Assembly: GCA_916048095.2 (NCBI GenBank)
Contig: OU696583.1
Coordinates: 6,549,822-6,613,821 of the forward strand
From: Sacculina carcini
Taxonomy: Eukaryota > Arthropoda > Thecostraca > Sacculinidae
Length of the DNA stretch: 64,000 bases
Direction of reading: 5' to 3'
Made by a program: the position numbers and the translations under genes. Shown here in pieces: positions 1 through 64,000 of this stretch. Positions within the stretch are counted from its first letter, which is position 1, and each line of letters opens with the position of its first letter. A model generated the notes under the pieces. The model worked only from the letters and a program-made list of their open reading frames with translations, did not search any database and had not been told where the DNA came from.

Positions 1-165
1 CAAGTTTAACTAGTGCTGGAGCTAAAATCTGAAATTCGAGACAAAATCCTACAGAGGGCGCTGAAACTTGGCGTTTGAGACAAAACGCCCGAGGGCATAG
101 AATGCATTTGGGAAAGAGCGAGTAAGAGAAGCGAGCGCAACTCACACAGAGCGTCCCTCATCGTC
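1..165. repeat. dispersed non-coding repeat (first copy)
   Basis: This stretch has no coding signal. Bases about 35-100 contain a GAGACAAAA...GAGGGCGCTGAAA...GTTTGAGACAAAACG arrangement. A diverged, inverted version occurs at about 34810-34860 (TGTCTCAAACGGCCAG...AGAGCCCTCTAGCGGA). It is therefore a dispersed repeat rather than unique DNA. The family is not recognised. Confidence 0.4.
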
Positions 166-203
166 CCCTAGGTCAGTGCTTCTCAAACTATCTGATGTGG
201 CGG

Positions 204-271
204 ACCGGCAGGGTTTTTTTTTCGATGTGTCAGGGACCGGCAGGGTTTTTTTTCGATGTGTCAGGGACCGG
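204..271. repeat. 31-32 bp tandem repeat in the hAT-type element
   Basis: The unit begins ACCGGCAGGG, runs through a T tract and CGATGTGTCAGGG, and restarts at about 204, 236 and 267, so there are two full copies and a partial third. Sub-terminal tandem repeats are common in hAT derivatives. Confidence 0.75.
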
Positions 272-348
272 CAAGTGAAGCAATATTCAGTAAATAGTAA
301 TAGTAATGTTCATATATTAATAATAATAGTAGAATAATAGTAATATTC

Positions 349-745
349 TGTAAATGGTGAAGCCGAACGAAACTATTCCAGGATGTATTAAAGCTGATAA
401 ACAATGAAGAAACGAAGAACACCAAGCAACAACGCAGAAATATCAAACACAATGCACACGCGCGCAACTCGCTCTCTAACACCACCACACACGACACACT
501 CTGTCAGCTCACTGACGCAATCCCCATTCGCACTATAAGACGACATTCGATACAGCCAACACCCGAACATACAAACAAGTGCAAGGATGGTCTCACGCTC
601 CGCCGCGCGCTGCAAACTCAGCGTCTCGTCAAAACTCAACGAACGCACGTGCGTATGCAGCGTGCGCTCCTCTCACATGCATCACTCAAGATTCACAGTC
701 ACACACATAACATACATAGCTAACGCCAACAACTCACAACTCACA
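349..745 (-). repeat. 3' LTR of element A
   Basis: A 397-bp LTR that reads TGTGAGTT...TTTACA on the element strand. It matches 4392-4788 base for base apart from six substitutions. Confidence 0.93.
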
Positions 746-968
746 TCCCCCTTGATCTTCATAATCACTCAATCGATGAATCACCATCGTCATCCGCGTA
801 CACCTCGTAGTCGCCAAATCTCGACGGCATGCGCACCTGTCTTCTCGGCCTCCAACCATTCTCTCCAGGTGACGCTTCCTGTCCTCTTGAAGACGCCACT
901 TCTCCATAGACCTCCATTGGGGGCTCCTCATCTTCGGCTTCCTCCTCCTGTGGTGGCCGGCGCTCGCT

Positions 969-3640
969 CTACCCCGTCTCACGTGGTCTCACATCACTGA
1001 CATGCCGGTTCATTCCATTCACCTCGACCACAAGGTCAGACACAACCCTGGAAACAATGCCTTCGTCGCTCACCGCGTCGCACCGCTCCCCCGGCCGCCG
1101 AACCCAAACGCGATCGCCCACTTTGAACTTGCTGGTGATAGTAGCTGTTTCACGCCGTGCAGGCTCCTCATCCGACATCCTCACGGCGTAGCGATACAAC
1201 AGATCCACAGGCCGCCGATTTGCTCCGTTCGACTTCGTCGGCGACAAGTTGTACAACATGACTGCCTCGAGAATAGAACACCGCTTTCGGGCCGCAATGG
1301 TTTTGACGGTCCTGTGACAACGCTCGACTATGCCACATCCTCCAGGTCGGTATGCACATCTGTAGCGTAGCGTTACGTGCCACTTCCTCATGGCCTCCAG
1401 GAAAACTTCACCTCGAAATGACGTATCATTGTCCAGAAGCAATTCGGTAGGTGGACCACGTTCACTGAACACCTCGTTGAAAACTTCAGTAACTTCTTGG
1501 CTGCTCCTGGAACGAAGCTTCTTCCACACGGTATAGCGTGAAGGTCCACAATCGATCAGGGAAAGATAGAGCGCAGAACCACAATGAGTAAAGTCAGCAG
1601 ACAGTCTACTCCACACTTTGCTGACACTCAGCTCACCCTTCTTCCACTTCGACGGCGCTGGACATACCGAATTGCAGGTGTCGCATGACCTCACGACCTC
1701 CGCCACCTGACGATTAGACACGAACAATTTCTTCCGCCTGCAGAAATATCTGGTTCGATGTACACCAGGATGCCCAGTCGAATGGTGGATTTCCTTGACT
1801 GCAGCGAGGACATCACCCACAACTCCAACTGCACAGGTCGATTGTCCCACCCTCAGCCAGGATCCAGGGACACGGGTGAGAACATCGGCTTTGTTTTTTG
1901 AAGACTCCACCTTGTGTACACAAACCGTCAGACCGTATTCGGAAATGATGTCTCTCACCATTTCCAGCCGCCACCTTATCAATAGTTCACCAGACGCAAC
2001 AGTCTTCATTCGCTCTCTCGCAGACAGCAGACCATTCATCCACGAAAACACAGTGGCTGAGTCAGTGAATAGGTCGATGTTCCTCAACTTCAGACTCACC
2101 GCCAATCCCAGACCTTTCACCACTGAATCTAACTCGCTGATGTTGATGTGCTGGGAATCGTTCCTGAGCCAGCATGCATCCTCCAAAGTCTCGCCATTGA
2201 TGTCCACCACAACACCCAAGGCGATGCTGCTGGCGTCCACCCACACATTTGCCGAGTCGCCTTCAATTTGACAGACACCTCGAACAGGGTCGCATTTTTC
2301 AACGCGTAACAGCAACGACATGACTATACCACGCAGACCGTCATCAGACACCGGATCGTCCCACCCTGTAGTGAATTTTGTCGCCAGTCGTTTGACAAAA
2401 GAGGCCGCCACCCGCAACCATCCAGCAACAGGGTAATGCGACACAAGTCTGCTGCATAAAGAAAACACAGTGCGTCGAGTCAGCACCTCAGGGCACTCTC
2501 CGATGTCGTTGTCCCTCTTCCACCGCAACACATTGCCATTCTTGTACACGAACAATCCCAACACACGCGCTCCCTGATTCAACTTCTCTATTTCTTTGCT
2601 TTCAAGTCCAAAACGTTCAAAATGACGCTTGACATACTCCGGTGACACGATGTCAGCATCCACAATCAAATCGTCAACATAAGATGAACATCCTTGATAC
2701 ACGCTTTCATCCTGACTGAGCACCTCATTCACCACAGTCTGCATGATCATGGGTACTGCACTGAGACCGAAACCCAGCCTTGTTAGGCAGTACAGCTGAC
2801 CTCCATACCTCACTGTCTGTTAAGGCCAGAGAGAGGGGTCCACTTGAATCTGAAGATATGCCTTTTTCAGATCGATGATGAATAGGTTTTCACTTTTCCT
2901 CCTCCAGACTCTCAATTTCTCATGGCACACGTCCGCGTCCGCCATGAAGTTGTCCACGTACTTGTTGAGCTCCCTGAAATCCAGGACGGGCCTGACCTTT
3001 CCTTTGTTTCGCTGCACGACGGCCATGAGTGGGAGCAGACAGCGCGGGTGACCATGCACGCTCTCATCATAAGGAACAAGCCACTTGTTCCTGACCCACA
3101 AATCCAGCTCACTCTCAAATGCCTCGAGAGCCCCCTCTGGCACACGATATTGCGGTGTTTTATTATGAAACGTTTGGGGCTCCTCTTCATTCACCCACCT
3201 CCACTTGCATTTCCACCTGCCCATGCTCCGGTCAAAATCAACTCTGTGACCCAGTTTACACACCTGAAGATCAGGTTCAGCTGCGCAGCACGACTGTGAC
3301 GGTAGCACTCCAAACGACACTTTGCTGTCAGCATCGACACTCACTCCTCCTAGAGCAGATATCACGTTCATGCCGAGAAAAGCGCTGAAGTTCATGGGCC
3401 TTTGTTCAGTCACCAACACTTCCACTGTGACCGAGCGACCTCCAATCGTCACACAACACTGCGCCACACCTGAACACACGAAACTCGCACCACCCAACAC
3501 ATTCACCATCATCCTCTCAGGTGTCCACGATTTACACACAGACCTGGCTACTATACACCTCGAACATCCCGTGTCCACTAAAACATCACACATGTGCCCG
3601 TCAATCGACACGTTCGCAGTGGGCAGCGCCTCGTTGTTCA
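969..3640 (-). pseudogene. pol: pol region of element A (PR-RT-RH-INT)
   Basis: Read on the minus strand, domains appear in this order: a retropepsin motif (VLVDTGC, about 3567-3585); RT with RPVLDFRELN (about 3000) and catalytic YVDD (about 2670-2681); a tail with the SHYPVAGWLRVA signature (about 2420); RNase H with WVDAS (about 2240) and TDSATVFSW (about 2070); an integrase HHCC zinc finger starting HHSTGHPGVHRTRYF (about 1780) with paired cysteines CDTCN; the DDE core with SADFTH, LLDNDTSF and GIVERCHRT; and a short GPY/F-like tail (VGDRVWVRRPG). The gag frame overlaps the start of this region, an arrangement many gypsy families bridge by programmed frameshifting. Lightly damaged. Confidence 0.88.
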
Positions 3641-4360
3641 TTGCGGAGAAAGTACCGGCGCCGATGAACCTTCTCCTTCGGAGTTTTCCGGACAGTATCT
3701 GGCGATGTGTCCCATCTTGGCACATCGAAAACACTTCGTGCCGGACATTCTCTTTGGACAGGATCTACTCCAGTGATCCGTCTCTTTGCACACGAAACAC
3801 CTCGTAGACGACACTGGAGCACGTCGAAGCACCGCCTGCTGTTCCGCCGATTTCGCCGCAAGACACGTCACATTATCCTTCGTCTGCAGAACCATCCGCG
3901 TTCTCACAACGATGTCATTGATGGTCAAGTTCTCCGAAGTAGCACTTGCCCGTATGCTCGCAGCAACATCCTCAGGGAGTCCACTGACAAATGCGCACTC
4001 GAGCAGCGAATCCGACCCATTCCCGAACGCCTGGGCCAGCCTCCTCAGGTCTGCGACGAACACATCCGGTGATCCGCCGGGGAGCAATCGCCGATTTTTG
4101 AACTGCTCGTAGGCTGCGTGCTTGTTCAAGCCGAAAGCATCGTAGAGAGCTCTGCGAGTTTTCTCGGCTGATTTTCTCTTTTCATCAGGCAGCTGTGACC
4201 ACACAACAAAGGCTCCCTTCGACAGTCTCAGAGGAACAACACTCATGATGTCGACACTTTTCAAACTGCACATCATCTCGGTCCTCGTCCACCACTCCAC
4301 CACATCACTACTTCCATCAAACTCCGGTATTAACCGGGCGTCGAACGAAGCCGACTCCAT
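3638..4360 (-). pseudogene. gag: gag region of element A
   Basis: About 240 codons. The N-terminal capsid-like part contains LIPEFDGSSDVVEWWTR and RALYDAFGLNKHAAYEQF, closely matched in element B. The C-terminal part carries two CCHC zinc knuckles (CFVCKETDHWSRSC and CFRCAKMGHIARYC), the nucleocapsid RNA-binding motif. It lies just inside the primer site, as expected for gag. Confidence 0.85.
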
Positions 4361-4379
4361 TTCTTCAATTTACAAATTT

Positions 4380-4391
4380 GGCCGGTTAGCT
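4380..4391 (-). other. putative primer-binding site of A, matching tRNA-Ile nucleotides 1-12
   Basis: The 12 bases touching the 5' LTR read GGCCGGTTAGCT on the plus strand, which is identical to the first 12 nucleotides of animal tRNA-Ile(AAU). On the element strand the sequence is therefore complementary to the tRNA 5' end. The usual TGG-initial complement of a tRNA 3' CCA end is absent. Element B has the same 12-mer at the same place. Confidence 0.7.
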
Positions 4392-4788
4392 TGTAAATGG
4401 TGAAGCCGAAGGAAACTATTCCAGGATGTATTAAAGCTGATAAACAATGAAGAAACGAAGAACACCAAGCAACAACGCAGAAATATCAAACACAATGCAC
4501 ACGCGCGCAACTCGCTCTTTAACACCACTACACACGACACACTCTGTCAGCTCACTGACGCAATCCCCATTCACACTATAAGACGACATTCGATACAGCC
4601 AACACCCGAACATACAAACAAGTGCAAGGATGGTCTCACGCTCCGCCGCGCGCTGCAAACTCAGCGTCTCGTCAAAACTCAACGAACGCACGTGCATATG
4701 CAGCGTGCGCTCCTCTCACATGCATCACTCAAGATTCACAGACACACACATAACATACATAGCTAACGCCAACAACTCACAACTCACA
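4392..4788 (-). repeat. 5' LTR of element A
   Basis: 397 bp, the partner of 349-745. It is followed outside by the TATTC target duplication at 4789-4793. Confidence 0.93.
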
Positions 4789-5131
4789 TATTCATATATA
4801 CAGGAAAAATATAATGAATACATAATAAAAGTAAGTTGACATTTTTTTTTTTTTTTGTGAACAAGTAATTCAATATTACAATAAAAATGAAACAATTATT
4901 AACAAATCAAACTAGAAAAGCCTTATGACACAAATATAAACATGTGTATGAATAATAAAATGAAAAATTATGATAAAAAAGTAGTTGAAAAATTATATAT
5001 TTTAGATATTTCAAACCCCAAGTTTGACTACTGTTTCTTTCTTTTCTGGAAAATCTCCACGTACCGGTAGACGATGGCTCGCGTACCGTCACCGGTACGC
5101 GTACCACACTTTGAGTAGCACTGCCCTAGGT

Positions 5132-5623
5132 GTCAAAACGCGGGCGTGAATCTCTGGTTGAAATAACAAACATGTAAACATTCGTCGTGTTAGCGCAGTA
5201 TAAATGAAGCGATGAATATGAGACTTTAATGTGTATTTGCCATTGAATTATTTCACGTTATAAACCAGTATGCAGCGAGTAGTCGCGGCTTCAGTATTAA
5301 TTCAGTATATATGGATTATGAGAAACGAAATTCACGTCAGAAAGATGGCAACAATAAAATGCCAATAAATATGAACATGCATGTGTTCATTCGTGGCTTA
5401 AAAGCTCAGCGGTCTGCTATAATACACGGCGTGAGAAAATGTAATGTGTCCGGCCTGGTCTGGATCGACCTGATAAGTGCCCGCTAACAAGCGCCAAAGC
5501 CTTCAGGAAATATTCGAGGTAGTGCAGAATTTTTTCAGATGAGGAAGTCAATAACGTTGTGACACCCTGGAATGACAACGGAGTAGTGATTATGGTCTCC
5601 AGTGAGATCGGTGTTCTTCCTTA
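5132..5623. other. no recognised feature
   Basis: Between the hAT target duplication and the piggyBac remnant I see AT-rich sequence without a convincing reading frame, repeat end or RNA gene. It may be decayed upstream transposon sequence or host spacer. Confidence 0.4.
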
Positions 5624-5805
5624 ATGAACAGTGACAGTTCATCTGAAGATTTGCATTACCATAATGTAGATCATGTCATTGTCAAGACAAACCCTGCTTC
5701 TCGCCGCAGATGTGGTCATTGCAGGAGCCAAACTGTGTATATGTGCAAAAATGTAAGGTACATTTACATACCAAGTGTTTCACTGAGTTTAACACGCGTC
5801 AATAA
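5624..5805 (+). pseudogene. piggyBac-like transposase C-terminal remnant
   Basis: The frame starting at 5624 reads an acidic lead-in, then ASRRRCGHCRSQTVYMC. After a one-base frame change in the A5 run at about 5747-5751, the next frame reads KCKVHLHTKCFTEFNTRQ and stops at 5803-5805. CxxC...TxYxC.KCxVxLHxxCFxxFNT at the extreme C-terminus is the cysteine-rich zinc finger of piggyBac (DDE_Tnp_1_7) transposases. Only this tail is recognisable; the catalytic domain is absent or too decayed to see. No terminal repeats or TTAA pair were found. A domesticated PGBD exon is a less likely alternative. Confidence 0.55.
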
Positions 5806-6057
5806 CTTGTAATATGTGTGTTATACAATTTTTTTATAGAAAAGACAATATATGGATGATCCTTAGTATTCGGCATTTGTTTTATTATATTTTAGTTTTG
5901 AATAATTAATGATAAACCTTTTTTGTGTGTGTGATTACATAAGTAATATAGACGTTTATTATAACTCAAGGAGCACGATTAGATTTACGCCATCTGCTAT
6001 TTAAAAATATGATAAATCTCATTATTTTATATGTAATTTCGCGATACAAAATATTAT
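5806..6057. other. AT-rich spacer
   Basis: AT-rich DNA with no recognisable feature, ending at the ATTAG target duplication (6058-6062) of element B. Confidence 0.4.
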
Positions 6058-6062
6058 ATTAG

Positions 6063-6386
6063 TGTGTGTGGTAATGATCATTGACTGGCTGTTGTTGCGT
6101 CAGCCGAGTGTCGCTGCGATCGCGCGAGTGACGTAAGAGGTGAGCTATGCTCTGATTGGCGGAGATTGCGTGGCGGGAGACTGGCTCGTCGGTTGCAGAG
6201 CGTGCGGTGAGCAGTATCGTTGTGAGAGGCGGACGGAGAGGTGCGGTCGAGTGGTGTTTGTGTGTATGTAATTGCGTGTACGGGCGAGGTGTATTGAGCG
6301 TGAGCCCTGCGGGCCATCGAGTGTTTTCGCGTTTGTTTGTGTCTTGCATTTAATACATTGTTCATTTGCGTTCGCGCCGTTATACA
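6063..6386 (+). repeat. 5' LTR of element B
   Basis: 324 bp, TGTGTGTGG...TTATACA, G+T-rich on this strand. It matches 10075-10398 except for one A/G difference near the start. Confidence 0.95.
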
Positions 6387-6398
6387 AGCTAACCGGCC
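6387..6398 (+). other. putative primer-binding site of B, complementary to tRNA-Ile nucleotides 1-12
   Basis: AGCTAACCGGCC directly follows the LTR terminal CA. Its reverse complement, GGCCGGTTAGCT, equals the first 12 nucleotides of animal tRNA-Ile(AAU). No TGG-initial site is present at the junction. Element A has the same site and C an equivalent one for tRNA-Phe. Confidence 0.7.
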
Positions 6399-6420
6399 AC
6401 GCGTCATTCGCATAGCCGGA

Positions 6421-7140
6421 ATGTTTTCGCCCCAAGAAGCAGTATCTGCGACCAATGCGGATATTGCGCAGATAGCAGTGTCGCCAGCAGGCAGTTTCGA
6501 TGCCCGGCTCGTGCCAGAGTTTGACGGCACCGGCGATGTCGTAGAGTGGTGGAATCGGGCGGTGATGCTGTGTGAGTTGAAGTGTGTACCAGTCATGAGC
6601 GTGATGCCCCTACGACTGACTAAGGGTGCATTCCACGTGTGGTCGCATTTATCGGCTGAAGATAGGCGAAGTGTTGAACGGACTCGAGCCGCGCTGTATG
6701 GTGCTTTTGGCATAGATAAATACTTGGCGTTCGAGCGCTTCAGAAATCGTCGATTGAACACAGGTGAATCGGTAGATGTATTTCTGTCCAGTTTGAAAGT
6801 GTTGGCAGACTCTTTCGGCGGGGTTAGTGATGAATTGCTTGAGTGTGCCTTTGTAACGGGATTACCGAGCGATATAGCGACAATGATTCAAACGGGTGCA
6901 GCCGCCGATAAGCTCACTCTAAACGACGTCGCGGTTAGAGCGCGGATGGCCCTGCAACGCAAAGAAGGAGCAATGAATCAGTCAAGGGATGAGAGCTGTT
7001 TTGCTGCACGAATGTCGACCACATCTAGGACTGGGAACAGATGTTATACGTGCAATGAAGTGGGTCATTTCAGCAGACAATGCCCATGAAGATCGTGCTT
7101 CAAATGCTCCAAGGTAGGCCACCTGTCTCGTGATTGTCCG
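6421..7140 (+). pseudogene. gag: gag region of element B
   Basis: The likely start is the ATG at 6421 (MFSPQEAVSAT). The capsid-like part has RLVPEFDGTGDVVEWW and ALYGAFGIDKYLAFERF, aligned with A. Two CCHC knuckles follow (CYTCNEVGHFSRQC and CFKCSKVGHLSRDC). The region upstream of 6421 in the same frame is LTR and primer-site sequence, so the 6421 start is preferred. Confidence 0.83.
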
Positions 7141-7199
7141 GGAAACGCCAGAGGAGAGAGTACATCGGCGCCTGTGCTCCCTCCGCGTATGTAAATAAG

Positions 7200-10061
7200 G
7201 TGCTTCCGTCAACACGCGTTTCAATAAACAATCGCGAATGTTCAGTGCTCATTGATACGGGATGTAGCTGCTGCATTGTTTCTGACGTAGTTTGCAAAAC
7301 GTGGAATAATGAGAAGACTTCAATTTAAACGCTGGGAGGAGGTGAATTCACATGTGTTGGAGTGGCAGTATGTTGTCTTAAATCAGGTAATCGCAAGGCT
7401 GCGGTGAAGATGCTGGTCGTACACGAGAAACCGCTTGGTTTTGATGCCGTGCTGGGGATGAGTGCCATCAATGCGATGGTTGGTGTTCGAGTAGTAGATG
7501 GTGAAGTGACGCTGGATGAGGATAATGTTGATGGACAGTGCTGTGCTGCAGCTCAGATGCTTCGAGAAGAAAAACTGGGACACTTCATAGAGTTCAATTC
7601 GCTAATCAAGAGATGGATGTGCAAATGGAGGTGGCATGACAACAAAGAACCAGATGCTTTTCGCAATCGTATTGCGCAGTACAAAGTGCCGAAAGAGTCG
7701 CGCGAATCCTTCAACAAAGAGGTTCAGCTGTGGATACGTAATGGGTGGCTGGTTCCGTATGATGAGGAAGAACACGGCCGGGCTCGTTGTCTGCTACCTC
7801 TCATGGCTGTCTGACAGAAGAACAAAGAGAAAGTGCGGCCAGTTCTCGACTTCCGCGAACTTAATCAATACATTGACTCATATACGGTGGAAGCAGACGT
7901 GTGTCAGGATAAGTTGAAGAGTTGGAGGAGAAAAGGTGACAATCTGTTCATCATGGACCTGACTAAAGCGTACTTGCAAGTTGCCGTCGACAAATCCTTG
8001 TGGCCTTTCCAAACTGTGATGTACGAGGGCGTGCTGTATTTTCTAACGCGCCTGGGATTTGGCCTCAACTCGGCGCCTATGATTATGCAGGCGATAGTTG
8101 GCAGGGTATTGTCCTTAGACAAAACAGTTGAACGAGGCACTTCAGCATACGTCGACGACGTGGTGGTTGACGGTGACGTGGTCTCACCCGACGTGGTTAA
8201 ACAACACTTGAGAAATTACGGATTGGAGAGAAAAGATGTGCAGCAATTTTCCGACGGTACTCGCGTACTGGGGCTCCACGTGTGGCGGTGTCGAGACGGC
8301 ATCCTTCGGTGGAAGAGAGACAATGCATTGAGCGAATTCTCCAGCGATCTGACTCGCCGAAACATTTTTTCGTGGTGTAGCAAGCTGGTCTCACATTATC
8401 CCGTGGCCGGCTGGCTACGAGTATCAGCGTCGTATATCAAGAGACTTGCAACTGAACTTTCTAAAGGGTGGGATGACGAGATTCGAGAGGAGAAGTTGAA
8501 TCGTTGCGTTCGCGAGGTGTCGGAGCGTATGGAACGGGACGATCCTGTGAAGGGCACATGGACCATCAAAGGTGAAGCGGCCAATGTTTGGGTGGACTCA
8601 AGTGATCTGGCCATTGGAGCAGTGGTAGAAGTGGATGGCGATGTCATCGAGGATGGCTGCTGGCTGAGAAAGGACGTCCACCACATAAATATCGGAGAGC
8701 TAGATTCAGTTGTCAAAGGCTTAGGGATGGCGGTGAAGCTAGCATTTCGTGAAGTCGACCTGTATTCGGACTCTGCTACTGTGTGTTCTTGGCTCACCGG
8801 AATGTTAACGAGACGAGAGCGAATGAGAACAGCCGCAACGTCTGAGCTGCTCATCTTGAGGCGACTGGAAATAGTTAAGAGCTTGATTGAAGAATACCAA
8901 CTTACATTACGCGTACATAAAGTGGAATCGCACAAGAACCGTGCGGACGCGCTGACTCGCGTACCATTATCGTGGCTTCGTCGAGAAATATGTTCAGCTG
9001 GTGTACAGAAAGGCGTTATCAAAGGGATACATCACGATGCTGGACACCCCGGCGTACACAAAACACGCTACTTCTGCAGGAGAAAAAATGTTTTTGCTAC
9101 GAAACGCCAGATCGCTGAAGTAGTCAGAGCATGTGATGTCTGTAATTCCATTTGTCCTCCGACCTTAAAATGGAAAAAAGGTTCGCTCAATGTGAAGGGT
9201 GTATGGGATCGGCTGGCGGCCGACTTCACACATGTTGGACGTGACTTGTACGTTTCAATAATAGACTGTGGACCTTCTCGTTTCGCTGTGTGGAGGAGAG
9301 TACATTCGCGGAATAGTGATGAAGTCGCCAATGTATTTGACAGTGTCTTCTGTGAACGTGGACCACCTGGGGAAATTTTACTGGATAATGACACCTCGTT
9401 CCGAGGGAGACCGTTTCTTGAGATCATGAGAAAGTGGGGAGTGAAAATTCGGCTTAGATGTGCGTACAGGCCTGAAGGCAACGGCATCGTTGAGAGATGC
9501 CATCGCACTATCAAAACGATTGCAGCAAGGAAGCAGTGTAGTATTCGGGAAGCTATCTCGCTGTACAACATGACACCCAGAGGAGACGGAGTGCAGCGCC
9601 GACCAGTGGACTTGCTGTATCGATACCGAATTAGAATGCTGGACGAGAATGGAGCAAAGGACGGGCCACGCAGAAACAAGAACTTCAACGTCGGCGACGC
9701 TGTTTGGGTCAGGCGGCCAGGGGACAGGTGCGATGTCCTCAGTCAAAAAGGCATAGTCACTGGGGTTATCTCTGATCTTGTAGTGGAAGTTGACGGACTC
9801 AATCGGCACGTCACGGACTTGCGGCCCCGTGTGGAGGAGGATGAGAGGCCTACTGGACATGTCACTGAAAGTATTGCAGATGAGGAGGAGCCACCGGTGC
9901 ATATCGACGTGAGAGCGATAACTTCGACGCCAGCTGAGAGCCAGGTTGTCTCACAGGGTGTGACTAGACCGAGGAGACAAATACAGCCTCCTGCAAGACT
10001 GCAAGACTATGAAGTTTACGCTGATGATGCTGCTGATACGTCTATTGGTAGTGATTCTTAG
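7200..10061 (+). pseudogene. pol: pol region of element B (PR-RT-RH-INT)
   Basis: In order: a retropepsin motif VLIDTGC (about 7248-7268); RT with RPVLDFRELN (about 7836), LTRLGFGLNSAPM and YVDD (about 8148-8159); SHYPVAGWLRVS (about 8390-8425); RNase H with WVDSS (about 8590) and SDSATVCSW (about 8767); an integrase HHCC finger beginning HHDAGHPGVHKTRYF (about 9030) with CDVCN; the core with AADFTH, LLDNDTSF and GIVERCHRT; and a GPY/F-like module VGDAVWVRRPG (about 9690). A hydrophilic, acidic tail ends at a stop at 10061, just before the purine tract. This is the best-preserved polyprotein of the lineage here. Confidence 0.92.
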
Positions 10062-10074
10062 AATCAGGGGGGAA

Positions 10075-10398
10075 TGTGTGTGGTGATGATCATTGACTGG
10101 CTGTTGTTGCGTCAGCCGAGTGTCGCTGCGATCGCGCGAGTGACGTAAGAGGTGAGCTATGCTCTGATTGGCGGAGATTGCGTGGCGGGAGACTGGCTCG
10201 TCGGTTGCAGAGCGTGCGGTGAGCAGTATCGTTGTGAGAGGCGGACGGAGAGGTGCGGTCGAGTGGTGTTTGTGTGTATGTAATTGCGTGTACGGGCGAG
10301 GTGTATTGAGCGTGAGCCCTGCGGGCCATCGAGTGTTTTCGCGTTTGTTTGTGTCTTGCATTTAATACATTGTTCATTTGCGTTCGCGCCGTTATACA
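10075..10398 (+). repeat. 3' LTR of element B
   Basis: 324 bp, partner of 6063-6386, followed by the ATTAG duplication at 10399-10403. Confidence 0.95.
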
Positions 10399-10403
10399 AT
10401 TAG

Positions 10404-11003
10404 TCATTATAGTTATTATTAGTTATATATAGTTATTATTAGTTTGTTTGTGCATAAGTCACAAGCATATAATTTAAATTTGATTTTGGACATTTATTAA
10501 AACTTAAGCAAATTATTATGTACGCTTAAAATTACTTGCGTTTTTAATTAATACACTGAATTATGAACATTTAAACATTTTATTATATCATGATGAGTTT
10601 ACGTAATGACAGGAACACTTTCCACATACGTGTTAGGGGAATTTCCGTTGGTGTTTTGTCGCGTGTTTTGTGGTTTGCGTTGTTGTCTTTGTATTTCGTT
10701 GTTGGCCCTTTCTGTGTCGCTTCATTTGTTGAGTCTCGGTAAGTACAGTTATGTCATATCATTTCAATTACTTGGATGTTATAAATTACGACATATTAAA
10801 GTTGTTTATTGGTTTCGTCTTCATTATTTGGAACATGCTGGCTTGGTCATATCATCCTTCACCTATATGTAAATTTTCACTTCATTGTGATCATTTAATT
10901 CTTCTAATAATATAGTCTTATGCCGACTATAAGGTTATTTCTGCCAAAATGTTTTTAAATGTGATTCATTTTAAATTTAACTCCAGTTTAAAAGATAAGA
11001 ATT
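10404..11003. other. spacer between elements B and E
   Basis: AT-rich DNA containing a T/G-rich stretch (about 10600-10745) that ends in a consensus-like 5' splice site, CGGTAAGTA (about 10738). This could be the edge of a host 5' untranslated exon, but nothing downstream supports a gene and no protein similarity was recognised. Confidence 0.25.
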
Positions 11004-11173
11004 TGTTGTGTGAAAACATTTGGCGAAATCCACCGTGAATTGGCAACTATATGTATAATGTATGAGTTTGTTTGGCGCATCGTGTGGTTGTTCGGTGTAT
11101 CTTGCGTGAGAGAATATATGGTATTGTTTTGTGGTGGATTTCTCGTTGATTACCTAGAATAAATATGTCAACA
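11004..11173 (+). repeat. 5' LTR of copia E1
   Basis: TGTTGTGTGAAAAC...GTCAACA, 170 bp. Similarity to the middle LTR begins exactly at TGTTGTGTG, which is taken as the LTR start. Confidence 0.8.
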
Positions 11174-11187
11174 GGTTATGGGCCCAG
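11174..11187 (+). other. copia primer-binding site (internal initiator tRNA-Met)
   Basis: GGTTATGGGCCCAG is complementary to CTGGGCCCATAACC, the anticodon-arm region of initiator tRNA-Met. Drosophila copia uses the same site, primed by a 5' tRNA half. The same site recurs at 15827-15840. Confidence 0.88.
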
Positions 11188-12450
11188 ACGACTTCTGTTT
11201 GATGGTGATGCTCAGAATTTTGATTTTTGGGAGACTAAGTTTTTGGGATATCTCAGGATTCAGAAACTCCACCATGTAGTTGTGCCAGTAGAAGGAAGGA
11301 CAATCTCTACTGATGAAAATGCATTAGTTTTTGCGGAGCTCATACAGTATCTTGGCGACAAAAGCCTCTCATTGATAATGAGAGAAGCCAAGGATGATGG
11401 TGGAAAAGCTCTAAAGATTTTAAGAGAACACTACCGGTCGTGTAGAACACCAAGAATAATTTTATTGTACACGGAACTTACATCTTTGAAGAAATCAGCA
11501 AATGAGGATATGACAGATTACGTCATCCGAGCGGAAAATGCTGCAACTGGTCTGAAAAATGCGGGTGAATTGGTGAGTGATAATCTTTTGACGGCGATGG
11601 TTCTCAAGGGTCTTCCTGCTGAATATCAAGCGTTCACAGCAGTGATAACGCAGAAGGAAAAATCGACGACTTTCTCCGATTTCAAAGTGGCATTGCGAAG
11701 CTTTGAAGAAAATGTCCAGATCAAGGAATTGGATGGCGACACTATTCTGAAAACAAAAACTATTGCAGTCAGCGAGGGTGCGACCGTTGCTGATCGGCGG
11801 CCTCTGGTGACATGCTATGGTTGCGGTGAAAAGGGGTATATACTGCGAAACTGCACTCAGAAACCGCGCAGATGGTGTGAAGTGTGTAACAGTCACACTC
11901 ATGATACCAAATTCTGCAGGAGGAAGTTTCATGTGAAAACTGTGAGCAACGAGAACGACGATTTTGTATTCAAGGTCAGTAGTAATGTTATGAACGTAGA
12001 TATTGATGATTTGAATGTTGAAAGAGGTGGTTTTGGTCATGTGGAAGTGGTAAATAGTTTGCTTGTTGATTGCGGAGCTACAGCGCATATTGTGAGAGAT
12101 CGTGATAATTTTGTGTCTTTTGATGAAACGTTTGATGGTTCTCGTCATTGTATTGAGTTGGCGGATGGTAGTCGAGTTAAGGGTGTTGTCGAACAAAAGG
12201 GAACAGCTTGTGTTTCACTGTATGATTCAGGCGGTGAATCTAGACTTGTTTTGCTAGAAAATGCTCTACTTGTGCCATCATTTTCTCAGAACATTACTTC
12301 TGTACAGACTGCTACAGAAAAGGGAAGTGAAGTGTCTTTTATTGGTAATCACGGATCACACCTGATGGAACAAAGTTTCACATTAAGAAAAAGTTTAATC
12401 TTTATTATCTGTATAGTGTTGTACATGATAATGATGCCCGACGATCACTA
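11174..12450 (+). pseudogene. gag-protease region of copia E1
   Basis: The open stretch begins in the LTR/primer-site junction. It includes the copia gag motifs FDGDAQNFDFWETKFLGYL and IILLYTELTSLKKSANEDM, a zinc knuckle CYGCGEKGYILRNC (about 11812), and an aspartic-protease motif LLVDCGATAHI (about 12060). A short frame next to 12450-12570 reads KSWHSAFGHCNVNDIFKL, which matches the pre-integrase finger of copia integrases. Confidence 0.82.
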
Positions 12451-12570
12451 AAATCGTGGCATAGTGCTTTTGGTCATTGTAATGTGAATGATATATTTAA
12501 ATTGGAAAAGGTAGTGAATGGAATGACAATCACTAACAGAAATTGTTTCGATTGTAATGTTTGTATTGAG

Positions 12571-13720
12571 CATGGACTCCTTTAAGGAAGGACTGGAACG
12601 TCACGACTTCGGGGTTTTTAACTTGAGTCTGAAAGATAAACTTGAGTCCTTAATAAAAATGACTTCTAGAAGAGCTAGAAGCACGTTCTTTGGGTCAAAA
12701 TGGGGGTTTTTGAGGACGCTGAGTTCAATAGTAACATTTTCAACACCACTTGAAGTCATCTCCTAGGTCAAAAGGTCATATTTCAAGGTCTAATTTGTGA
12801 ATTTTGATCATTTTTGCTCGTTTTTTGTGTGTAACTCATAAATGGTGAGAGATGGATGATTATAATAAGAGGCAAGTCTGTAGAGTTGTTCAAATTTAAT
12901 ATATATTGTCGAATATTGTATTACTCAAACATTCCAAACAAGCCCGAAAACAATAAAACACTAAAACAAGAAATAAAGAACGGTATCTATTTCTCATAAC
13001 AACAAAACTCAAAGACATTAACATTTGATTAGATGAACATCGCTAGATGGAGAGGTTTTCTTGCCTCCTGAGGCATCCCACAGCCTTTTCTTTGTCACTT
13101 ACATTGAGGACGTGAGCTTTCAATAGAATGTTAGCCAAAGTCGTACATGCTGCATTATTAGTAGCTAAAGGTGCATCTACAATCTACATCTAAGTGACAA
13201 AGAAAAGGCTGTGGGATGCCTCAGGAGTCAAGAAAAGCTCTCCATCTAGCGATGTTCATCTAATCAAATGTTAATGTCTTTGAATTTTTTTTGTTACGAG
13301 AAATAGGTACCGTTCTTTATTTCTTGTTTTAGTGTTTCATTGTTTTAAGGCGTGTTTGGAATGCTTGAGTAATACAATATTTGACAATATATATTAAATT
13401 TGAACAGCTCTACAGACTTGCGTCTTATTATAATCATCCATCTCTCACCATTCATGAGTTACACACAAATAACGAGCAAAAATGATCAAAATTAAAAAAA
13501 AATTGACCTTGAAATATGACCTTTTGACCTTGGAGATGACCCCAAGTGGTGTTGAAAATGTTACTATTGAACTCAGCGTCCTCAAAAAACCATTTTGACC
13601 CAAAGAACGTGTTTCTAGCTCTTTTAGAAGTCATTTTATTAAGGACTCAAGTTTATCTTTTAGACTCAAGTTAAAAACCCCGAGGTCGTGACGTTCCAGT
13701 CCTTTTTAAAGGAGTCTATG
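12571..13720. mobile_element. foldback (palindromic) DNA element, 1,150 bp
   Basis: Two arms of roughly 500-560 bp are inverted copies of each other around a short unique centre (about 13100-13190). The ends are CATGGACTCCTTTAA and, reverse-complemented, CATAGACTCCTTTAA. A perfect 8-bp duplication GTATTGAG lies at 12563-12570 and 13721-13728. An 8-bp target and terminal CA fit the hAT (or P) superfamily. There is no coding capacity, so movement would need a transposase in trans. The same element sits at the same copia position at 28169. Confidence 0.9.
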
Positions 13721-13728
13721 GTATTGAG

Positions 13729-15545
13729 GTTAAAATGACTCAATATCGTAACAAGAAACCAGATGCTCGTGCAAGTAACATTCTTACACTTGTGCACTTG
13801 TGCATTATAACACTTGTGCATAGCGATTTAACTGGCGCTATTGATCCTGTATCGAAAGAAGGTTACAGGTATGCAATGAACTTTGTAGATGATTATTCAG
13901 GTAAGACGTATGTGTATTCTCTGAGACGCAAATGTGATGCCACACAGGCTTTTGAAAGGTTCTTGGTTTCTTGTTATGTCAACATGTATGGCTGCGTAAA
14001 GAGACTGAGAACAGATCAAGGAACTGAGTATACTGCTCATGATTTCCAGAAAATCCTGATCAGACATAGTATTAAACATGAAATGTCTACGCCGCATTCA
14101 CCTCACCAAAATGGAACCGCGGAAAGGTCATGGCGAACACTTTTCGAAATGGCCAGGTGTTTGCTTATTGAGGCTAAGTTACCGAAGGAATTGTGAGTGT
14201 ATGCCGTGATGACATCGGCTTATATTCGTAATAGATGCTACTTAAACAGGTTGAAGAGAACACCATATGAAGCATTCACAGGCAACAAAACCTGACGTAA
14301 GTAATATGAGACCGTTTGGAGTAACTTGTCATGCTTATGTTCATGACAAAAGTAAACTAGATGCCCGGAGCAAAAGGGGTGTGTTTATTGGATATGACCG
14401 GAGTAGTCCCGCATATTTTATTTATTTCCAAACACATGGAAATGTGAGAAAGGTGTGATTGGTAAAATTCAGTGAGAATGATACACTCGCAAACGAGGAT
14501 TGCAGAGAATATGTACAACCAGACGTAGGTGAGGATGTTTGGGATGTACCTGCACCGAGTGTAGCTCTAGATTCAGTGGGAGCAGAGACAGGGTCCGCTA
14601 AAAAAAGAAGTCTGGTAGAAGTGGAAGAAAGAGTACGTGATACTCTGAGTGGTGGTCCAGGGGGAGAGAACACAAATGAATCAACAGGGGACTTAAGGGA
14701 AAGTCGCCAACGGTATCCTAAGCGAACTACGTGCAAACCAAAGTACCTAGATTACTACATTTGTGAAACTGATTCCGATTCAGATGGAGTGAACGCGGTG
14801 GTTCACTTCTGCTATCAACTGAATGCACCTCGTACATATGAAGAAGCGATGTCATCAGAGAATGCACGTGACTGGGAGAATGCCATGCAAAAGGAGATGA
14901 ACGCTATCAAGGAAAATGACACGTATAGCCTTGTGCCTTTACCCGAAGATAAACATTCAGTGGGAGGATGATGGGTATTTACACTGAAACAAGGAAACAA
15001 TAACAAATATAATGCCAGGTATGTAGCGAAAGGTTTCTCACAAAAATAGGGAATTGATTATGAAGAAACGTACGCACCTACTGCCAGGATCACTTCCATC
15101 GGAATGATGATGCAGATGGCAGTACAAGAAAATTGGACCGTCCACCAGATGGATGTTTGCACTGCATATTTAAACGCGCCAATAGATTACGAGGTATATG
15201 TAGACCAGCCGAAAGGATTCGAGGTTAGCGGAAATAATGGAGAGAAGTTGGTTTACAAACTTAAGTGTTCCATCTACGGCCTCAAGCAGAGTGGCCGAAA
15301 TTGGAATAATGTCTTACATTCTTTCTTGACACAAATTGGTTTTCAAGGGTCAAAACACATTGACATTAAGTATCACTTTATCAGGTCCGAAATAGAGAAT
15401 GGCTTGGTCAATGTTCAATATGTCCCATCAGGTAATATTTTGGCGGATGTGTTTACCAAATGTGTTCATAGGATGAAACTAGAAGAGGCACGTAGCCAGA
15501 TGATGAACAATCAACACTTCACTGCTAAACATGGAGCAGCCTGAT
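13729..15545 (+). pseudogene. integrase-RT-RNase H region of copia E1
   Basis: Downstream of the foldback element: the integrase core with HSDLTGAI, NFVDDYSGKTYVY, LRTDQGTEYT and HSPHQNGTAERSWRTL (about 13830-14130); a linker with copia-typical GVTCHAYVHD and FIGYDRSSPAYFI; an RT start YEEAMSSENARDWENAM (about 14837); QMDVCTAYLNAPIDYEVYV and YKLKCSIYGLKQSGRNW (about 15150-15300); and an RNase H tail with VPSGNILADVFTKC (about 15423). The region is visibly decayed compared with a full copia pol. Confidence 0.8.
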
Positions 15546-15656
15546 AGGAATGTTGGGTATCAAAGTGTTCTTTCGTGTTTCTTGGCTCGGCTGTTGTTCA
15601 TTGCGTTACAGGTTCTCGTTTGTGCGTGTGGATTTCGTAGCATGTTTTAGTGGGAG

Positions 15657-15826
15657 TGTTGTGTGAAAACATTTGGCGAAATCCACCGTGGATTGGCAAC
15701 TATATGTATAATGTATGAGTTTGTTTGGCGCATCGTGTGGTTGCTCGGTGTATCCTGCGTGAGAGAATATATGGTATTGTTTTGTGGTGGATTTCTCGTT
15801 GATTACCTAGAATAAATATGTCAACA
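15657..15826 (+). repeat. middle LTR, shared by copia E1 and E2
   Basis: 170 bp; preceded by a short purine run (GTGGGAG) and followed at once by the copia primer site and a second gag. It serves as 3' LTR of E1 and 5' LTR of E2. Confidence 0.85.
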
Positions 15827-16477
15827 GGTTATGGGCCCAGACGGCTTCTGTTTGATGGTGATGCTCAGAATTTTGATTTGTGGGAGACTAAGTTTTTGGG
15901 ATATCTCAGGATTCAGAAACTCCACCATGTAGTTGTGCCAGTAGAAGGAAGGACAATCTCTACTGATGAAAATGCATTAGTTTTTGCGGAGCTCATACAG
16001 TATCTTGACGACAAAAGCCTCTCATTGATAATGAGAGAAGCCAAGGATGATGGTGGAAAAGCTCTAAAGATTTTGAGAGAACACTACCGGTCGTGCAGAA
16101 CACCAAGAATAATTTTATTGTACACGGAACTTACATCTTTGAAGAAATCAGCAAATGAGGATATGACAGATTACGTCATCCGAGCGGAAAATGCTGCAAC
16201 TGGTCTGAAAGATGCGGGTGAATTGGTGAGTGATAATCTTTTGACGGCGATGGTTCTCAAGGGTCTTCCTGCTGAATATCAAGCGTTCACAGCAGTGATA
16301 ACGCAGAAGGAAAAACCGACGACTTTCTCCGATTTCAGAGTGGCCTTGCGAAGCTTTGAAGAAAATGTCAAGATCAAGGAATTAGATGGCGACACTATTC
16401 TGAAAACAAAAACTATTGCAGTCAGCGAGGGTGCGACTGTTGCTGATCGGCGGCCTCTGGTGACATGTTATGGTTGT

Positions 16478-16850
16478 TGTGGAGACGATGTTGGCGCCTC
16501 CGCGCTGAAAGGAGAAGACGCAACTATATATGGCGTGTGGAGACTGTTGGTTTCTTTGTGTTTATATTTGTTGGCTTACATGTTCTTGCTTTTGCATTGA
16601 TGGATTGAATATTTTGGCTATTTTGTGGGATAACAACAAGATAGATGGTGGTTGAGGCTGTTTTGATTGGTAATGTGTTTGGTTGGGAAGTGTTTGTGAA
16701 GTATTGAAAAGGAAGGAAGCGTTACTGTTTAGTACCGTGTCAAAGTGAAACCATTGATCAGAAAAATATATTGTGTGAAATATTATGTGATCTGAACACC
16801 GTGGAGTTTTGCTTGGGCGCGCGTAACAACAGTTCGTTTTGGATCGAACA
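16478..16850 (+). repeat. 5' LTR of BEL element D
   Basis: 373 bp, TGTGGAGACGATG...GGATCGAACA, partner of 27044-27417. Confidence 0.9.
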
Positions 16851-16889
16851 TAAGTACTAAACATCGTTATTTTGATCACAAAATTTGTT

Positions 16890-18420
16890 GCTGCCATGTC
16901 AATGTCAATGTCAATCTCGGATTTGGTACGCAAAAGAGCGAACAAGAAGTCAGCAGTGACTAGAATTCGGCGAAATGGACTTGTGATGATTGAAAATTCC
17001 GGTAGTCGTACACAGTTATTTGTGGTGTTGCAAATTTTGGAGAGTGCGCTATCGGAATTAATTGATGTCAATGCAGAACTGATTTCACGTTCACATGAAG
17101 GCGCCGAAACTGTGTCCGAGGCTGAAAACTATCAACAAGATGTGACAAGAGAATGTGACCAATTTAGGGAGAAGTTGGAAGTGTATTTAAAATCAAGAGA
17201 AAACGACGCCCCGTCTGTTATGTCCGGTAGTGCTGCTAGGTCTGTGTTGTCCAGCGCTTCATCAAAGGCCCAGTCCAGAGAGATGGAGGTAGAGACAAAA
17301 GTGTTGGAGATGGAGGAGGCTCAACTGAAGAGACGTCTCTCCTTGATGCGCGAGAAAGACGAGTTAGAACAAAGACTTCTTCTACAATAAAAGCGTGATG
17401 CGGTCGAGGCGGTCAAAGGTAGAGCAGAGCTGCTCAAAACGGCAGAAGATGATCTCGCGTGGGAAAGACAGAACGATTTTATTTGTGAAGCATCTGTACC
17501 CGTTGCGCCTAGTACATCACAGCCAAAAGTTACGGGCTCAGGTTGTGCAACCCACTCAGCTTCGTTCATGCACACATTACCAAGACTCACCCTGCCATCG
17601 TTCGGTGGTAAAATAGCGGAGTGGCCGCGATGGTTTTCTCTTTTCAGGTCGATTGTTCATGATCAAAACTACTCGGATGCAGAGAAAATGATTCTGCTTC
17701 AAAATTCAGTGACTGGTGTAGCAGACAATGTGATAAGCTGCATACTGAGTGATGGTAGCTCATACGATGAAGCACTGGAGGCTCTAAAAAATTGTTTCGG
17801 TAGAGATCAAGACGTAGTGCAAGCCGTTATGCGCAGTGTTTTCGATTGTTCCTCACCGAGGTATCTAGACGCCAACTGCACTGATAAGTTTTACGGCGCT
17901 GTGCATGCTGCGGTTATGACGTTACGTGAGCGCCGATATGATGGTGATCTACGGTCGTGTGAAAACTTGCGACGGTGCGCGGAAAAGCTACCTGTTGAGC
18001 TCAAGAAGGAGTGGGCGGAGCACACGATGACCATGGAGCGTCCGTCGCTGGCTGAATTTGACGACGTGACGTTAAAGATCGCGTAAGAATTGCTCTGAGC
18101 TATTCTCAGGTGTCATCTTCTGGTTCTGTGCGGCATCAGACGGCGCAACCAGTCGCGTGTCGTAAGATGTTTGTGACGTCCGCGTCTGAACAAGAACAAC
18201 AACGAGAAGTGAGGTATATGTTGTTTGAGGGAGCACACATTGTAAGTGTCTGTGAAAGATTCAAAGGTATGGAACCATCAGAAAGAAGGGTATTTGTGCG
18301 TAAAAATGGTTGATGTTTGTGTTGTCTAAGGAAGGGTCACCGGGCACGGTATTGTAGATATTCAAGAACATGTGGGTTACAAGGGTGCACTTGGAAGCAT
18401 CATGGATTGTTGCATGTGTT
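16890..18420 (+). pseudogene. gag region of BEL element D
   Basis: An N-terminal charged, coiled-coil-like part (VLEMEEAQLKRRLSLMREK, about 17300) is followed by the DUF1759-type BEL gag domain: LPRLTLPSFGGKIAEWPRWF (about 17575), ILLQNSVTGVADNVI and LKNCFGRDQDVVQAVM. Then come CxxC-type zinc-binding residues (CCLRKGHRARYC and CTWKHHGLLH, about 18318-18415). This is the standard BEL/Pao gag layout. Confidence 0.82.
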
Positions 18421-18499
18421 TGCTGCTAATGATCACAGTTCTAGGCAGGTTGCTGAGCAAGCGAATCCAGTTAGCGCTCAGTCAACGGACGGTCGTGAA

Positions 18500-20845
18500 G
18501 CTGCAACTCGAGCGGTCCGCACGGTTTCTGGAGGTTATTCACAAGTTCTGCTGCAGGTTTTCCCTGTTCGTGTTCATGGTGATAATGGTGAGTTCCGAGA
18601 CACGCTGGCACTTCTTGATCCTGGTGCTGAGACATCTTTGTGTTGTGAAAAGGTGCTGGAGGAGCTCAATATTTCAGGTACTCCACAATCTCTGATTCTG
18701 GAAAATGTGGAATCGTCTGGATCACCGAAAACTTCTGTGAAGGTGAAATTGTCACTGAGTCCGATAGCTGACGGTGAGGATCAAACAAAGGAAATCAAAG
18801 TACAAGAAGCTTATTATGTGTCAAATTTGAATATCAGAACACCAGCGACGTCAAGTTTCGATGCTAAAAAGTGGAATCATCTGCAGTATATTACATTGCC
18901 AGTTTATTCTTCGGGCGCTGAGGTGGAAGTTCTACTGGGGGCAAATGTGATTGAAACTGTGATACAGCGCGAGGCTCGTATTGGTCGTCCAGGTCAGCCG
19001 ATTGCTGTCCGCACCGCTTTCGGCTGGTCTTTAACTGGCTCGATGTCATCCATGGTGCCTGCTCATGTGAAACAGGTGATGCTTGTGAGAAAGTCAGAGG
19101 CGGTGTCGGAGCTAGATGATCTGTTGCAGTGCTGGTGGTCAACAGAAACGTTTGGTACACGGTTCGAGGACCCGGTTCACGTTGAAGATGCAAGAGCATT
19201 GAAGATGTTAAATGAAACAACATGTCAGCGAGGCAAAAAGTATGAAGTTGGACTACTATGGAGAGATGACGATGTGGTTATGCCAAATAACTACTCGATG
19301 GCTTTCTCTAGGCTAAGGTCGTTGGAAAAGTCACTGAAACGTACTCCCGGGAAGCTTGAGGTGTTATGACCAGGTTCTTCAAAGCTATGTTGACAAGAGG
19401 ATCGCGAAGGTGATTCCAGAAGACAAAATCGACTGTGACTCTCCAAGGAGATGGGTGCTGCTGCATCATGCTGTTTACCACCCAAGGAAGACCAAACCAC
19501 GCGTTGTGTTTGACGCTGCTGCTGTGTGTGAAGGGATATCGTTGAACAGTGAACTTTTATCTGGACCCGATCTACTTGTAAACATGTGTGGCGTACTGCT
19601 TCGCTTCCGAGAGGAGTTTATTGGTATATCAGCAGATATTGAACAAATGTACCATCAGATCCTGGTTCGACCTGATGATCAACCAGCTTTGAGTTTTCTC
19701 TGGAGAAATGGTCACTGTCAAACCACGATTGTACCGAATGTTGGTGCTCATATTCGGAGCAAAGTGTAGTCCATCAATCGCGAATTTCATTTTGAGACGT
19801 GTAGTCGAAGATAATAAAGATATTTGTCAGCGACCGCCGAAGCAGTTCATCGAAACATGTATATGGATGATTTTGTGCGCTCAGAAAAATGTTCGGCCGA
19901 TGCTTCAATTATGAAAGAAGACATGACGAAGATCTTGCAACAAGGAGGGTTTCGTCTCCACAAATGGGCATCAAATCTTTCTGAACTGCGGTAAGAAGGA
20001 ATTTCAGCGCAGCAAAACGTCTTGGGGTGTATCTGGGATACAGATGAAGATTACATTCAGATTTCTGTTGGTGAAATGGACGTTACTAACACGAAAAGAT
20101 GTTTGCTGCGACGTATAGCGACCATATTTGATCCTCTTGGTCTTGCTGCGCCGTTTGTGTTGAAATTGAAACTATTTTTCCAGCGTCTGTGGCTCAAGAA
20201 GCAAGATTGTGACGATACGTTTGATTCAGCTGATGCTTCTGAATGGCACTCGTTGCTTCAAGAATCTTCATATCTCAGAGAGCTGCGCATTCCTCGATGT
20301 TTGCGCAAGGGATCAGGGAATTTCGCTAGAACCGTTGAGCTTCATGTGTTTTGTGATGCATCCGAGTTGGTTTTTGCTGCAGTGGCGTATGCTCGGTTCG
20401 TGAGTGAAGAGGGTCGCGGGCTCATGTCTCTGATAACGTCTCGGACCAGGCTTGCGCCTTTGAAGGCGTTTTCCATTGTACGGTTGGAGTTGCAAGGGGC
20501 TGTGATGGCAGTACGCATGGTCCGCATGTTGAAACAAGAGTCAATGTATTCATTCAGTAGAATTGTGTTGTGGACTGATAGTATGGTTGTTTTGCAGATG
20601 ATCCAGCATCCAAGTAGGAAGTTCAAAACGTTTGTGGCATACAGAGTCTCAGAAATACAATGTTCGAGTGAAGAGCACCAGTGGAGACATGTGGCTGGTG
20701 GCAGTAATCCAGCGGATCTGGCGTCCCGCGGTGTTCCTGTGCGTGTACTCACTTCATCCAAATTATGGTGGCATGGACCGAAGTTCTTGGCGGAGTTGGC
20801 AGATTTCTGGCCTGTATGTGATGTTGTAGATATTGACCAATAACA
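18500..20845 (+). pseudogene. protease-RT-RNase H region of BEL element D
   Basis: A retropepsin-like segment (ALLDPGAETSLCCEKVLEEL, about 18605) and the BEL spacer (LLGANVIETVIQREA; GWSLTGSM) are followed by RT: RRWVLLHHAVYHPRKTKPRV and ADIEQMYHQILVRPDDQ (about 19445-19690). The thumb-like KRCLLRRIATIFDPLGLAAP (about 20095) is a BEL hallmark. RNase H follows, with LHVFCDASELVFAAVAYAR (about 20340), LWTDSMVVLQMI (about 20570) and NPADLASRG (about 20707). Confidence 0.85.
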
Positions 20846-20849
20846 TTGT

Positions 20850-22165
20850 GAGATCAAGAAGTCGTCTATGATTGCGTCTGTAAAAAATGTACCACTCGAA
20901 CATCCAGTTGATCCTACAAGATTTTCATCGTGGTCGAAGTTCGTTCGGAGTGTGGCGTGGATCCATCGCTTCGTTCGAAATCTCAAGGTGAAAGTGAAAA
21001 AAGAGGAATCTGCACAGTGTGGACCCTTGAGTGTACATGAAGTAAATTCAGCAGAACTGTTTGCTATTAGTCGGGATCAACAAATGCATTCGTCAAGTGT
21101 GACCTCAGATGATTCTATGATTGACCAGCGAGGATTGATTCGATACAAGGGACGTCTCAGTAGAGCACCGCTAGCTGAGTACACTCGACATCCCATCATT
21201 TTGTCGCGGAAAAGTGACTTGTAAGTACGCACTTGTAAAGCACTTGTAAGTTTCAAGTGACTTGAAAAGTAATTGGATTACCGATACATTATCACCATGT
21301 CCGAGTCATGCATTCTGGATTGAATCACACCATGAATAAGATCAGAGAGAGGTTCTGGTTTTCGCACATGAGGTCGACGGTTCGAGCTGTTATTCATCGT
21401 TGTATATACTGTCGGAATCGTCGAGCATCACCGACATTTCCACAGATGGCCGAATTGCCATGTGAACGGTTCGATTTGTCAAGACCGTTTTCGTCAGTCG
21501 GAATAGACTACTTCGTACCTATGGAAGTAAAAAATTTCCGAAAAGTTGAAAAACGATATATTCTTCTGATCACATGTTTATCCACGAGGGCTGTACATCT
21601 TGAAGTCACCTATTCTATGGACACGGATTGTTTTCTGTTAGCTCTGCGGAGGTTTATCGCACGTAGAGGCCAGGTCAAGGTTATTTTCTCAGATAACGGT
21701 ACAAATTTTGTGGGCGGAGAGCGCCAACTTCGTGATGCCATTCGTCTCTGGAACCAAGAGGTGATTGTAGATGAACTGTGTCAACGACAAATAGACCGGA
21801 AATTCAATCCGCCGCTGGCTAGTCACATGGGTGGAGTGTGGGAGCGGTTAGTTGGTTCAGTAAAAAGAGCAATCCGAGTAGTCCTGCGCGAGCAAAAACC
21901 TACTGATGACGTTTTGCAGACGATAATAGCAGAGGTGGAGTTTATGATGAATTCACGGCCGCTCACTTACGTTTCAAACGATGTTGGAGATCCAGAAGCG
22001 ATAACACCAAACCATTTTTTGATTGGAGCAGGACAAGGTGGACTGCCGCCAGGTGTTTTCAATGAGACGGACATAATCCGGACAACAAGAAGATGGAGGT
22101 TCAGTCAAGCTATGGCTGATCAAATATGGCGACGATGGAAGCGAGAGTATGTTCCATCGCTTATG
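20850..22165 (+). pseudogene. integrase region of BEL element D (first part)
   Basis: The zinc-finger part is HSGLNHTMNKIRERFWFSHM with CIYCRNRRA (about 21308-21430). The core has GIDYFVPM, YILLITCLSTRAVHLEV, IFSDNGTNFVGGERQL and PPLASHMGGVWERLVGSVKR (about 21500-21870). The BEL C-terminal segment has NSRPLTYVS, TPNHFLIGAG and RRWRFSQAMADQIWRRWKRE (about 21950-22150). It is then interrupted by element C; the remainder lies at 26846-27030. Confidence 0.87.
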
Positions 22166-22170
22166 GAAAG

Positions 22171-22562
22171 TGTAGGGAACAGGCCGAGCAAAGCAGTATT
22201 TAAGATGTATTTCAGATTAAAATACACGAATTTCACGAAAATACACATTGATTCACAAGGGCACCCTCACGCGCAAAACTCTAACACACAGAACTCTCTC
22301 GCACACAGAAGACCGCTTAATCCGCTCACTGCACCAGACACACTGCCGAAAAACAACACACCGCCACACGCCCCTGCAGGCACGGCCTCTTCCGTGCCGA
22401 GTCCCGGCTCGCCCCAGCGCCGCTCCTCCGACTCGGCGGCAGCATTTTGTTCAAACACACACATACACGCACATACACACAAAACGCACCCGCACGTCCA
22501 CATATTAATCAAACACCGCGCAGAACTGAGAGTCGGCAAATACTAAACACATACAGATGCAC

Positions 22563-22620
<58 letters not shown>

Positions 22621-22626
22621 CTTACA
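22171..22626 (-). repeat. 3' LTR of element C
   Basis: 456 bp. It includes a long (CA)n tract (about 22572-22620) near the outer edge of the internal region and ends CTTACA. It is longer than its partner mainly because of the CA tract. Confidence 0.9.
22572..22620. repeat. (CA)n microsatellite inside LTR of C
   Basis: An almost uninterrupted CA dinucleotide run within the LTR. The partner LTR has a shorter run at about 26808-26831. Confidence 0.95.
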
Positions 22627-22639
22627 CTTCCTCCTGATT

Positions 22640-25560
22640 GGCACAATCACACAAATGAGCAACTCTATTTCTACTAGACATTTTGCGGATTCTCTCGGAT
22701 CTTCGCAATGGCACTTCACTGCACACGCCATGATCTGCCTCTGTTTGTTCAGGCCTCACTGCCGCAACGTCCTGTCCATCTGTATTTACACTTTGTTGGG
22801 CAGGGAAAACAAGAGTGAGTTCATCGTCACTGGTGTCCACTGATGTCTCCGCAGCTACTTCCTCGCTTTGTTTATTGCCTCTCGGCCTCAAATGTCGCAC
22901 GTGTCTGTACATACCATCCACTTCCACACACTGTGCAGATACAACGTCAGTCACCACGCCTTCTGACCACCTTTCAGTGCACCTACTTCCTGGCTGTTTC
23001 AACCACACTCTGTCAACTTTTTTTAACTTTGGCGTCACTGGCTCACTATCCTCCGAACAAGTTTTGTCAATCCCTTTCGTTCTTAGATCATATCTGAAAA
23101 TCATTGACGCTGGCGTGCGATCAGGTGAAACATCGTCCAACGGGGTGACATTGTATAGATAGACAGCCTCCAATATGTCACACTGTTTTCTTGCAGCTAT
23201 CACCTTGATAGTGCGGTGGCTGCGTTCGACTATTCCATTGCCTGAAGGTGCATATGCACACCTGTACCTGACGTTGACCCCCCACTCATTTACAAAGCCA
23301 ACAGACATCTGGCTACGGAACGTCGTCTCGTTATCGGTCAGGATGCATTTGGGCGGACCGTGATCAATGAATACATTTCGCAGCGCGTCAACCACAACTT
23401 CCACGGTATGCGACCGTAGCGCACGTCATATTGCGAACCGAGATGGCCCACAATCAATCAGGGTTAAATATGACTTTCCTCTGAAGTGTGTGATATCCAT
23501 GGCCAGGCGCTCCCATACGCTCTCCACGCCCAAGTGTCCTCTCGTCCATCCAACAGGAGATGGGTCAATCGATCTACATATATCACACAAAGACACAACA
23601 TTTTTGACGTCTCTCTTGGTCACGCTGCTTCCGTTCCTCCTGACAAAGTACAATGTACGTCTGACGCCCGGATGGCCCATTTCATGGTGTATTTTCCGAA
23701 TCGTAGCTTCCACCGTATGCACCGCAGCGGCGCACGACACCTTGGCCTCTGTCGCAGCCCTATTGTGTCCCAGCCATTCTCTTGGGACTCTGGTCAGCTC
23801 GTCAGCTTTGTTTTCTCTGGACGGAACCAGTGTGACTGTTACTATCAAATGGTATTCGTAAATAAGTGATCTCACAATGTCCAATCTTCTGCGGACAAGC
23901 ATCTCAGCAGCCGCTTTTGTTCTCAACCTCGCCTTGTTGGTCAACATGTCTGAAACACATTGCCTGACAGTGACTGAGTCCGTCATCAACTCAATTTCGC
24001 GCATTTCCCATGCAAGAGCTAGATTCAAGCCTTTTATGACCGCGTCGAGCTCAGCCATATTTATGTGTTTCACGTCATCTTTCCTGAGCCAAGCACCATC
24101 TTCCACGATCTCTCCGTCAACTTCCATCGCAGCTCCCAGAGCCAGACAGCTGGCGTCTACCCACACCTTTGCTGTTTTGCCTCTCACAGCCCACCGTCCG
24201 CAAACCGGATCATGCTTGACTAGCTCGGCTTGAACTCGCTGCAAGCAACGCCTAACACCCTCATGACAATTTCGTCGTCCCATGATCTGCTGTTCTCATT
24301 GGCAATTGTCTTTATGTATGCCGTGGCCACTCTCAGCCATCCACCAACGGGATAGTGTCCTATCCACCTGCTACAGACAGAAAAAATTGTCCGCCGTGTA
24401 AGCCGCTCGGGTAAGCCACACACATTATCATCACGAGACCATCTCATCTGCCGGTTCTGCCTGAAAACTCTGAGTCCGAGAAACCTGCTCGCATCCTTCG
24501 ACGTCTCATTATCTTTGCACAATAGTCCGTACTTCTGCAAATGCTTGCGCACATATTCGGCACTCACCACATCCTCGTTCACTAGCACATCGTCGATATA
24601 CGGGACACTGCCTGACTCGACTAGATTGTCCTGGCGCATCACAGTCTTGAGCACCGCTTTCATGACCAGGGGTGCCACATTAAGCCCGAATCCCAGCCTC
24701 GTGAGACAGTACCTCTGTCCTCCGATCACAACTGTTTGGTAGGGCCACAGAGACTGGTGCACTTTTATTTGAAGGTACGCTTTCTTCAAATCAAGAACAG
24801 TCACATTATCCCCCTGCCTCCTCCACTGCCGCAAAACATGGGCACATACATCGGCATCTCTAGTGTGCGCATCAACGAAAGTATTTAGCTCCCTGAAATC
24901 CATAACAGGTCTTACTTTCTCACGTTGAGGCACGGCCATCAGCGGCAGTAATCCTTTCGCCGGACCCAGCTTGCTCTCGTCATACCTCACCAACCAGCCA
25001 TTATCTATCCAGCAATGCAGCTCGTTTTCAAAGGCCTCCTGATGTGTGTCGCCCACGTGATATGACTCCACAGAATTCTTCAAGGGGCCCGGCTCCTTAC
25101 CATTCGCCCACTTCCATCTGGCCGTCCAGGATTTTTCTTCCTTGTCATATTCAACAAGAAAATCGTTTTCTTCAGCTTTCAAACCCGCTTTGTTCGTAGT
25201 CACTGCAGAACACGCAAAATCTGCACCACTTTTCTTCCGAATTGACTTTGTCTCACAGTCGTCAACGCCAAACCGGACCTCACGGGCTGAAGAAACAGAT
25301 ACACCACCAAGAACGGTAATAGCGTCCATGCCAATGATCAGATCAAAACCCATTGGACGCGACGAGGCAACAATCACATTTATGGGCCGCGGAACTCCCC
25401 CACAGCACACGCGAATAGTTCCTCGTCCGATACAATCGAAATGATTCCGACTCAACGTGAGTACAGAGATTTTTTCTCTCGACCAGTCATCACACACGTC
25501 CCCGCACACAATGCTCGCCTAGCACCCAGTGTCTACAAGCGCGCGCCGACGGACACCGTT
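22640..25560 (-). pseudogene. pol: pol region of element C (PR-RT-RH-INT)
   Basis: From the right end on the minus strand: a protease-type ALVDTGC (about 25520); RT with VRPVMDFRELN (about 24900), LTRLGFGLNVAPLVM and catalytic YIDD (about 24600); IGHYPVGGWLRVATAY (about 24350); RNase H with WVDASCLALG (about 24150) and TDSVTVRQ (about 23980); an integrase finger HHEMGHPGVRRTLYF with CDIC (about 23590-23690); the core with AMDITHF, LTDNETTF and GIVERSHRT (about 23240-23500); then a GPY/F-like VDRVWLKQPG and an acidic tail. Broken at several points. Confidence 0.85.
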
Positions 25561-25589
25561 CACTTCAATGCGAATAACAGGCAGCTGCC

Positions 25590-26390
25590 CATTCACTGAC
25601 TGGGGGAAGAGGCCGGCGCAGTTTCTCCTCCCCCTTCGCCGTTTCCCGAGCGCTGTGCAGTGCGGCATTGAAAAGCCAGGTGACCGAGACGGTTGCAGTT
25701 GTAGCAGCGTCTCCCACGCCAACCAGACGGTCCAGGCCGGCTCGTTCGGGCTGCACCCTCAGTTGAAGACGGACAACGTGCAGCGAAGTGGCCAACCCCA
25801 CCGCACGTGAAGCACCTGCGCTCATCACTGCGATCGCTGGCCACCGACTCTTTCTCAGGCTTCGCCACAAAACAAGAGTCCGATGCATGTTTTTCGCTCT
25901 CATGTAACAGCACTCTTGAACGCTCGAGCAGCTCAGACGGGCTCATGTTGTCCAAGCGAGAGCCCATTCGAAGCAGCTGGCGTACGCCATCGGGCAGACC
26001 TGAAACGAACGCGCACATTACAAGTGAGTCTGGAACGTCACCGATGACAGAAGCCAGACGCTTGAGTTATGAGAAGTAAATGTCTACAGCTTCTCCGGAC
26101 TGTCTTTTCCTGCTGATGAAGTTATCATAAGCCGTGAATTTGTCTACTGAAAAGGCAGTCAGTAGCGCATGCTTGATTCGCTTGTAGTCTTGTTTCGCAT
26201 CCTCAGGAAGCTGTTGGTAGACGGCGAAAGCGCCTCCAGTCAGCCTTAGCGGCACAACACTGTGCAGGTCGGTAATTCGCCTGAGCCGACACACCAACTC
26301 TACTTTTTCCAGCCACTCACTGACTGAGGATGAAGACCCATCGAACTCTGGGATGAGTCTCAAGTCAGCACTTGTCTCACTCATTTCCAT
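25590..26390 (-). pseudogene. gag: gag region of element C
   Basis: Begins MEMSETSADLRLIPEFDGSS, similar to the A and B gag starts, then FAVYQQLPEDAKQDYKRIKH and LLTAFSVDKFTAYDNF. Two CCHC knuckles follow (CFTCGGVGHFAARC and CYNCNRLGHLAFQC, about 25675-25810). The order and spacing match A and B. Confidence 0.82.
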
Positions 26391-26394
26391 ATAC

Positions 26395-26406
26395 GCCGAA
26401 ATAGCT
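26395..26406 (-). other. putative primer-binding site of C, matching tRNA-Phe nucleotides 1-12
   Basis: The 12 bases touching the 5' LTR read GCCGAAATAGCT on the plus strand, identical to the first 12 nucleotides of animal tRNA-Phe. On the element strand it is complementary to the tRNA 5' end, ending at the same tRNA position (U12) as the tRNA-Ile sites in A and B. Confidence 0.7.
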
Positions 26407-26840
26407 TGTCGGGAACAGGCCGAGCAAAGCAGTAGTTAAGATGTATTTCAGATTAAAATACACGAATGTCACGAAAATACAGATTGATTCACAAGGGCAC
26501 TCTCACGCGCAAAACTCTAACACACAGAACTCTCTCGCACACAGAACACCACTTAATCCGCTCACTGCACCAGACACACTGCCGAAAAACAACACACCGC
26601 CACACGCCCCCGCAAGCACGGCCTCTTCCGTGCCGAGTCCCGGCTCGCCCCAGCGCCGCTCCTCCGACTCGGCGGCAGCATATTGTTCAAACACACACAT
26701 ACACGCACATACACACAAAACGCACCCGCACGTCCACATATTAATCAAACACCGCGCAGAACTGAAAGTCGGCAAATACTAAACACATACAGATGCACAC
26801 ACGCGCACACACACACACACACACACACACATAACTTACA
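26407..26840 (-). repeat. 5' LTR of element C
   Basis: 434 bp, partner of 22171-22626, followed by the GAAAG duplication. Confidence 0.9.
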
Positions 26841-26845
26841 GAAAG

Positions 26846-27043
26846 AAAGAAGTGGAGAAAGGACAGCGACAATCTCAAGCGGGGCGACGTAATGATGCTG
26901 GTGGATGAAGACAGCCCTAGGAACCATTGGCCGTTGGGTATAGTGAAGGCAGTGTTCCCCGGGTCTGATGGAGTGGCGCGTTCAGCTACAGTTCGCACGT
27001 CGAGGATGTGGGGTTGGATTTGCTGCGCAAATCAGAGGGGGAG
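26846..27043 (+). pseudogene. integrase C-terminal part of BEL element D (second part)
   Basis: Resumes after element C with basic residues, then LKRGDVMMLVDEDSPRNHWP, LGIVKAVFPGSDGVARSATV and RTS. This is the DUF5641-type tail typical of BEL/Pao integrases. It is followed by the purine tract and 3' LTR. Confidence 0.85.
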
Positions 27044-27417
27044 TGTGGAGACGATGTTGGCGCCTCCGCGCTGAAAGGAGAAGACGCAACTATATAGGGC
27101 GTGTGGAGACTGTTGGTTTCTTTGTGTTTATATTTGTTGGCTTACATGTTATTGCTTTTGCATTGATGGATTGAATATTTTGGCTATTTTGTGGGATAGC
27201 AACAATATAGATGGTGGTTGAGGCTGTTTTGGCTGGTAATGTGTTTGGTTGGGAAGTGTTTGTGAAGTATTGAAAAGGAAGGAAGCGTTACTGTTTAGTA
27301 CCGTGTCAAAGTGAAACCTTTGATCAGAAAAATATATTGTGTGAAATATTATGTGATCTGAACACCGTGGAGATTTGCTTGGGCGCGCGTAACAACAGTT
27401 CGTTTTGGGATCGAACA
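27044..27417 (+). repeat. 3' LTR of BEL element D
   Basis: 374 bp, partner of 16478-16850, followed by GTTGT and the resumed copia E2 gag. Confidence 0.9.
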
Positions 27418-28168
27418 GTTGTGGTGAAAAGGGGCATATACTGCGAAACTGCACTCAGAAACCGCGCAGATGGTGTGAAGTGTGTAACAGTCACACTCAT
27501 GATTCCAAATTCTGCAGGAGGAAGTTTCATGTGAAAACTGTGAGCAACGAGAACGACGATTTTGTATTCAAGGTCATTAGTAATGTTATGAACGTAGAGT
27601 TTGATGATTTGAATGTTGAAAGAGGTGGTTTTGGTCATGTGGAAGTGGTAAATAGTTTGCTTGTTGATTGCGGAGCTACAGCGCATATTGTGAGAGATCG
27701 TGATAATTTTGTGTCTTTTGATGAAACGTTTGATGGTTCTCGTCATTGTATTGAGTTGGCGGATGGTATTTGAGTTAAGGGTGTTGTCGAACAAAAGGGA
27801 ACAGCTTGTGTTTCACTGTATGATTCAGGCGGTGAATCTAGACTTGTTTTGCTAGAAAATGCTCTACTTGTGCCATCATTTTCTCAGAACATTATTTCTG
27901 TACAGGCTGCTGCAGAAAAGGGAAGTGAAGTGTCTTTTATTGGTAATCACGGATCACACCTGATGGAACAAAGTTTCATATTAAGAAAAAGTGTAATCTT
28001 TATTATCTGTATAGTGTTGTACATGATAATGATGCCCGGCGATTATTAAAATCGTGGCATAGTGCTTTTGGTCATTGTAATGTGAATGATATATTTAAAT
28101 TGGAAAAGGTAGTGAATGGAATGACAATCACTAACAGAAATTGTTTCGATTGTAATGTTTGTATTGAG

Positions 28169-28807
28169 CATGGACTCCTTTAAGGAAGGACTGGAACGTC
28201 ACGACTTCGGGGTTTTTAACTTGAGTCTGAAAGATAAACTTGATTCCTTAATAAAAATGACTTCTAGAAGAGCTAGAAACACGTTCTTTGGGTCAAAATG
28301 GGGGTTTTTGAGGACGCTGAGTTCAATAGTAACATTTTCAACACCACTTGAAGTCATCTCCTAGGTCAAAAGGTCATATTTCAAGGTCTAATTTGTGAAT
28401 TTTGATCATTTTTGCTCGTTTTTTGTGTGTAACTCATAAATGGTGAGAGATGGATGATTATAATAAGAGGCAAGTCTGTAGAGTTGTTCAAATTTAATAT
28501 ATATTGTCGAATATTGTATTACTCAAACATTCCAAACAAGCCCTAAAACAATGAAACACTAAAACAAGAAATAAAGAACGGTACCTATTTCTCATAACAA
28601 CAAAACTCAAAGACATTAACATTTGATTAGATGAACATCGCTAGATGGAGAGGTTTTCTTGCCTCCTGAGGCATCCCACAGCCTTTTCTTTGTCACTTAC
28701 ATTGAGGACGTGAGCTTTCAATAGAATGTTAGCCAAAGTCGTACATGCTGCATTATTAGTAGCTAGAGGTGCATCTACAATCTACATCTAAGTGACAAAG
28801 AAAAGGC
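28169..28807. mobile_element. half of the foldback element
   Basis: Starts CATGGACTCCTTTAA after GTATTGAG and matches 12571 onward through the left arm and the central unique part. Similarity stops at AAAAGGC (about 28807), just after the second arm begins. Only one arm plus centre remains. Confidence 0.88.
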
Positions 28808-29360
28808 CTGGCCTGTCTAAGATTAATATGCATATTTGTTTTCAGGATCCTCAACTGCAGACTCGAGAGGATTCCCCCGAGGTCGAGGACACTCCCTCTG
28901 CGGCGATCCCAAGCAACGCAGCTGGGCACGCGGCTGTGAGTATATTCTTATTTATGCGCAATATTTCATTGGTTATAGAGAACAGTCCTCAGAGCCGATA
29001 TCGCTGCGATCTCGATGTCAGACACGGAGGTACTGGGGTGTAAATCTGGGAAGAGATCCACGAGTCTGCGCCAAACCGCGACAATTCCCAAAATAGCGCT
29101 CAAAACCACCAGCCGCTGCTGCCGTCGCCCCAACTATTGTCACAACAGCTTCTGCCAACGCTGCCGCCGAGAGTGCCGACACAGCAGCTGCCGCCGAGAG
29201 TGCCCGTCCAAGCCGTCCAGTGTCACCGGGCGGCAGACAATGAAGTTTATGCGGTCACTTAACCATTGGTATCGAGTATAAGTCTCGCTCTGTAAGTATA
29301 TATTTCTGTGTTGTTGTGTTATTTTTTATTGCTACTGTTTTGTTATTGGATTGATACTTT
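28808..29360 (+). other. unclassified sequence with an alanine-rich frame
   Basis: After the foldback remnant comes TTTTCAG (about 28840), an acceptor-like site, then GC-richer DNA. A frame at about 29100-29243 reads alanine-rich sequence with a repeated AAAESA and stops TGA, and a GCTGCCGCCGAGAGTGCC unit occurs twice. A donor-like CTGTGAGT lies near 28934. These could be pieces of a host exon or of an unrecognised element. No protein family is recognised. Confidence 0.2.
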
Positions 29361-29468
29361 GCCAACGGTACCTTACGTACTGTCTGGATAAAATTTACAT
29401 GTGAATGTGGGTATGCCGACGGTACCATGTGTACTGTCTGGATAAAATTGACATGTTAGTGTGTCTAT
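29361..29468. repeat. two-copy tandem repeat, 54 bp
   Basis: The unit starts GCC(A/G)ACGGTACC and includes GTACTGTCTGGATAAAATT. The second copy begins at 29415. About 80% identity between copies. Confidence 0.8.
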
Positions 29469-30030
29469 GCAATGTTGTAATGTGGGTTTTCTATTTGTGG
29501 TACAATATTACTGTTTTTAGTTAGCTGTTACTGTATTAAAGTTCATATTTTACTGAATTTACTTACTTGACTTCTGACTAATGTTTTGGTTTTTTTCATA
29601 TTTATCCTCGACGGCGCGCAGCTCTCCACCATCATTTTGTGATATGTGATGTATTCGTGTGAATATATGTGATAAATCATATTGTTTTCATTTCTTTTCT
29701 GATTTTTGCCGGAAAATACTAAGAACTCATGTACATATATCATGTTGCGTTGTCGTGCATTCACCACCACCACCAACACACTTGTTGAGTTTTCATTAAT
29801 TCACAACCACCAAAACAGTATTGTGCAGTATTCGCTTTGCACAGAACTGAAAACAGTCAAATCTATCCAGAGACGATATTAGAGGTAATTGGATAAATTT
29901 TATTATATATAATTCATCACTATACTAATTTTTCATTTCCTTATATAATGGTTTCTTGGCAAGTGGAAGTCGATGCCGAAGTGTAAGGAATTGTAAAAAG
30001 GATGCTAAAGCTAGAATGCAAATATGAACA
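29469..30030. other. no recognised feature
   Basis: AT-rich DNA with a short CAC/ACC run near 29760-29780. I see no gene, repeat end or RNA. Confidence 0.4.
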
Positions 30031-30331
30031 TTATTATTATTATTATTAACGTTTATTTGTATAGCGCACATTAAAACACACGCGCGAAAAGAGAAATATT
30101 GGTGCAAAAATATAAACAAATAAGTAAGACACGCCGATTAGGGAAAACAAACATGCGGACAATACACACCCACAAGCACACACACTCACACAAACACACA
30201 CACACACACGCACACAAACATACTCATGCACACACATCGCCAAATTGAAACATGGCAGTAAGAAAGAGCATAAAAAACAACAAGAAAACTTCTAGTAAAT
30301 ATATCACGCGAGACGGGTACGGTATGACAGC
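30031..30331 (-). other. 3' UTR and (AAT)n tail of the LINE
   Basis: From the ORF2 stop to the trinucleotide tail. Contains an imperfect CA/TG tract (about 30150-30235). The GCGCTATACAAATAAA segment next to the tail is the part likely recognised by the element's RT. Confidence 0.75.
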
Positions 30332-33150
30332 TCAGAGCGAAGCGTAAGGAGTAAGAGAGTGAGAGTCATGATCAAAAGATTTATCAAAGAGATGATTGCG
30401 CAGAGAAGAGGAAAACGATGATAAGGATGTGGAGGAAATAACATGGGAGGGAAGAGAGTTGTACAAACGTGGAGCATAGAAAGGGAAGGATTTACTAGAC
30501 CAGGTAGATTCATTGAGGGATCGTGGACAGGATAAAGGAAGAGGATGACGGGAAAGAAAGTTATTAGAGAGTGTAAGAAGCTGCGAGAGGTATGTAGGTT
30601 GCCGAGGGTCATGCAAAAGTTTATAAACAAGACAGCAAATTTTAAAGTGGATGCGAGGGATGATCGGAAGCCATCGAAGATTGTAGAGATAGGGTGAGGT
30701 ATGACGAAAGTGGGAAGGAGAAAACACGAAACGACAAGATTTATTAATGACATGTTGCAGGATTTTCAGAGAGGAGCGAGGTACATGGAGATATAAAGAA
30801 TTGCAGTAGTTGATTCTTGAAAAGATGAAACAATGAATCAGTTTAATAGCTGAGGGACGGTCGAGAAAAGGGCGGATGGGATATAGCGAACGTAGAATGA
30901 GATGACAAGTGCGAGCAACAGCAGAAATATTTGCAGAAAAAGAAAGTGACGAATCCAGAATGACTCCGAGATCACGAACACTTTGAGATAGGGGTAAAGG
31001 GAGCAGCGGAGGTGTTAAGCGAGGAGGATGTAGAATGAAGAATTCTGATTTGGAAGTGTTAAGAAGGAGACTGCGAGAGGCACACCAGGAAGAAATATCA
31101 GAGATAATGTCTGATAAGAACGAAGCATGGGGGAAGGAAAGAGGAATAATTATTTGTATATCGTCTGCGTAGACGTGGAACTGGACAGAATAGCGATGGA
31201 GAATAGGACATAGAGAAGACATGTACAGATTGAATAGAAGCGGGGCTAGAAGAGAACCTTGTGGCACACCGGAAAGTAGAGGAGTTTGCTTAGAAGTAGT
31301 GGAATTGAATTGCACCGAGTAGGAACGATCAGTAAGACAAGAATGTAGAAGAGAGAGCGCTGAAGAGGACACACCAAGAAAGGAGAGATCTCTGATTGAA
31401 ATTGAATGGTCAACTAAGTCAAAGGCTGCTGACAGATCAAGGAGGATAAGCAGAGCAGATTTACCGAATGAAAAATGAGAAAAAACAGTAGTAGTAACGG
31501 AGGTTAGGACAGATTCAGTAGAGTGAGCAGACTTGAAACCCGATTGGAAGGGGTCAAGGGATTTGTTGATGAATGGCGCAAGTTGAGAATACATAGCAGA
31601 CTCGAGGAGTTTAGAGGGAAAGTTGAGTAGAGAAATAGGACGGTAACTGCTACATAGCGAGGGACCGAGCGAAGGTTTTTTGAGTATCGGAAGGATGACT
31701 GCATGCTTCTCGGGAAAAAATACACCATGTAGGAAAGAGCTATTGATTAAATGCAATATAAAGAAAACCAGGAGCAAAATAGAGTTTGATAGGGCACGAA
31801 AATTTATGGGGTCCGCAGGGGAAAGCGAAATGTTTGTTGTAGAAATGATAGTGATGATATCAGGAAGCTCTAGATGTGAAAAGTGAGTAAAATGATCGTG
31901 CGATTTAGTGTGAGTCAAGCGGGAGTTAGGAGAAGAAATACTAGAAATGGCAATTTGGATTTTATCGGAAAAAAATACAGCAAGGTCGGAGGCAGAGAGA
32001 GAAGACGAACGGCTTGGGTTTTGCAGGCCACTCAATGAGTTAAGCGAGGACCACAGAGATTTAGGACAGCGAGAGAGTGACGATAATTGAGATTTGAAGT
32101 AGGATTGTTTAGCAGAGTATAGGGCAGATATATACAAAGAGCGAGATGAGCAGAAGGATGACCACGTAGCAGTAGTGCAACAGCGTTTCCACACACGCTC
32201 TTGGTAGCGTTGGGCGCGTTTGAGAGAGATTAGTTCGCGATTAAACCAAGGAGGAAGATTCGAGCGATTGGAGGATGAGCATAGTGGAAATATGGCTTCG
32301 TTGATAGAAGACATAACCTTGAAAAAAGAAGAGTACAATTGGGTAGGGGGAAGTGAGTGAAATTGAGTTGAGGGAAGCATGTGAGAGAATAAAGTTGAGA
32401 AGAGGTGAGGGTCAAATTTTTTTGTAGTTTCTGTACGATCTGGGGGGAGAAATACGTGGTTTGGGAAAGGGAAGATTGAAAGTGAGGAGACTGTGGTCAG
32501 AAGTGATGGTATCTGGGGGAAATACAAGAACATCCGGAGGGGTTAGGTCGGATGCTAGAACTGGAGATGGAAAAAGAACAAGATCAAGGGTGTGACCGGA
32601 GATGTGAGTCGGTGAGGTAACAGGCGAGTATAGACCGTAAGTTTGGATCATAGACAGGAATTGAGAGCAATAAGGATTTCGGGAAGGTTGATCGACCCAG
32701 AAATTAAAATCTCCAACTCTAAGAAAACGACTGGAGAAGGACGCGAGAAGCACATCAAGTAACATAGGAAATTCGGTAAGAAATAATGACGTAGTTCCCG
32801 GATGATTGTGGCGATATATTATAACAAAGCAAAATTTCGAGCAGGATGGAATATTGAGAGAAAGAGCGAGGTATCCAAAGGATAAGCATGGGGGACCAAA
32901 GTTGGGTATAGTAGATAAGACCAAGGATTTATTAAATATACATCCAACACCACCACCGGAAGCTTTGGTGTTTGAGCGGGAGGAGTGAATAAAGTTAAAA
33001 TCAGCAGGGAGATGGGCAGTAAAAGACGTAACATCAGAATCAAGTAACCAGGTCTCAACGAGGAAGAATAAAGAAAGATTATGAGAGGAAATCAGGTGTG
33101 AGAGTATAGGAGTCTTATACCGACATGACCTAGTATTTAGAAAACCAAGA
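30332..33150 (-). pseudogene. LINE ORF2: AP endonuclease and reverse transcriptase
   Basis: The endonuclease opens with LTLGFLNTRSCRYKTPIL and FFLVETWLLDSDV (about 33020-33140), then GGGVGCIFN, VGDFNFWVDQPS (about 32710) and THISGHTLDLVL and SDHSLLTFNLPFP. RT motifs follow: SSYRPISLLNFPSKLLE, FQSGFKSAHSTESVLT, LLDLSAAFDLVDHSI, SGVPQGSLLAPLLFNLYM and catalytic YADD (about 31160-31171). The C-terminal domain runs through FSRINYCNSLYLHVPR to RNHLF. The endonuclease and RT lie in different frames; the switch falls in the G6/C6 run at 32442-32447, so one single-base indel explains it. Otherwise ORF2 is open, including 733 codons from 32533. The start codon is unclear. Confidence 0.88.
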
Positions 33151-33209
33151 GTTAAAAAGCTAGTGTTAGAGGAGGAACGGATGGGCGAGGCAAGAGGGAG
33201 CGAAGGTAG

Positions 33210-34415
33210 TCAGGCCGAGATACACGAATGTGAATCAGGGTTAACTGAGACGGCAGTAGAAGAGGAAATTTGAGTAGGAGAGTCACAGGAGAGGGTGCGT
33301 ATACGAAGAGAATTACGGACAGCCAAGAGAGAAGGACAGGATGAGTCGTAGGAGGAGTGACAGTGGCTACGCCCTGAGCGTACACAGTTTGTGCATTTGG
33401 CTGGTCCAGAACGGTCACATGTTTTGGATGCATGGGAACCGGCGCAGAAGCCGCACTTAGTAGGTTGACTACATTTATCGGCTTTATGGCCGAGCCCCGA
33501 GCAACGGAAGCAGCGTACAACCCAGTACCTACTGTACACCGCACAGCAGCGCAGACCAATAAATAAGCGGTCTGAACAATCCTTGATGATTGAGCGAGCC
33601 GAGGGTGACACAGATAGAACAGCATGAGTGGCGTTATTCTTCGGCTTGGTGAAAAATAGAACCTGTAGATCTGACGGGGGAAGATCAGTCAGAGAAGAAT
33701 TTTTTAGGCGAATAGATGAGAGCAGGCTTTCCGGAGTCATGCCGCTCGGGATGTTAGCAATCGTGATCTTTGGGCGAATATGCCTCAGAGGAGGGATGTG
33801 TACCTCCACATCGGCGAATGCCGCACGAACACAATCTGCAGCGTTCTCCGCCGAGCGTGGCGAGTCACAACGCAGCACTAAGCTACCGTTGGCAGATGGG
33901 CGAGAACCAGAGACCGGAATTTTCTGTAGAGCTGGAGCCACAAGTTTTTCAGAAATAGGTGTGTCAGAATTTCTGGATTTGAGGACAACCGCGTAGGACT
34001 TCAGAGAGTTGGGAGAACGAGTATCAGCCGTGACAGCTTGACTAGACGAGCTACGGAAATCGGTCAGTAGTTCCTGCCGAAATGAGTTGACGCGAGAATC
34101 GACAATATTAGCGATTGCTTCAGCAGTTACAGGTGCCGCAGTGGAAGCCGAGCGGATATTTGATTGGCACGGTGTGCATCACCAAAACAGCCGATGCTTC
34201 CTAACGGCATTGTACGCCGGGGTGGTCAGGCCCGCACATGATACGTGAAAGCATGTCATACAGCTCTCGCACTCTATATACGATGTGGCGGCGATGGGCT
34301 CACCACATTGGCAAGACTTCGCAGGGGTAGAGGTGGGAGCAGATGACGAAGGCATTGCAATGGCATAGAGCGATGACAAGCACAGACGTGGACTTGCAGA
34401 CAGACACACACTCAC
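33210..34415 (-). pseudogene. LINE ORF1: PHD finger, RRM-like and CCHC knuckles
   Basis: About 402 codons in one frame; the ATG at 34355 (MPSSSAPTST) may be the true start. A PHD finger (CQCGEPIAATSYIECESC, CFHVSC, then FW-x-CTPC) spans about 34190-34310. A helical linker (AEAIANIVDSRVNSFRQELL) leads to a SYAVVLKSR segment that begins an RRM-like domain (about 33650-33990). Then come three cysteine/histidine knuckles (CFRCSGLGHKADKC, CGFCAGSHASKTC and CTNCVRSGRSHC) at about 33350-33510. One in-frame TGA at 34179-34181 falls at the variable residue between W and C of the PHD finger. The frame is otherwise open to 33210. This is the nucleic-acid-binding protein of the LINE. Confidence 0.82.
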
Positions 34416-34700
34416 GCTCGACAGCGGTAGATCAGGTTAACCTGATACTAGCAAATGTAACGTGAGCGCCTTCACGGCGTTCACACAACACAGCCACACA
34501 AGCGTAACTCACACACTACGCAGCACCACCATAGTCAGCACTAGCACACTCTCACACTCTCACTCGTTCAAAAAATTGATCACAGTAAACACAACACCAG
34601 CAACACATCCACACTGGACCACTGACAACTGACAACTGTAAATAAATAAATATATAAGTAAATATATTCACTCTATATAAATTTATTCACTCTATTGAAA

Positions 34701-35389
34701 TTTGGCGGCGTATATTCATACTCCGCTGCGTCAAGAGTACAACGTTAAATGCGAGGAACGGCTTATTATCACAGGCTCTGCTTAGAGCATTTCCCGCGCT
34801 CTCGTTTTTTGTCTCAAACGGCCAGTTTCAGAGCCCTCTAGCGGATTGTCTCAAACGGACATTATTAGCTACGGTCAACGCCACCTAGACTAGGTGTCTA
34901 GGTGGCGTTGCTACGGTATGGTCTTGGCGCGCCCATGGCACGGGTCGGATTATGTAGAGGTTGAGAGCGCCCGTGAAGTCGGTCTCTAAGTGTCACGGCA
35001 GCAAAGTGGGTAGTCTCCACAGCAATGTAATTGCTTCCAAAACGCCAAGCAAAGGCGTAAATTACATTGTGAGACATAGGAAACGTATTCTCTCACAAAA
35101 TTATTTGTTTCCAGTAGGTACGATTTAGGCGGAAAAATGATTTCATAAGAATATGTTTACAGCAACAACATATTTACTGCACAGATATATTATTTTCTCA
35201 ATTTTCATATATTTTTGGCAGATTAAGGATATTTCCAGTACGCTTAGGTCAAATATTAATCTAGTTTTTTAATTCACTCTACTATTTTTGCGATTGCAAT
35301 TTTTGTAGCAGTGTGAAAATACGCTAAAAATGCAAATGGCTACACTAAGCACAGGACACTGCGCTTCCGGCAAGTGGCGCCAGATGCAG
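34701..35389. other. repeat-derived spacer with a perfect hairpin
   Basis: Contains the inverted second copy of the dispersed repeat seen at 1-165 (about 34810-34860) and a 14-bp perfect stem at 34876-34910. The rest is AT-rich with no coding signal. Confidence 0.4.
34876..34910. other. perfect inverted repeat (14-bp stem, 7-nt loop)
   Basis: CAACGCCACCTAGA at 34876-34889 pairs with TCTAGGTGGCGTTG at 34897-34910. It lies between two GCTACGGT sequences. Confidence 0.9.
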
Positions 35390-35660
35390 TAATATGTGGC
35401 AGTTGGCTCGCCACGGAGCGTTACACGCAAACAGGACGAGTTCTCTGGACCGACTATATTTGTGCACAAAGCAAGGGACGAGAAAGAAAAGTACAGACAA
35501 ACATACAAACATACAATTGGTCAAGCACGAACACAATGATTGTCAAACGCAACACGACACACAAACATACACATGGCTGCACAGGCGCTTCTGGTAGGTA
35601 CCGCCAGGTGGCGCGAGACGCAATTACACGTGGAGCACCACAAATACAAGGCGCACCACA
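35390..35660 (+). repeat. diverged dispersed repeat, copy 1
   Basis: Shares an ordered series of blocks with 36190-36455: GTGGCGTTTGG or GTGGCAGTTGG, GCCACGGA, ACCGACT(A/G)TATTT, ACACAAACATACA and GTGGCGCGAGACG. Overall similarity is roughly two thirds. Non-coding; possibly a SINE or a non-autonomous element, family unknown. Confidence 0.55.
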
Positions 35661-36000
35661 GCACAGTCTAGCAGCTAACGACGATACATGTGGGCTAATT
35701 TATGCCAGGGTAAGCTAAATTTAGACTTTTTTACTTGAATAATCTAGGCCTTTTTAATTGTGTATACCTCGACGCATACCCATTGAAAACAACACTTTAA
35801 AACAACAGCTGGAACCTACTGGAATTTGAGCGAACAGGACTATGTGAGATAGTAAAATATGAAAAATTAAAGCAAAAGTAACGGACAAAAAAATTAACAA
35901 ATTTAATATAGGATATATGCAAACATTTATTTATTATTTAGCATTTATTTATTATTTATTATTTTGTGGTTGCCGCGTGCGATAAAAATGAGCGCTAAAC

Positions 36001-36024
36001 TATCAACGATAATTATCGTTGATA
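36001..36024. other. 24-bp perfect palindrome
   Basis: TATCAACGATAATTATCGTTGATA is self-complementary, given here as 36001-36024; the core is CGATAATTATCG. A second palindrome with the same core lies at 36083-36102. Together they look like sub-terminal repeats of a decayed hAT element, alongside the TTATCGC repeats at 38590-38770. Confidence 0.85.
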
Positions 36025-36082
36025 TATCAGTCATAATTATCTATCAGTTAATTACTTAATTATTTAATATAATTAATTATTA

Positions 36083-36102
36083 TCAGCGATAATTATCGCT
36101 GA
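36083..36102. other. 20-bp perfect palindrome
   Basis: TCAGCGATAATTATCGCTGA; shares the CGATAATTATCG core with 36001-36024. Confidence 0.85.
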
Positions 36103-36189
36103 GGTCAAACATATTATCGTTTATCGCAAGGTTTTCTAAAATGATCGCTCATTCACATATCGCTAGTCCCAAAAATGAAGAACGATACA

Positions 36190-36455
36190 GGATAAGTTTG
36201 TGGCGTTTGGGTAGCCACGGAACAACACAAGTTGATAACGTGAGTGCTATGAACCGACTGTATTTACAAGTACAGATACAAAAGGACAGGACGATCGGAC
36301 ACACGTACAAGCAAGCTCACGCACACATGGTCCTACAACACATACACAATGATACGGACAAACATGACACACAAACATACAGACAAGCAGGAGTACACAC
36401 AGCTGGTAGTGTCGCGATGTGGCGCGAGACGAAATTTGTGTCGCACCACAAGTTC
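36190..36455 (+). repeat. diverged dispersed repeat, copy 2
   Basis: Second copy of the repeat at 35390-35660, in the same orientation and about 0.8 kb away. Confidence 0.55.
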
Positions 36456-36479
36456 AAAAGACTTCTGTAGAAATTTTAA

Positions 36480-37084
36480 AAATGTGCACGGTGGCAATAG
36501 TCACAACAACAACAACGCCGCAGCCAAGGTGTGTGCGTCTGGTGGAGGCCGCCGTCGAGTTAGGTTTTTTTATTGGTTCATTTTTGCTTGTTTCGCGTTT
36601 TTTTTAATTGTATGCTCTTTAGTTCATGTTTCTTTATAAACAGGTGGAGGTGTGGTGTGATCGTGTGCAGTGAGAGATGAAGTGTGTGTGAGAGGTTGTC
36701 TGAGTGCGTGAATGTATTGGTGTATCTATGTGTGATCGTGTATAGTTTAATTGTGTATTGCGTGCGAGAGTGTGTGAGCGAGTGTACATAGTTGTGTCGG
36801 TGTGTGTGGGTGTGTGTTTGTCAAGTGTTTATGCCCCGCGGCGGCCAGCGAGTGACCGGCTCGCCGCTGATTAGTTGTTTCACTGGATGTGAGGCCTGTG
36901 CGTGTGTGTGTGTGCTCTCGTATGTCACGGTGTGACCGTGGAGTCTTGTTCGTGGTGCGATTGTGGTGTTACGTCTTGTAGGCGCGCGTGGGGCAGTGAT
37001 GCCCACGCGCGCCTGTCTGAAAATATCTTAGTTTTTTGTTTGCTTTTACAAACCATGAAAAACCTCATATGAGAGCTATCAAGT
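36480..37084. other. TG-rich low-complexity stretch with a hairpin
   Basis: G/T-rich sequence (about 36640-36930) with many GTGTG runs. A perfect 13-bp stem lies at 36980-37014: AGGCGCGCGTGGG, 9-nt loop, CCCACGCGCGCCT. No gene is recognised. Confidence 0.5.
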
Positions 37085-38458
37085 GTGTGTGTAGCTGGCC
37101 AATCACATTATTCACAATTGCAGTGCGCCAGTCTCGCTGGAGTTCTAGAGTTAGGAGGGTGTGTGCCGCTCTCTCCCATGCGCATTGACCCACCCCAGCC
37201 AAGGCCCTTCATGTTGAAGCATGTGGCCCCTGCCCTTGAAGAAGACATCAAGGAGATGTTATTTTCATCAGGCTCATCAGGAAGATCGTCACCTCCATCA
37301 CATCCACACCTGACAGTGGCGGATCCAAAGTGAAATTTTGGAAGGGGCTGAATTAATTTTGATGGGACTGAAATTTGGGAGCGATCAGTCGTGTACATGC
37401 ATCATTATGCAACGTATTTGCGACAATGTATATAACAACAAATTCTGCAGAAACATATTTCGCTTAACCTTGTAGCGCCTGCGTCGTCTTGATTCTATTA
37501 TATTTTATTTGGTCTTACTTCGCGCGTTATTCGAAACTGTTTATTATTCATTTGTTTCCTTTTCCTCGTTTTTCCAGTATTAATTCCTTTCCATCCAAAA
37601 CATTAATATTATTGTGGGGCCGACTTGGAATCTCTTGTTAATAATTTAGGTGTCGCAGCAAAATCTCCGGGGCGTACGTTGTTTACATAGTTTATATATT
37701 GGTTCAGTTTGTAATCTCAATTATATTTCTAATCTCCTTTGTTTATTTGATTTTTCGCTGTATTATTTATTTCATGATGTTTTGTTATGTTGTTCTTTGT
37801 TCCACTGCCCTGGGTCAATGACCTGTATGCTGATTCGTCAAAATTTAGCTCCGCCCGTAACCCAGCCTATAAAGAGGACGCCAATACACGAAACGGCCTT
37901 AGTCGCAACCGACCACTCACGTGTTTTTCACTATGTGACAACCAAACCCGCCATTACCTCTTTTAGTGAACATCTTGGTTATGAGGAGGTGATACGAACA
38001 TTTTCAGGGGGTTTCAGCCACTTGATCCCCCCTCTGGATCCGCCAGTGACACCTGACCATCTCCCTTCCATCCTGAACCAGGACATGTTGACAGAAAAGG
38101 CTAAAGAAGCCAGCGACGATCCATTGGCTTCCATGGAGAGCTCCACTGTCATGGAGGAGGATGGGCCCAACATTAAGAAGCACATCAAGGAGGTGGACAC
38201 CTGGGGCAGGAGCAAGGTTTCAGAGGTAAAGCCTGGGCAGTTCCCCAGCATGTACAGGGAGAAGTGAAATCGCTGTACATCAAGTACAGCACGGCCTTCC
38301 TCAGCTCTGCTGCCGTGGAGCGCATGTTCAGCACTGCTGATGACGTCCTCAGGCCCAAGCGTGCATGTATACGACAGGTTTGAGAACTTGGTCTTCACCA
38401 AGGGAAACATGCAGCTTCTGGATGCTGTCTTGAGGAAGGATTCGATTCAGAGAAACTA
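37085..38458 (+). pseudogene. hAT transposase remnant, split by a second hAT-type element
   Basis: The first part reads PRPFMLKHVAPALEEDIKEM (about 37190-37260). After the inserted element, DHLPSILNQDMLTEKAKEAS and WGRSKVSEVKPGQFPSMYRE continue in frame to 38267. A shifted frame then reads YIKYSTAFLSSAAVERMFST and ADDVLRPKRA (about 38270-38365), and another shift gives DRFENLVFTKGNMQLLDAV. The S/A-AVER-FS...RPKR...NL-F-KGN series is the C-terminal dimerisation domain of hAT transposases. Two frameshifts and one insertion mark it as dead. The N-terminal BED finger and catalytic core are not recognised. TATCGC repeats on both sides (36001-36130 and 38590-38770) may be the element's sub-terminal regions. 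Confidence 0.7.
37314..38048. mobile_element. hAT-type non-autonomous element, 735 bp
   Basis: Ends are CAGTGGCGGATCCA on the left and, reverse-complemented, CACTGGCGGATCCA on the right. A perfect 8-bp ACACCTGA duplication flanks it at 37306-37313 and 38049-38056. The CAGTGGCGGATCCA terminus is widespread among animal hAT elements. It has no transposase of its own. It sits inside an older hAT pseudogene. Confidence 0.9.
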
Positions 38459-39215
38459 ATGTGGAATAGAAATTGTAGGTCATAGACTTTGGTTCAAGTA
38501 AGTTTTTGTCTAGTTTAATCAATGTTTACCGTGGAAAAATAGTTTATATGCTTCTTTTTTTTAAATATTTCAACTAAATAAAGATACGTATCATTTATCG
38601 CTTTTGTTATCGCAAGTTAACATTTTTTATCGCTATCGTTTTATCTTTTATCGCTTATCGCAGGTGGGGTTTTGAATTTTTTTGTCGTTTATCGTTTATC
38701 GCAGGTTGTAAAAAAGTCATCGTTTTATCGTTATCGCAAGTTGAAAAAATTTATCGCAGAAACCACTGTGGTGATAGCCACACTGGTGTGTGTGAATTTT
38801 TATATGTGCATATTGTATATCGTGTATGTCGGTGTTATGTGGCTAACTCAAGCGTGTGCTTGCCTGTGTGTTAGTTGATGTGCCAAGGTCGGAGGCATGT
38901 GTTGACTCTATGATGCCTTTGGCTAAGTTCAGGTCAGCGTTAACTGCTTGTGTATGTGAATGTGTGCGTGTGTACATGGAATGTGTGCGTGTGTGTATGG
39001 TATGCTTGTATGCGTGTCTGTCAATGAGTGTTCATGTCACTTACTTGTAACTATGGCCTATTGGTATGTATGCATGTGTGTATATGTATAAATATATGTG
39101 CGACCGATTAAAGATGTTCTTTTTGTCTGGTTGTGTCCCTGAATGTGACCAGTGAATATATTGTTATTGTGCCGAGACAACACTTCACGACTGTTATTTA
39201 TTATCCATAACACTA
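38459..39215. other. AT-rich and TG-rich spacer
   Basis: Multiple TTATCGC or TATCGTTT units at 38590-38770, then GTGTG-rich low-complexity DNA (about 38930-39090). No coding signal beyond chance frames. Confidence 0.45.
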
Positions 39216-39219
39216 ATTA

Positions 39220-39835
39220 TTGTTTATTTCACCTATAACAAGTTTTTTATCGCTCAAGTGGACATCATATTTCCAGGTTTTAGTATATCAAGCTATGTTG
39301 AGCTTGTTATTCGGTTCGTATGTCAAGATACTTGTACAGTCCTTAATTTTCTCCAGGTTAGACTATTGTTACTCTCATTATCTCCATGTCTCTTGTACAA
39401 ATATACGCTCTCTTCAGAAAATTATAAACCAATCTTGCCGTTTTGTTTTTCTTCTTCCACCGAGAACTCCCACCTCGAAATTCATCCGCCAACTTGGGTG
39501 GCTTCCTGCACGGCAGCGAATCCATCACAAGGTTTGCTGCATCATCTTCAAGATCATCCACTCCGACTCTGCTCCTCCTTATCTCCGTTCTCTTCTTACT
39601 GTTTCTGGTCGTCCGGGCCGCTCACTATCACGTAGTCTCTACTGTCCCCGTGCTCTCAACGACTCCACCTGGTCTTGGAAATCTCTTTTTTCTTCTGGAC
39701 CTCGTTTGTTCAATGAACTTCCTCTTAAAATTCGATCTTCTCTCTCTTACAGGTCTTTTTCACTTCTCTTTGTACATATCATCTCGGTGTTTCTTCTCTT
39801 GAATAATTACATTGTGTGAATAAATGTTTGATTTA
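39220..39835 (+). pseudogene. LINE (CR1/L2-type) RT C-terminal fragment
   Basis: A 199-codon frame matches the end of the LINE ORF2 at 30332-33150: LIFSRLDYCYSHYLHVSC, IINQSCRFVFLLPPRTPTSK, LGWLPARQRIHHKVCCIIFK, LNDSTWSWKSLFSSGPRLFN and ELPLKIRSS. It is 5'-truncated, as LINE copies usually are. Identity to the minus-strand LINE is moderate, so it belongs to a related but different family. An AATAAA-like signal (about 39820) follows the frame. Confidence 0.8.
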
Positions 39836-39959
39836 TTGATCCGTAGTTATTTTCAGTTGTTCTTTCATAGTATATCGCTGCTTATATCTTTATTTATGCG
39901 ATACTGTTTTGTTAAATCCACATTGTGTACATTTTAAAACTAGCCGTTCCTCGCGCCTA

Positions 39960-40838
39960 TGATAAATCTAATGCTGCAGAAAAATCTTGCAGATACGGCA
40001 CTGGGTATCTGTCCGGAGTTGTTACTCTGTTCAGAGCTCTATAATCTCCACAAGGCCGCCAATCGGAAGATGCCCGTTTCGGAACGAGATGGAGTGCCGA
40101 TGCATAAGGACTGTTACTCGGTCGTATTATACCCTGTGCCAGCATCTTTTCAAACTCCGCTTTGGCAATTTTCAGCCTAGCAGAATCAAGTTTTCGAGGT
40201 CGACAAAACACAGGCTTACCATGTGTATGAATTCGGTGAAAAACACCGTGTTTCGAAACGTCAGAAGTGACGGAAGGCGACAAAAAATCTGGGAATTGTT
40301 TGACAATGGCCTGGTAGTTCTCATGGTGACCAGACATGGACACGGAGATCAGCAAAGGCGCATGTGAACCAGAACCGCGAACCTTGAGCTGCGTGGTATT
40401 ATCGATAAGCTCGCACTTTCTTGGGTTAACGCTAATATCATGATGCGAAAGGAAATCACACCCGATTATCGATATGTCAATATCAGCTAAGATAAATGTC
40501 CACGGAAAATTTCTACGCAGACCGAGTGATACTGTGAGCGTTTTAGAACCATGTGTGCGTATAGCACTGTTATTGACCGCTTGCAGACACAATGAAGATT
40601 TGTCACTGGATGGATAATGACGCGTTGACACGATACTATACTGCGCCCCGGTGTCTATCAAAAAGTAAATGCTTGATACCTGGTTCCGGATGAAAAACAG
40701 TGAATTTTTGTGGCTGCCTGCGATGGTTGCGAGAGAAGAATTTGGCAGACATTCTCCTCTCGGGATTAGTTTAAATAGTGCCTGCAATGTTTTTCGCATG
40801 AGCGCGCTTTCTCGCCGAAATTGTAATGATACCAACAA
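39960..40838 (-). pseudogene. pol: protease and RT start of element F
   Basis: LIDTGAQYSIVSTRHYP (about 40620-40670) is the retropepsin site. ILADIDISIIGCDFLSHHDI follows, then the RT entry PRKLDSARLKIAKAEFEKML and RPSNSPYASALHLVPKR and DWRPCGDYRALNRVTTPDRY (about 40000-40060). The sequence ends before the catalytic YxDD. Confidence 0.83.
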
Positions 40839-41617
40839 AGGTTGGTCCTCTCACCATCTGTGGTGGATTCCTCGTCTTTTGCCACAGAGTGTGACCGAGA
40901 CTTTACCGGTCGCGGAGATTTGTGCCTCGTTACGCGAGACGGCACCTGTTGCGAGGCTGGCGAGGCAGTCGGCCGCACTGCGAGCTTGCTGACTTGGCGC
41001 TGCAGCTGGTTCAAACGCTGTCGCATTTCAACCAGCTCTTTAGCGCAATTGCAGCCGTGCTCAGGTGGACTCACTGCGTTTATTGCAAGGCTGGCACTCG
41101 GCAGTGCAGTCAACACTCGATCCGCTGTGCCAGCCAGGGTTTCTAGCGGCGTCTCCGGTGGCAAAAATTGCAGGAATGGAGCGACAGCATCTGGCATCGC
41201 CTTCAAAAATATTTGCCGTACCAGTGGCGATTCGCTGTCAGAAATATACGGCGCTGTCAGGTCATGCAAGTGACGGAGAAACTGACTGGGCCGCCGGTCG
41301 CCTAATTCTTGCTGTTCCAGCACCGTACGCAATTTCTGCTCATTCGTCGCGCCCAGTCGCGACTGTAGAGCGTTGCACAACTGCGTATAGGCGTCTGCAG
41401 GTGGTTTACGAATGAGATCTATAAACTCACGGACATGATGCGGCGGCAGAAGCGATGCGGCTGTTTGGAAACGAAGAGTTTCTTGCCTAATATTTGCTCT
41501 GGCAAAATATAAATCCAGCTGAATTATCCACACACTTGGGTCGTTTTCCACGAATGGGGGTGGTGGACCCATGACGGCAGGAACAGACTCCGCGTCTGAT
41601 TTCACTTCACCATCCAT
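40766..41617 (-). pseudogene. gag: gag of element F
   Basis: About 283 codons from MDGEVKSDAESVPAVMGPPP. Motifs typical of arthropod and flatworm CsRn1 gags: WIIQLDLYFARANI, LQSRLGATNEQKLRTVLEQQ and SQFLRHLHDLTAP, ending in the CHCC finger CWYHYNFGEKARSCEKHC. The frame is open throughout and overlaps the start of the protease frame. Confidence 0.85.
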
Positions 41618-41809
41618 GCTGGGCTAGTATGCGAGAGTAAGCGGCAAGAACTGCAAGCGAATGACCCACAACCGCGAACTAGCTACAAACTGCGAACTAG
41701 CTACAAACTACGAACGAGAGCTAATCAACGGTACGCAACGCTACTGAAGACTACACGACTCTATAATAATACAGTACTTATATAATACGATTACAATACT
41801 GATAAAATA

Positions 41810-41820
41810 CGGGGTCACCA
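41810..41820 (-). other. primer-binding site of F (tRNA-Trp 3' end)
   Basis: CGGGGTCACCA on the plus strand; on the element strand TGGTGACCCCG, complementary to the tRNA-Trp 3' end including CCA. It lies 2 bases from the LTR. Confidence 0.8.
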
Positions 41821-41822
41821 CT

Positions 41823-42024
41823 TGTTACGCGAAGCTCGTTCAGAGCGCGCACATAACAAAGAGCGGTGTAGCACAGCAGATATATTATAAATACACAGTA
41901 ACAATAGTACATAGAATATCACAAGGCCGGAGACCAGCAAAACCTCGGCACGAAGGCCGCGGCACAGAATTCCGTAGCAGTGGTGTAGCGAGTCCTCCAC
42001 TGAAACAGCTACTGCACCGTTACA
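41823..42024 (-). repeat. 5' LTR of element F
   Basis: About 202 bp, TGTAACGGTG...CGTAACA on the element strand, inferred from the primer site and TG...CA ends. No second LTR is available for comparison, so the outer edge is tentative. Confidence 0.6.
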
Positions 42025-42096
42025 AGTAATACAGGTAATATCCTAGGCCAATGCGCGGCAATCGCAACGAGCACGTTGTCCAACACAATGTGTCGG

Positions 42097-42135
42097 ACGA
42101 TGCTCGGGTCGATCACCAATCGACCCGAGCATCGT
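42097..42135. other. perfect inverted repeat (17-bp stem, 5-nt loop)
   Basis: ACGATGCTCGGGTCGAT (42097-42113), loop CACCA, ATCGACCCGAGCATCGT (42119-42135). The right arm is partly repeated directly downstream (CGACCCGAGCATCGTCTCG) and followed by CTCGTCTCGTCTC. Function unknown. Confidence 0.9.
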
Positions 42136-42199
42136 CTCGATCGGGTCGACCCGAGCATCGTCTCGTCTCGTCTCATCGTTTCGATCGGGTGATCATAAT

Positions 42200-43020
42200 C
42201 ACCCGGTGTTCAAGTGTAATTTTGGATGTATTTGAGAATTTCGCCCATTTTACACGTCGTTTGTATCATTTGTGGGTATAATTTATAGCGTTTCTTGTAG
42301 AACACAAAATTTTCTACACAATAGTAGAATTTTTGTAGCTGTACTATTCCTGGTTTATGAGTAATAGATAGCGGAATATTGACCATAATATTCACGTTTT
42401 TCAGTGCTAATTTTGCCTTTTTGACTTTGTCATTTTGACTTCACACCGCCGCAACTTTTTTTTAATACACTTTGGAAAATTAAAATTTATACCGTTTTGT
42501 AGATGACAAAATTTCCAGTATGATGATATAATTGGTTTAGACGTGTCATAGTTAGTTGTTGAGAAATAGAGAAAAAAGTATAGAAAATCGGACGTGTCGA
42601 GTTTAAAAATATTTTTGAATGTAGACTGAAATTTTGTCATTTTTACATATTTTATATTTAATTTTTGGATATGAATTATAACCTAACGAGTAGAACAGAA
42701 TAGTTTCTACACAATGGTATAATCTGTTTGGCTGTACCATTTCTGGTTTATGAGGAGTAGATGCAGGAATATTGACCAAAATTTTCGCATTTTTCAGGGT
42801 TCATTTTGTCTTTTCACAGCGATAACTTTTTTTTGTTTTATTTTTAAAATTTAAAAATTATTTTATCGTGTAGACAAGAACATTTCCAACGTAATGGTAT
42901 AAATTGTTGGCGGGTACACTAAGTGGTTACTGAGAAGCAGCTTGCTGAAAATGGACCAAGGAGGGTGGGACAGACAAACAGACAGACTGACAGACAGAGG
43001 ATCTCTTTTATATATATAGA
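42200..43020. repeat. degenerate tandem units of about 190 bp
   Basis: Four successive units share a framework with a TTGTAGA..ACAAAATTT(C)TA core, CAC.ATGGTATAATT, a GGTTTATGAG.A.TAGA-like segment and CATTTTTCAG. Each is about 170-195 bp. The series ends in a GACAGACAGACAGAGGATCTC then TATATATA stretch. The same units recur at 44950-46380, 48770-50210 and 58080-59790. Confidence 0.7.
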
Positions 43021-43619
43021 TATAGCATTAAAACCCGCCCGTTGTGCGGAGCAATTCATAACATGAAATTCATATTCAATTCATAAAGAAATATGGAAAA
43101 ATAAAAATGAAATAGGGTACACTCATAAAAATATTCATCTATTGAAAATTATAAGTTTAATTATTTTTATTTCGACAAAATATTTCCCCTCAGTCCGCCT
43201 GAGTCATTTTTAAACCCGCCCGTCGTGCTGAATAATTCAGAACTCGAACACGATCCGTTCTGGATCTTGAAGTCAAATCCATTGGTTTTGTGTATGGATT
43301 AATTCTACAGGGTAAATTAAACGTTCTATTGTCTATAGTTGCTGCCCGCGGAGCATTTTTATTTAAAAAATACCTTTTTTTAAATGAACCGTTTGAAAAA
43401 ATGAACTAAAAAATGGAAACACTTTTTTTAAACCCGCCCCTCGTGCGGAACAATTCATACAATAAAATTCATATTTGAAGTCAAATCCATTGGTTTTGTG
43501 TATGGATTAATTATACAGGGGAAATTGAACGTTCTATTGTCTATATTTGCTGCCCGCGGAGCAATTTTATTTAAAAAAAAAACTTTTTTTAAATGAACCA
43601 TTTGAAAAAATGAACTAAA

Positions 43620-46600
43620 AAACACTTTTTTTAAACCCGCCCGTCGTGCGGAACAATTCATACAATAAAATTCATATCAAATCCATAAAATATAATGAAT
43701 ACAAATTGAAAACCAAAAAATGTAACCTATAAATATCTTAATCAATAGAAAAGTCTAAATGTGAATATTTTTGTTCTTATTTTGACAAATACTATCCCTC
43801 AACCCGCCTGATATATAAATCTGCCCGTCTTGTGGTATAATTCAGAACACAAACACGAAACAAACAATGCAAGATGATGAAATCTTTTCATCAGAATGTT
43901 TCCAAACTATATTTATTACTTAACATCATTCCCCAATATCATTTGCTTAAGTACTATTTTACTTTTACCGCTATAATATTTATTGCTAAAATTTATATAT
44001 TTTCCGCTATTATTACAACCCAATATAACCTGAGTCAAACCTACCCAACCCAACCCAACCATCCAATCTTGACCGCACTCAGCCTAGTCTGAGGTGATTT
44101 AACTTATTAGTTTGTGATCACAAGATATACTGATGCGGTCATAATTTGTAATCAGAAGACTGAGATTATCTACCCCAGGGGTCCCAAACACGCGGCCCAC
44201 CAATACTTATCTCTCAACCCGCCAATATAGTATCGGAACCAAACTGTAAGGCAGCTAAATTCACATTTTTTGCATTATGCGATATAATTATACACCATTA
44301 TCATATTATCTCATAATTCCCGGTTAATGCTTCCACTAATGCATCATATTCATACAGTTGTTATTTTTTGGATTACACCGATATTACAGTCCTTGATATT
44401 ACAGCCGATATTATATTATGCAATCTATATTCTGCTACGTATTATTCCTAATACATATATCATCAGATCGCAAAATATATTTAAAGGTTCACATCATTCT
44501 CCAAAATCATTTGCTTAAGAGCTATTCTACTTTTATCGCTAGAATATTTACTGCTAGCAAAATATCATATACCTCGTTATCATTTAAACCCACTCTTTAT
44601 AGATACATTTAAGCCCGCACGTCGTGCGGAACAGTTCATAAAATATAATTAATATTCAATTCATAAAAAAATTAGTGAAAATTGAAAAATAAAAACAAAC
44701 CCATAGGAAAGTTTTAGCCAATATAAAAGTCTAAATGTGAAATATATGTTTCAATTTAGAAAACATTTAGAAAACAATTTAGCATTTTACCCGCCCGTCG
44801 GGCGGAACAATTCATGTGTAAATATTGAGGACAATAAAGCCTTTCTAGTATAGTGCAGCATTAATTAAACTGTACCCAATGAAACCACACCATCCATGCT
44901 TGGAGCTAATATGATGCATTCTTAATTGTGATTGGGCTTCAGTGAAATTTAATCGGTGTATATTCCTGTGTAATCGCAAGTGCGCATAATAGCTGTCAAA
45001 TTGGCAATATGTCCTTTTGACTTTACACCGCCGTAACTTCCTTCAGATACCTTTTGCAAAATTACAAATTATACCGTATTGTAGAAAACAAGATTTCTAA
45101 CACGATGGTATAATTTATTTTAATGTGTGACAAATAGTTACTGAGAAATAAAAGAAAAATGAATTCATTTTAGACGCCCGGTGATCAAGTGTAATTTTGG
45201 ATGTATTTGAGAATTTTGCCAATTTTACACGTTTTTTGTATCATTTGTGGGTATAAATTATAGCTTATCTTGTAGAACACAAAATTCTCTACACAGTAGT
45301 ATATTCCTGTGTAATCGCAAGTGCGTAAATTGTGATTGGACTTCAGTGAAATTAAATCAGTATATATTCATGTGTAATCGCAAGTGCCCATAATAGCTGT
45401 CAAATTGGCAACATGACATTTTGACTTTACACCGCCGTAACTTCCTTCAGATACACTTTGCAAAATTACAAATTATACCGTATTGTAGAAAACCAGATTT
45501 CTAGCACGATGGTATAATTTATTTGTATGTGTAACAAATACTTACTGAGAAATAGTAGAAAAATGAATTAATTTTAGTCGCCCGGTGTTCAAGTGTAATT
45601 TTGGATGTATTTGAGAATTTTGCCAATTTTACACGTTTTTGTATCATTTGTGGTTATAAATTATAGCTTATCTTGTAGAACACAAAATTATCTACACAGT
45701 AGTATATTCCTGTGTAATCGCAAGTGCGTAAATTGTGATTGGACTTCAGTGAAATTAAATCAGTGTATATTCATGTGTAATCGCAAGTGCGCATAATAGC
45801 TGTCAAATTGGCAACTTGACATTTTGATTTTAGAACGCCGTAACTTCCTTCAGATACACTTTGGAAAATAAAAAATTATACCGTATTGTAGAAAACAAAA
45901 TGTCTAGCACGATGGTATAATTTATTTTAATGTATAATAATAAGTTTTTGAGAAATAGAGAAAAAAGTATAGAAAATCGGACGCGTGGAGTTTAAATACA
46001 ATTTAGAATTTTTTTCTCTTTTACATGTTTAATATTAAGTTTTTTGGTATAAATTATAATTTGTTGAGTAGAAAAATTTTTTTTCTACACAGTGCTATAA
46101 TTTTTATAGTTGTACCATTGCTGGTTTAGGAAAAGTAGTCTACAGAATATTGACCAAAATTTTCGCCTTTTTCAGGGCTCATTTTGTCTTTTTACCGCTC
46201 TAATTTTTTTTGGTTTTATTTTTGAAATTAAAAATTTAACCTACAGTGTAGACAAGAAAATTTACAACATGATGGTAGAAATTGTTAGCGGGTACGCCAA
46301 GTAATGGCCGAGTAGCAGCTGATAGAATATGGACCAAGGAGGGTGGGACACACAAACAGACAGACAGACACACAGACAGAGGATCTCTTTTATATATATA
46401 CTAGCATTAAAACCCGCCCGTTGTGCGGAGCAATTCATAAAAATATTGCAAATTAAAAATAAATAAAGGCAAACTCATAAATACCTTAATCAATTAAAAA
46501 GTCAAAATTTCATTATTTTTAATTTTATTTTGACAAAATATTTTCAATCAGCCCGCCTCATATTTAAACCCGGCCGACGTGCGGAATAATACAGAACTCG

Positions 46601-47443
46601 AACACCATCCGTTCTGGTTCTTGAAATCAAATCCATTAGTTTTGTATATGAATTCATTCTACACAGTGAAATTGAACGTTTTATTGCTGCCCGCGGGACA
46701 TTTTTATTTCATAAAAATCAGGTATCGCTTCGTTTGCGTTTGAAGCCCCTGATCATTGAACCAGCGAACCATGAACCAGCGCAATTATGTCACCTCATAT
46801 TTGAGCATACATACACAGACAGACAGATAATTTCTTCTTTATGTATATATATAGCATTAAAACCCGCCCGTTGTGCGGAGCAATTCATAACATGAAATTC
46901 ATATTCAATTCATAAAAAAGTGGAAAATTAAAAATGAATTAGGGTAAACTCAAAGAAATAATAATCAATTGAAAATTCTAAGTTTAATTATTTTTATTTC
47001 GACAAAATATTTCCCCTCAGTCCGCCTGAGTCATTTTTAAACCCGCCCGTCGTGCTGAATAAATCAGAGCTCGAACACGATCCGTTCTGGATCTTGAAGT
47101 AAATCGATTGGTTTTGTGTATGTATTAATTCTACAGGGGAAATTGAACGTTCTATTGTCTATAGTTGCTGCCCGCGAAGCCTTTTTATTTAAAAAAAATA
47201 CCTTGTTTTAATGGAACATTTGAAAAAATGAACTAAAAAATGGAAACACTTTTTTTAAACCCGCCCGGCGTGCGGAGCAATTCATACAATGAAAATCATA
47301 TTTGAAGTCAAATCCATTGGTTTTGTGTATGGATTAATTTTACAGGGGAAATTGAACGTTCTATTGTCTATATTTGCTGCCCGCGGAGCAATTTTATTTA
47401 AAAAAAAACTTTTTTTAAATGAACCATTTGAAAAAATGAACTA
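43620..47443. repeat. 3,824-bp tandem duplication, first copy
   Basis: Every stretch I compared reappears unchanged 3,824 bases downstream. Flanking parts of the array repeat at the same spacing but with clear divergence. The edges fall within the CCCGCCCGTCGTGCGGA sub-repeat, so exact borders are uncertain by tens of bases. Confidence 0.85.
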
Positions 47444-50400
47444 AAACACTTTTTTTAAACCCGCCCGTCGTGCGGAACAATTCATACAATAAAATTCATA
47501 TCAAATCCATAAAATATAATGAATACAAATTGAAAACCAAAAAATGTAACCTATAAATATCTTAATCAATAGAAAAGTCTAAATGTGAATATTTTTGTTC
47601 TTATTTTGACAAATACTATCCCTCAACCCGCCTGATATATAAATCTGCCCGTCTTGTGGTATAATTCAGAACACAAACACGAAACAAACAATGCAAGATG
47701 ATGAAATCTTTTCATCAGAATGTTTCCAAACTATATTTATTACTTAACATCATTCCCCAATATCATTTGCTTAAGTACTATTTTACTTTTACCGCTATAA
47801 TATTTATTGCTAAAATTTATATATTTTCCGCTATTATTACAACCCAATATAACCTGAGTCAAACCTACCCAACCCAACCCAACCATCCAATCTTGACCGC
47901 ACTCAGCCTAGTCTGAGGTGATTTAACTTATTAGTTTGTGATCACAAGATATACTGATGCGGTCATAATTTGTAATCAGAAGACTGAGATTATCTACCCC
48001 AGGGGTCCCAAACACGCGGCCCACCAATACTTATCTCTCAACCCGCCAATATAGTATCGGAACCAAACTGTAAGGCAGCTAAATTCACATTTTTTGCATT
48101 ATGCGATATAATTATACACCATTATCATATTATCTCATAATTCCCGGTTAATGCTTCCACTAATGCATCATATTCATACAGTTGTTATTTTTTGGATTAC
48201 ACCGATATTACAGTCCTTGATATTACAGCCGATATTATATTATGCAATCTATATTCTGCTACGTATTATTCCTAATACATATATCATCAGATCGCAAAAT
48301 ATATTTAAAGGTTCACATCATTCTCCAAAATCATTTGCTTAAGAGCTATTCTACTTTTATCGCTAGAATATTTACTGCTAGCAAAATATCATATACCTCG
48401 TTATCATTTAAACCCACTCTTTATAGATACATTTAAGCCCGCACGTCGTGCGGAACAGTTCATAAAATATAATTAATATTCAATTCATAAAAAAATTAGT
48501 GAAAATTGAAAAATAAAAACAAACCCATAGGAAAGTTTTAGCCAATATAAAAGTCTAAATGTGAAATATATGTTTCAATTTAGAAAACATTTAGAAAACA
48601 ATTTAGCATTTTACCCGCCCGTCGGGCGGAACAATTCATGTGTAAATATTGAGGACAATAAAGCCTTTCTAGTATAGTGCAGCATTAATTAAACTGTACC
48701 CAATGAAACCACACCATCCATGCTTGGAGCTAATATGATGCATTCTTAATTGTGATTGGGCTTCAGTGAAATTTAATCGGTGTATATTCCTGTGTAATCG
48801 CAAGTGCGCATAATAGCTGTCAAATTGGCAATATGTCCTTTTGACTTTACACCGCCGTAACTTCCTTCAGATACCTTTTGCAAAATTACAAATTATACCG
48901 TATTGTAGAAAACAAGATTTCTAACACGATGGTATAATTTATTTTAATGTGTGACAAATAGTTACTGAGAAATAAAAGAAAAATGAATTCATTTTAGACG
49001 CCCGGTGATCAAGTGTAATTTTGGATGTATTTGAGAATTTTGCCAATTTTACACGTTTTTTGTATCATTTGTGGGTATAAATTATAGCTTATCTTGTAGA
49101 ACACAAAATTCTCTACACAGTAGTATATTCCTGTGTAATCGCAAGTGCGTAAATTGTGATTGGACTTCAGTGAAATTAAATCAGTATATATTCATGTGTA
49201 ATCGCAAGTGCCCATAATAGCTGTCAAATTGGCAACATGACATTTTGACTTTACACCGCCGTAACTTCCTTCAGATACACTTTGCAAAATTACAAATTAT
49301 ACCGTATTGTAGAAAACCAGATTTCTAGCACGATGGTATAATTTATTTGTATGTGTAACAAATACTTACTGAGAAATAGTAGAAAAATGAATTAATTTTA
49401 GTCGCCCGGTGTTCAAGTGTAATTTTGGATGTATTTGAGAATTTTGCCAATTTTACACGTTTTTGTATCATTTGTGGTTATAAATTATAGCTTATCTTGT
49501 AGAACACAAAATTATCTACACAGTAGTATATTCCTGTGTAATCGCAAGTGCGTAAATTGTGATTGGACTTCAGTGAAATTAAATCAGTGTATATTCATGT
49601 GTAATCGCAAGTGCGCATAATAGCTGTCAAATTGGCAACTTGACATTTTGATTTTAGAACGCCGTAACTTCCTTCAGATACACTTTGGAAAATAAAAAAT
49701 TATACCGTATTGTAGAAAACAAAATGTCTAGCACGATGGTATAATTTATTTTAATGTATAATAATAAGTTTTTGAGAAATAGAGAAAAAAGTATAGAAAA
49801 TCGGACGCGTGGAGTTTAAATACAATTTAGAATTTTTTTCTCTTTTACATGTTTAATATTAAGTTTTTTGGTATAAATTATAATTTGTTGAGTAGAAAAA
49901 TTTTTTTTCTACACAGTGCTATAATTTTTATAGTTGTACCATTGCTGGTTTAGGAAAAGTAGTCTACAGAATATTGACCAAAATTTTCGCCTTTTTCAGG
50001 GCTCATTTTGTCTTTTTACCGCTCTAATTTTTTTTGGTTTTATTTTTGAAATTAAAAATTTAACCTACAGTGTAGACAAGAAAATTTACAACATGATGGT
50101 AGAAATTGTTAGCGGGTACGCCAAGTAATGGCCGAGTAGCAGCTGATAGAATATGGACCAAGGAGGGTGGGACACACAAACAGACAGACAGACACACAGA
50201 CAGAGGATCTCTTTTATATATATACTAGCATTAAAACCCGCCCGTTGTGCGGAGCAATTCATAAAAATATTGCAAATTAAAAATAAATAAAGGCAAACTC
50301 ATAAATACCTTAATCAATTAAAAAGTCAAAATTTCATTATTTTTAATTTTATTTTGACAAAATATTTTCAATCAGCCCGCCTCATATTTAAACCCGGCCG

Positions 50401-51267
50401 ACGTGCGGAATAATACAGAACTCGAACACCATCCGTTCTGGTTCTTGAAATCAAATCCATTAGTTTTGTATATGAATTCATTCTACACAGTGAAATTGAA
50501 CGTTTTATTGCTGCCCGCGGGACATTTTTATTTCATAAAAATCAGGTATCGCTTCGTTTGCGTTTGAAGCCCCTGATCATTGAACCAGCGAACCATGAAC
50601 CAGCGCAATTATGTCACCTCATATTTGAGCATACATACACAGACAGACAGATAATTTCTTCTTTATGTATATATATAGCATTAAAACCCGCCCGTTGTGC
50701 GGAGCAATTCATAACATGAAATTCATATTCAATTCATAAAAAAGTGGAAAATTAAAAATGAATTAGGGTAAACTCAAAGAAATAATAATCAATTGAAAAT
50801 TCTAAGTTTAATTATTTTTATTTCGACAAAATATTTCCCCTCAGTCCGCCTGAGTCATTTTTAAACCCGCCCGTCGTGCTGAATAAATCAGAGCTCGAAC
50901 ACGATCCGTTCTGGATCTTGAAGTAAATCGATTGGTTTTGTGTATGTATTAATTCTACAGGGGAAATTGAACGTTCTATTGTCTATAGTTGCTGCCCGCG
51001 AAGCCTTTTTATTAAAAAAAAATACCTTGTTTTAATGGAACATTTGAAAAAATGAACTAAAAAATGGAAACACTTTTTTTAAACCCGCCCGGCGTGCGGA
51101 GCAATTCATACAATGAAAATCATATTTGAAGTCAAATCCATTGGTTTTGTGTATGGATTAATTTTACAGGGGAAATTGAACGTTCTATTGTCTATATTTG
51201 CTGCCCGCGGAGCAATTTTATTTAAAAAAAAACTTTTTTTAAATGAACCATTTGAAAAAATGAACTA
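47444..51267. repeat. 3,824-bp tandem duplication, second copy
   Basis: Near-identical to 43620-47443. After about 51300 the third, partial period (to about 52450) is visibly diverged. Confidence 0.85.
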
Positions 51268-52947
51268 AAACACTTTTTTTAAACCCGCCCGTCGTGCGGA
51301 GCAATTCATACAATAAAATTCATATTAAATCCATAGAATATAATGAATACAAATTGAAAACCAAAAAATGTAACCTATAAATATCTTAACCAATAGAAAA
51401 GTATAAATGTGAATATTTTTGTTCTTATTTTGACAAATATTATCCCTCAACCCGCCTGATATATAAATCTGCCCGTCGTGTGGTATAATTCAGAACACAA
51501 ACACGAAACAAACAATGAAAGATGATGAAATATTTTCATCAGAATGTTTCCTAACTATATTTATTACTTAACATCATTCCCCAATATCATTTGCTTAAGT
51601 ACTATTTTACTTTTACCGCTATAATATTTATTGCTAAAATTCATATATTTCCCGCTATCATTAAAACCCAATATAACCTGAGTCAAACCTACCCAACCCA
51701 ACCCAACCATCCAATCTTGACCGCACTCAGCCTAGTCTGAGGTGATTTAACTTATTAGTTTCTGATCACAAAATATACTGATGCGATCATAATTTGTAAT
51801 CAGAAGACTGAGATTATCTACCCCAGGGGTCCCAAACACGCGGCCCACCAATACTTATCTCTCAACCCGCCAATATAGTATCGGAACCAAACTGTAATGC
51901 AGCTAAATTCACATTTGTTGCATAATGCGATATAATTATACACCATTATCATATTATCTCATAATTCCCGGGTAATGCTTCCACTAATGCACTATATTCA
52001 TACAGATGTTATTTTTTGGATTACACCGATATTACAGCCCTTGATAATACAGCCGATATTATATCATGTAATCTATATTCTGCTTCGTATTATTCCCAAT
52101 ACATATATCATCAGATCGCAAATTATATTTGAAGGTTCACATCATTCTCCAAAATCATTTGCTTAAGAGCTATTCTACTTTTATCGCTAGAATATTTACT
52201 GCTAGCAAAATATCATATACCTCGCTATCATTTAAACCCACTCTTTATAGATACATTTAATTCGCCCGTCGTGCGGAGCAGTTCATAAAATATAATTAAT
52301 ATTCCATTCATAAAAAATTAGTGCAAATTGAAAAAGAAAAACAAACCCACAGGAAAGTTATAGCTAATATAAAAGTCTAAATGTGAAATTTATGTTTCAA
52401 TTTAGAAAACATGTTTTTCCACAACCCGCCTCATATTTAAAGCTGCCCGTCGTGCGGAATAATTCAGAACTCAAACACGAAACAAACACAAATAAAATTG
52501 ATGAAAAACAACCAATAGAAAGGTCAAATTTGTAAATTCTTGTTTTAATTATTGACGATGTTTCTCCCTCAACACTACTCAAATTCACACCCGTCCTTCG
52601 TGTGTAGTAATTCAGACGTGTAACACTATCAAAACAATGAAACACCTCTATAATTCCAGATTAATGCTTCCTCTAAAACAGCATATACATATATTACATG
52701 CATGGCATTGCATGATATTACAACCCGTATCCTTACGCAACTCAAGCGTATGCAACTTGAAATTAAACCAATTAAATTACACAGTAAAATTCAGTAGCTT
52801 ACTTTGTTCCAAGTAGCATTTTACCCGCCCGTCGTGCGGAACATCTGATGTGTAAATATTGAGGACAATAAAGACTTTCTATTCAGTATAGTGTAGCATT
52901 AATTAAACTGTACGCAAAAAAACCACACGATCCATGCTTGGAGATAA

Positions 52948-53173
52948 TGTTATGTCTTCACTATCGATGAAATCAAACACACAATGTTAACTGATGTTCT
53001 CTATTCAACTCCTTACTGTACACTGCCACTTGAAGCCCATTGCTTGTTACAATTCACAAACACAGCTCCTGACACACAAGCATACAAAACATACACCCGC
53101 TGAAACACACGCATGACTAGTTGTTGTGGACACCGTACGTACACGCACACACGCACAACTCACACGCACGACA

Positions 53174-53248
<75 letters not shown>

Positions 53249-53285
53249 CACAAAAGTGCACACGCACTCTTGTAAATACACAACA
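52948..53285 (-). repeat. 3' LTR of element J
   Basis: 338 bp, TGTTATGTC...CACAACA on the plus strand, with a (CA)n tract at about 53177-53246. Confidence 0.93.
53177..53246. repeat. (CA)n microsatellite inside LTR of J
   Basis: About 35 CA repeats. The partner LTR has a slightly longer tract at about 57901-57977. Confidence 0.95.
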
Positions 53286-53319
53286 CTCCTCCACACTCAA
53301 ATACGCGATGCATACCTTC

Positions 53320-56300
53320 AGAAACGGTCCGGTGTATAACGCACAGGAGCACGGACCGTGCGACCAAAACTTGAACGGTAGTCACCTGGATTCTGTCTGG
53401 TCACAGACCGCTTCGGAGAGGAACGATCCGGTGTGTCATGATCAGGAGGAAGAATTTCACGACGGGGACTCGAATGGGTAGCACTCGCGTCTCGATTGAC
53501 GACAGAAGGATCGCAATTTGAAGTCACCGTGTCTCTCGGATCAGCTAACGGCAGATCTTGATTCGGCCCACACGAGGAGCTGGACATTTCTGAACGATCG
53601 ATCATGTAACGCCCACTGACATCTATTTGAATGTGTTTCCGCTGCTCCTGCTCGTTACACGTCCTCCGCCGAAGCTGATCAATATGTCGTCTGATGACCA
53701 CTCCGTCCGTCCGCACCTTATACATGACTGCGCCCATGCGCTGCACAACCGTTCCGAAAACCCAACGTCCAGAACCCTGGTACCAACGAGCATGTACCCT
53801 GTCACCTGGTTCAAAGTAACGAAGTGACCGCCTGTAATTGGCTAACACCGGCTTGTTGATGTCGAGTTTCCAATCCAGCAGATGACGGTGAATTCTACCG
53901 TGTAACACTTCTGCTGGTGATTTTCCGTCTAGTGACGGATGAGGCGTTGTTCGGTATTGCGCCAGTATCTTCACCAAGTTGTTACGGCTGCTGGAGTCGT
54001 CATTTGATAACTTCCTCAGTCCGTGCTTCAAGGTTTGTACAAAACGCTCAGCTTCGCCGTTCGACGATGGATGATATGGTGCTGTAGTTGTATGTGAAAT
54101 TCCTTGCACCTCGCAGAAATGTTTGAACTCCGATGAAGTAAATTGTGGCCCGTTGTCTGACACAATGGAAACGGGCAGTCCTTCAATGGCGAAAATATGT
54201 GTAAGTGCAGATAGAGTTGCCGAGGCCGTAGTTTGGCCGACGTTCATCATGGATACATATGGGAACTTCGAAAATGAATCCACGCAAATAAAAAACATGT
54301 AGTTGCCAATTGGGCCCGCGTAGTCAACATGAAGTCTTTTCCAGGGTTTGCTAGTCAACGGCCAGGGTTGCAACGACGCTAGCGGCTTTCTTGCGTTCCG
54401 AGCGCACGTGGAACAATCGTTTACGTACGCCTCTATTTCTGCGTCGATAGAGGGCCACCACACGAATCTTCGTGCCAATTGCTTCATCCGAGTCATTCCA
54501 CAATGTGCAGCATGCAATTCTTCAAGAACCCGTTTTCGACCCGCATTCGGAATAATGAGGCGCACGTTTCCTTGCCGTTCTAGAATCATGCAACCTTTGT
54601 ACAAAGATAAAGATCTACGTAATTGCCAAAAAGGCTGTACACTCACAGTTAATTTCGAAGATTTTTCTCGCCATGCGTCTTCATAGATCCGCTGTTTAAC
54701 CTACGACATTGTTTTGTCGGCAGAAGTTACTCTGGATATGTTGCTGAGATTCACAGGATTCTTACTCTGATTCAGCTCCTCTTCAATCACCTGCTGAATT
54801 TCGTGCGCCTCCTCGGACTCTAGTCGATCGAACACAGGATCAGTACTGATCGGAAGACGTGAGAGACCATCTGCATTTCCATGCAAAACTGTTTGTCTGT
54901 AACGAATGACAAATCGGTAGGCCATCAGCTTCAGTGCATACCGTTGTAATCTCTGTGCCGTACACGAGGAGATATTCTGTGCTGGTGAGAAGATGGATAC
55001 GAGAGGTTTATGGTCTGTTATCAGCTCGAATTCGCGACCATACACATACTGATGAAACTTGGTGACACCAAACATTATTGCAAGAGCTTCTTTCTCAACC
55101 TGCGAGTAATTTTTCTGAGACGCATCCAAAGTTTTAGAAGCGTATGCAATTGGCATCTCAACTCCATCAACACGTTGAGATAGAACTGCTCCTATACCGT
55201 ATGCTGATGCGTCAGTTGCTAGTACAAGTGGATTTTGAGGGTCATAATGTGTGAGGTGAGTTGCATTGATCAGTTTTGTTTTAGTGTGTCAAAGGCATGT
55301 TGACATCTTGGAGTCCACACAAACTCTGCAACTGAAGCATGAAGAAGAGCATTCAGAGGAGCAGATATATCAGCAATATTGGCGATAAACTTGTGGTAGT
55401 AATTTATTTTGCCCAGAAAAGCCCTCACTTGCGACACATTAGTAGGTCGCGGCAATTTCTTGATAGCTTCGATGTTTGTCTCTGAAGGCACCTTTCCATG
55501 TTCGCTGATCACGTAGCCAAGGTACTCCACGGAAGGCTTGAAAAACTCACATTTGTCGCGTCGGCATCGTAATCCATATTACGATTATCATTGCCAGTCT
55601 TGAAAGAAAGATATTCAAGTTTTCCAAATGCTCGTCGTCGTTCTTCCCGGTCACAATGACGTCATCAAGGTAAGCTGCGCATCCGGGCACTCCAGATGTT
55701 ATCGTGTCCATTAGCTTTTGAAACACAGCTGGCGCAGATGCAATGCCAAACGGTAGCCGATTGTACGAATACAACCCGTACGGCGTGTTGATGACAGCTA
55801 CTTTCTTTGCTTCGTCTTCTAACTCACATTGGAGGTAGGCATCTGCCAAATCCAGTTTGGAGAACAGCTTGCCCCCTCGCAGTTTATGGAAGAGCTCGTC
55901 GATGCACGGTATTGGATGTTTGTCGACGTCCATAGCGGCGTTCAAAGCCTTGAAATCTCCACAAATCCGAACGCGGCCATTCGGCTTCATAACTGGAGCA
56001 ATTGCTGCCGACCAGTTACTAAATGGAATTAGTTGGAGAATGCCAATTTCAACACAGCGATCCAATTCTTGTTTAACTGCATCCGTGAGTGCAAATGGGA
56101 TTGGTCTTGCTTTAGCAAATACTGGCGTTGCATCCGGTTTAATGCGAATCTTCACTTTGCCCTTGGTGCAGAGACCAAGCTCTGGTCGGAAAACATCTGA
56201 ATGTCGATTGATAATCTTGTTCAAATTGTCATCAGGCACACTAACGGTCTTCTGCACTACATGCGTGATAAAATCTGAGATGTTAAAATTCAACACTTTG

Positions 56301-56600
56301 AATGCCTGGCACCAATCCATTCCAAACAGGTTTCCACCCATCTCTGAGTCCGTTACTATAAGCGGTAGATGTTTCTTTTGTTGTCCTAGTTGCACAGAAA
56401 CTGTACATGTTCCCTTCACTGCAACTCTTTGATTCCCGTAGGCAGTCAGTCGACTTCCTGTGGCTACCAATTCAGGAGAGCCAATCATTTGATACCCCCG
56501 TAATCCGACCAAGGAGCATGTCGCTCCTGTATCCAACTGAAACCGCACAGAATGATCATTGACGAATATGTCAAGCATAACACGCGATCTATCAGACGTA
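53320..56600 (-). pseudogene. pol: pol region of element J (PR-RT-RH-INT)
   Basis: Minus strand: retropepsin FQLDTGATCSLVG (about 56530); RT with RICGDFKALNAAMDVDKHPI, KLFSKLDLADAYLQCELEDE, LPFGIASAPAVFQKLMD and catalytic YLDD (about 55660-55980); the RT/RNase H link MEYLGYVISEHGKVPSE and RAFLGKINYYHKFI (about 55420-55530); RNase H with PIAYASKTLDASQKNYSQVE and TDHKPLVSIF (about 54990-55156); and integrase with HAAHCGMTRMKQLARRFVWW, CSTCARNA, LHVDYAGPI, SDNGPQFTSSEF and HPSSNGEAERFVQTLK (about 54030-54520). A hydrophilic tail follows. This is the classical gypsy (Mag-like) signature set. Confidence 0.9.
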
Positions 56601-57655
56601 TATACTGACTGAACTCCATGGAGACTTTCTGAAATACTGTTAACATTTCCAGGAGCTTCTGCGCCTTGTTCATCGATGTCGTCAGCCTCATGGATAAAAT
56701 CTCTTCTTCGAGCCCCACCTTGATGTCCGGAACCACGTGGAGGTCTGGTACCTCGGTACCCAACTGCAGGAATGTCGCGCTGACCTGGCGCCTGTCGACC
56801 CCCAGCTGATGTACATACTGACGCCAGATGACCTACACGCTGACACACATAGCACGTTCTGCGATTATGAGGACATGAGCATCTATCATGATCCACAAAA
56901 CAACGAGGACATGACTTAAGTTTCACTGTCTCTGCGGCCGGTCTGTGAGTACTTTTCTGGCTGTAGTAATCGCACATTCTGTTCACCTCAATATCTTTCT
57001 GTGTTTTCTTCTCACGTGTCAGGCGGCCCGCTGTTTCTATCGTGCGCATGTAGTTAGTAGCTATATTCAGCACTGTCGGAAGATCAGGGTGTATCTGAGC
57101 GATACAGGCTCGACGCACTTCGTCGTGTGGTGTTTTGGCCACGATTTGGTCCCGTATTTGCTCATCCACGTAGCTCTTGCCACATTTGTCCACTTGACAT
57201 TTAAAATTGCAATCCTTTGCGATACCTCGCAGCTCGGCGACCCAGTCTGCGTACGTCTGCGATTCCTTCATCTCACATTGCTGAAAGTCATACCTGGCAG
57301 CCAGGACATGAACGGTTGTCTTGAAGTGCTCGGTCAGTGCTGAGGTGAGAGTGTCGAGTGGCTGTTCAGATAGGCTGCTGCCGGCGAAGATATTTGTGAG
57401 CAGCTCGTATGTGCTTGTGCCCACACAGGACAGAAATAATGCTCTGCGTTGTAACTCGTCCATAACATTGTAGGCCACCAAATGCTGTTTGAACCTCTCC
57501 AAGTAGGTCTGCCAGCGCTCCTTATCGCTGCAGAACTCAGTGAACGATGGAGCCGTGACTGTACACGCCGCTGGCGCAGCAGTTCTTACTAAAGTCATCA
57601 GAGCTTTGTTCTGTGCTTGCATCTCCGCAAGCATCGCTGCTAAATGTTCCTCCAT
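56600..57655 (-). pseudogene. gag: gag region of element J
   Basis: Starts MEEHLAAMLAEMQAQNKALM. FCSDKERWQTYLERFKQHLV and RRALFLSCVGTSTYELLTNI are typical of Mag-like gags, followed by a CDYYSQK region and a CCHC knuckle CYVCQRVGHLASVC (about 56815-56856). It lies directly inside the primer site and leads into protease in the same frame. Confidence 0.86.
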
Positions 57656-57657
57656 CT

Positions 57658-57673
57658 CCCACTTCTGACACCA
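57658..57673 (-). other. primer-binding site of J (tRNA-Leu 3' end)
   Basis: On the element strand the bases after the LTR read G then TGGTGTCAGAAGTGGGA, complementary to the 3' end of tRNA-Leu(CAA) (TCCCACTTCTGACA plus CCA). This is conventional 3'-end priming, unlike A, B and C. Confidence 0.82.
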
Positions 57674-57674
57674 C

Positions 57675-57900
57675 TGTTATGTCTTCACTATCGATGAAAT
57701 CAAACACACAATGTTAACTGATGTTCTCTATTCAACTCCTTACTGTACACTGCCACTTGAAGCCCATTGCTTGTTACAATTCACAAACACAGCTCCTGAC
57801 ACACAAGCATACAAAACATACACCCGCTCAAACACACGCATGACTAGTTGTTGTAGACACCGTACGTACACGCACACACGCACAACTCACACGCACGACA

Positions 57901-57979
<79 letters not shown>

Positions 57980-58016
57980 CACAAAAGTGCACACGCACTC
58001 TTGTAAATACACAACA
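57675..58016 (-). repeat. 5' LTR of element J
   Basis: 342 bp, partner of 52948-53285, followed by GATAA and satellite sequence. Confidence 0.93.
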
Positions 58017-59800
58017 GATAATATGATGCATTCTTAATTGTGATTGGGCTTCAGTGAAATTTAATCGGTGTATATTCCTGTGTAATCGCAAGTGCGCATA
58101 ATAGCTGTCAAATTGGCAACATGACATTTTGACTTTACATCGCCGTAAATTCCTTTAGATACACTTTGGAAAATTAAAAATTATACCGTATTGTAGAAAA
58201 CAAAATTTCTAGCACGATGGTATAATTTATTTTCATGTATAACAAATAGTTACTGATAAATAGTAGAAAAATGAATTAATTTTAGTCGCCCGGTGTTCAA
58301 GTGTAATTTTGGATGTATTTGAGAATTTTGCCAATTTTACACGTTTTCTTGTATCTTTTGTGGGTATAAATTATAAATTATCTTGTAGAACACAAAATTA
58401 TCTACACAGTAGTATATTCCTGTGTAATCGCAAGTGCGCATAATAGCTGTCAAATTGGCAATATGTCCTTTTGAATTTACACCGCCGTAACTGCCTTCAG
58501 ATACACTTTGGAAAATAAAAAAGTATACCGTATTGTAGACAACAAGATTTCCAGCACAATGGTATAATTTATTTTTATGTGTAACAAATAGTTACTGAGA
58601 AATAGTAGAAAAATGAATTAATTTTAGTCGCCCTGTGTTCAAGTGTAATTTTGGATGTATTTGAGCATTTTACACGTTTTTTGTATCATTTGTGGGTATA
58701 AATTATAGCTTATCTTGTAGAACACAAATTATCTACACAGTAGTATATTCCTGTGTAATCGCAAGTGCGCATAATAGCTGTCAAATTGGCAATATGTCCT
58801 TTTGACTTTACACCGCCGTAACTTACTTCAGATATACTTTGGAAAATTACAAATTATACCGTATTGTAGAAAACAAGATTTCCAGCACAATGGTATAATT
58901 TATTTTTACGTATAACAAATAGTTACTGAGAAATAGTAGAAAGTGAATTAATTTTTGTCGCCCGGTGTACAAGTGTAATTTTGAATGTATTTGAGAATTT
59001 CGCCCATTTTACACGTCGTTTGTATCATTTGTGGGTATACATTATAGCGTTTCTCGTAGAACACAAAATTTTCTACACAATAGTATAATTTTTTTAGCTG
59101 TACTATTCCTGGTTTATGAGTAATAGATAGCGGAACATTGACCATAATATTCACGTTTTTCAGTGCTAATTTTGCCTTTTTGACTTTGTCATTTTGACTT
59201 CACACCGTCGCAACTTTTTTTTAATACACTTTGGAAAATTCAAATTTATATTGTTTTGTAGATGACAAAATTTCCAGTATGATGATATAATTGGTTTAGA
59301 CGTGTCATAGTTAGTTGTTGAGAAATACAGAAAAAAATATAGAAAATCGGACGCGTCGAGTTTAAAAATATTTTTGAATGTAGACTGAAATTTTGTCATT
59401 TTTACATATTTTATATTTAATTTTTGGATATGAGTTATAACCTAACGAGTAGAACAGAATAGTTTCTACACAATGGTATAATGTGTTTGGCTGTACCATT
59501 TCTGGTTTATGAGGAGTAGATGCAGGAATATTGACCAAATGTTCGCATTTTTCAGGGTTCATTTCGTCTTTTCACCGCGATAACTTTTTTTGGTTTTATT
59601 TTAATTAAATTATTTATTTATTTTAATATTTAAAATTTATCCTATCGTGTAGACAAGAACATTTCCAACGTAATGGTATAAATTGTTGGCGGGTACACTA
59701 AGTGGTTACTGAGAAGCAGCTTGCTAAAATGGACCAAGAAGGGTGGGACAGACAAACAGACAGACAGACAGACAGAGGATCTCTTTTATATATATACTAG
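58017..59800. repeat. continuation of the 190-bp-unit array
   Basis: Successive copies of the units with TGTGTAATCGCAAGTGCGCA (about 58079, 58423 and 58757), ACCGCCGTAACTTCCTTCAG-like starts and CACAATGGTATAATTTATTT. It ends with GACAGACAGACAGAGGATCTC and TATATATA near 59770-59800, as at 42970 and 46385. Confidence 0.75.
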
Positions 59801-61880
59801 CATTAAAACCCGCCTGTTGTGCGGAAAAATTCTTAAAATGAAATTCATGTTTAATTCATATATAAAATTGAAAGTTAAATAAGAAAAAGGTACGTTAAAC
59901 TCATAAAAATCTGAACCAAATGAAAAGTCCAAATTTAATCATTTTTGTTCTAATTTTGACAAAATATTTTCCCTCAACCCGCCTCATATTTAAGACCGCC
60001 CGTCGTGCGGAATAATTCAGAAATAAAACACGAAACAAACACAATTAAAAATGGTGAAAACTTTTCATCAGAATGTTTCCCAAACATATTTAGAACTTAA
60101 CATCATTCCCCAACATCATTTGCTCAAGTACTATTCTACTTTTACCGCTACCGCATCTTTTTTCCTAATTTTCTAAACATCTTCAGGCGACTGAAACAGT
60201 ATAAATCACCTGTACAGTATTTGCTGACACACCTGTGATATCAACCTGCTATTGTATCGATGGAACTGACTTCACTAGCTGTTCATTGTTGATTTTTTTT
60301 CTAATTCAAATTTTATTCCATTTGTTCAATTCGTCTATTCTTTTTCCGATCGCATATTATTTATGATAGGAAAATTAGGTTTGTATAGAATTTATCTGCC
60401 GCATTACTTTGATTTTATATAGTTCAATATTCCGAACTGCCGCCTAGGATATTTTACTTCCAATCAAATTCATCGTAGTTCTCTGATACAAGGGCCCATT
60501 GGTATTCACGCCTCAGCGATTTCGGTTGGCATTTGACGCAAGACTGTTGTTGAACGTAAATGCACATTTCCGTGAATTGCATGCTTGATGTGAGTGCATT
60601 CTCATACGCCCACAGATTCACACGCACACACATGCGTAGTTTCAGAGTGGAAATTCATATGTGGTTATGGAGGTGCCTGGTACATGTTGTCACGGTATAA
60701 CTAGAGAAGTTGGAAAATTTGACTGGATTTTTTCTGTCTCGCTTTCTCTCTCTCTCTCTATCTATCTCTTCCTCTGTCTTGGACAGTGTGCGCGATATAG
60801 CTGAATTAATCATGGTCATGTGGGTTTTCCAGTTGAACAGCGTATATGCATGCTTTCTACTTGAATATGACCCTGAGTAACAGTCGTAGATCATATTTTA
60901 CAACGTGATACCAGAATGATGTGTGCTGCTGAATGTAGATATATTGTTTTCTATTAGCATGAAGAACCGCCTTTTGTGCGGAGCAATTCATGTAATAAAA
61001 TTCATACTTTATTCATAAAAATATTGCAAATTCAAAAAAAGCAAACTCATAAAAGTCTAAACGAAATGAAAAGTCCAAATTTAATCATTTTTGTTCTAAT
61101 TTTGACAAAATATTTTCCCTCAACCCGCCTCATATTTAAACCCGCCCGTCGTGCGGAATAATTCAGAAATAAAACACGAAACAAACAAAATTAAAAATGG
61201 TGAAAACTTTTCATCATGATGTTTACGAAACATATTTAGAATTTAAAATCATTACCCAACATCATTTGCTCAAGTACTATTCTACTTTTACCGCTACCGC
61301 AACTTTAACCGCTATCATATATTTCAGTATCATTTATACCCAATATAACATGACCCAAACCTACCAAACCCAACCCAACCACCCCATCTTGGCCTAACCC
61401 AGCCTAATCTGCGGTGATCCAACTTATTAGTTTGTGATCACAAAATGAACCGATTCAATCGTAATTTCTAATCAGAAGTTTGAGATTATCTACGCCAGGT
61501 GTCTCAAACACGCGGCCCACCAATACTTTTCTCTCAACCCGCCATTATAGTAAGAATGATTAAATCACATTTATTGTATAATGTGATTTAATTATACACC
61601 ATTTAATTCACATTTTCATTAGTGAGTCTGGATCTTGAAGTCAAGCCCGTGAGTTTTGTATATGAACTCATTCTACACGGTAACGAGTTCTGAATTATTC
61701 CGCACGACGGCCGGGTACGAATATCAGGCGGGTTGAGGGAAAATATTTTGTCAAAATAAAAATAAATATAATTAAATTTAGACTTTTCAAATGATTAAGA
61801 TTCTTATGAGTTAACCTATTTCTTTATTAATTTGCAATATTTTTTTATTAATTTAATATGAATTTCATTTTATGAATTGA
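59801..61880. repeat. diverged GC-motif repeat blocks, one inverted
   Basis: Blocks with the CCCGCC.GT.GTGCGGA motif begin near 59809, 59996, 60968 and 61140. An inverted block (TCCGCACGACGGCCGGGTA) lies at about 61700, and its neighbours (GGCGGGTTGAGGGAAAATAT and following) are the reverse complement of the blocks at 59940-60020. A dispersed repeat (60300-60783) is embedded. Confidence 0.65.
60300..60783 (+). repeat. dispersed repeat of about 480 bp, copy 1
   Basis: From about TTATCTGCCGCATTACTTT to CTTCCTCTGTCTTGGA it matches 63300-63690 at roughly 95% identity; the first part is more diverged. Contains a CT-rich microsatellite (60748-60770). Non-coding, family unknown. Confidence 0.85.
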
Positions 61881-61881
61881 T

Positions 61882-62175
61882 CCGCGGTGTCGCATTCGTC
61901 TTAACGTAGAGCACATCCTCCTGCATTTCTCAAAATACAGCCTTCATCGATAAGCTCTAATATCGGGCACGACACACAACGCCCCTTTATCTCTTGATAA
62001 CCCTCTGTATAATCCTCAGTTCGTACCACTGCTTTCGAGGTTCACCATCGACACTAAACTCTATGAAAACGTATGGCATAGTTACTTGAGTAATGATTTC
62101 ATCAGCCATCATTTAAGTATTGTTTTATTCCTAGCACCAACACAAGTACCACAGTTATCTGAGGTGCTTGTGTGA
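61882..62175 (+). pseudogene. LINE reverse-transcriptase C-terminal fragment
   Basis: One frame reads PRCRIRLNVEHILLHFSKYS, an in-frame TAA at 61951-61953, then ALISGTTHNAPLSLDNPLYN, VPLLSRFTIDTKLYENVW and stop at 62173-62175. The Cys then VEHILL pattern is the conserved C-terminal domain after the RT in many LINEs (Jockey/CR1/Loa types). It is a short 5'-truncated relic of a LINE different from the one at 30-34.7 kb. Confidence 0.55.
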
Positions 62176-62779
62176 CAACAACGTTGCATTGTGTGACCCC
62201 TGCATTTGAACCTAGGCTGTGCTATATGCAGTAACCAATAACAACAACCATGGGTTTTTCAAAGCTTTTCGCTGCTTCCCTTTGCAGCCGTGCATAATTC
62301 CGAATACTTCAGACTTCTGGTTGCTTTTTTAATGTCTTGATGTTTTGATGTTCTGTCCAGAGGGATGTTTGTCATGGACGTAGATTTGTGTCGAGGCTCG
62401 AGGGATGACAGCCATCATACATTAGTGTTCAAAGTTGAAGCAGTTGGTCAATTGCATGAGACCCTCGATTTGGTTGACTTGTCTTTTGAGGCGACTTGTT
62501 AGTGACGTCTGTCGGCAAGAAAACGAACTACAAGTTGGACATTTTTCCGCCTATAATTTGGCGCATTTTGTCGTTTTTCTCTCCGTTTGTCCGTTTCCGA
62601 TTCGTTGATGTCATTTTTCAGTCTACGAGTACTAAAAACTCAGTTTCTGTACACGAATGTTTGTTGTTTTCTTGTTGCGAGTTATTTGGTTGGTTATTTG
62701 CACGTTTGTTCTGTTTTTCGGTTTGATTGTATTTATTTTGGTTGGCTATTTGCACTAGTTTAGGTTAGGTCATTGCGAT
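62176..62779. other. no recognised feature
   Basis: May include the 3' UTR of the LINE fragment. Otherwise I see no coding frame, repeat end or RNA gene. Confidence 0.35.
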
Positions 62780-63160
62780 GGCAAGACCAACAACAACAAC
62801 AAACACATATATTGAAAATAGCGCACATATTTATACACAGGCGCGAAAAATACACAACCGACAGGGACATCACAGCGAGCAGGGAGTAGGCACAAATAGA
62901 AAAATGAAAACACGTTTGCAAACTGGAACATGCTAGATGGCCGTTGGCTATCAGATAGCTCATCCGCTCTTGAAATAGGGTTTGTTTGATTCCTGTCGGG
63001 TGTCTAGCCACCCTCCTCACTGCAGAACAGTGGGGGAGCCGGTTTAGTCGCCGACGACTCGACCATGAATCTGGTTGTACTGGAACTACACGGTTACCAG
63101 TAGCAGGGCAAAACCTGACTATACCAGCTATTTTTGTTGATATGCGTGACTTTTTGATCA
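62780..63160 (-). repeat. SINE-like element with an L2-type 3' end
   Basis: On the minus strand, a GC-richer body (GTCGAGTCGTCGGCGACTAA, CACTGTTCTGCAGTGAGG) leads to TATAAATATGTGCGCTATTT and then a (TTG)n tail at 62784-62800. The TGTGCGCTAT segment followed by a trinucleotide tail resembles the 3' end of the LINE at 30031 (TGTGCGCTATACAAATAA). That is how SINEs borrow LINE machinery. No clear tRNA or 5S promoter boxes were found. Confidence 0.4.
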
Positions 63161-63209
63161 CACTGCACTTTTTCAGCGAAAATCTATCTCATAAGTTCGT
63201 GGCGTGTTT

Positions 63210-63690
63210 CTATTTCTTTCTAATTCTAATCTATTCTAATTTTTCCATTCTATTTCCGGTCGCAAGCTAATGACGAAAGTAAAATGAGGTTTGAATAAAA
63301 TTTATCTGCCGCATTACTTTAATTTTATATAGTTCAATATTCCGAACTGCCGCCTAGGATATTTTACTTCCAATCAAATTCATCGTAGTTGTCTGATACA
63401 AGAGCCCAATGGTATTCACGCCTCAGCGATTTCGGTTGGCATTAGACGCAAGACTGTTGTTGAACGTTAATGCACATTTCCGTGAATTGCATGCTTGGTG
63501 TGAGTGTATTCTCATACGCCCACAAATTCACACGCACACACATGCGTAGTTTCAGAGTGGAAAATTCATATGTATTTATGGAGGTGCCTGGTACATGTTG
63601 TCACGGTATCACTAGAGAAGTTGGAAAATTTGACTGGATTTTTCCTGTTTCGCTTTGTCTCTCTCTATCTATCTCTTCCTCTGTCTTGGA
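63210..63690 (+). repeat. dispersed repeat of about 480 bp, copy 2
   Basis: Second copy of 60300-60783 in the same orientation. Borders approximate. Confidence 0.85.
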
Positions 63691-64000
63691 TCTTCTAGCT
63701 TCATGGTGGACCTGGGCAGGAAGGAGTCGGGAATTTTAAAATAAAATAAATATATTGTTTTGCTCACATATTCTTGTGAATATTACCTAACATTTAACAC
63801 TTTTTATCAAGTATACAATATTAACGAAACGTTTTTAAGCAATATTAGGAATTTACAAAAACTAGTATATTCATGTCATGACTCTTTCAATTTTGACGCG
63901 GCTCACATGTTTATGGCTTTCATTCAAATTTGTATAAAGCAGTGGTCGGGGAACAGGGGTAAATTACCCCAATTGGGGTAATTTACACATTTTTAGGGTA
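63691..64000. other. AT-rich tail with a possible hAT-like end
   Basis: No coding signal to about 63939. At 63940 CAGTGGTCGGGGAACAGG resembles a hAT terminal repeat (CAGTGGT-type), followed by a short palindrome GTAAATTACCCCAATTGGGG-like. Only one end is in the window, so this is tentative. Confidence 0.3.

Follow-up and report, generated by a model that had tools for sequence, protein, structure and literature searches.

LTR retrotransposons normally prime from the 3' end of a tRNA. Element C, an LTR retrotransposon in a 64,000-nt stretch of the Sacculina carcini contig OU696583.1 (hereafter the window), carries directly beside its 5' LTR twelve bases that correspond to the opposite end, the first 12 nucleotides of tRNA-Phe. 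This observation from the original prediction is confirmed and is much larger than first noted. We consider it probable that the elements form one deep DUF7047-bearing Ty3/Gypsy-like clade, with the tRNA-Phe site in most families seen and a tRNA-Ile(AAU) site in others, and that a 12-nt 5' tRNA fragment primes minus-strand DNA at the clade's 12-nt site at the U5 border. A cut of the tRNA by the element's RNase H is a less certain part of this explanation.

Element C and Its Site

The plus strand at positions 26395–26406 reads GCCGAAATAGCT and the gap to the 5' LTR of C is 0. As predicted, the 12-mer equals nt 1–12 of tRNA-Phe, here judged by the 5' end of human tRNA-Phe(GAA) as printed for a forward primer (PMC10505166). 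The features of C are:

22171..26840, minus strand: element C, DUF7047-type Ty3/Gypsy-like LTR retrotransposon (from LTR pair, TG..CA ends, GAAAG duplication and ORF domains)
26407..26840, minus strand: 5' LTR of C, sense TGTAAG...CCGACA
26395..26406, minus strand: putative primer-binding site of C, sense AGCTATTTCGGC, complement of tRNA-Phe nt 1–12
22627..22640, minus strand: polypurine tract of C, sense CAATCAGGAGGAAG, at the 3' LTR (from sequence)
22171..22626, minus strand: 3' LTR of C

Three features set the LTR border: the two matching LTRs (97.2% identity over 425 bp aligned), their TGT...ACA ends and the flanking 5-bp duplication GAAAG (22166–22170 and 26841–26845). On the sense strand the 5' LTR ends in ..CCGACA and is followed by AGCTATTTCGGC and then GTATATGGAAATGAG, with an ATG four bases beyond the 12-mer. 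The ORFs of C match RVT_1, DUF7047, RNase H and H2C2, with an rve match below the cut-off.

Element C was inserted within the pol frame of a BEL element (16478–27417; LTRs 16478–16850 and 27044–27417; duplication GTTGT). The bases past the 5' LTR of this BEL element, TAAGTACTAAACATCG, have no initial TGG. The surrounding region, 15657–28807, consists of nested insertions, in which a copia-type element seems to have been split by the BEL element and the BEL element by C.

Other Elements in the Window

Elements A and B have the same layout as C, with GGCCGGTTAGCT, the complement of the sense site, beside the 5' LTR. They are listed together with a Gypsy-like element that serves as a contrast:

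349..4788, minus strand: element A, LTRs 349–745 and 4392–4788, duplication TATTC
4380..4391, minus strand: putative primer-binding site of A, sense AGCTAACCGGCC, complement of tRNA-Ile nt 1–12
6063..10398, plus strand: element B, LTRs 6063–6386 and 10075–10398, duplication ATTAG
6387..6398, plus strand: putative primer-binding site of B, AGCTAACCGGCC, complement of tRNA-Ile nt 1–12
52948..58016, minus strand: contrast Gypsy-like element with a TGG-type site, sense GTGGTGTCAGAAGTGG, beside its 5' LTR

The GTGGTGTCAGAAGTGG site of the contrast element is presumably of the tRNA-Leu 3'-end kind. The pol of B matches RVT_1 (2–118) and RVT_3 (286–339), both just under the Pfam cut-off, followed by H2C2 (398–444) and rve (468–553), and that of A matches RVT_3 (200–271, over the cut-off), H2C2 (341–383) and rve (405–492). 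The domain matches of A and B thus give the order RT, RNase H, integrase that is typical of Ty3/Gypsy-like elements. The LTR pair with TG..CA ends, the short target duplication and the polypurine tract of LTR retrotransposons are also present, the duplication being inexact in one element found elsewhere (L020).

It had been claimed that A and B show independently the same geometry with tRNA-Ile. The geometry holds, but the two are sister elements in the RT tree (support 100/100) and are not independent of each other, so a single acquisition of the Ile site suffices for both.

The window also contains a long inverted repeat at 12571–13720 (90% over 1.17 kb), part of which also matches 28169–28699, and tandem repeats of ≈3.8 kb at 42181–52478, which hold shorter internal repeats and have diverged copies at 57.9–61.6 kb.

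Genome-Wide Occurrence of the 12-mers

The window belongs to a 264-Mb assembly of 43 contigs, and the whole assembly was searched for the 12-mers with the reversed pattern as control. There are 2021 sites (1016 + 1005) for GCCGAAATAGCT vs. 5 (3 + 2) for its control, and 1913 sites (958 + 955) at which the 12-mer is followed by the TG of the LTR edge vs. 0. For GGCCGGTTAGCT the numbers are 402 (197 + 205) and 22 (12 + 10). By our own arithmetic, which takes the number of tRNA 5' ends to be about 45, a fixed 12-mer equals some tRNA 5' end with a chance of ≈3e-6 per element.

Both LTRs were mapped in 12 elements (A, B, C and nine others). The 12-mer lies at offset 0 in all 12, and LTR borders that displace it from the junction, named in the original prediction as a way for it to fail, were not seen. 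AGCT... follows directly past the LTR in all 12, and the target duplication is exact in every element except L020. On a single contig 28 loci were selected for the presence of the Phe 12-mer; CA comes just before the site in 27 of them, the remaining one (L001) reading ..ACT. The same ending is found in L046, which was chosen as it was listed among the 12-mer sites but not among the sites of the 12-mer with TG. All 22 of the non-tRNA Ile places examined have CA just before the site.

Two of the loci, L006 (1109–2576) and L016 (2566–4092), are short LTR elements carrying the same Phe site, and with ≈1.1 kb between LTR starts they are presumably non-autonomous. In L002 (1501–1521) the Phe site is directly followed by CAAATAGCT, an inverted repeat of the first 8 bases of the site that could fold over it.

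Copies Selected by an RT Motif

Copies were also picked independently of the site by the RT motif WP[YF]QTV, searched as DNA, and this sample answers the bias of picking by the 12-mer. The motif has 217 + 232 sites in the assembly vs. 0 + 1 for the control. The sample consists of the 56 sites on contigs C1 and C2 among the 100 matches listed of 449, and it covers copies with an intact motif only. According to the place lists, 29 of the 56 have an exact 12-mer 1.5–2.1 kb upstream in the right orientation (12 Phe and 17 Ile). The remaining 27 include two tandem copies that were left out and 25 that were read as 800-bp pieces.

These pieces yielded 14 exact Phe sites, four sites with one mismatch (two Phe and two Ile) and one, L090, with three mismatches after ..ACA, while six had no visible junction and could hide another site. 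One of the six (L086) resembles the LTR of site-bearing elements and seemingly stops short of the site, another (L081) has a Phe site after CA in the orientation opposite to its RT motif, and L070, L072, L076 and L084 bear no resemblance to any junction read. Tabulating the junction bases of relatives, as had been proposed, thus gives one of the two 12-mers, Phe or Ile, exactly or with a single mismatch, in 47 of 48 readable junctions (43 exact and 4 with one mismatch; L090 is the exception), or in 47 of 54 if the unjudged pieces are counted as misses. No other kind of site occurs among the 48 readable junctions of these RT-picked copies. At C2:3646397–3649878 three copies of the RT motif lie 1.73 kb apart, possibly a tandem duplication within an element.

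Sharpness, Spread and Possible Change of the Site

We grouped 69 exact junctions into 23 clusters, joined by 12-mers common to their 60-base flanks on both sides; positions 1–12 are identical in this set by selection. The LTR ends in CA before the site in 67 of the 69, the final base being A in these and T in two Phe junctions (L001 and L046). At positions 13–30 no base exceeds 47% among the 17 Phe representatives or 67% among the 6 Ile representatives. Upstream of the site the ACA end of the LTR is common, and C is found at −5 in 76% of the Phe representatives. Conservation ends at both borders of the 12 bases.

The RT sequences of different families share 35–61% identity, with a median of 42% over 105 pairs from 15 elements or loci, a set that includes two near-copy pairs (88% and 96%). 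In the RT tree A and B lie on one side of a branch and the 13 Phe rows on the other, and A and B would thus nest among the Phe elements, unless the root falls on the A and B branch. One cluster of 18 junctions contains 13 Phe and 5 Ile sites, and therefore more than one site change is possible. In L060 (C2:964801–965101) the two sites are in tandem, with the Ile site next to the LTR, the Phe site beyond it and TGTAACA between them; at C1:6827229–6827259 the spacing is the same according to the place lists. The tandem in L060 is perhaps a fossil of a primer change. The Phe form, the Ile form and the tandem within one genome would then constitute a natural record of such change.

Identity of the tRNAs

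The tRNA-Ile(AAU) of the host itself begins with the Ile 12-mer, GGCCGGTTAGCT. Continued by CAG as in tRNA genes it becomes GGCCGGTTAGCTCAG, which has 10 sites in the assembly; two of these places were read and were identified as tRNA-Ile(AAT) by ARAGORN and as tRNA by Rfam. The Ile and Phe variants end in five common bases, TAGCT. Pairing would end at nt 12, since the 13th base of tRNA-Ile, C, would face the last base of the LTR, which is A in 67 of 69 junctions. At the other border it would stop at the mature 5' end, since C precedes the tRNA in the two tRNA-Ile genes and the base after the site varies.

A tRNA-Phe gene was not found in the 264-Mb assembly by any of the patterns used. Neither GCCGAAATAGCT with the CAG continuation nor the D-arm pattern has a match in it. 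The anticodon-arm pattern has 4 matches, all tRNA-Cys, and BLAST with a 73-nt tRNA-Phe gives 4 places, which are the same tRNA-Cys genes. The pattern of T arm plus acceptor is found 3 times vs. 3 for its control, with no tRNA there, and that from anticodon to T loop 6 times vs. 5, with no tRNA at the four places read. An Rfam tRNA search of the genome returned 51 matches, but only 63 of 15013 candidates were scored and the two tRNA-Ile genes read above are absent from it. To our knowledge every animal must have tRNA-Phe. We therefore take the missing gene as a gap in the assembly rather than a real absence, and the Phe match consequently rests on the tRNA of other animals.

Proposed Priming Mechanism and Alternatives

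The original interpretation, in which the site would pair with the tRNA 5' end, is supported, and we likewise infer a fragment ending at nt 12 as the primer. The 5' end of the tRNA would pair with the site, which is the exact complement of nt 12 to 1 of the mature tRNA, and the 12-nt 5' fragment, ending within the D arm in a 3'-OH at nt 12, would prime minus-strand strong-stop DNA. The predicted primer RNA is GCCGAAAUAGCU for the Phe type and GGCCGGUUAGCU for the Ile type. With its position at the U5 border, the site sits where the 3' end of a primer is required, and it is equally long for both tRNAs. Plus-strand synthesis would copy the primer up to its 5' end and so restore a site of exactly 12 nt, which would explain the sharp limits of the site.

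For the step that releases the primer we favour, with less certainty, a cut of the paired tRNA after nt 12 by the element's own RNase H. The reason is the precedent of Tf1, whose RNase H, to go by the title of a 1996 paper by Levin, reportedly cuts an RNA duplex to make the primer. Priming would then be of the Tf1 type, but with a tRNA as the source of the primer strand. The main rival to this step keeps the geometry and lets a host nuclease make the 12-nt fragment, which the element merely uses. We see it as a serious possibility, though the less probable one: 5' tRNA fragments occur in animals and nt 12 would be the point of the cut in both tRNAs, but a nuclease that leaves a 5' piece of 12 nt is not known to us. 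The tRFs described in PMC7515703 measure 16–35 nt, and that a 12-nt primer is shorter counts against the main explanation.

The remaining alternatives dispense with the tRNA 5' end as primer. Self-priming of the Tf1 type, with the element's own RNA 5' end paired to the site, would fit a site that, like those of self-priming elements, lacks TGG and adjoins the LTR, and the Tf1 site, at 11 nt, is close to 12 in length. However, the longest run of the primer 12-mer in the LTR is 4–7 nt in all 12 elements, 15–100% of shuffled 12-mers match the LTRs equally well, the LTR sequences vary between clusters while the 12-mer is constant, and the 12-mer is present once only in each of 28 loci (20 of 9.8 kb and 8 of 3 kb). 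With no partner in any of the 12 elements and runs within the shuffle range we reject self-priming from the LTR as very improbable, and the better match to the element's own R region that the original prediction had considered as counter-evidence is not there. Just as improbable is ordinary tRNA 3'-end priming at an overlooked site, the 12-mer being some other signal, and nothing was found in its favour. The first 12 bases past the LTR contain no TGG in any of the 12 bounded elements, whose borders are backed by duplications in 11 cases, and the window itself holds a Gypsy element with a TGG-type site; the conventional class, with a site starting in TGG, was accordingly rejected for all 12. 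Slightly less remote, but still improbable, is a non-tRNA RNA that supplies GCCGAAAUAGCU and primes the Phe-type elements. The failure to find a tRNA-Phe gene in the assembly would agree with such a primer, but the host tRNA-Ile begins with the Ile variant, which shares TAGCT with the Phe variant, and human tRNA-Phe starts with the same 12 bases (PMC10505166).

Novelty and Comparison With Known Systems

The modes of priming named in the parts of the literature available to us are those from a tRNA 3' end, from a half or internal tRNA and by self-priming or a hairpin, besides unexplained sites (Tj1 and Tf1 being the self-priming LTR retrotransposons of PMC4600332; PMC6317226, PMC5006619, PMC5445492, PMC5371799, PMC3601003). 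We found no report in the open-access literature of a primer-binding site that matches a tRNA at its 5' end. The tRNA 5' end as primer would be a further priming mode for LTR elements. At least one survey (PMC6317226) based its search for sites on matches to tRNA 3' ends and to the element's LTR, and finders of this kind would class the present elements as site-less. Fragments from tRNA 3' ends are reported to act on retroelements (PMC7515703), and 5' fragments could, if the proposed priming is true, do the same.

DUF7047 (PF23088) relatives occur in Trichuris, Trichinella, Chionoecetes, Portunus, Amphibalanus, Pycnogonum and Hydra, with RT sequences 40–59% identical to C among the matches listed (120 of 566). 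One listed RT relative is labelled as a bacterial MAG and was taken for contamination. At the DNA level no relatives in other organisms were found in GTDB genome contigs or IMG/VR, and among solved structures the RT weakly matched two chains of HIV-2 RT and a single protease/RT/RNase H chain. More tentatively, and a little short of an even prospect, 5' tRNA capture with an RNase H cut may be a further priming class that characterises the DUF7047 clade throughout nematodes, crustaceans and Hydra, in which one tRNA has at times been exchanged for another, and it may bridge tRNA priming and the self-priming of Tf1.

The elements resemble those with conventional 3'-CCA priming in having a tRNA-complementary site beside the 5' LTR of a Gypsy-like element, but the site matches the opposite tRNA end and has no TGG. 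In copia-type priming, which belongs to Ty1/copia elements, it is the anticodon region of the tRNA, near nt 39, that pairs with the site. The would-be primer here is likewise a tRNA piece with an internal 3' end, but it would pair through nt 1–12 and the pol order is RT-RH-IN, so that the elements fall outside half-tRNA priming. Half-tRNA priming is described in PMC5371799 and, for 1/2tRNA-Met and 1/2tRNA-Ile, in PMC6317226, and priming from an internal tRNA-Lys is described for FunCo1 in PMC5445492. In PMC3286476 Mag-lineage Gypsies have conventional tRNA-Leu or tRNA-Ser sites, and an element from Culex carries two complete tRNA copies as an insertion at its site; the Culex case differs from the 5'-end site described here. 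Tf1/Sushi elements differ in that their primer sequence comes from the LTR, from which it is absent here, being that of a tRNA 5' end; in addition, neither the integrase ORF of C nor the pol of B has a chromodomain match (E 1e-3). As in Tf1/Sushi, the site lies directly past the 5' LTR, lacks TGG and is about 11–12 nt long, a paired short RNA 5' end is the would-be primer, and RNase H is a candidate for the cut.
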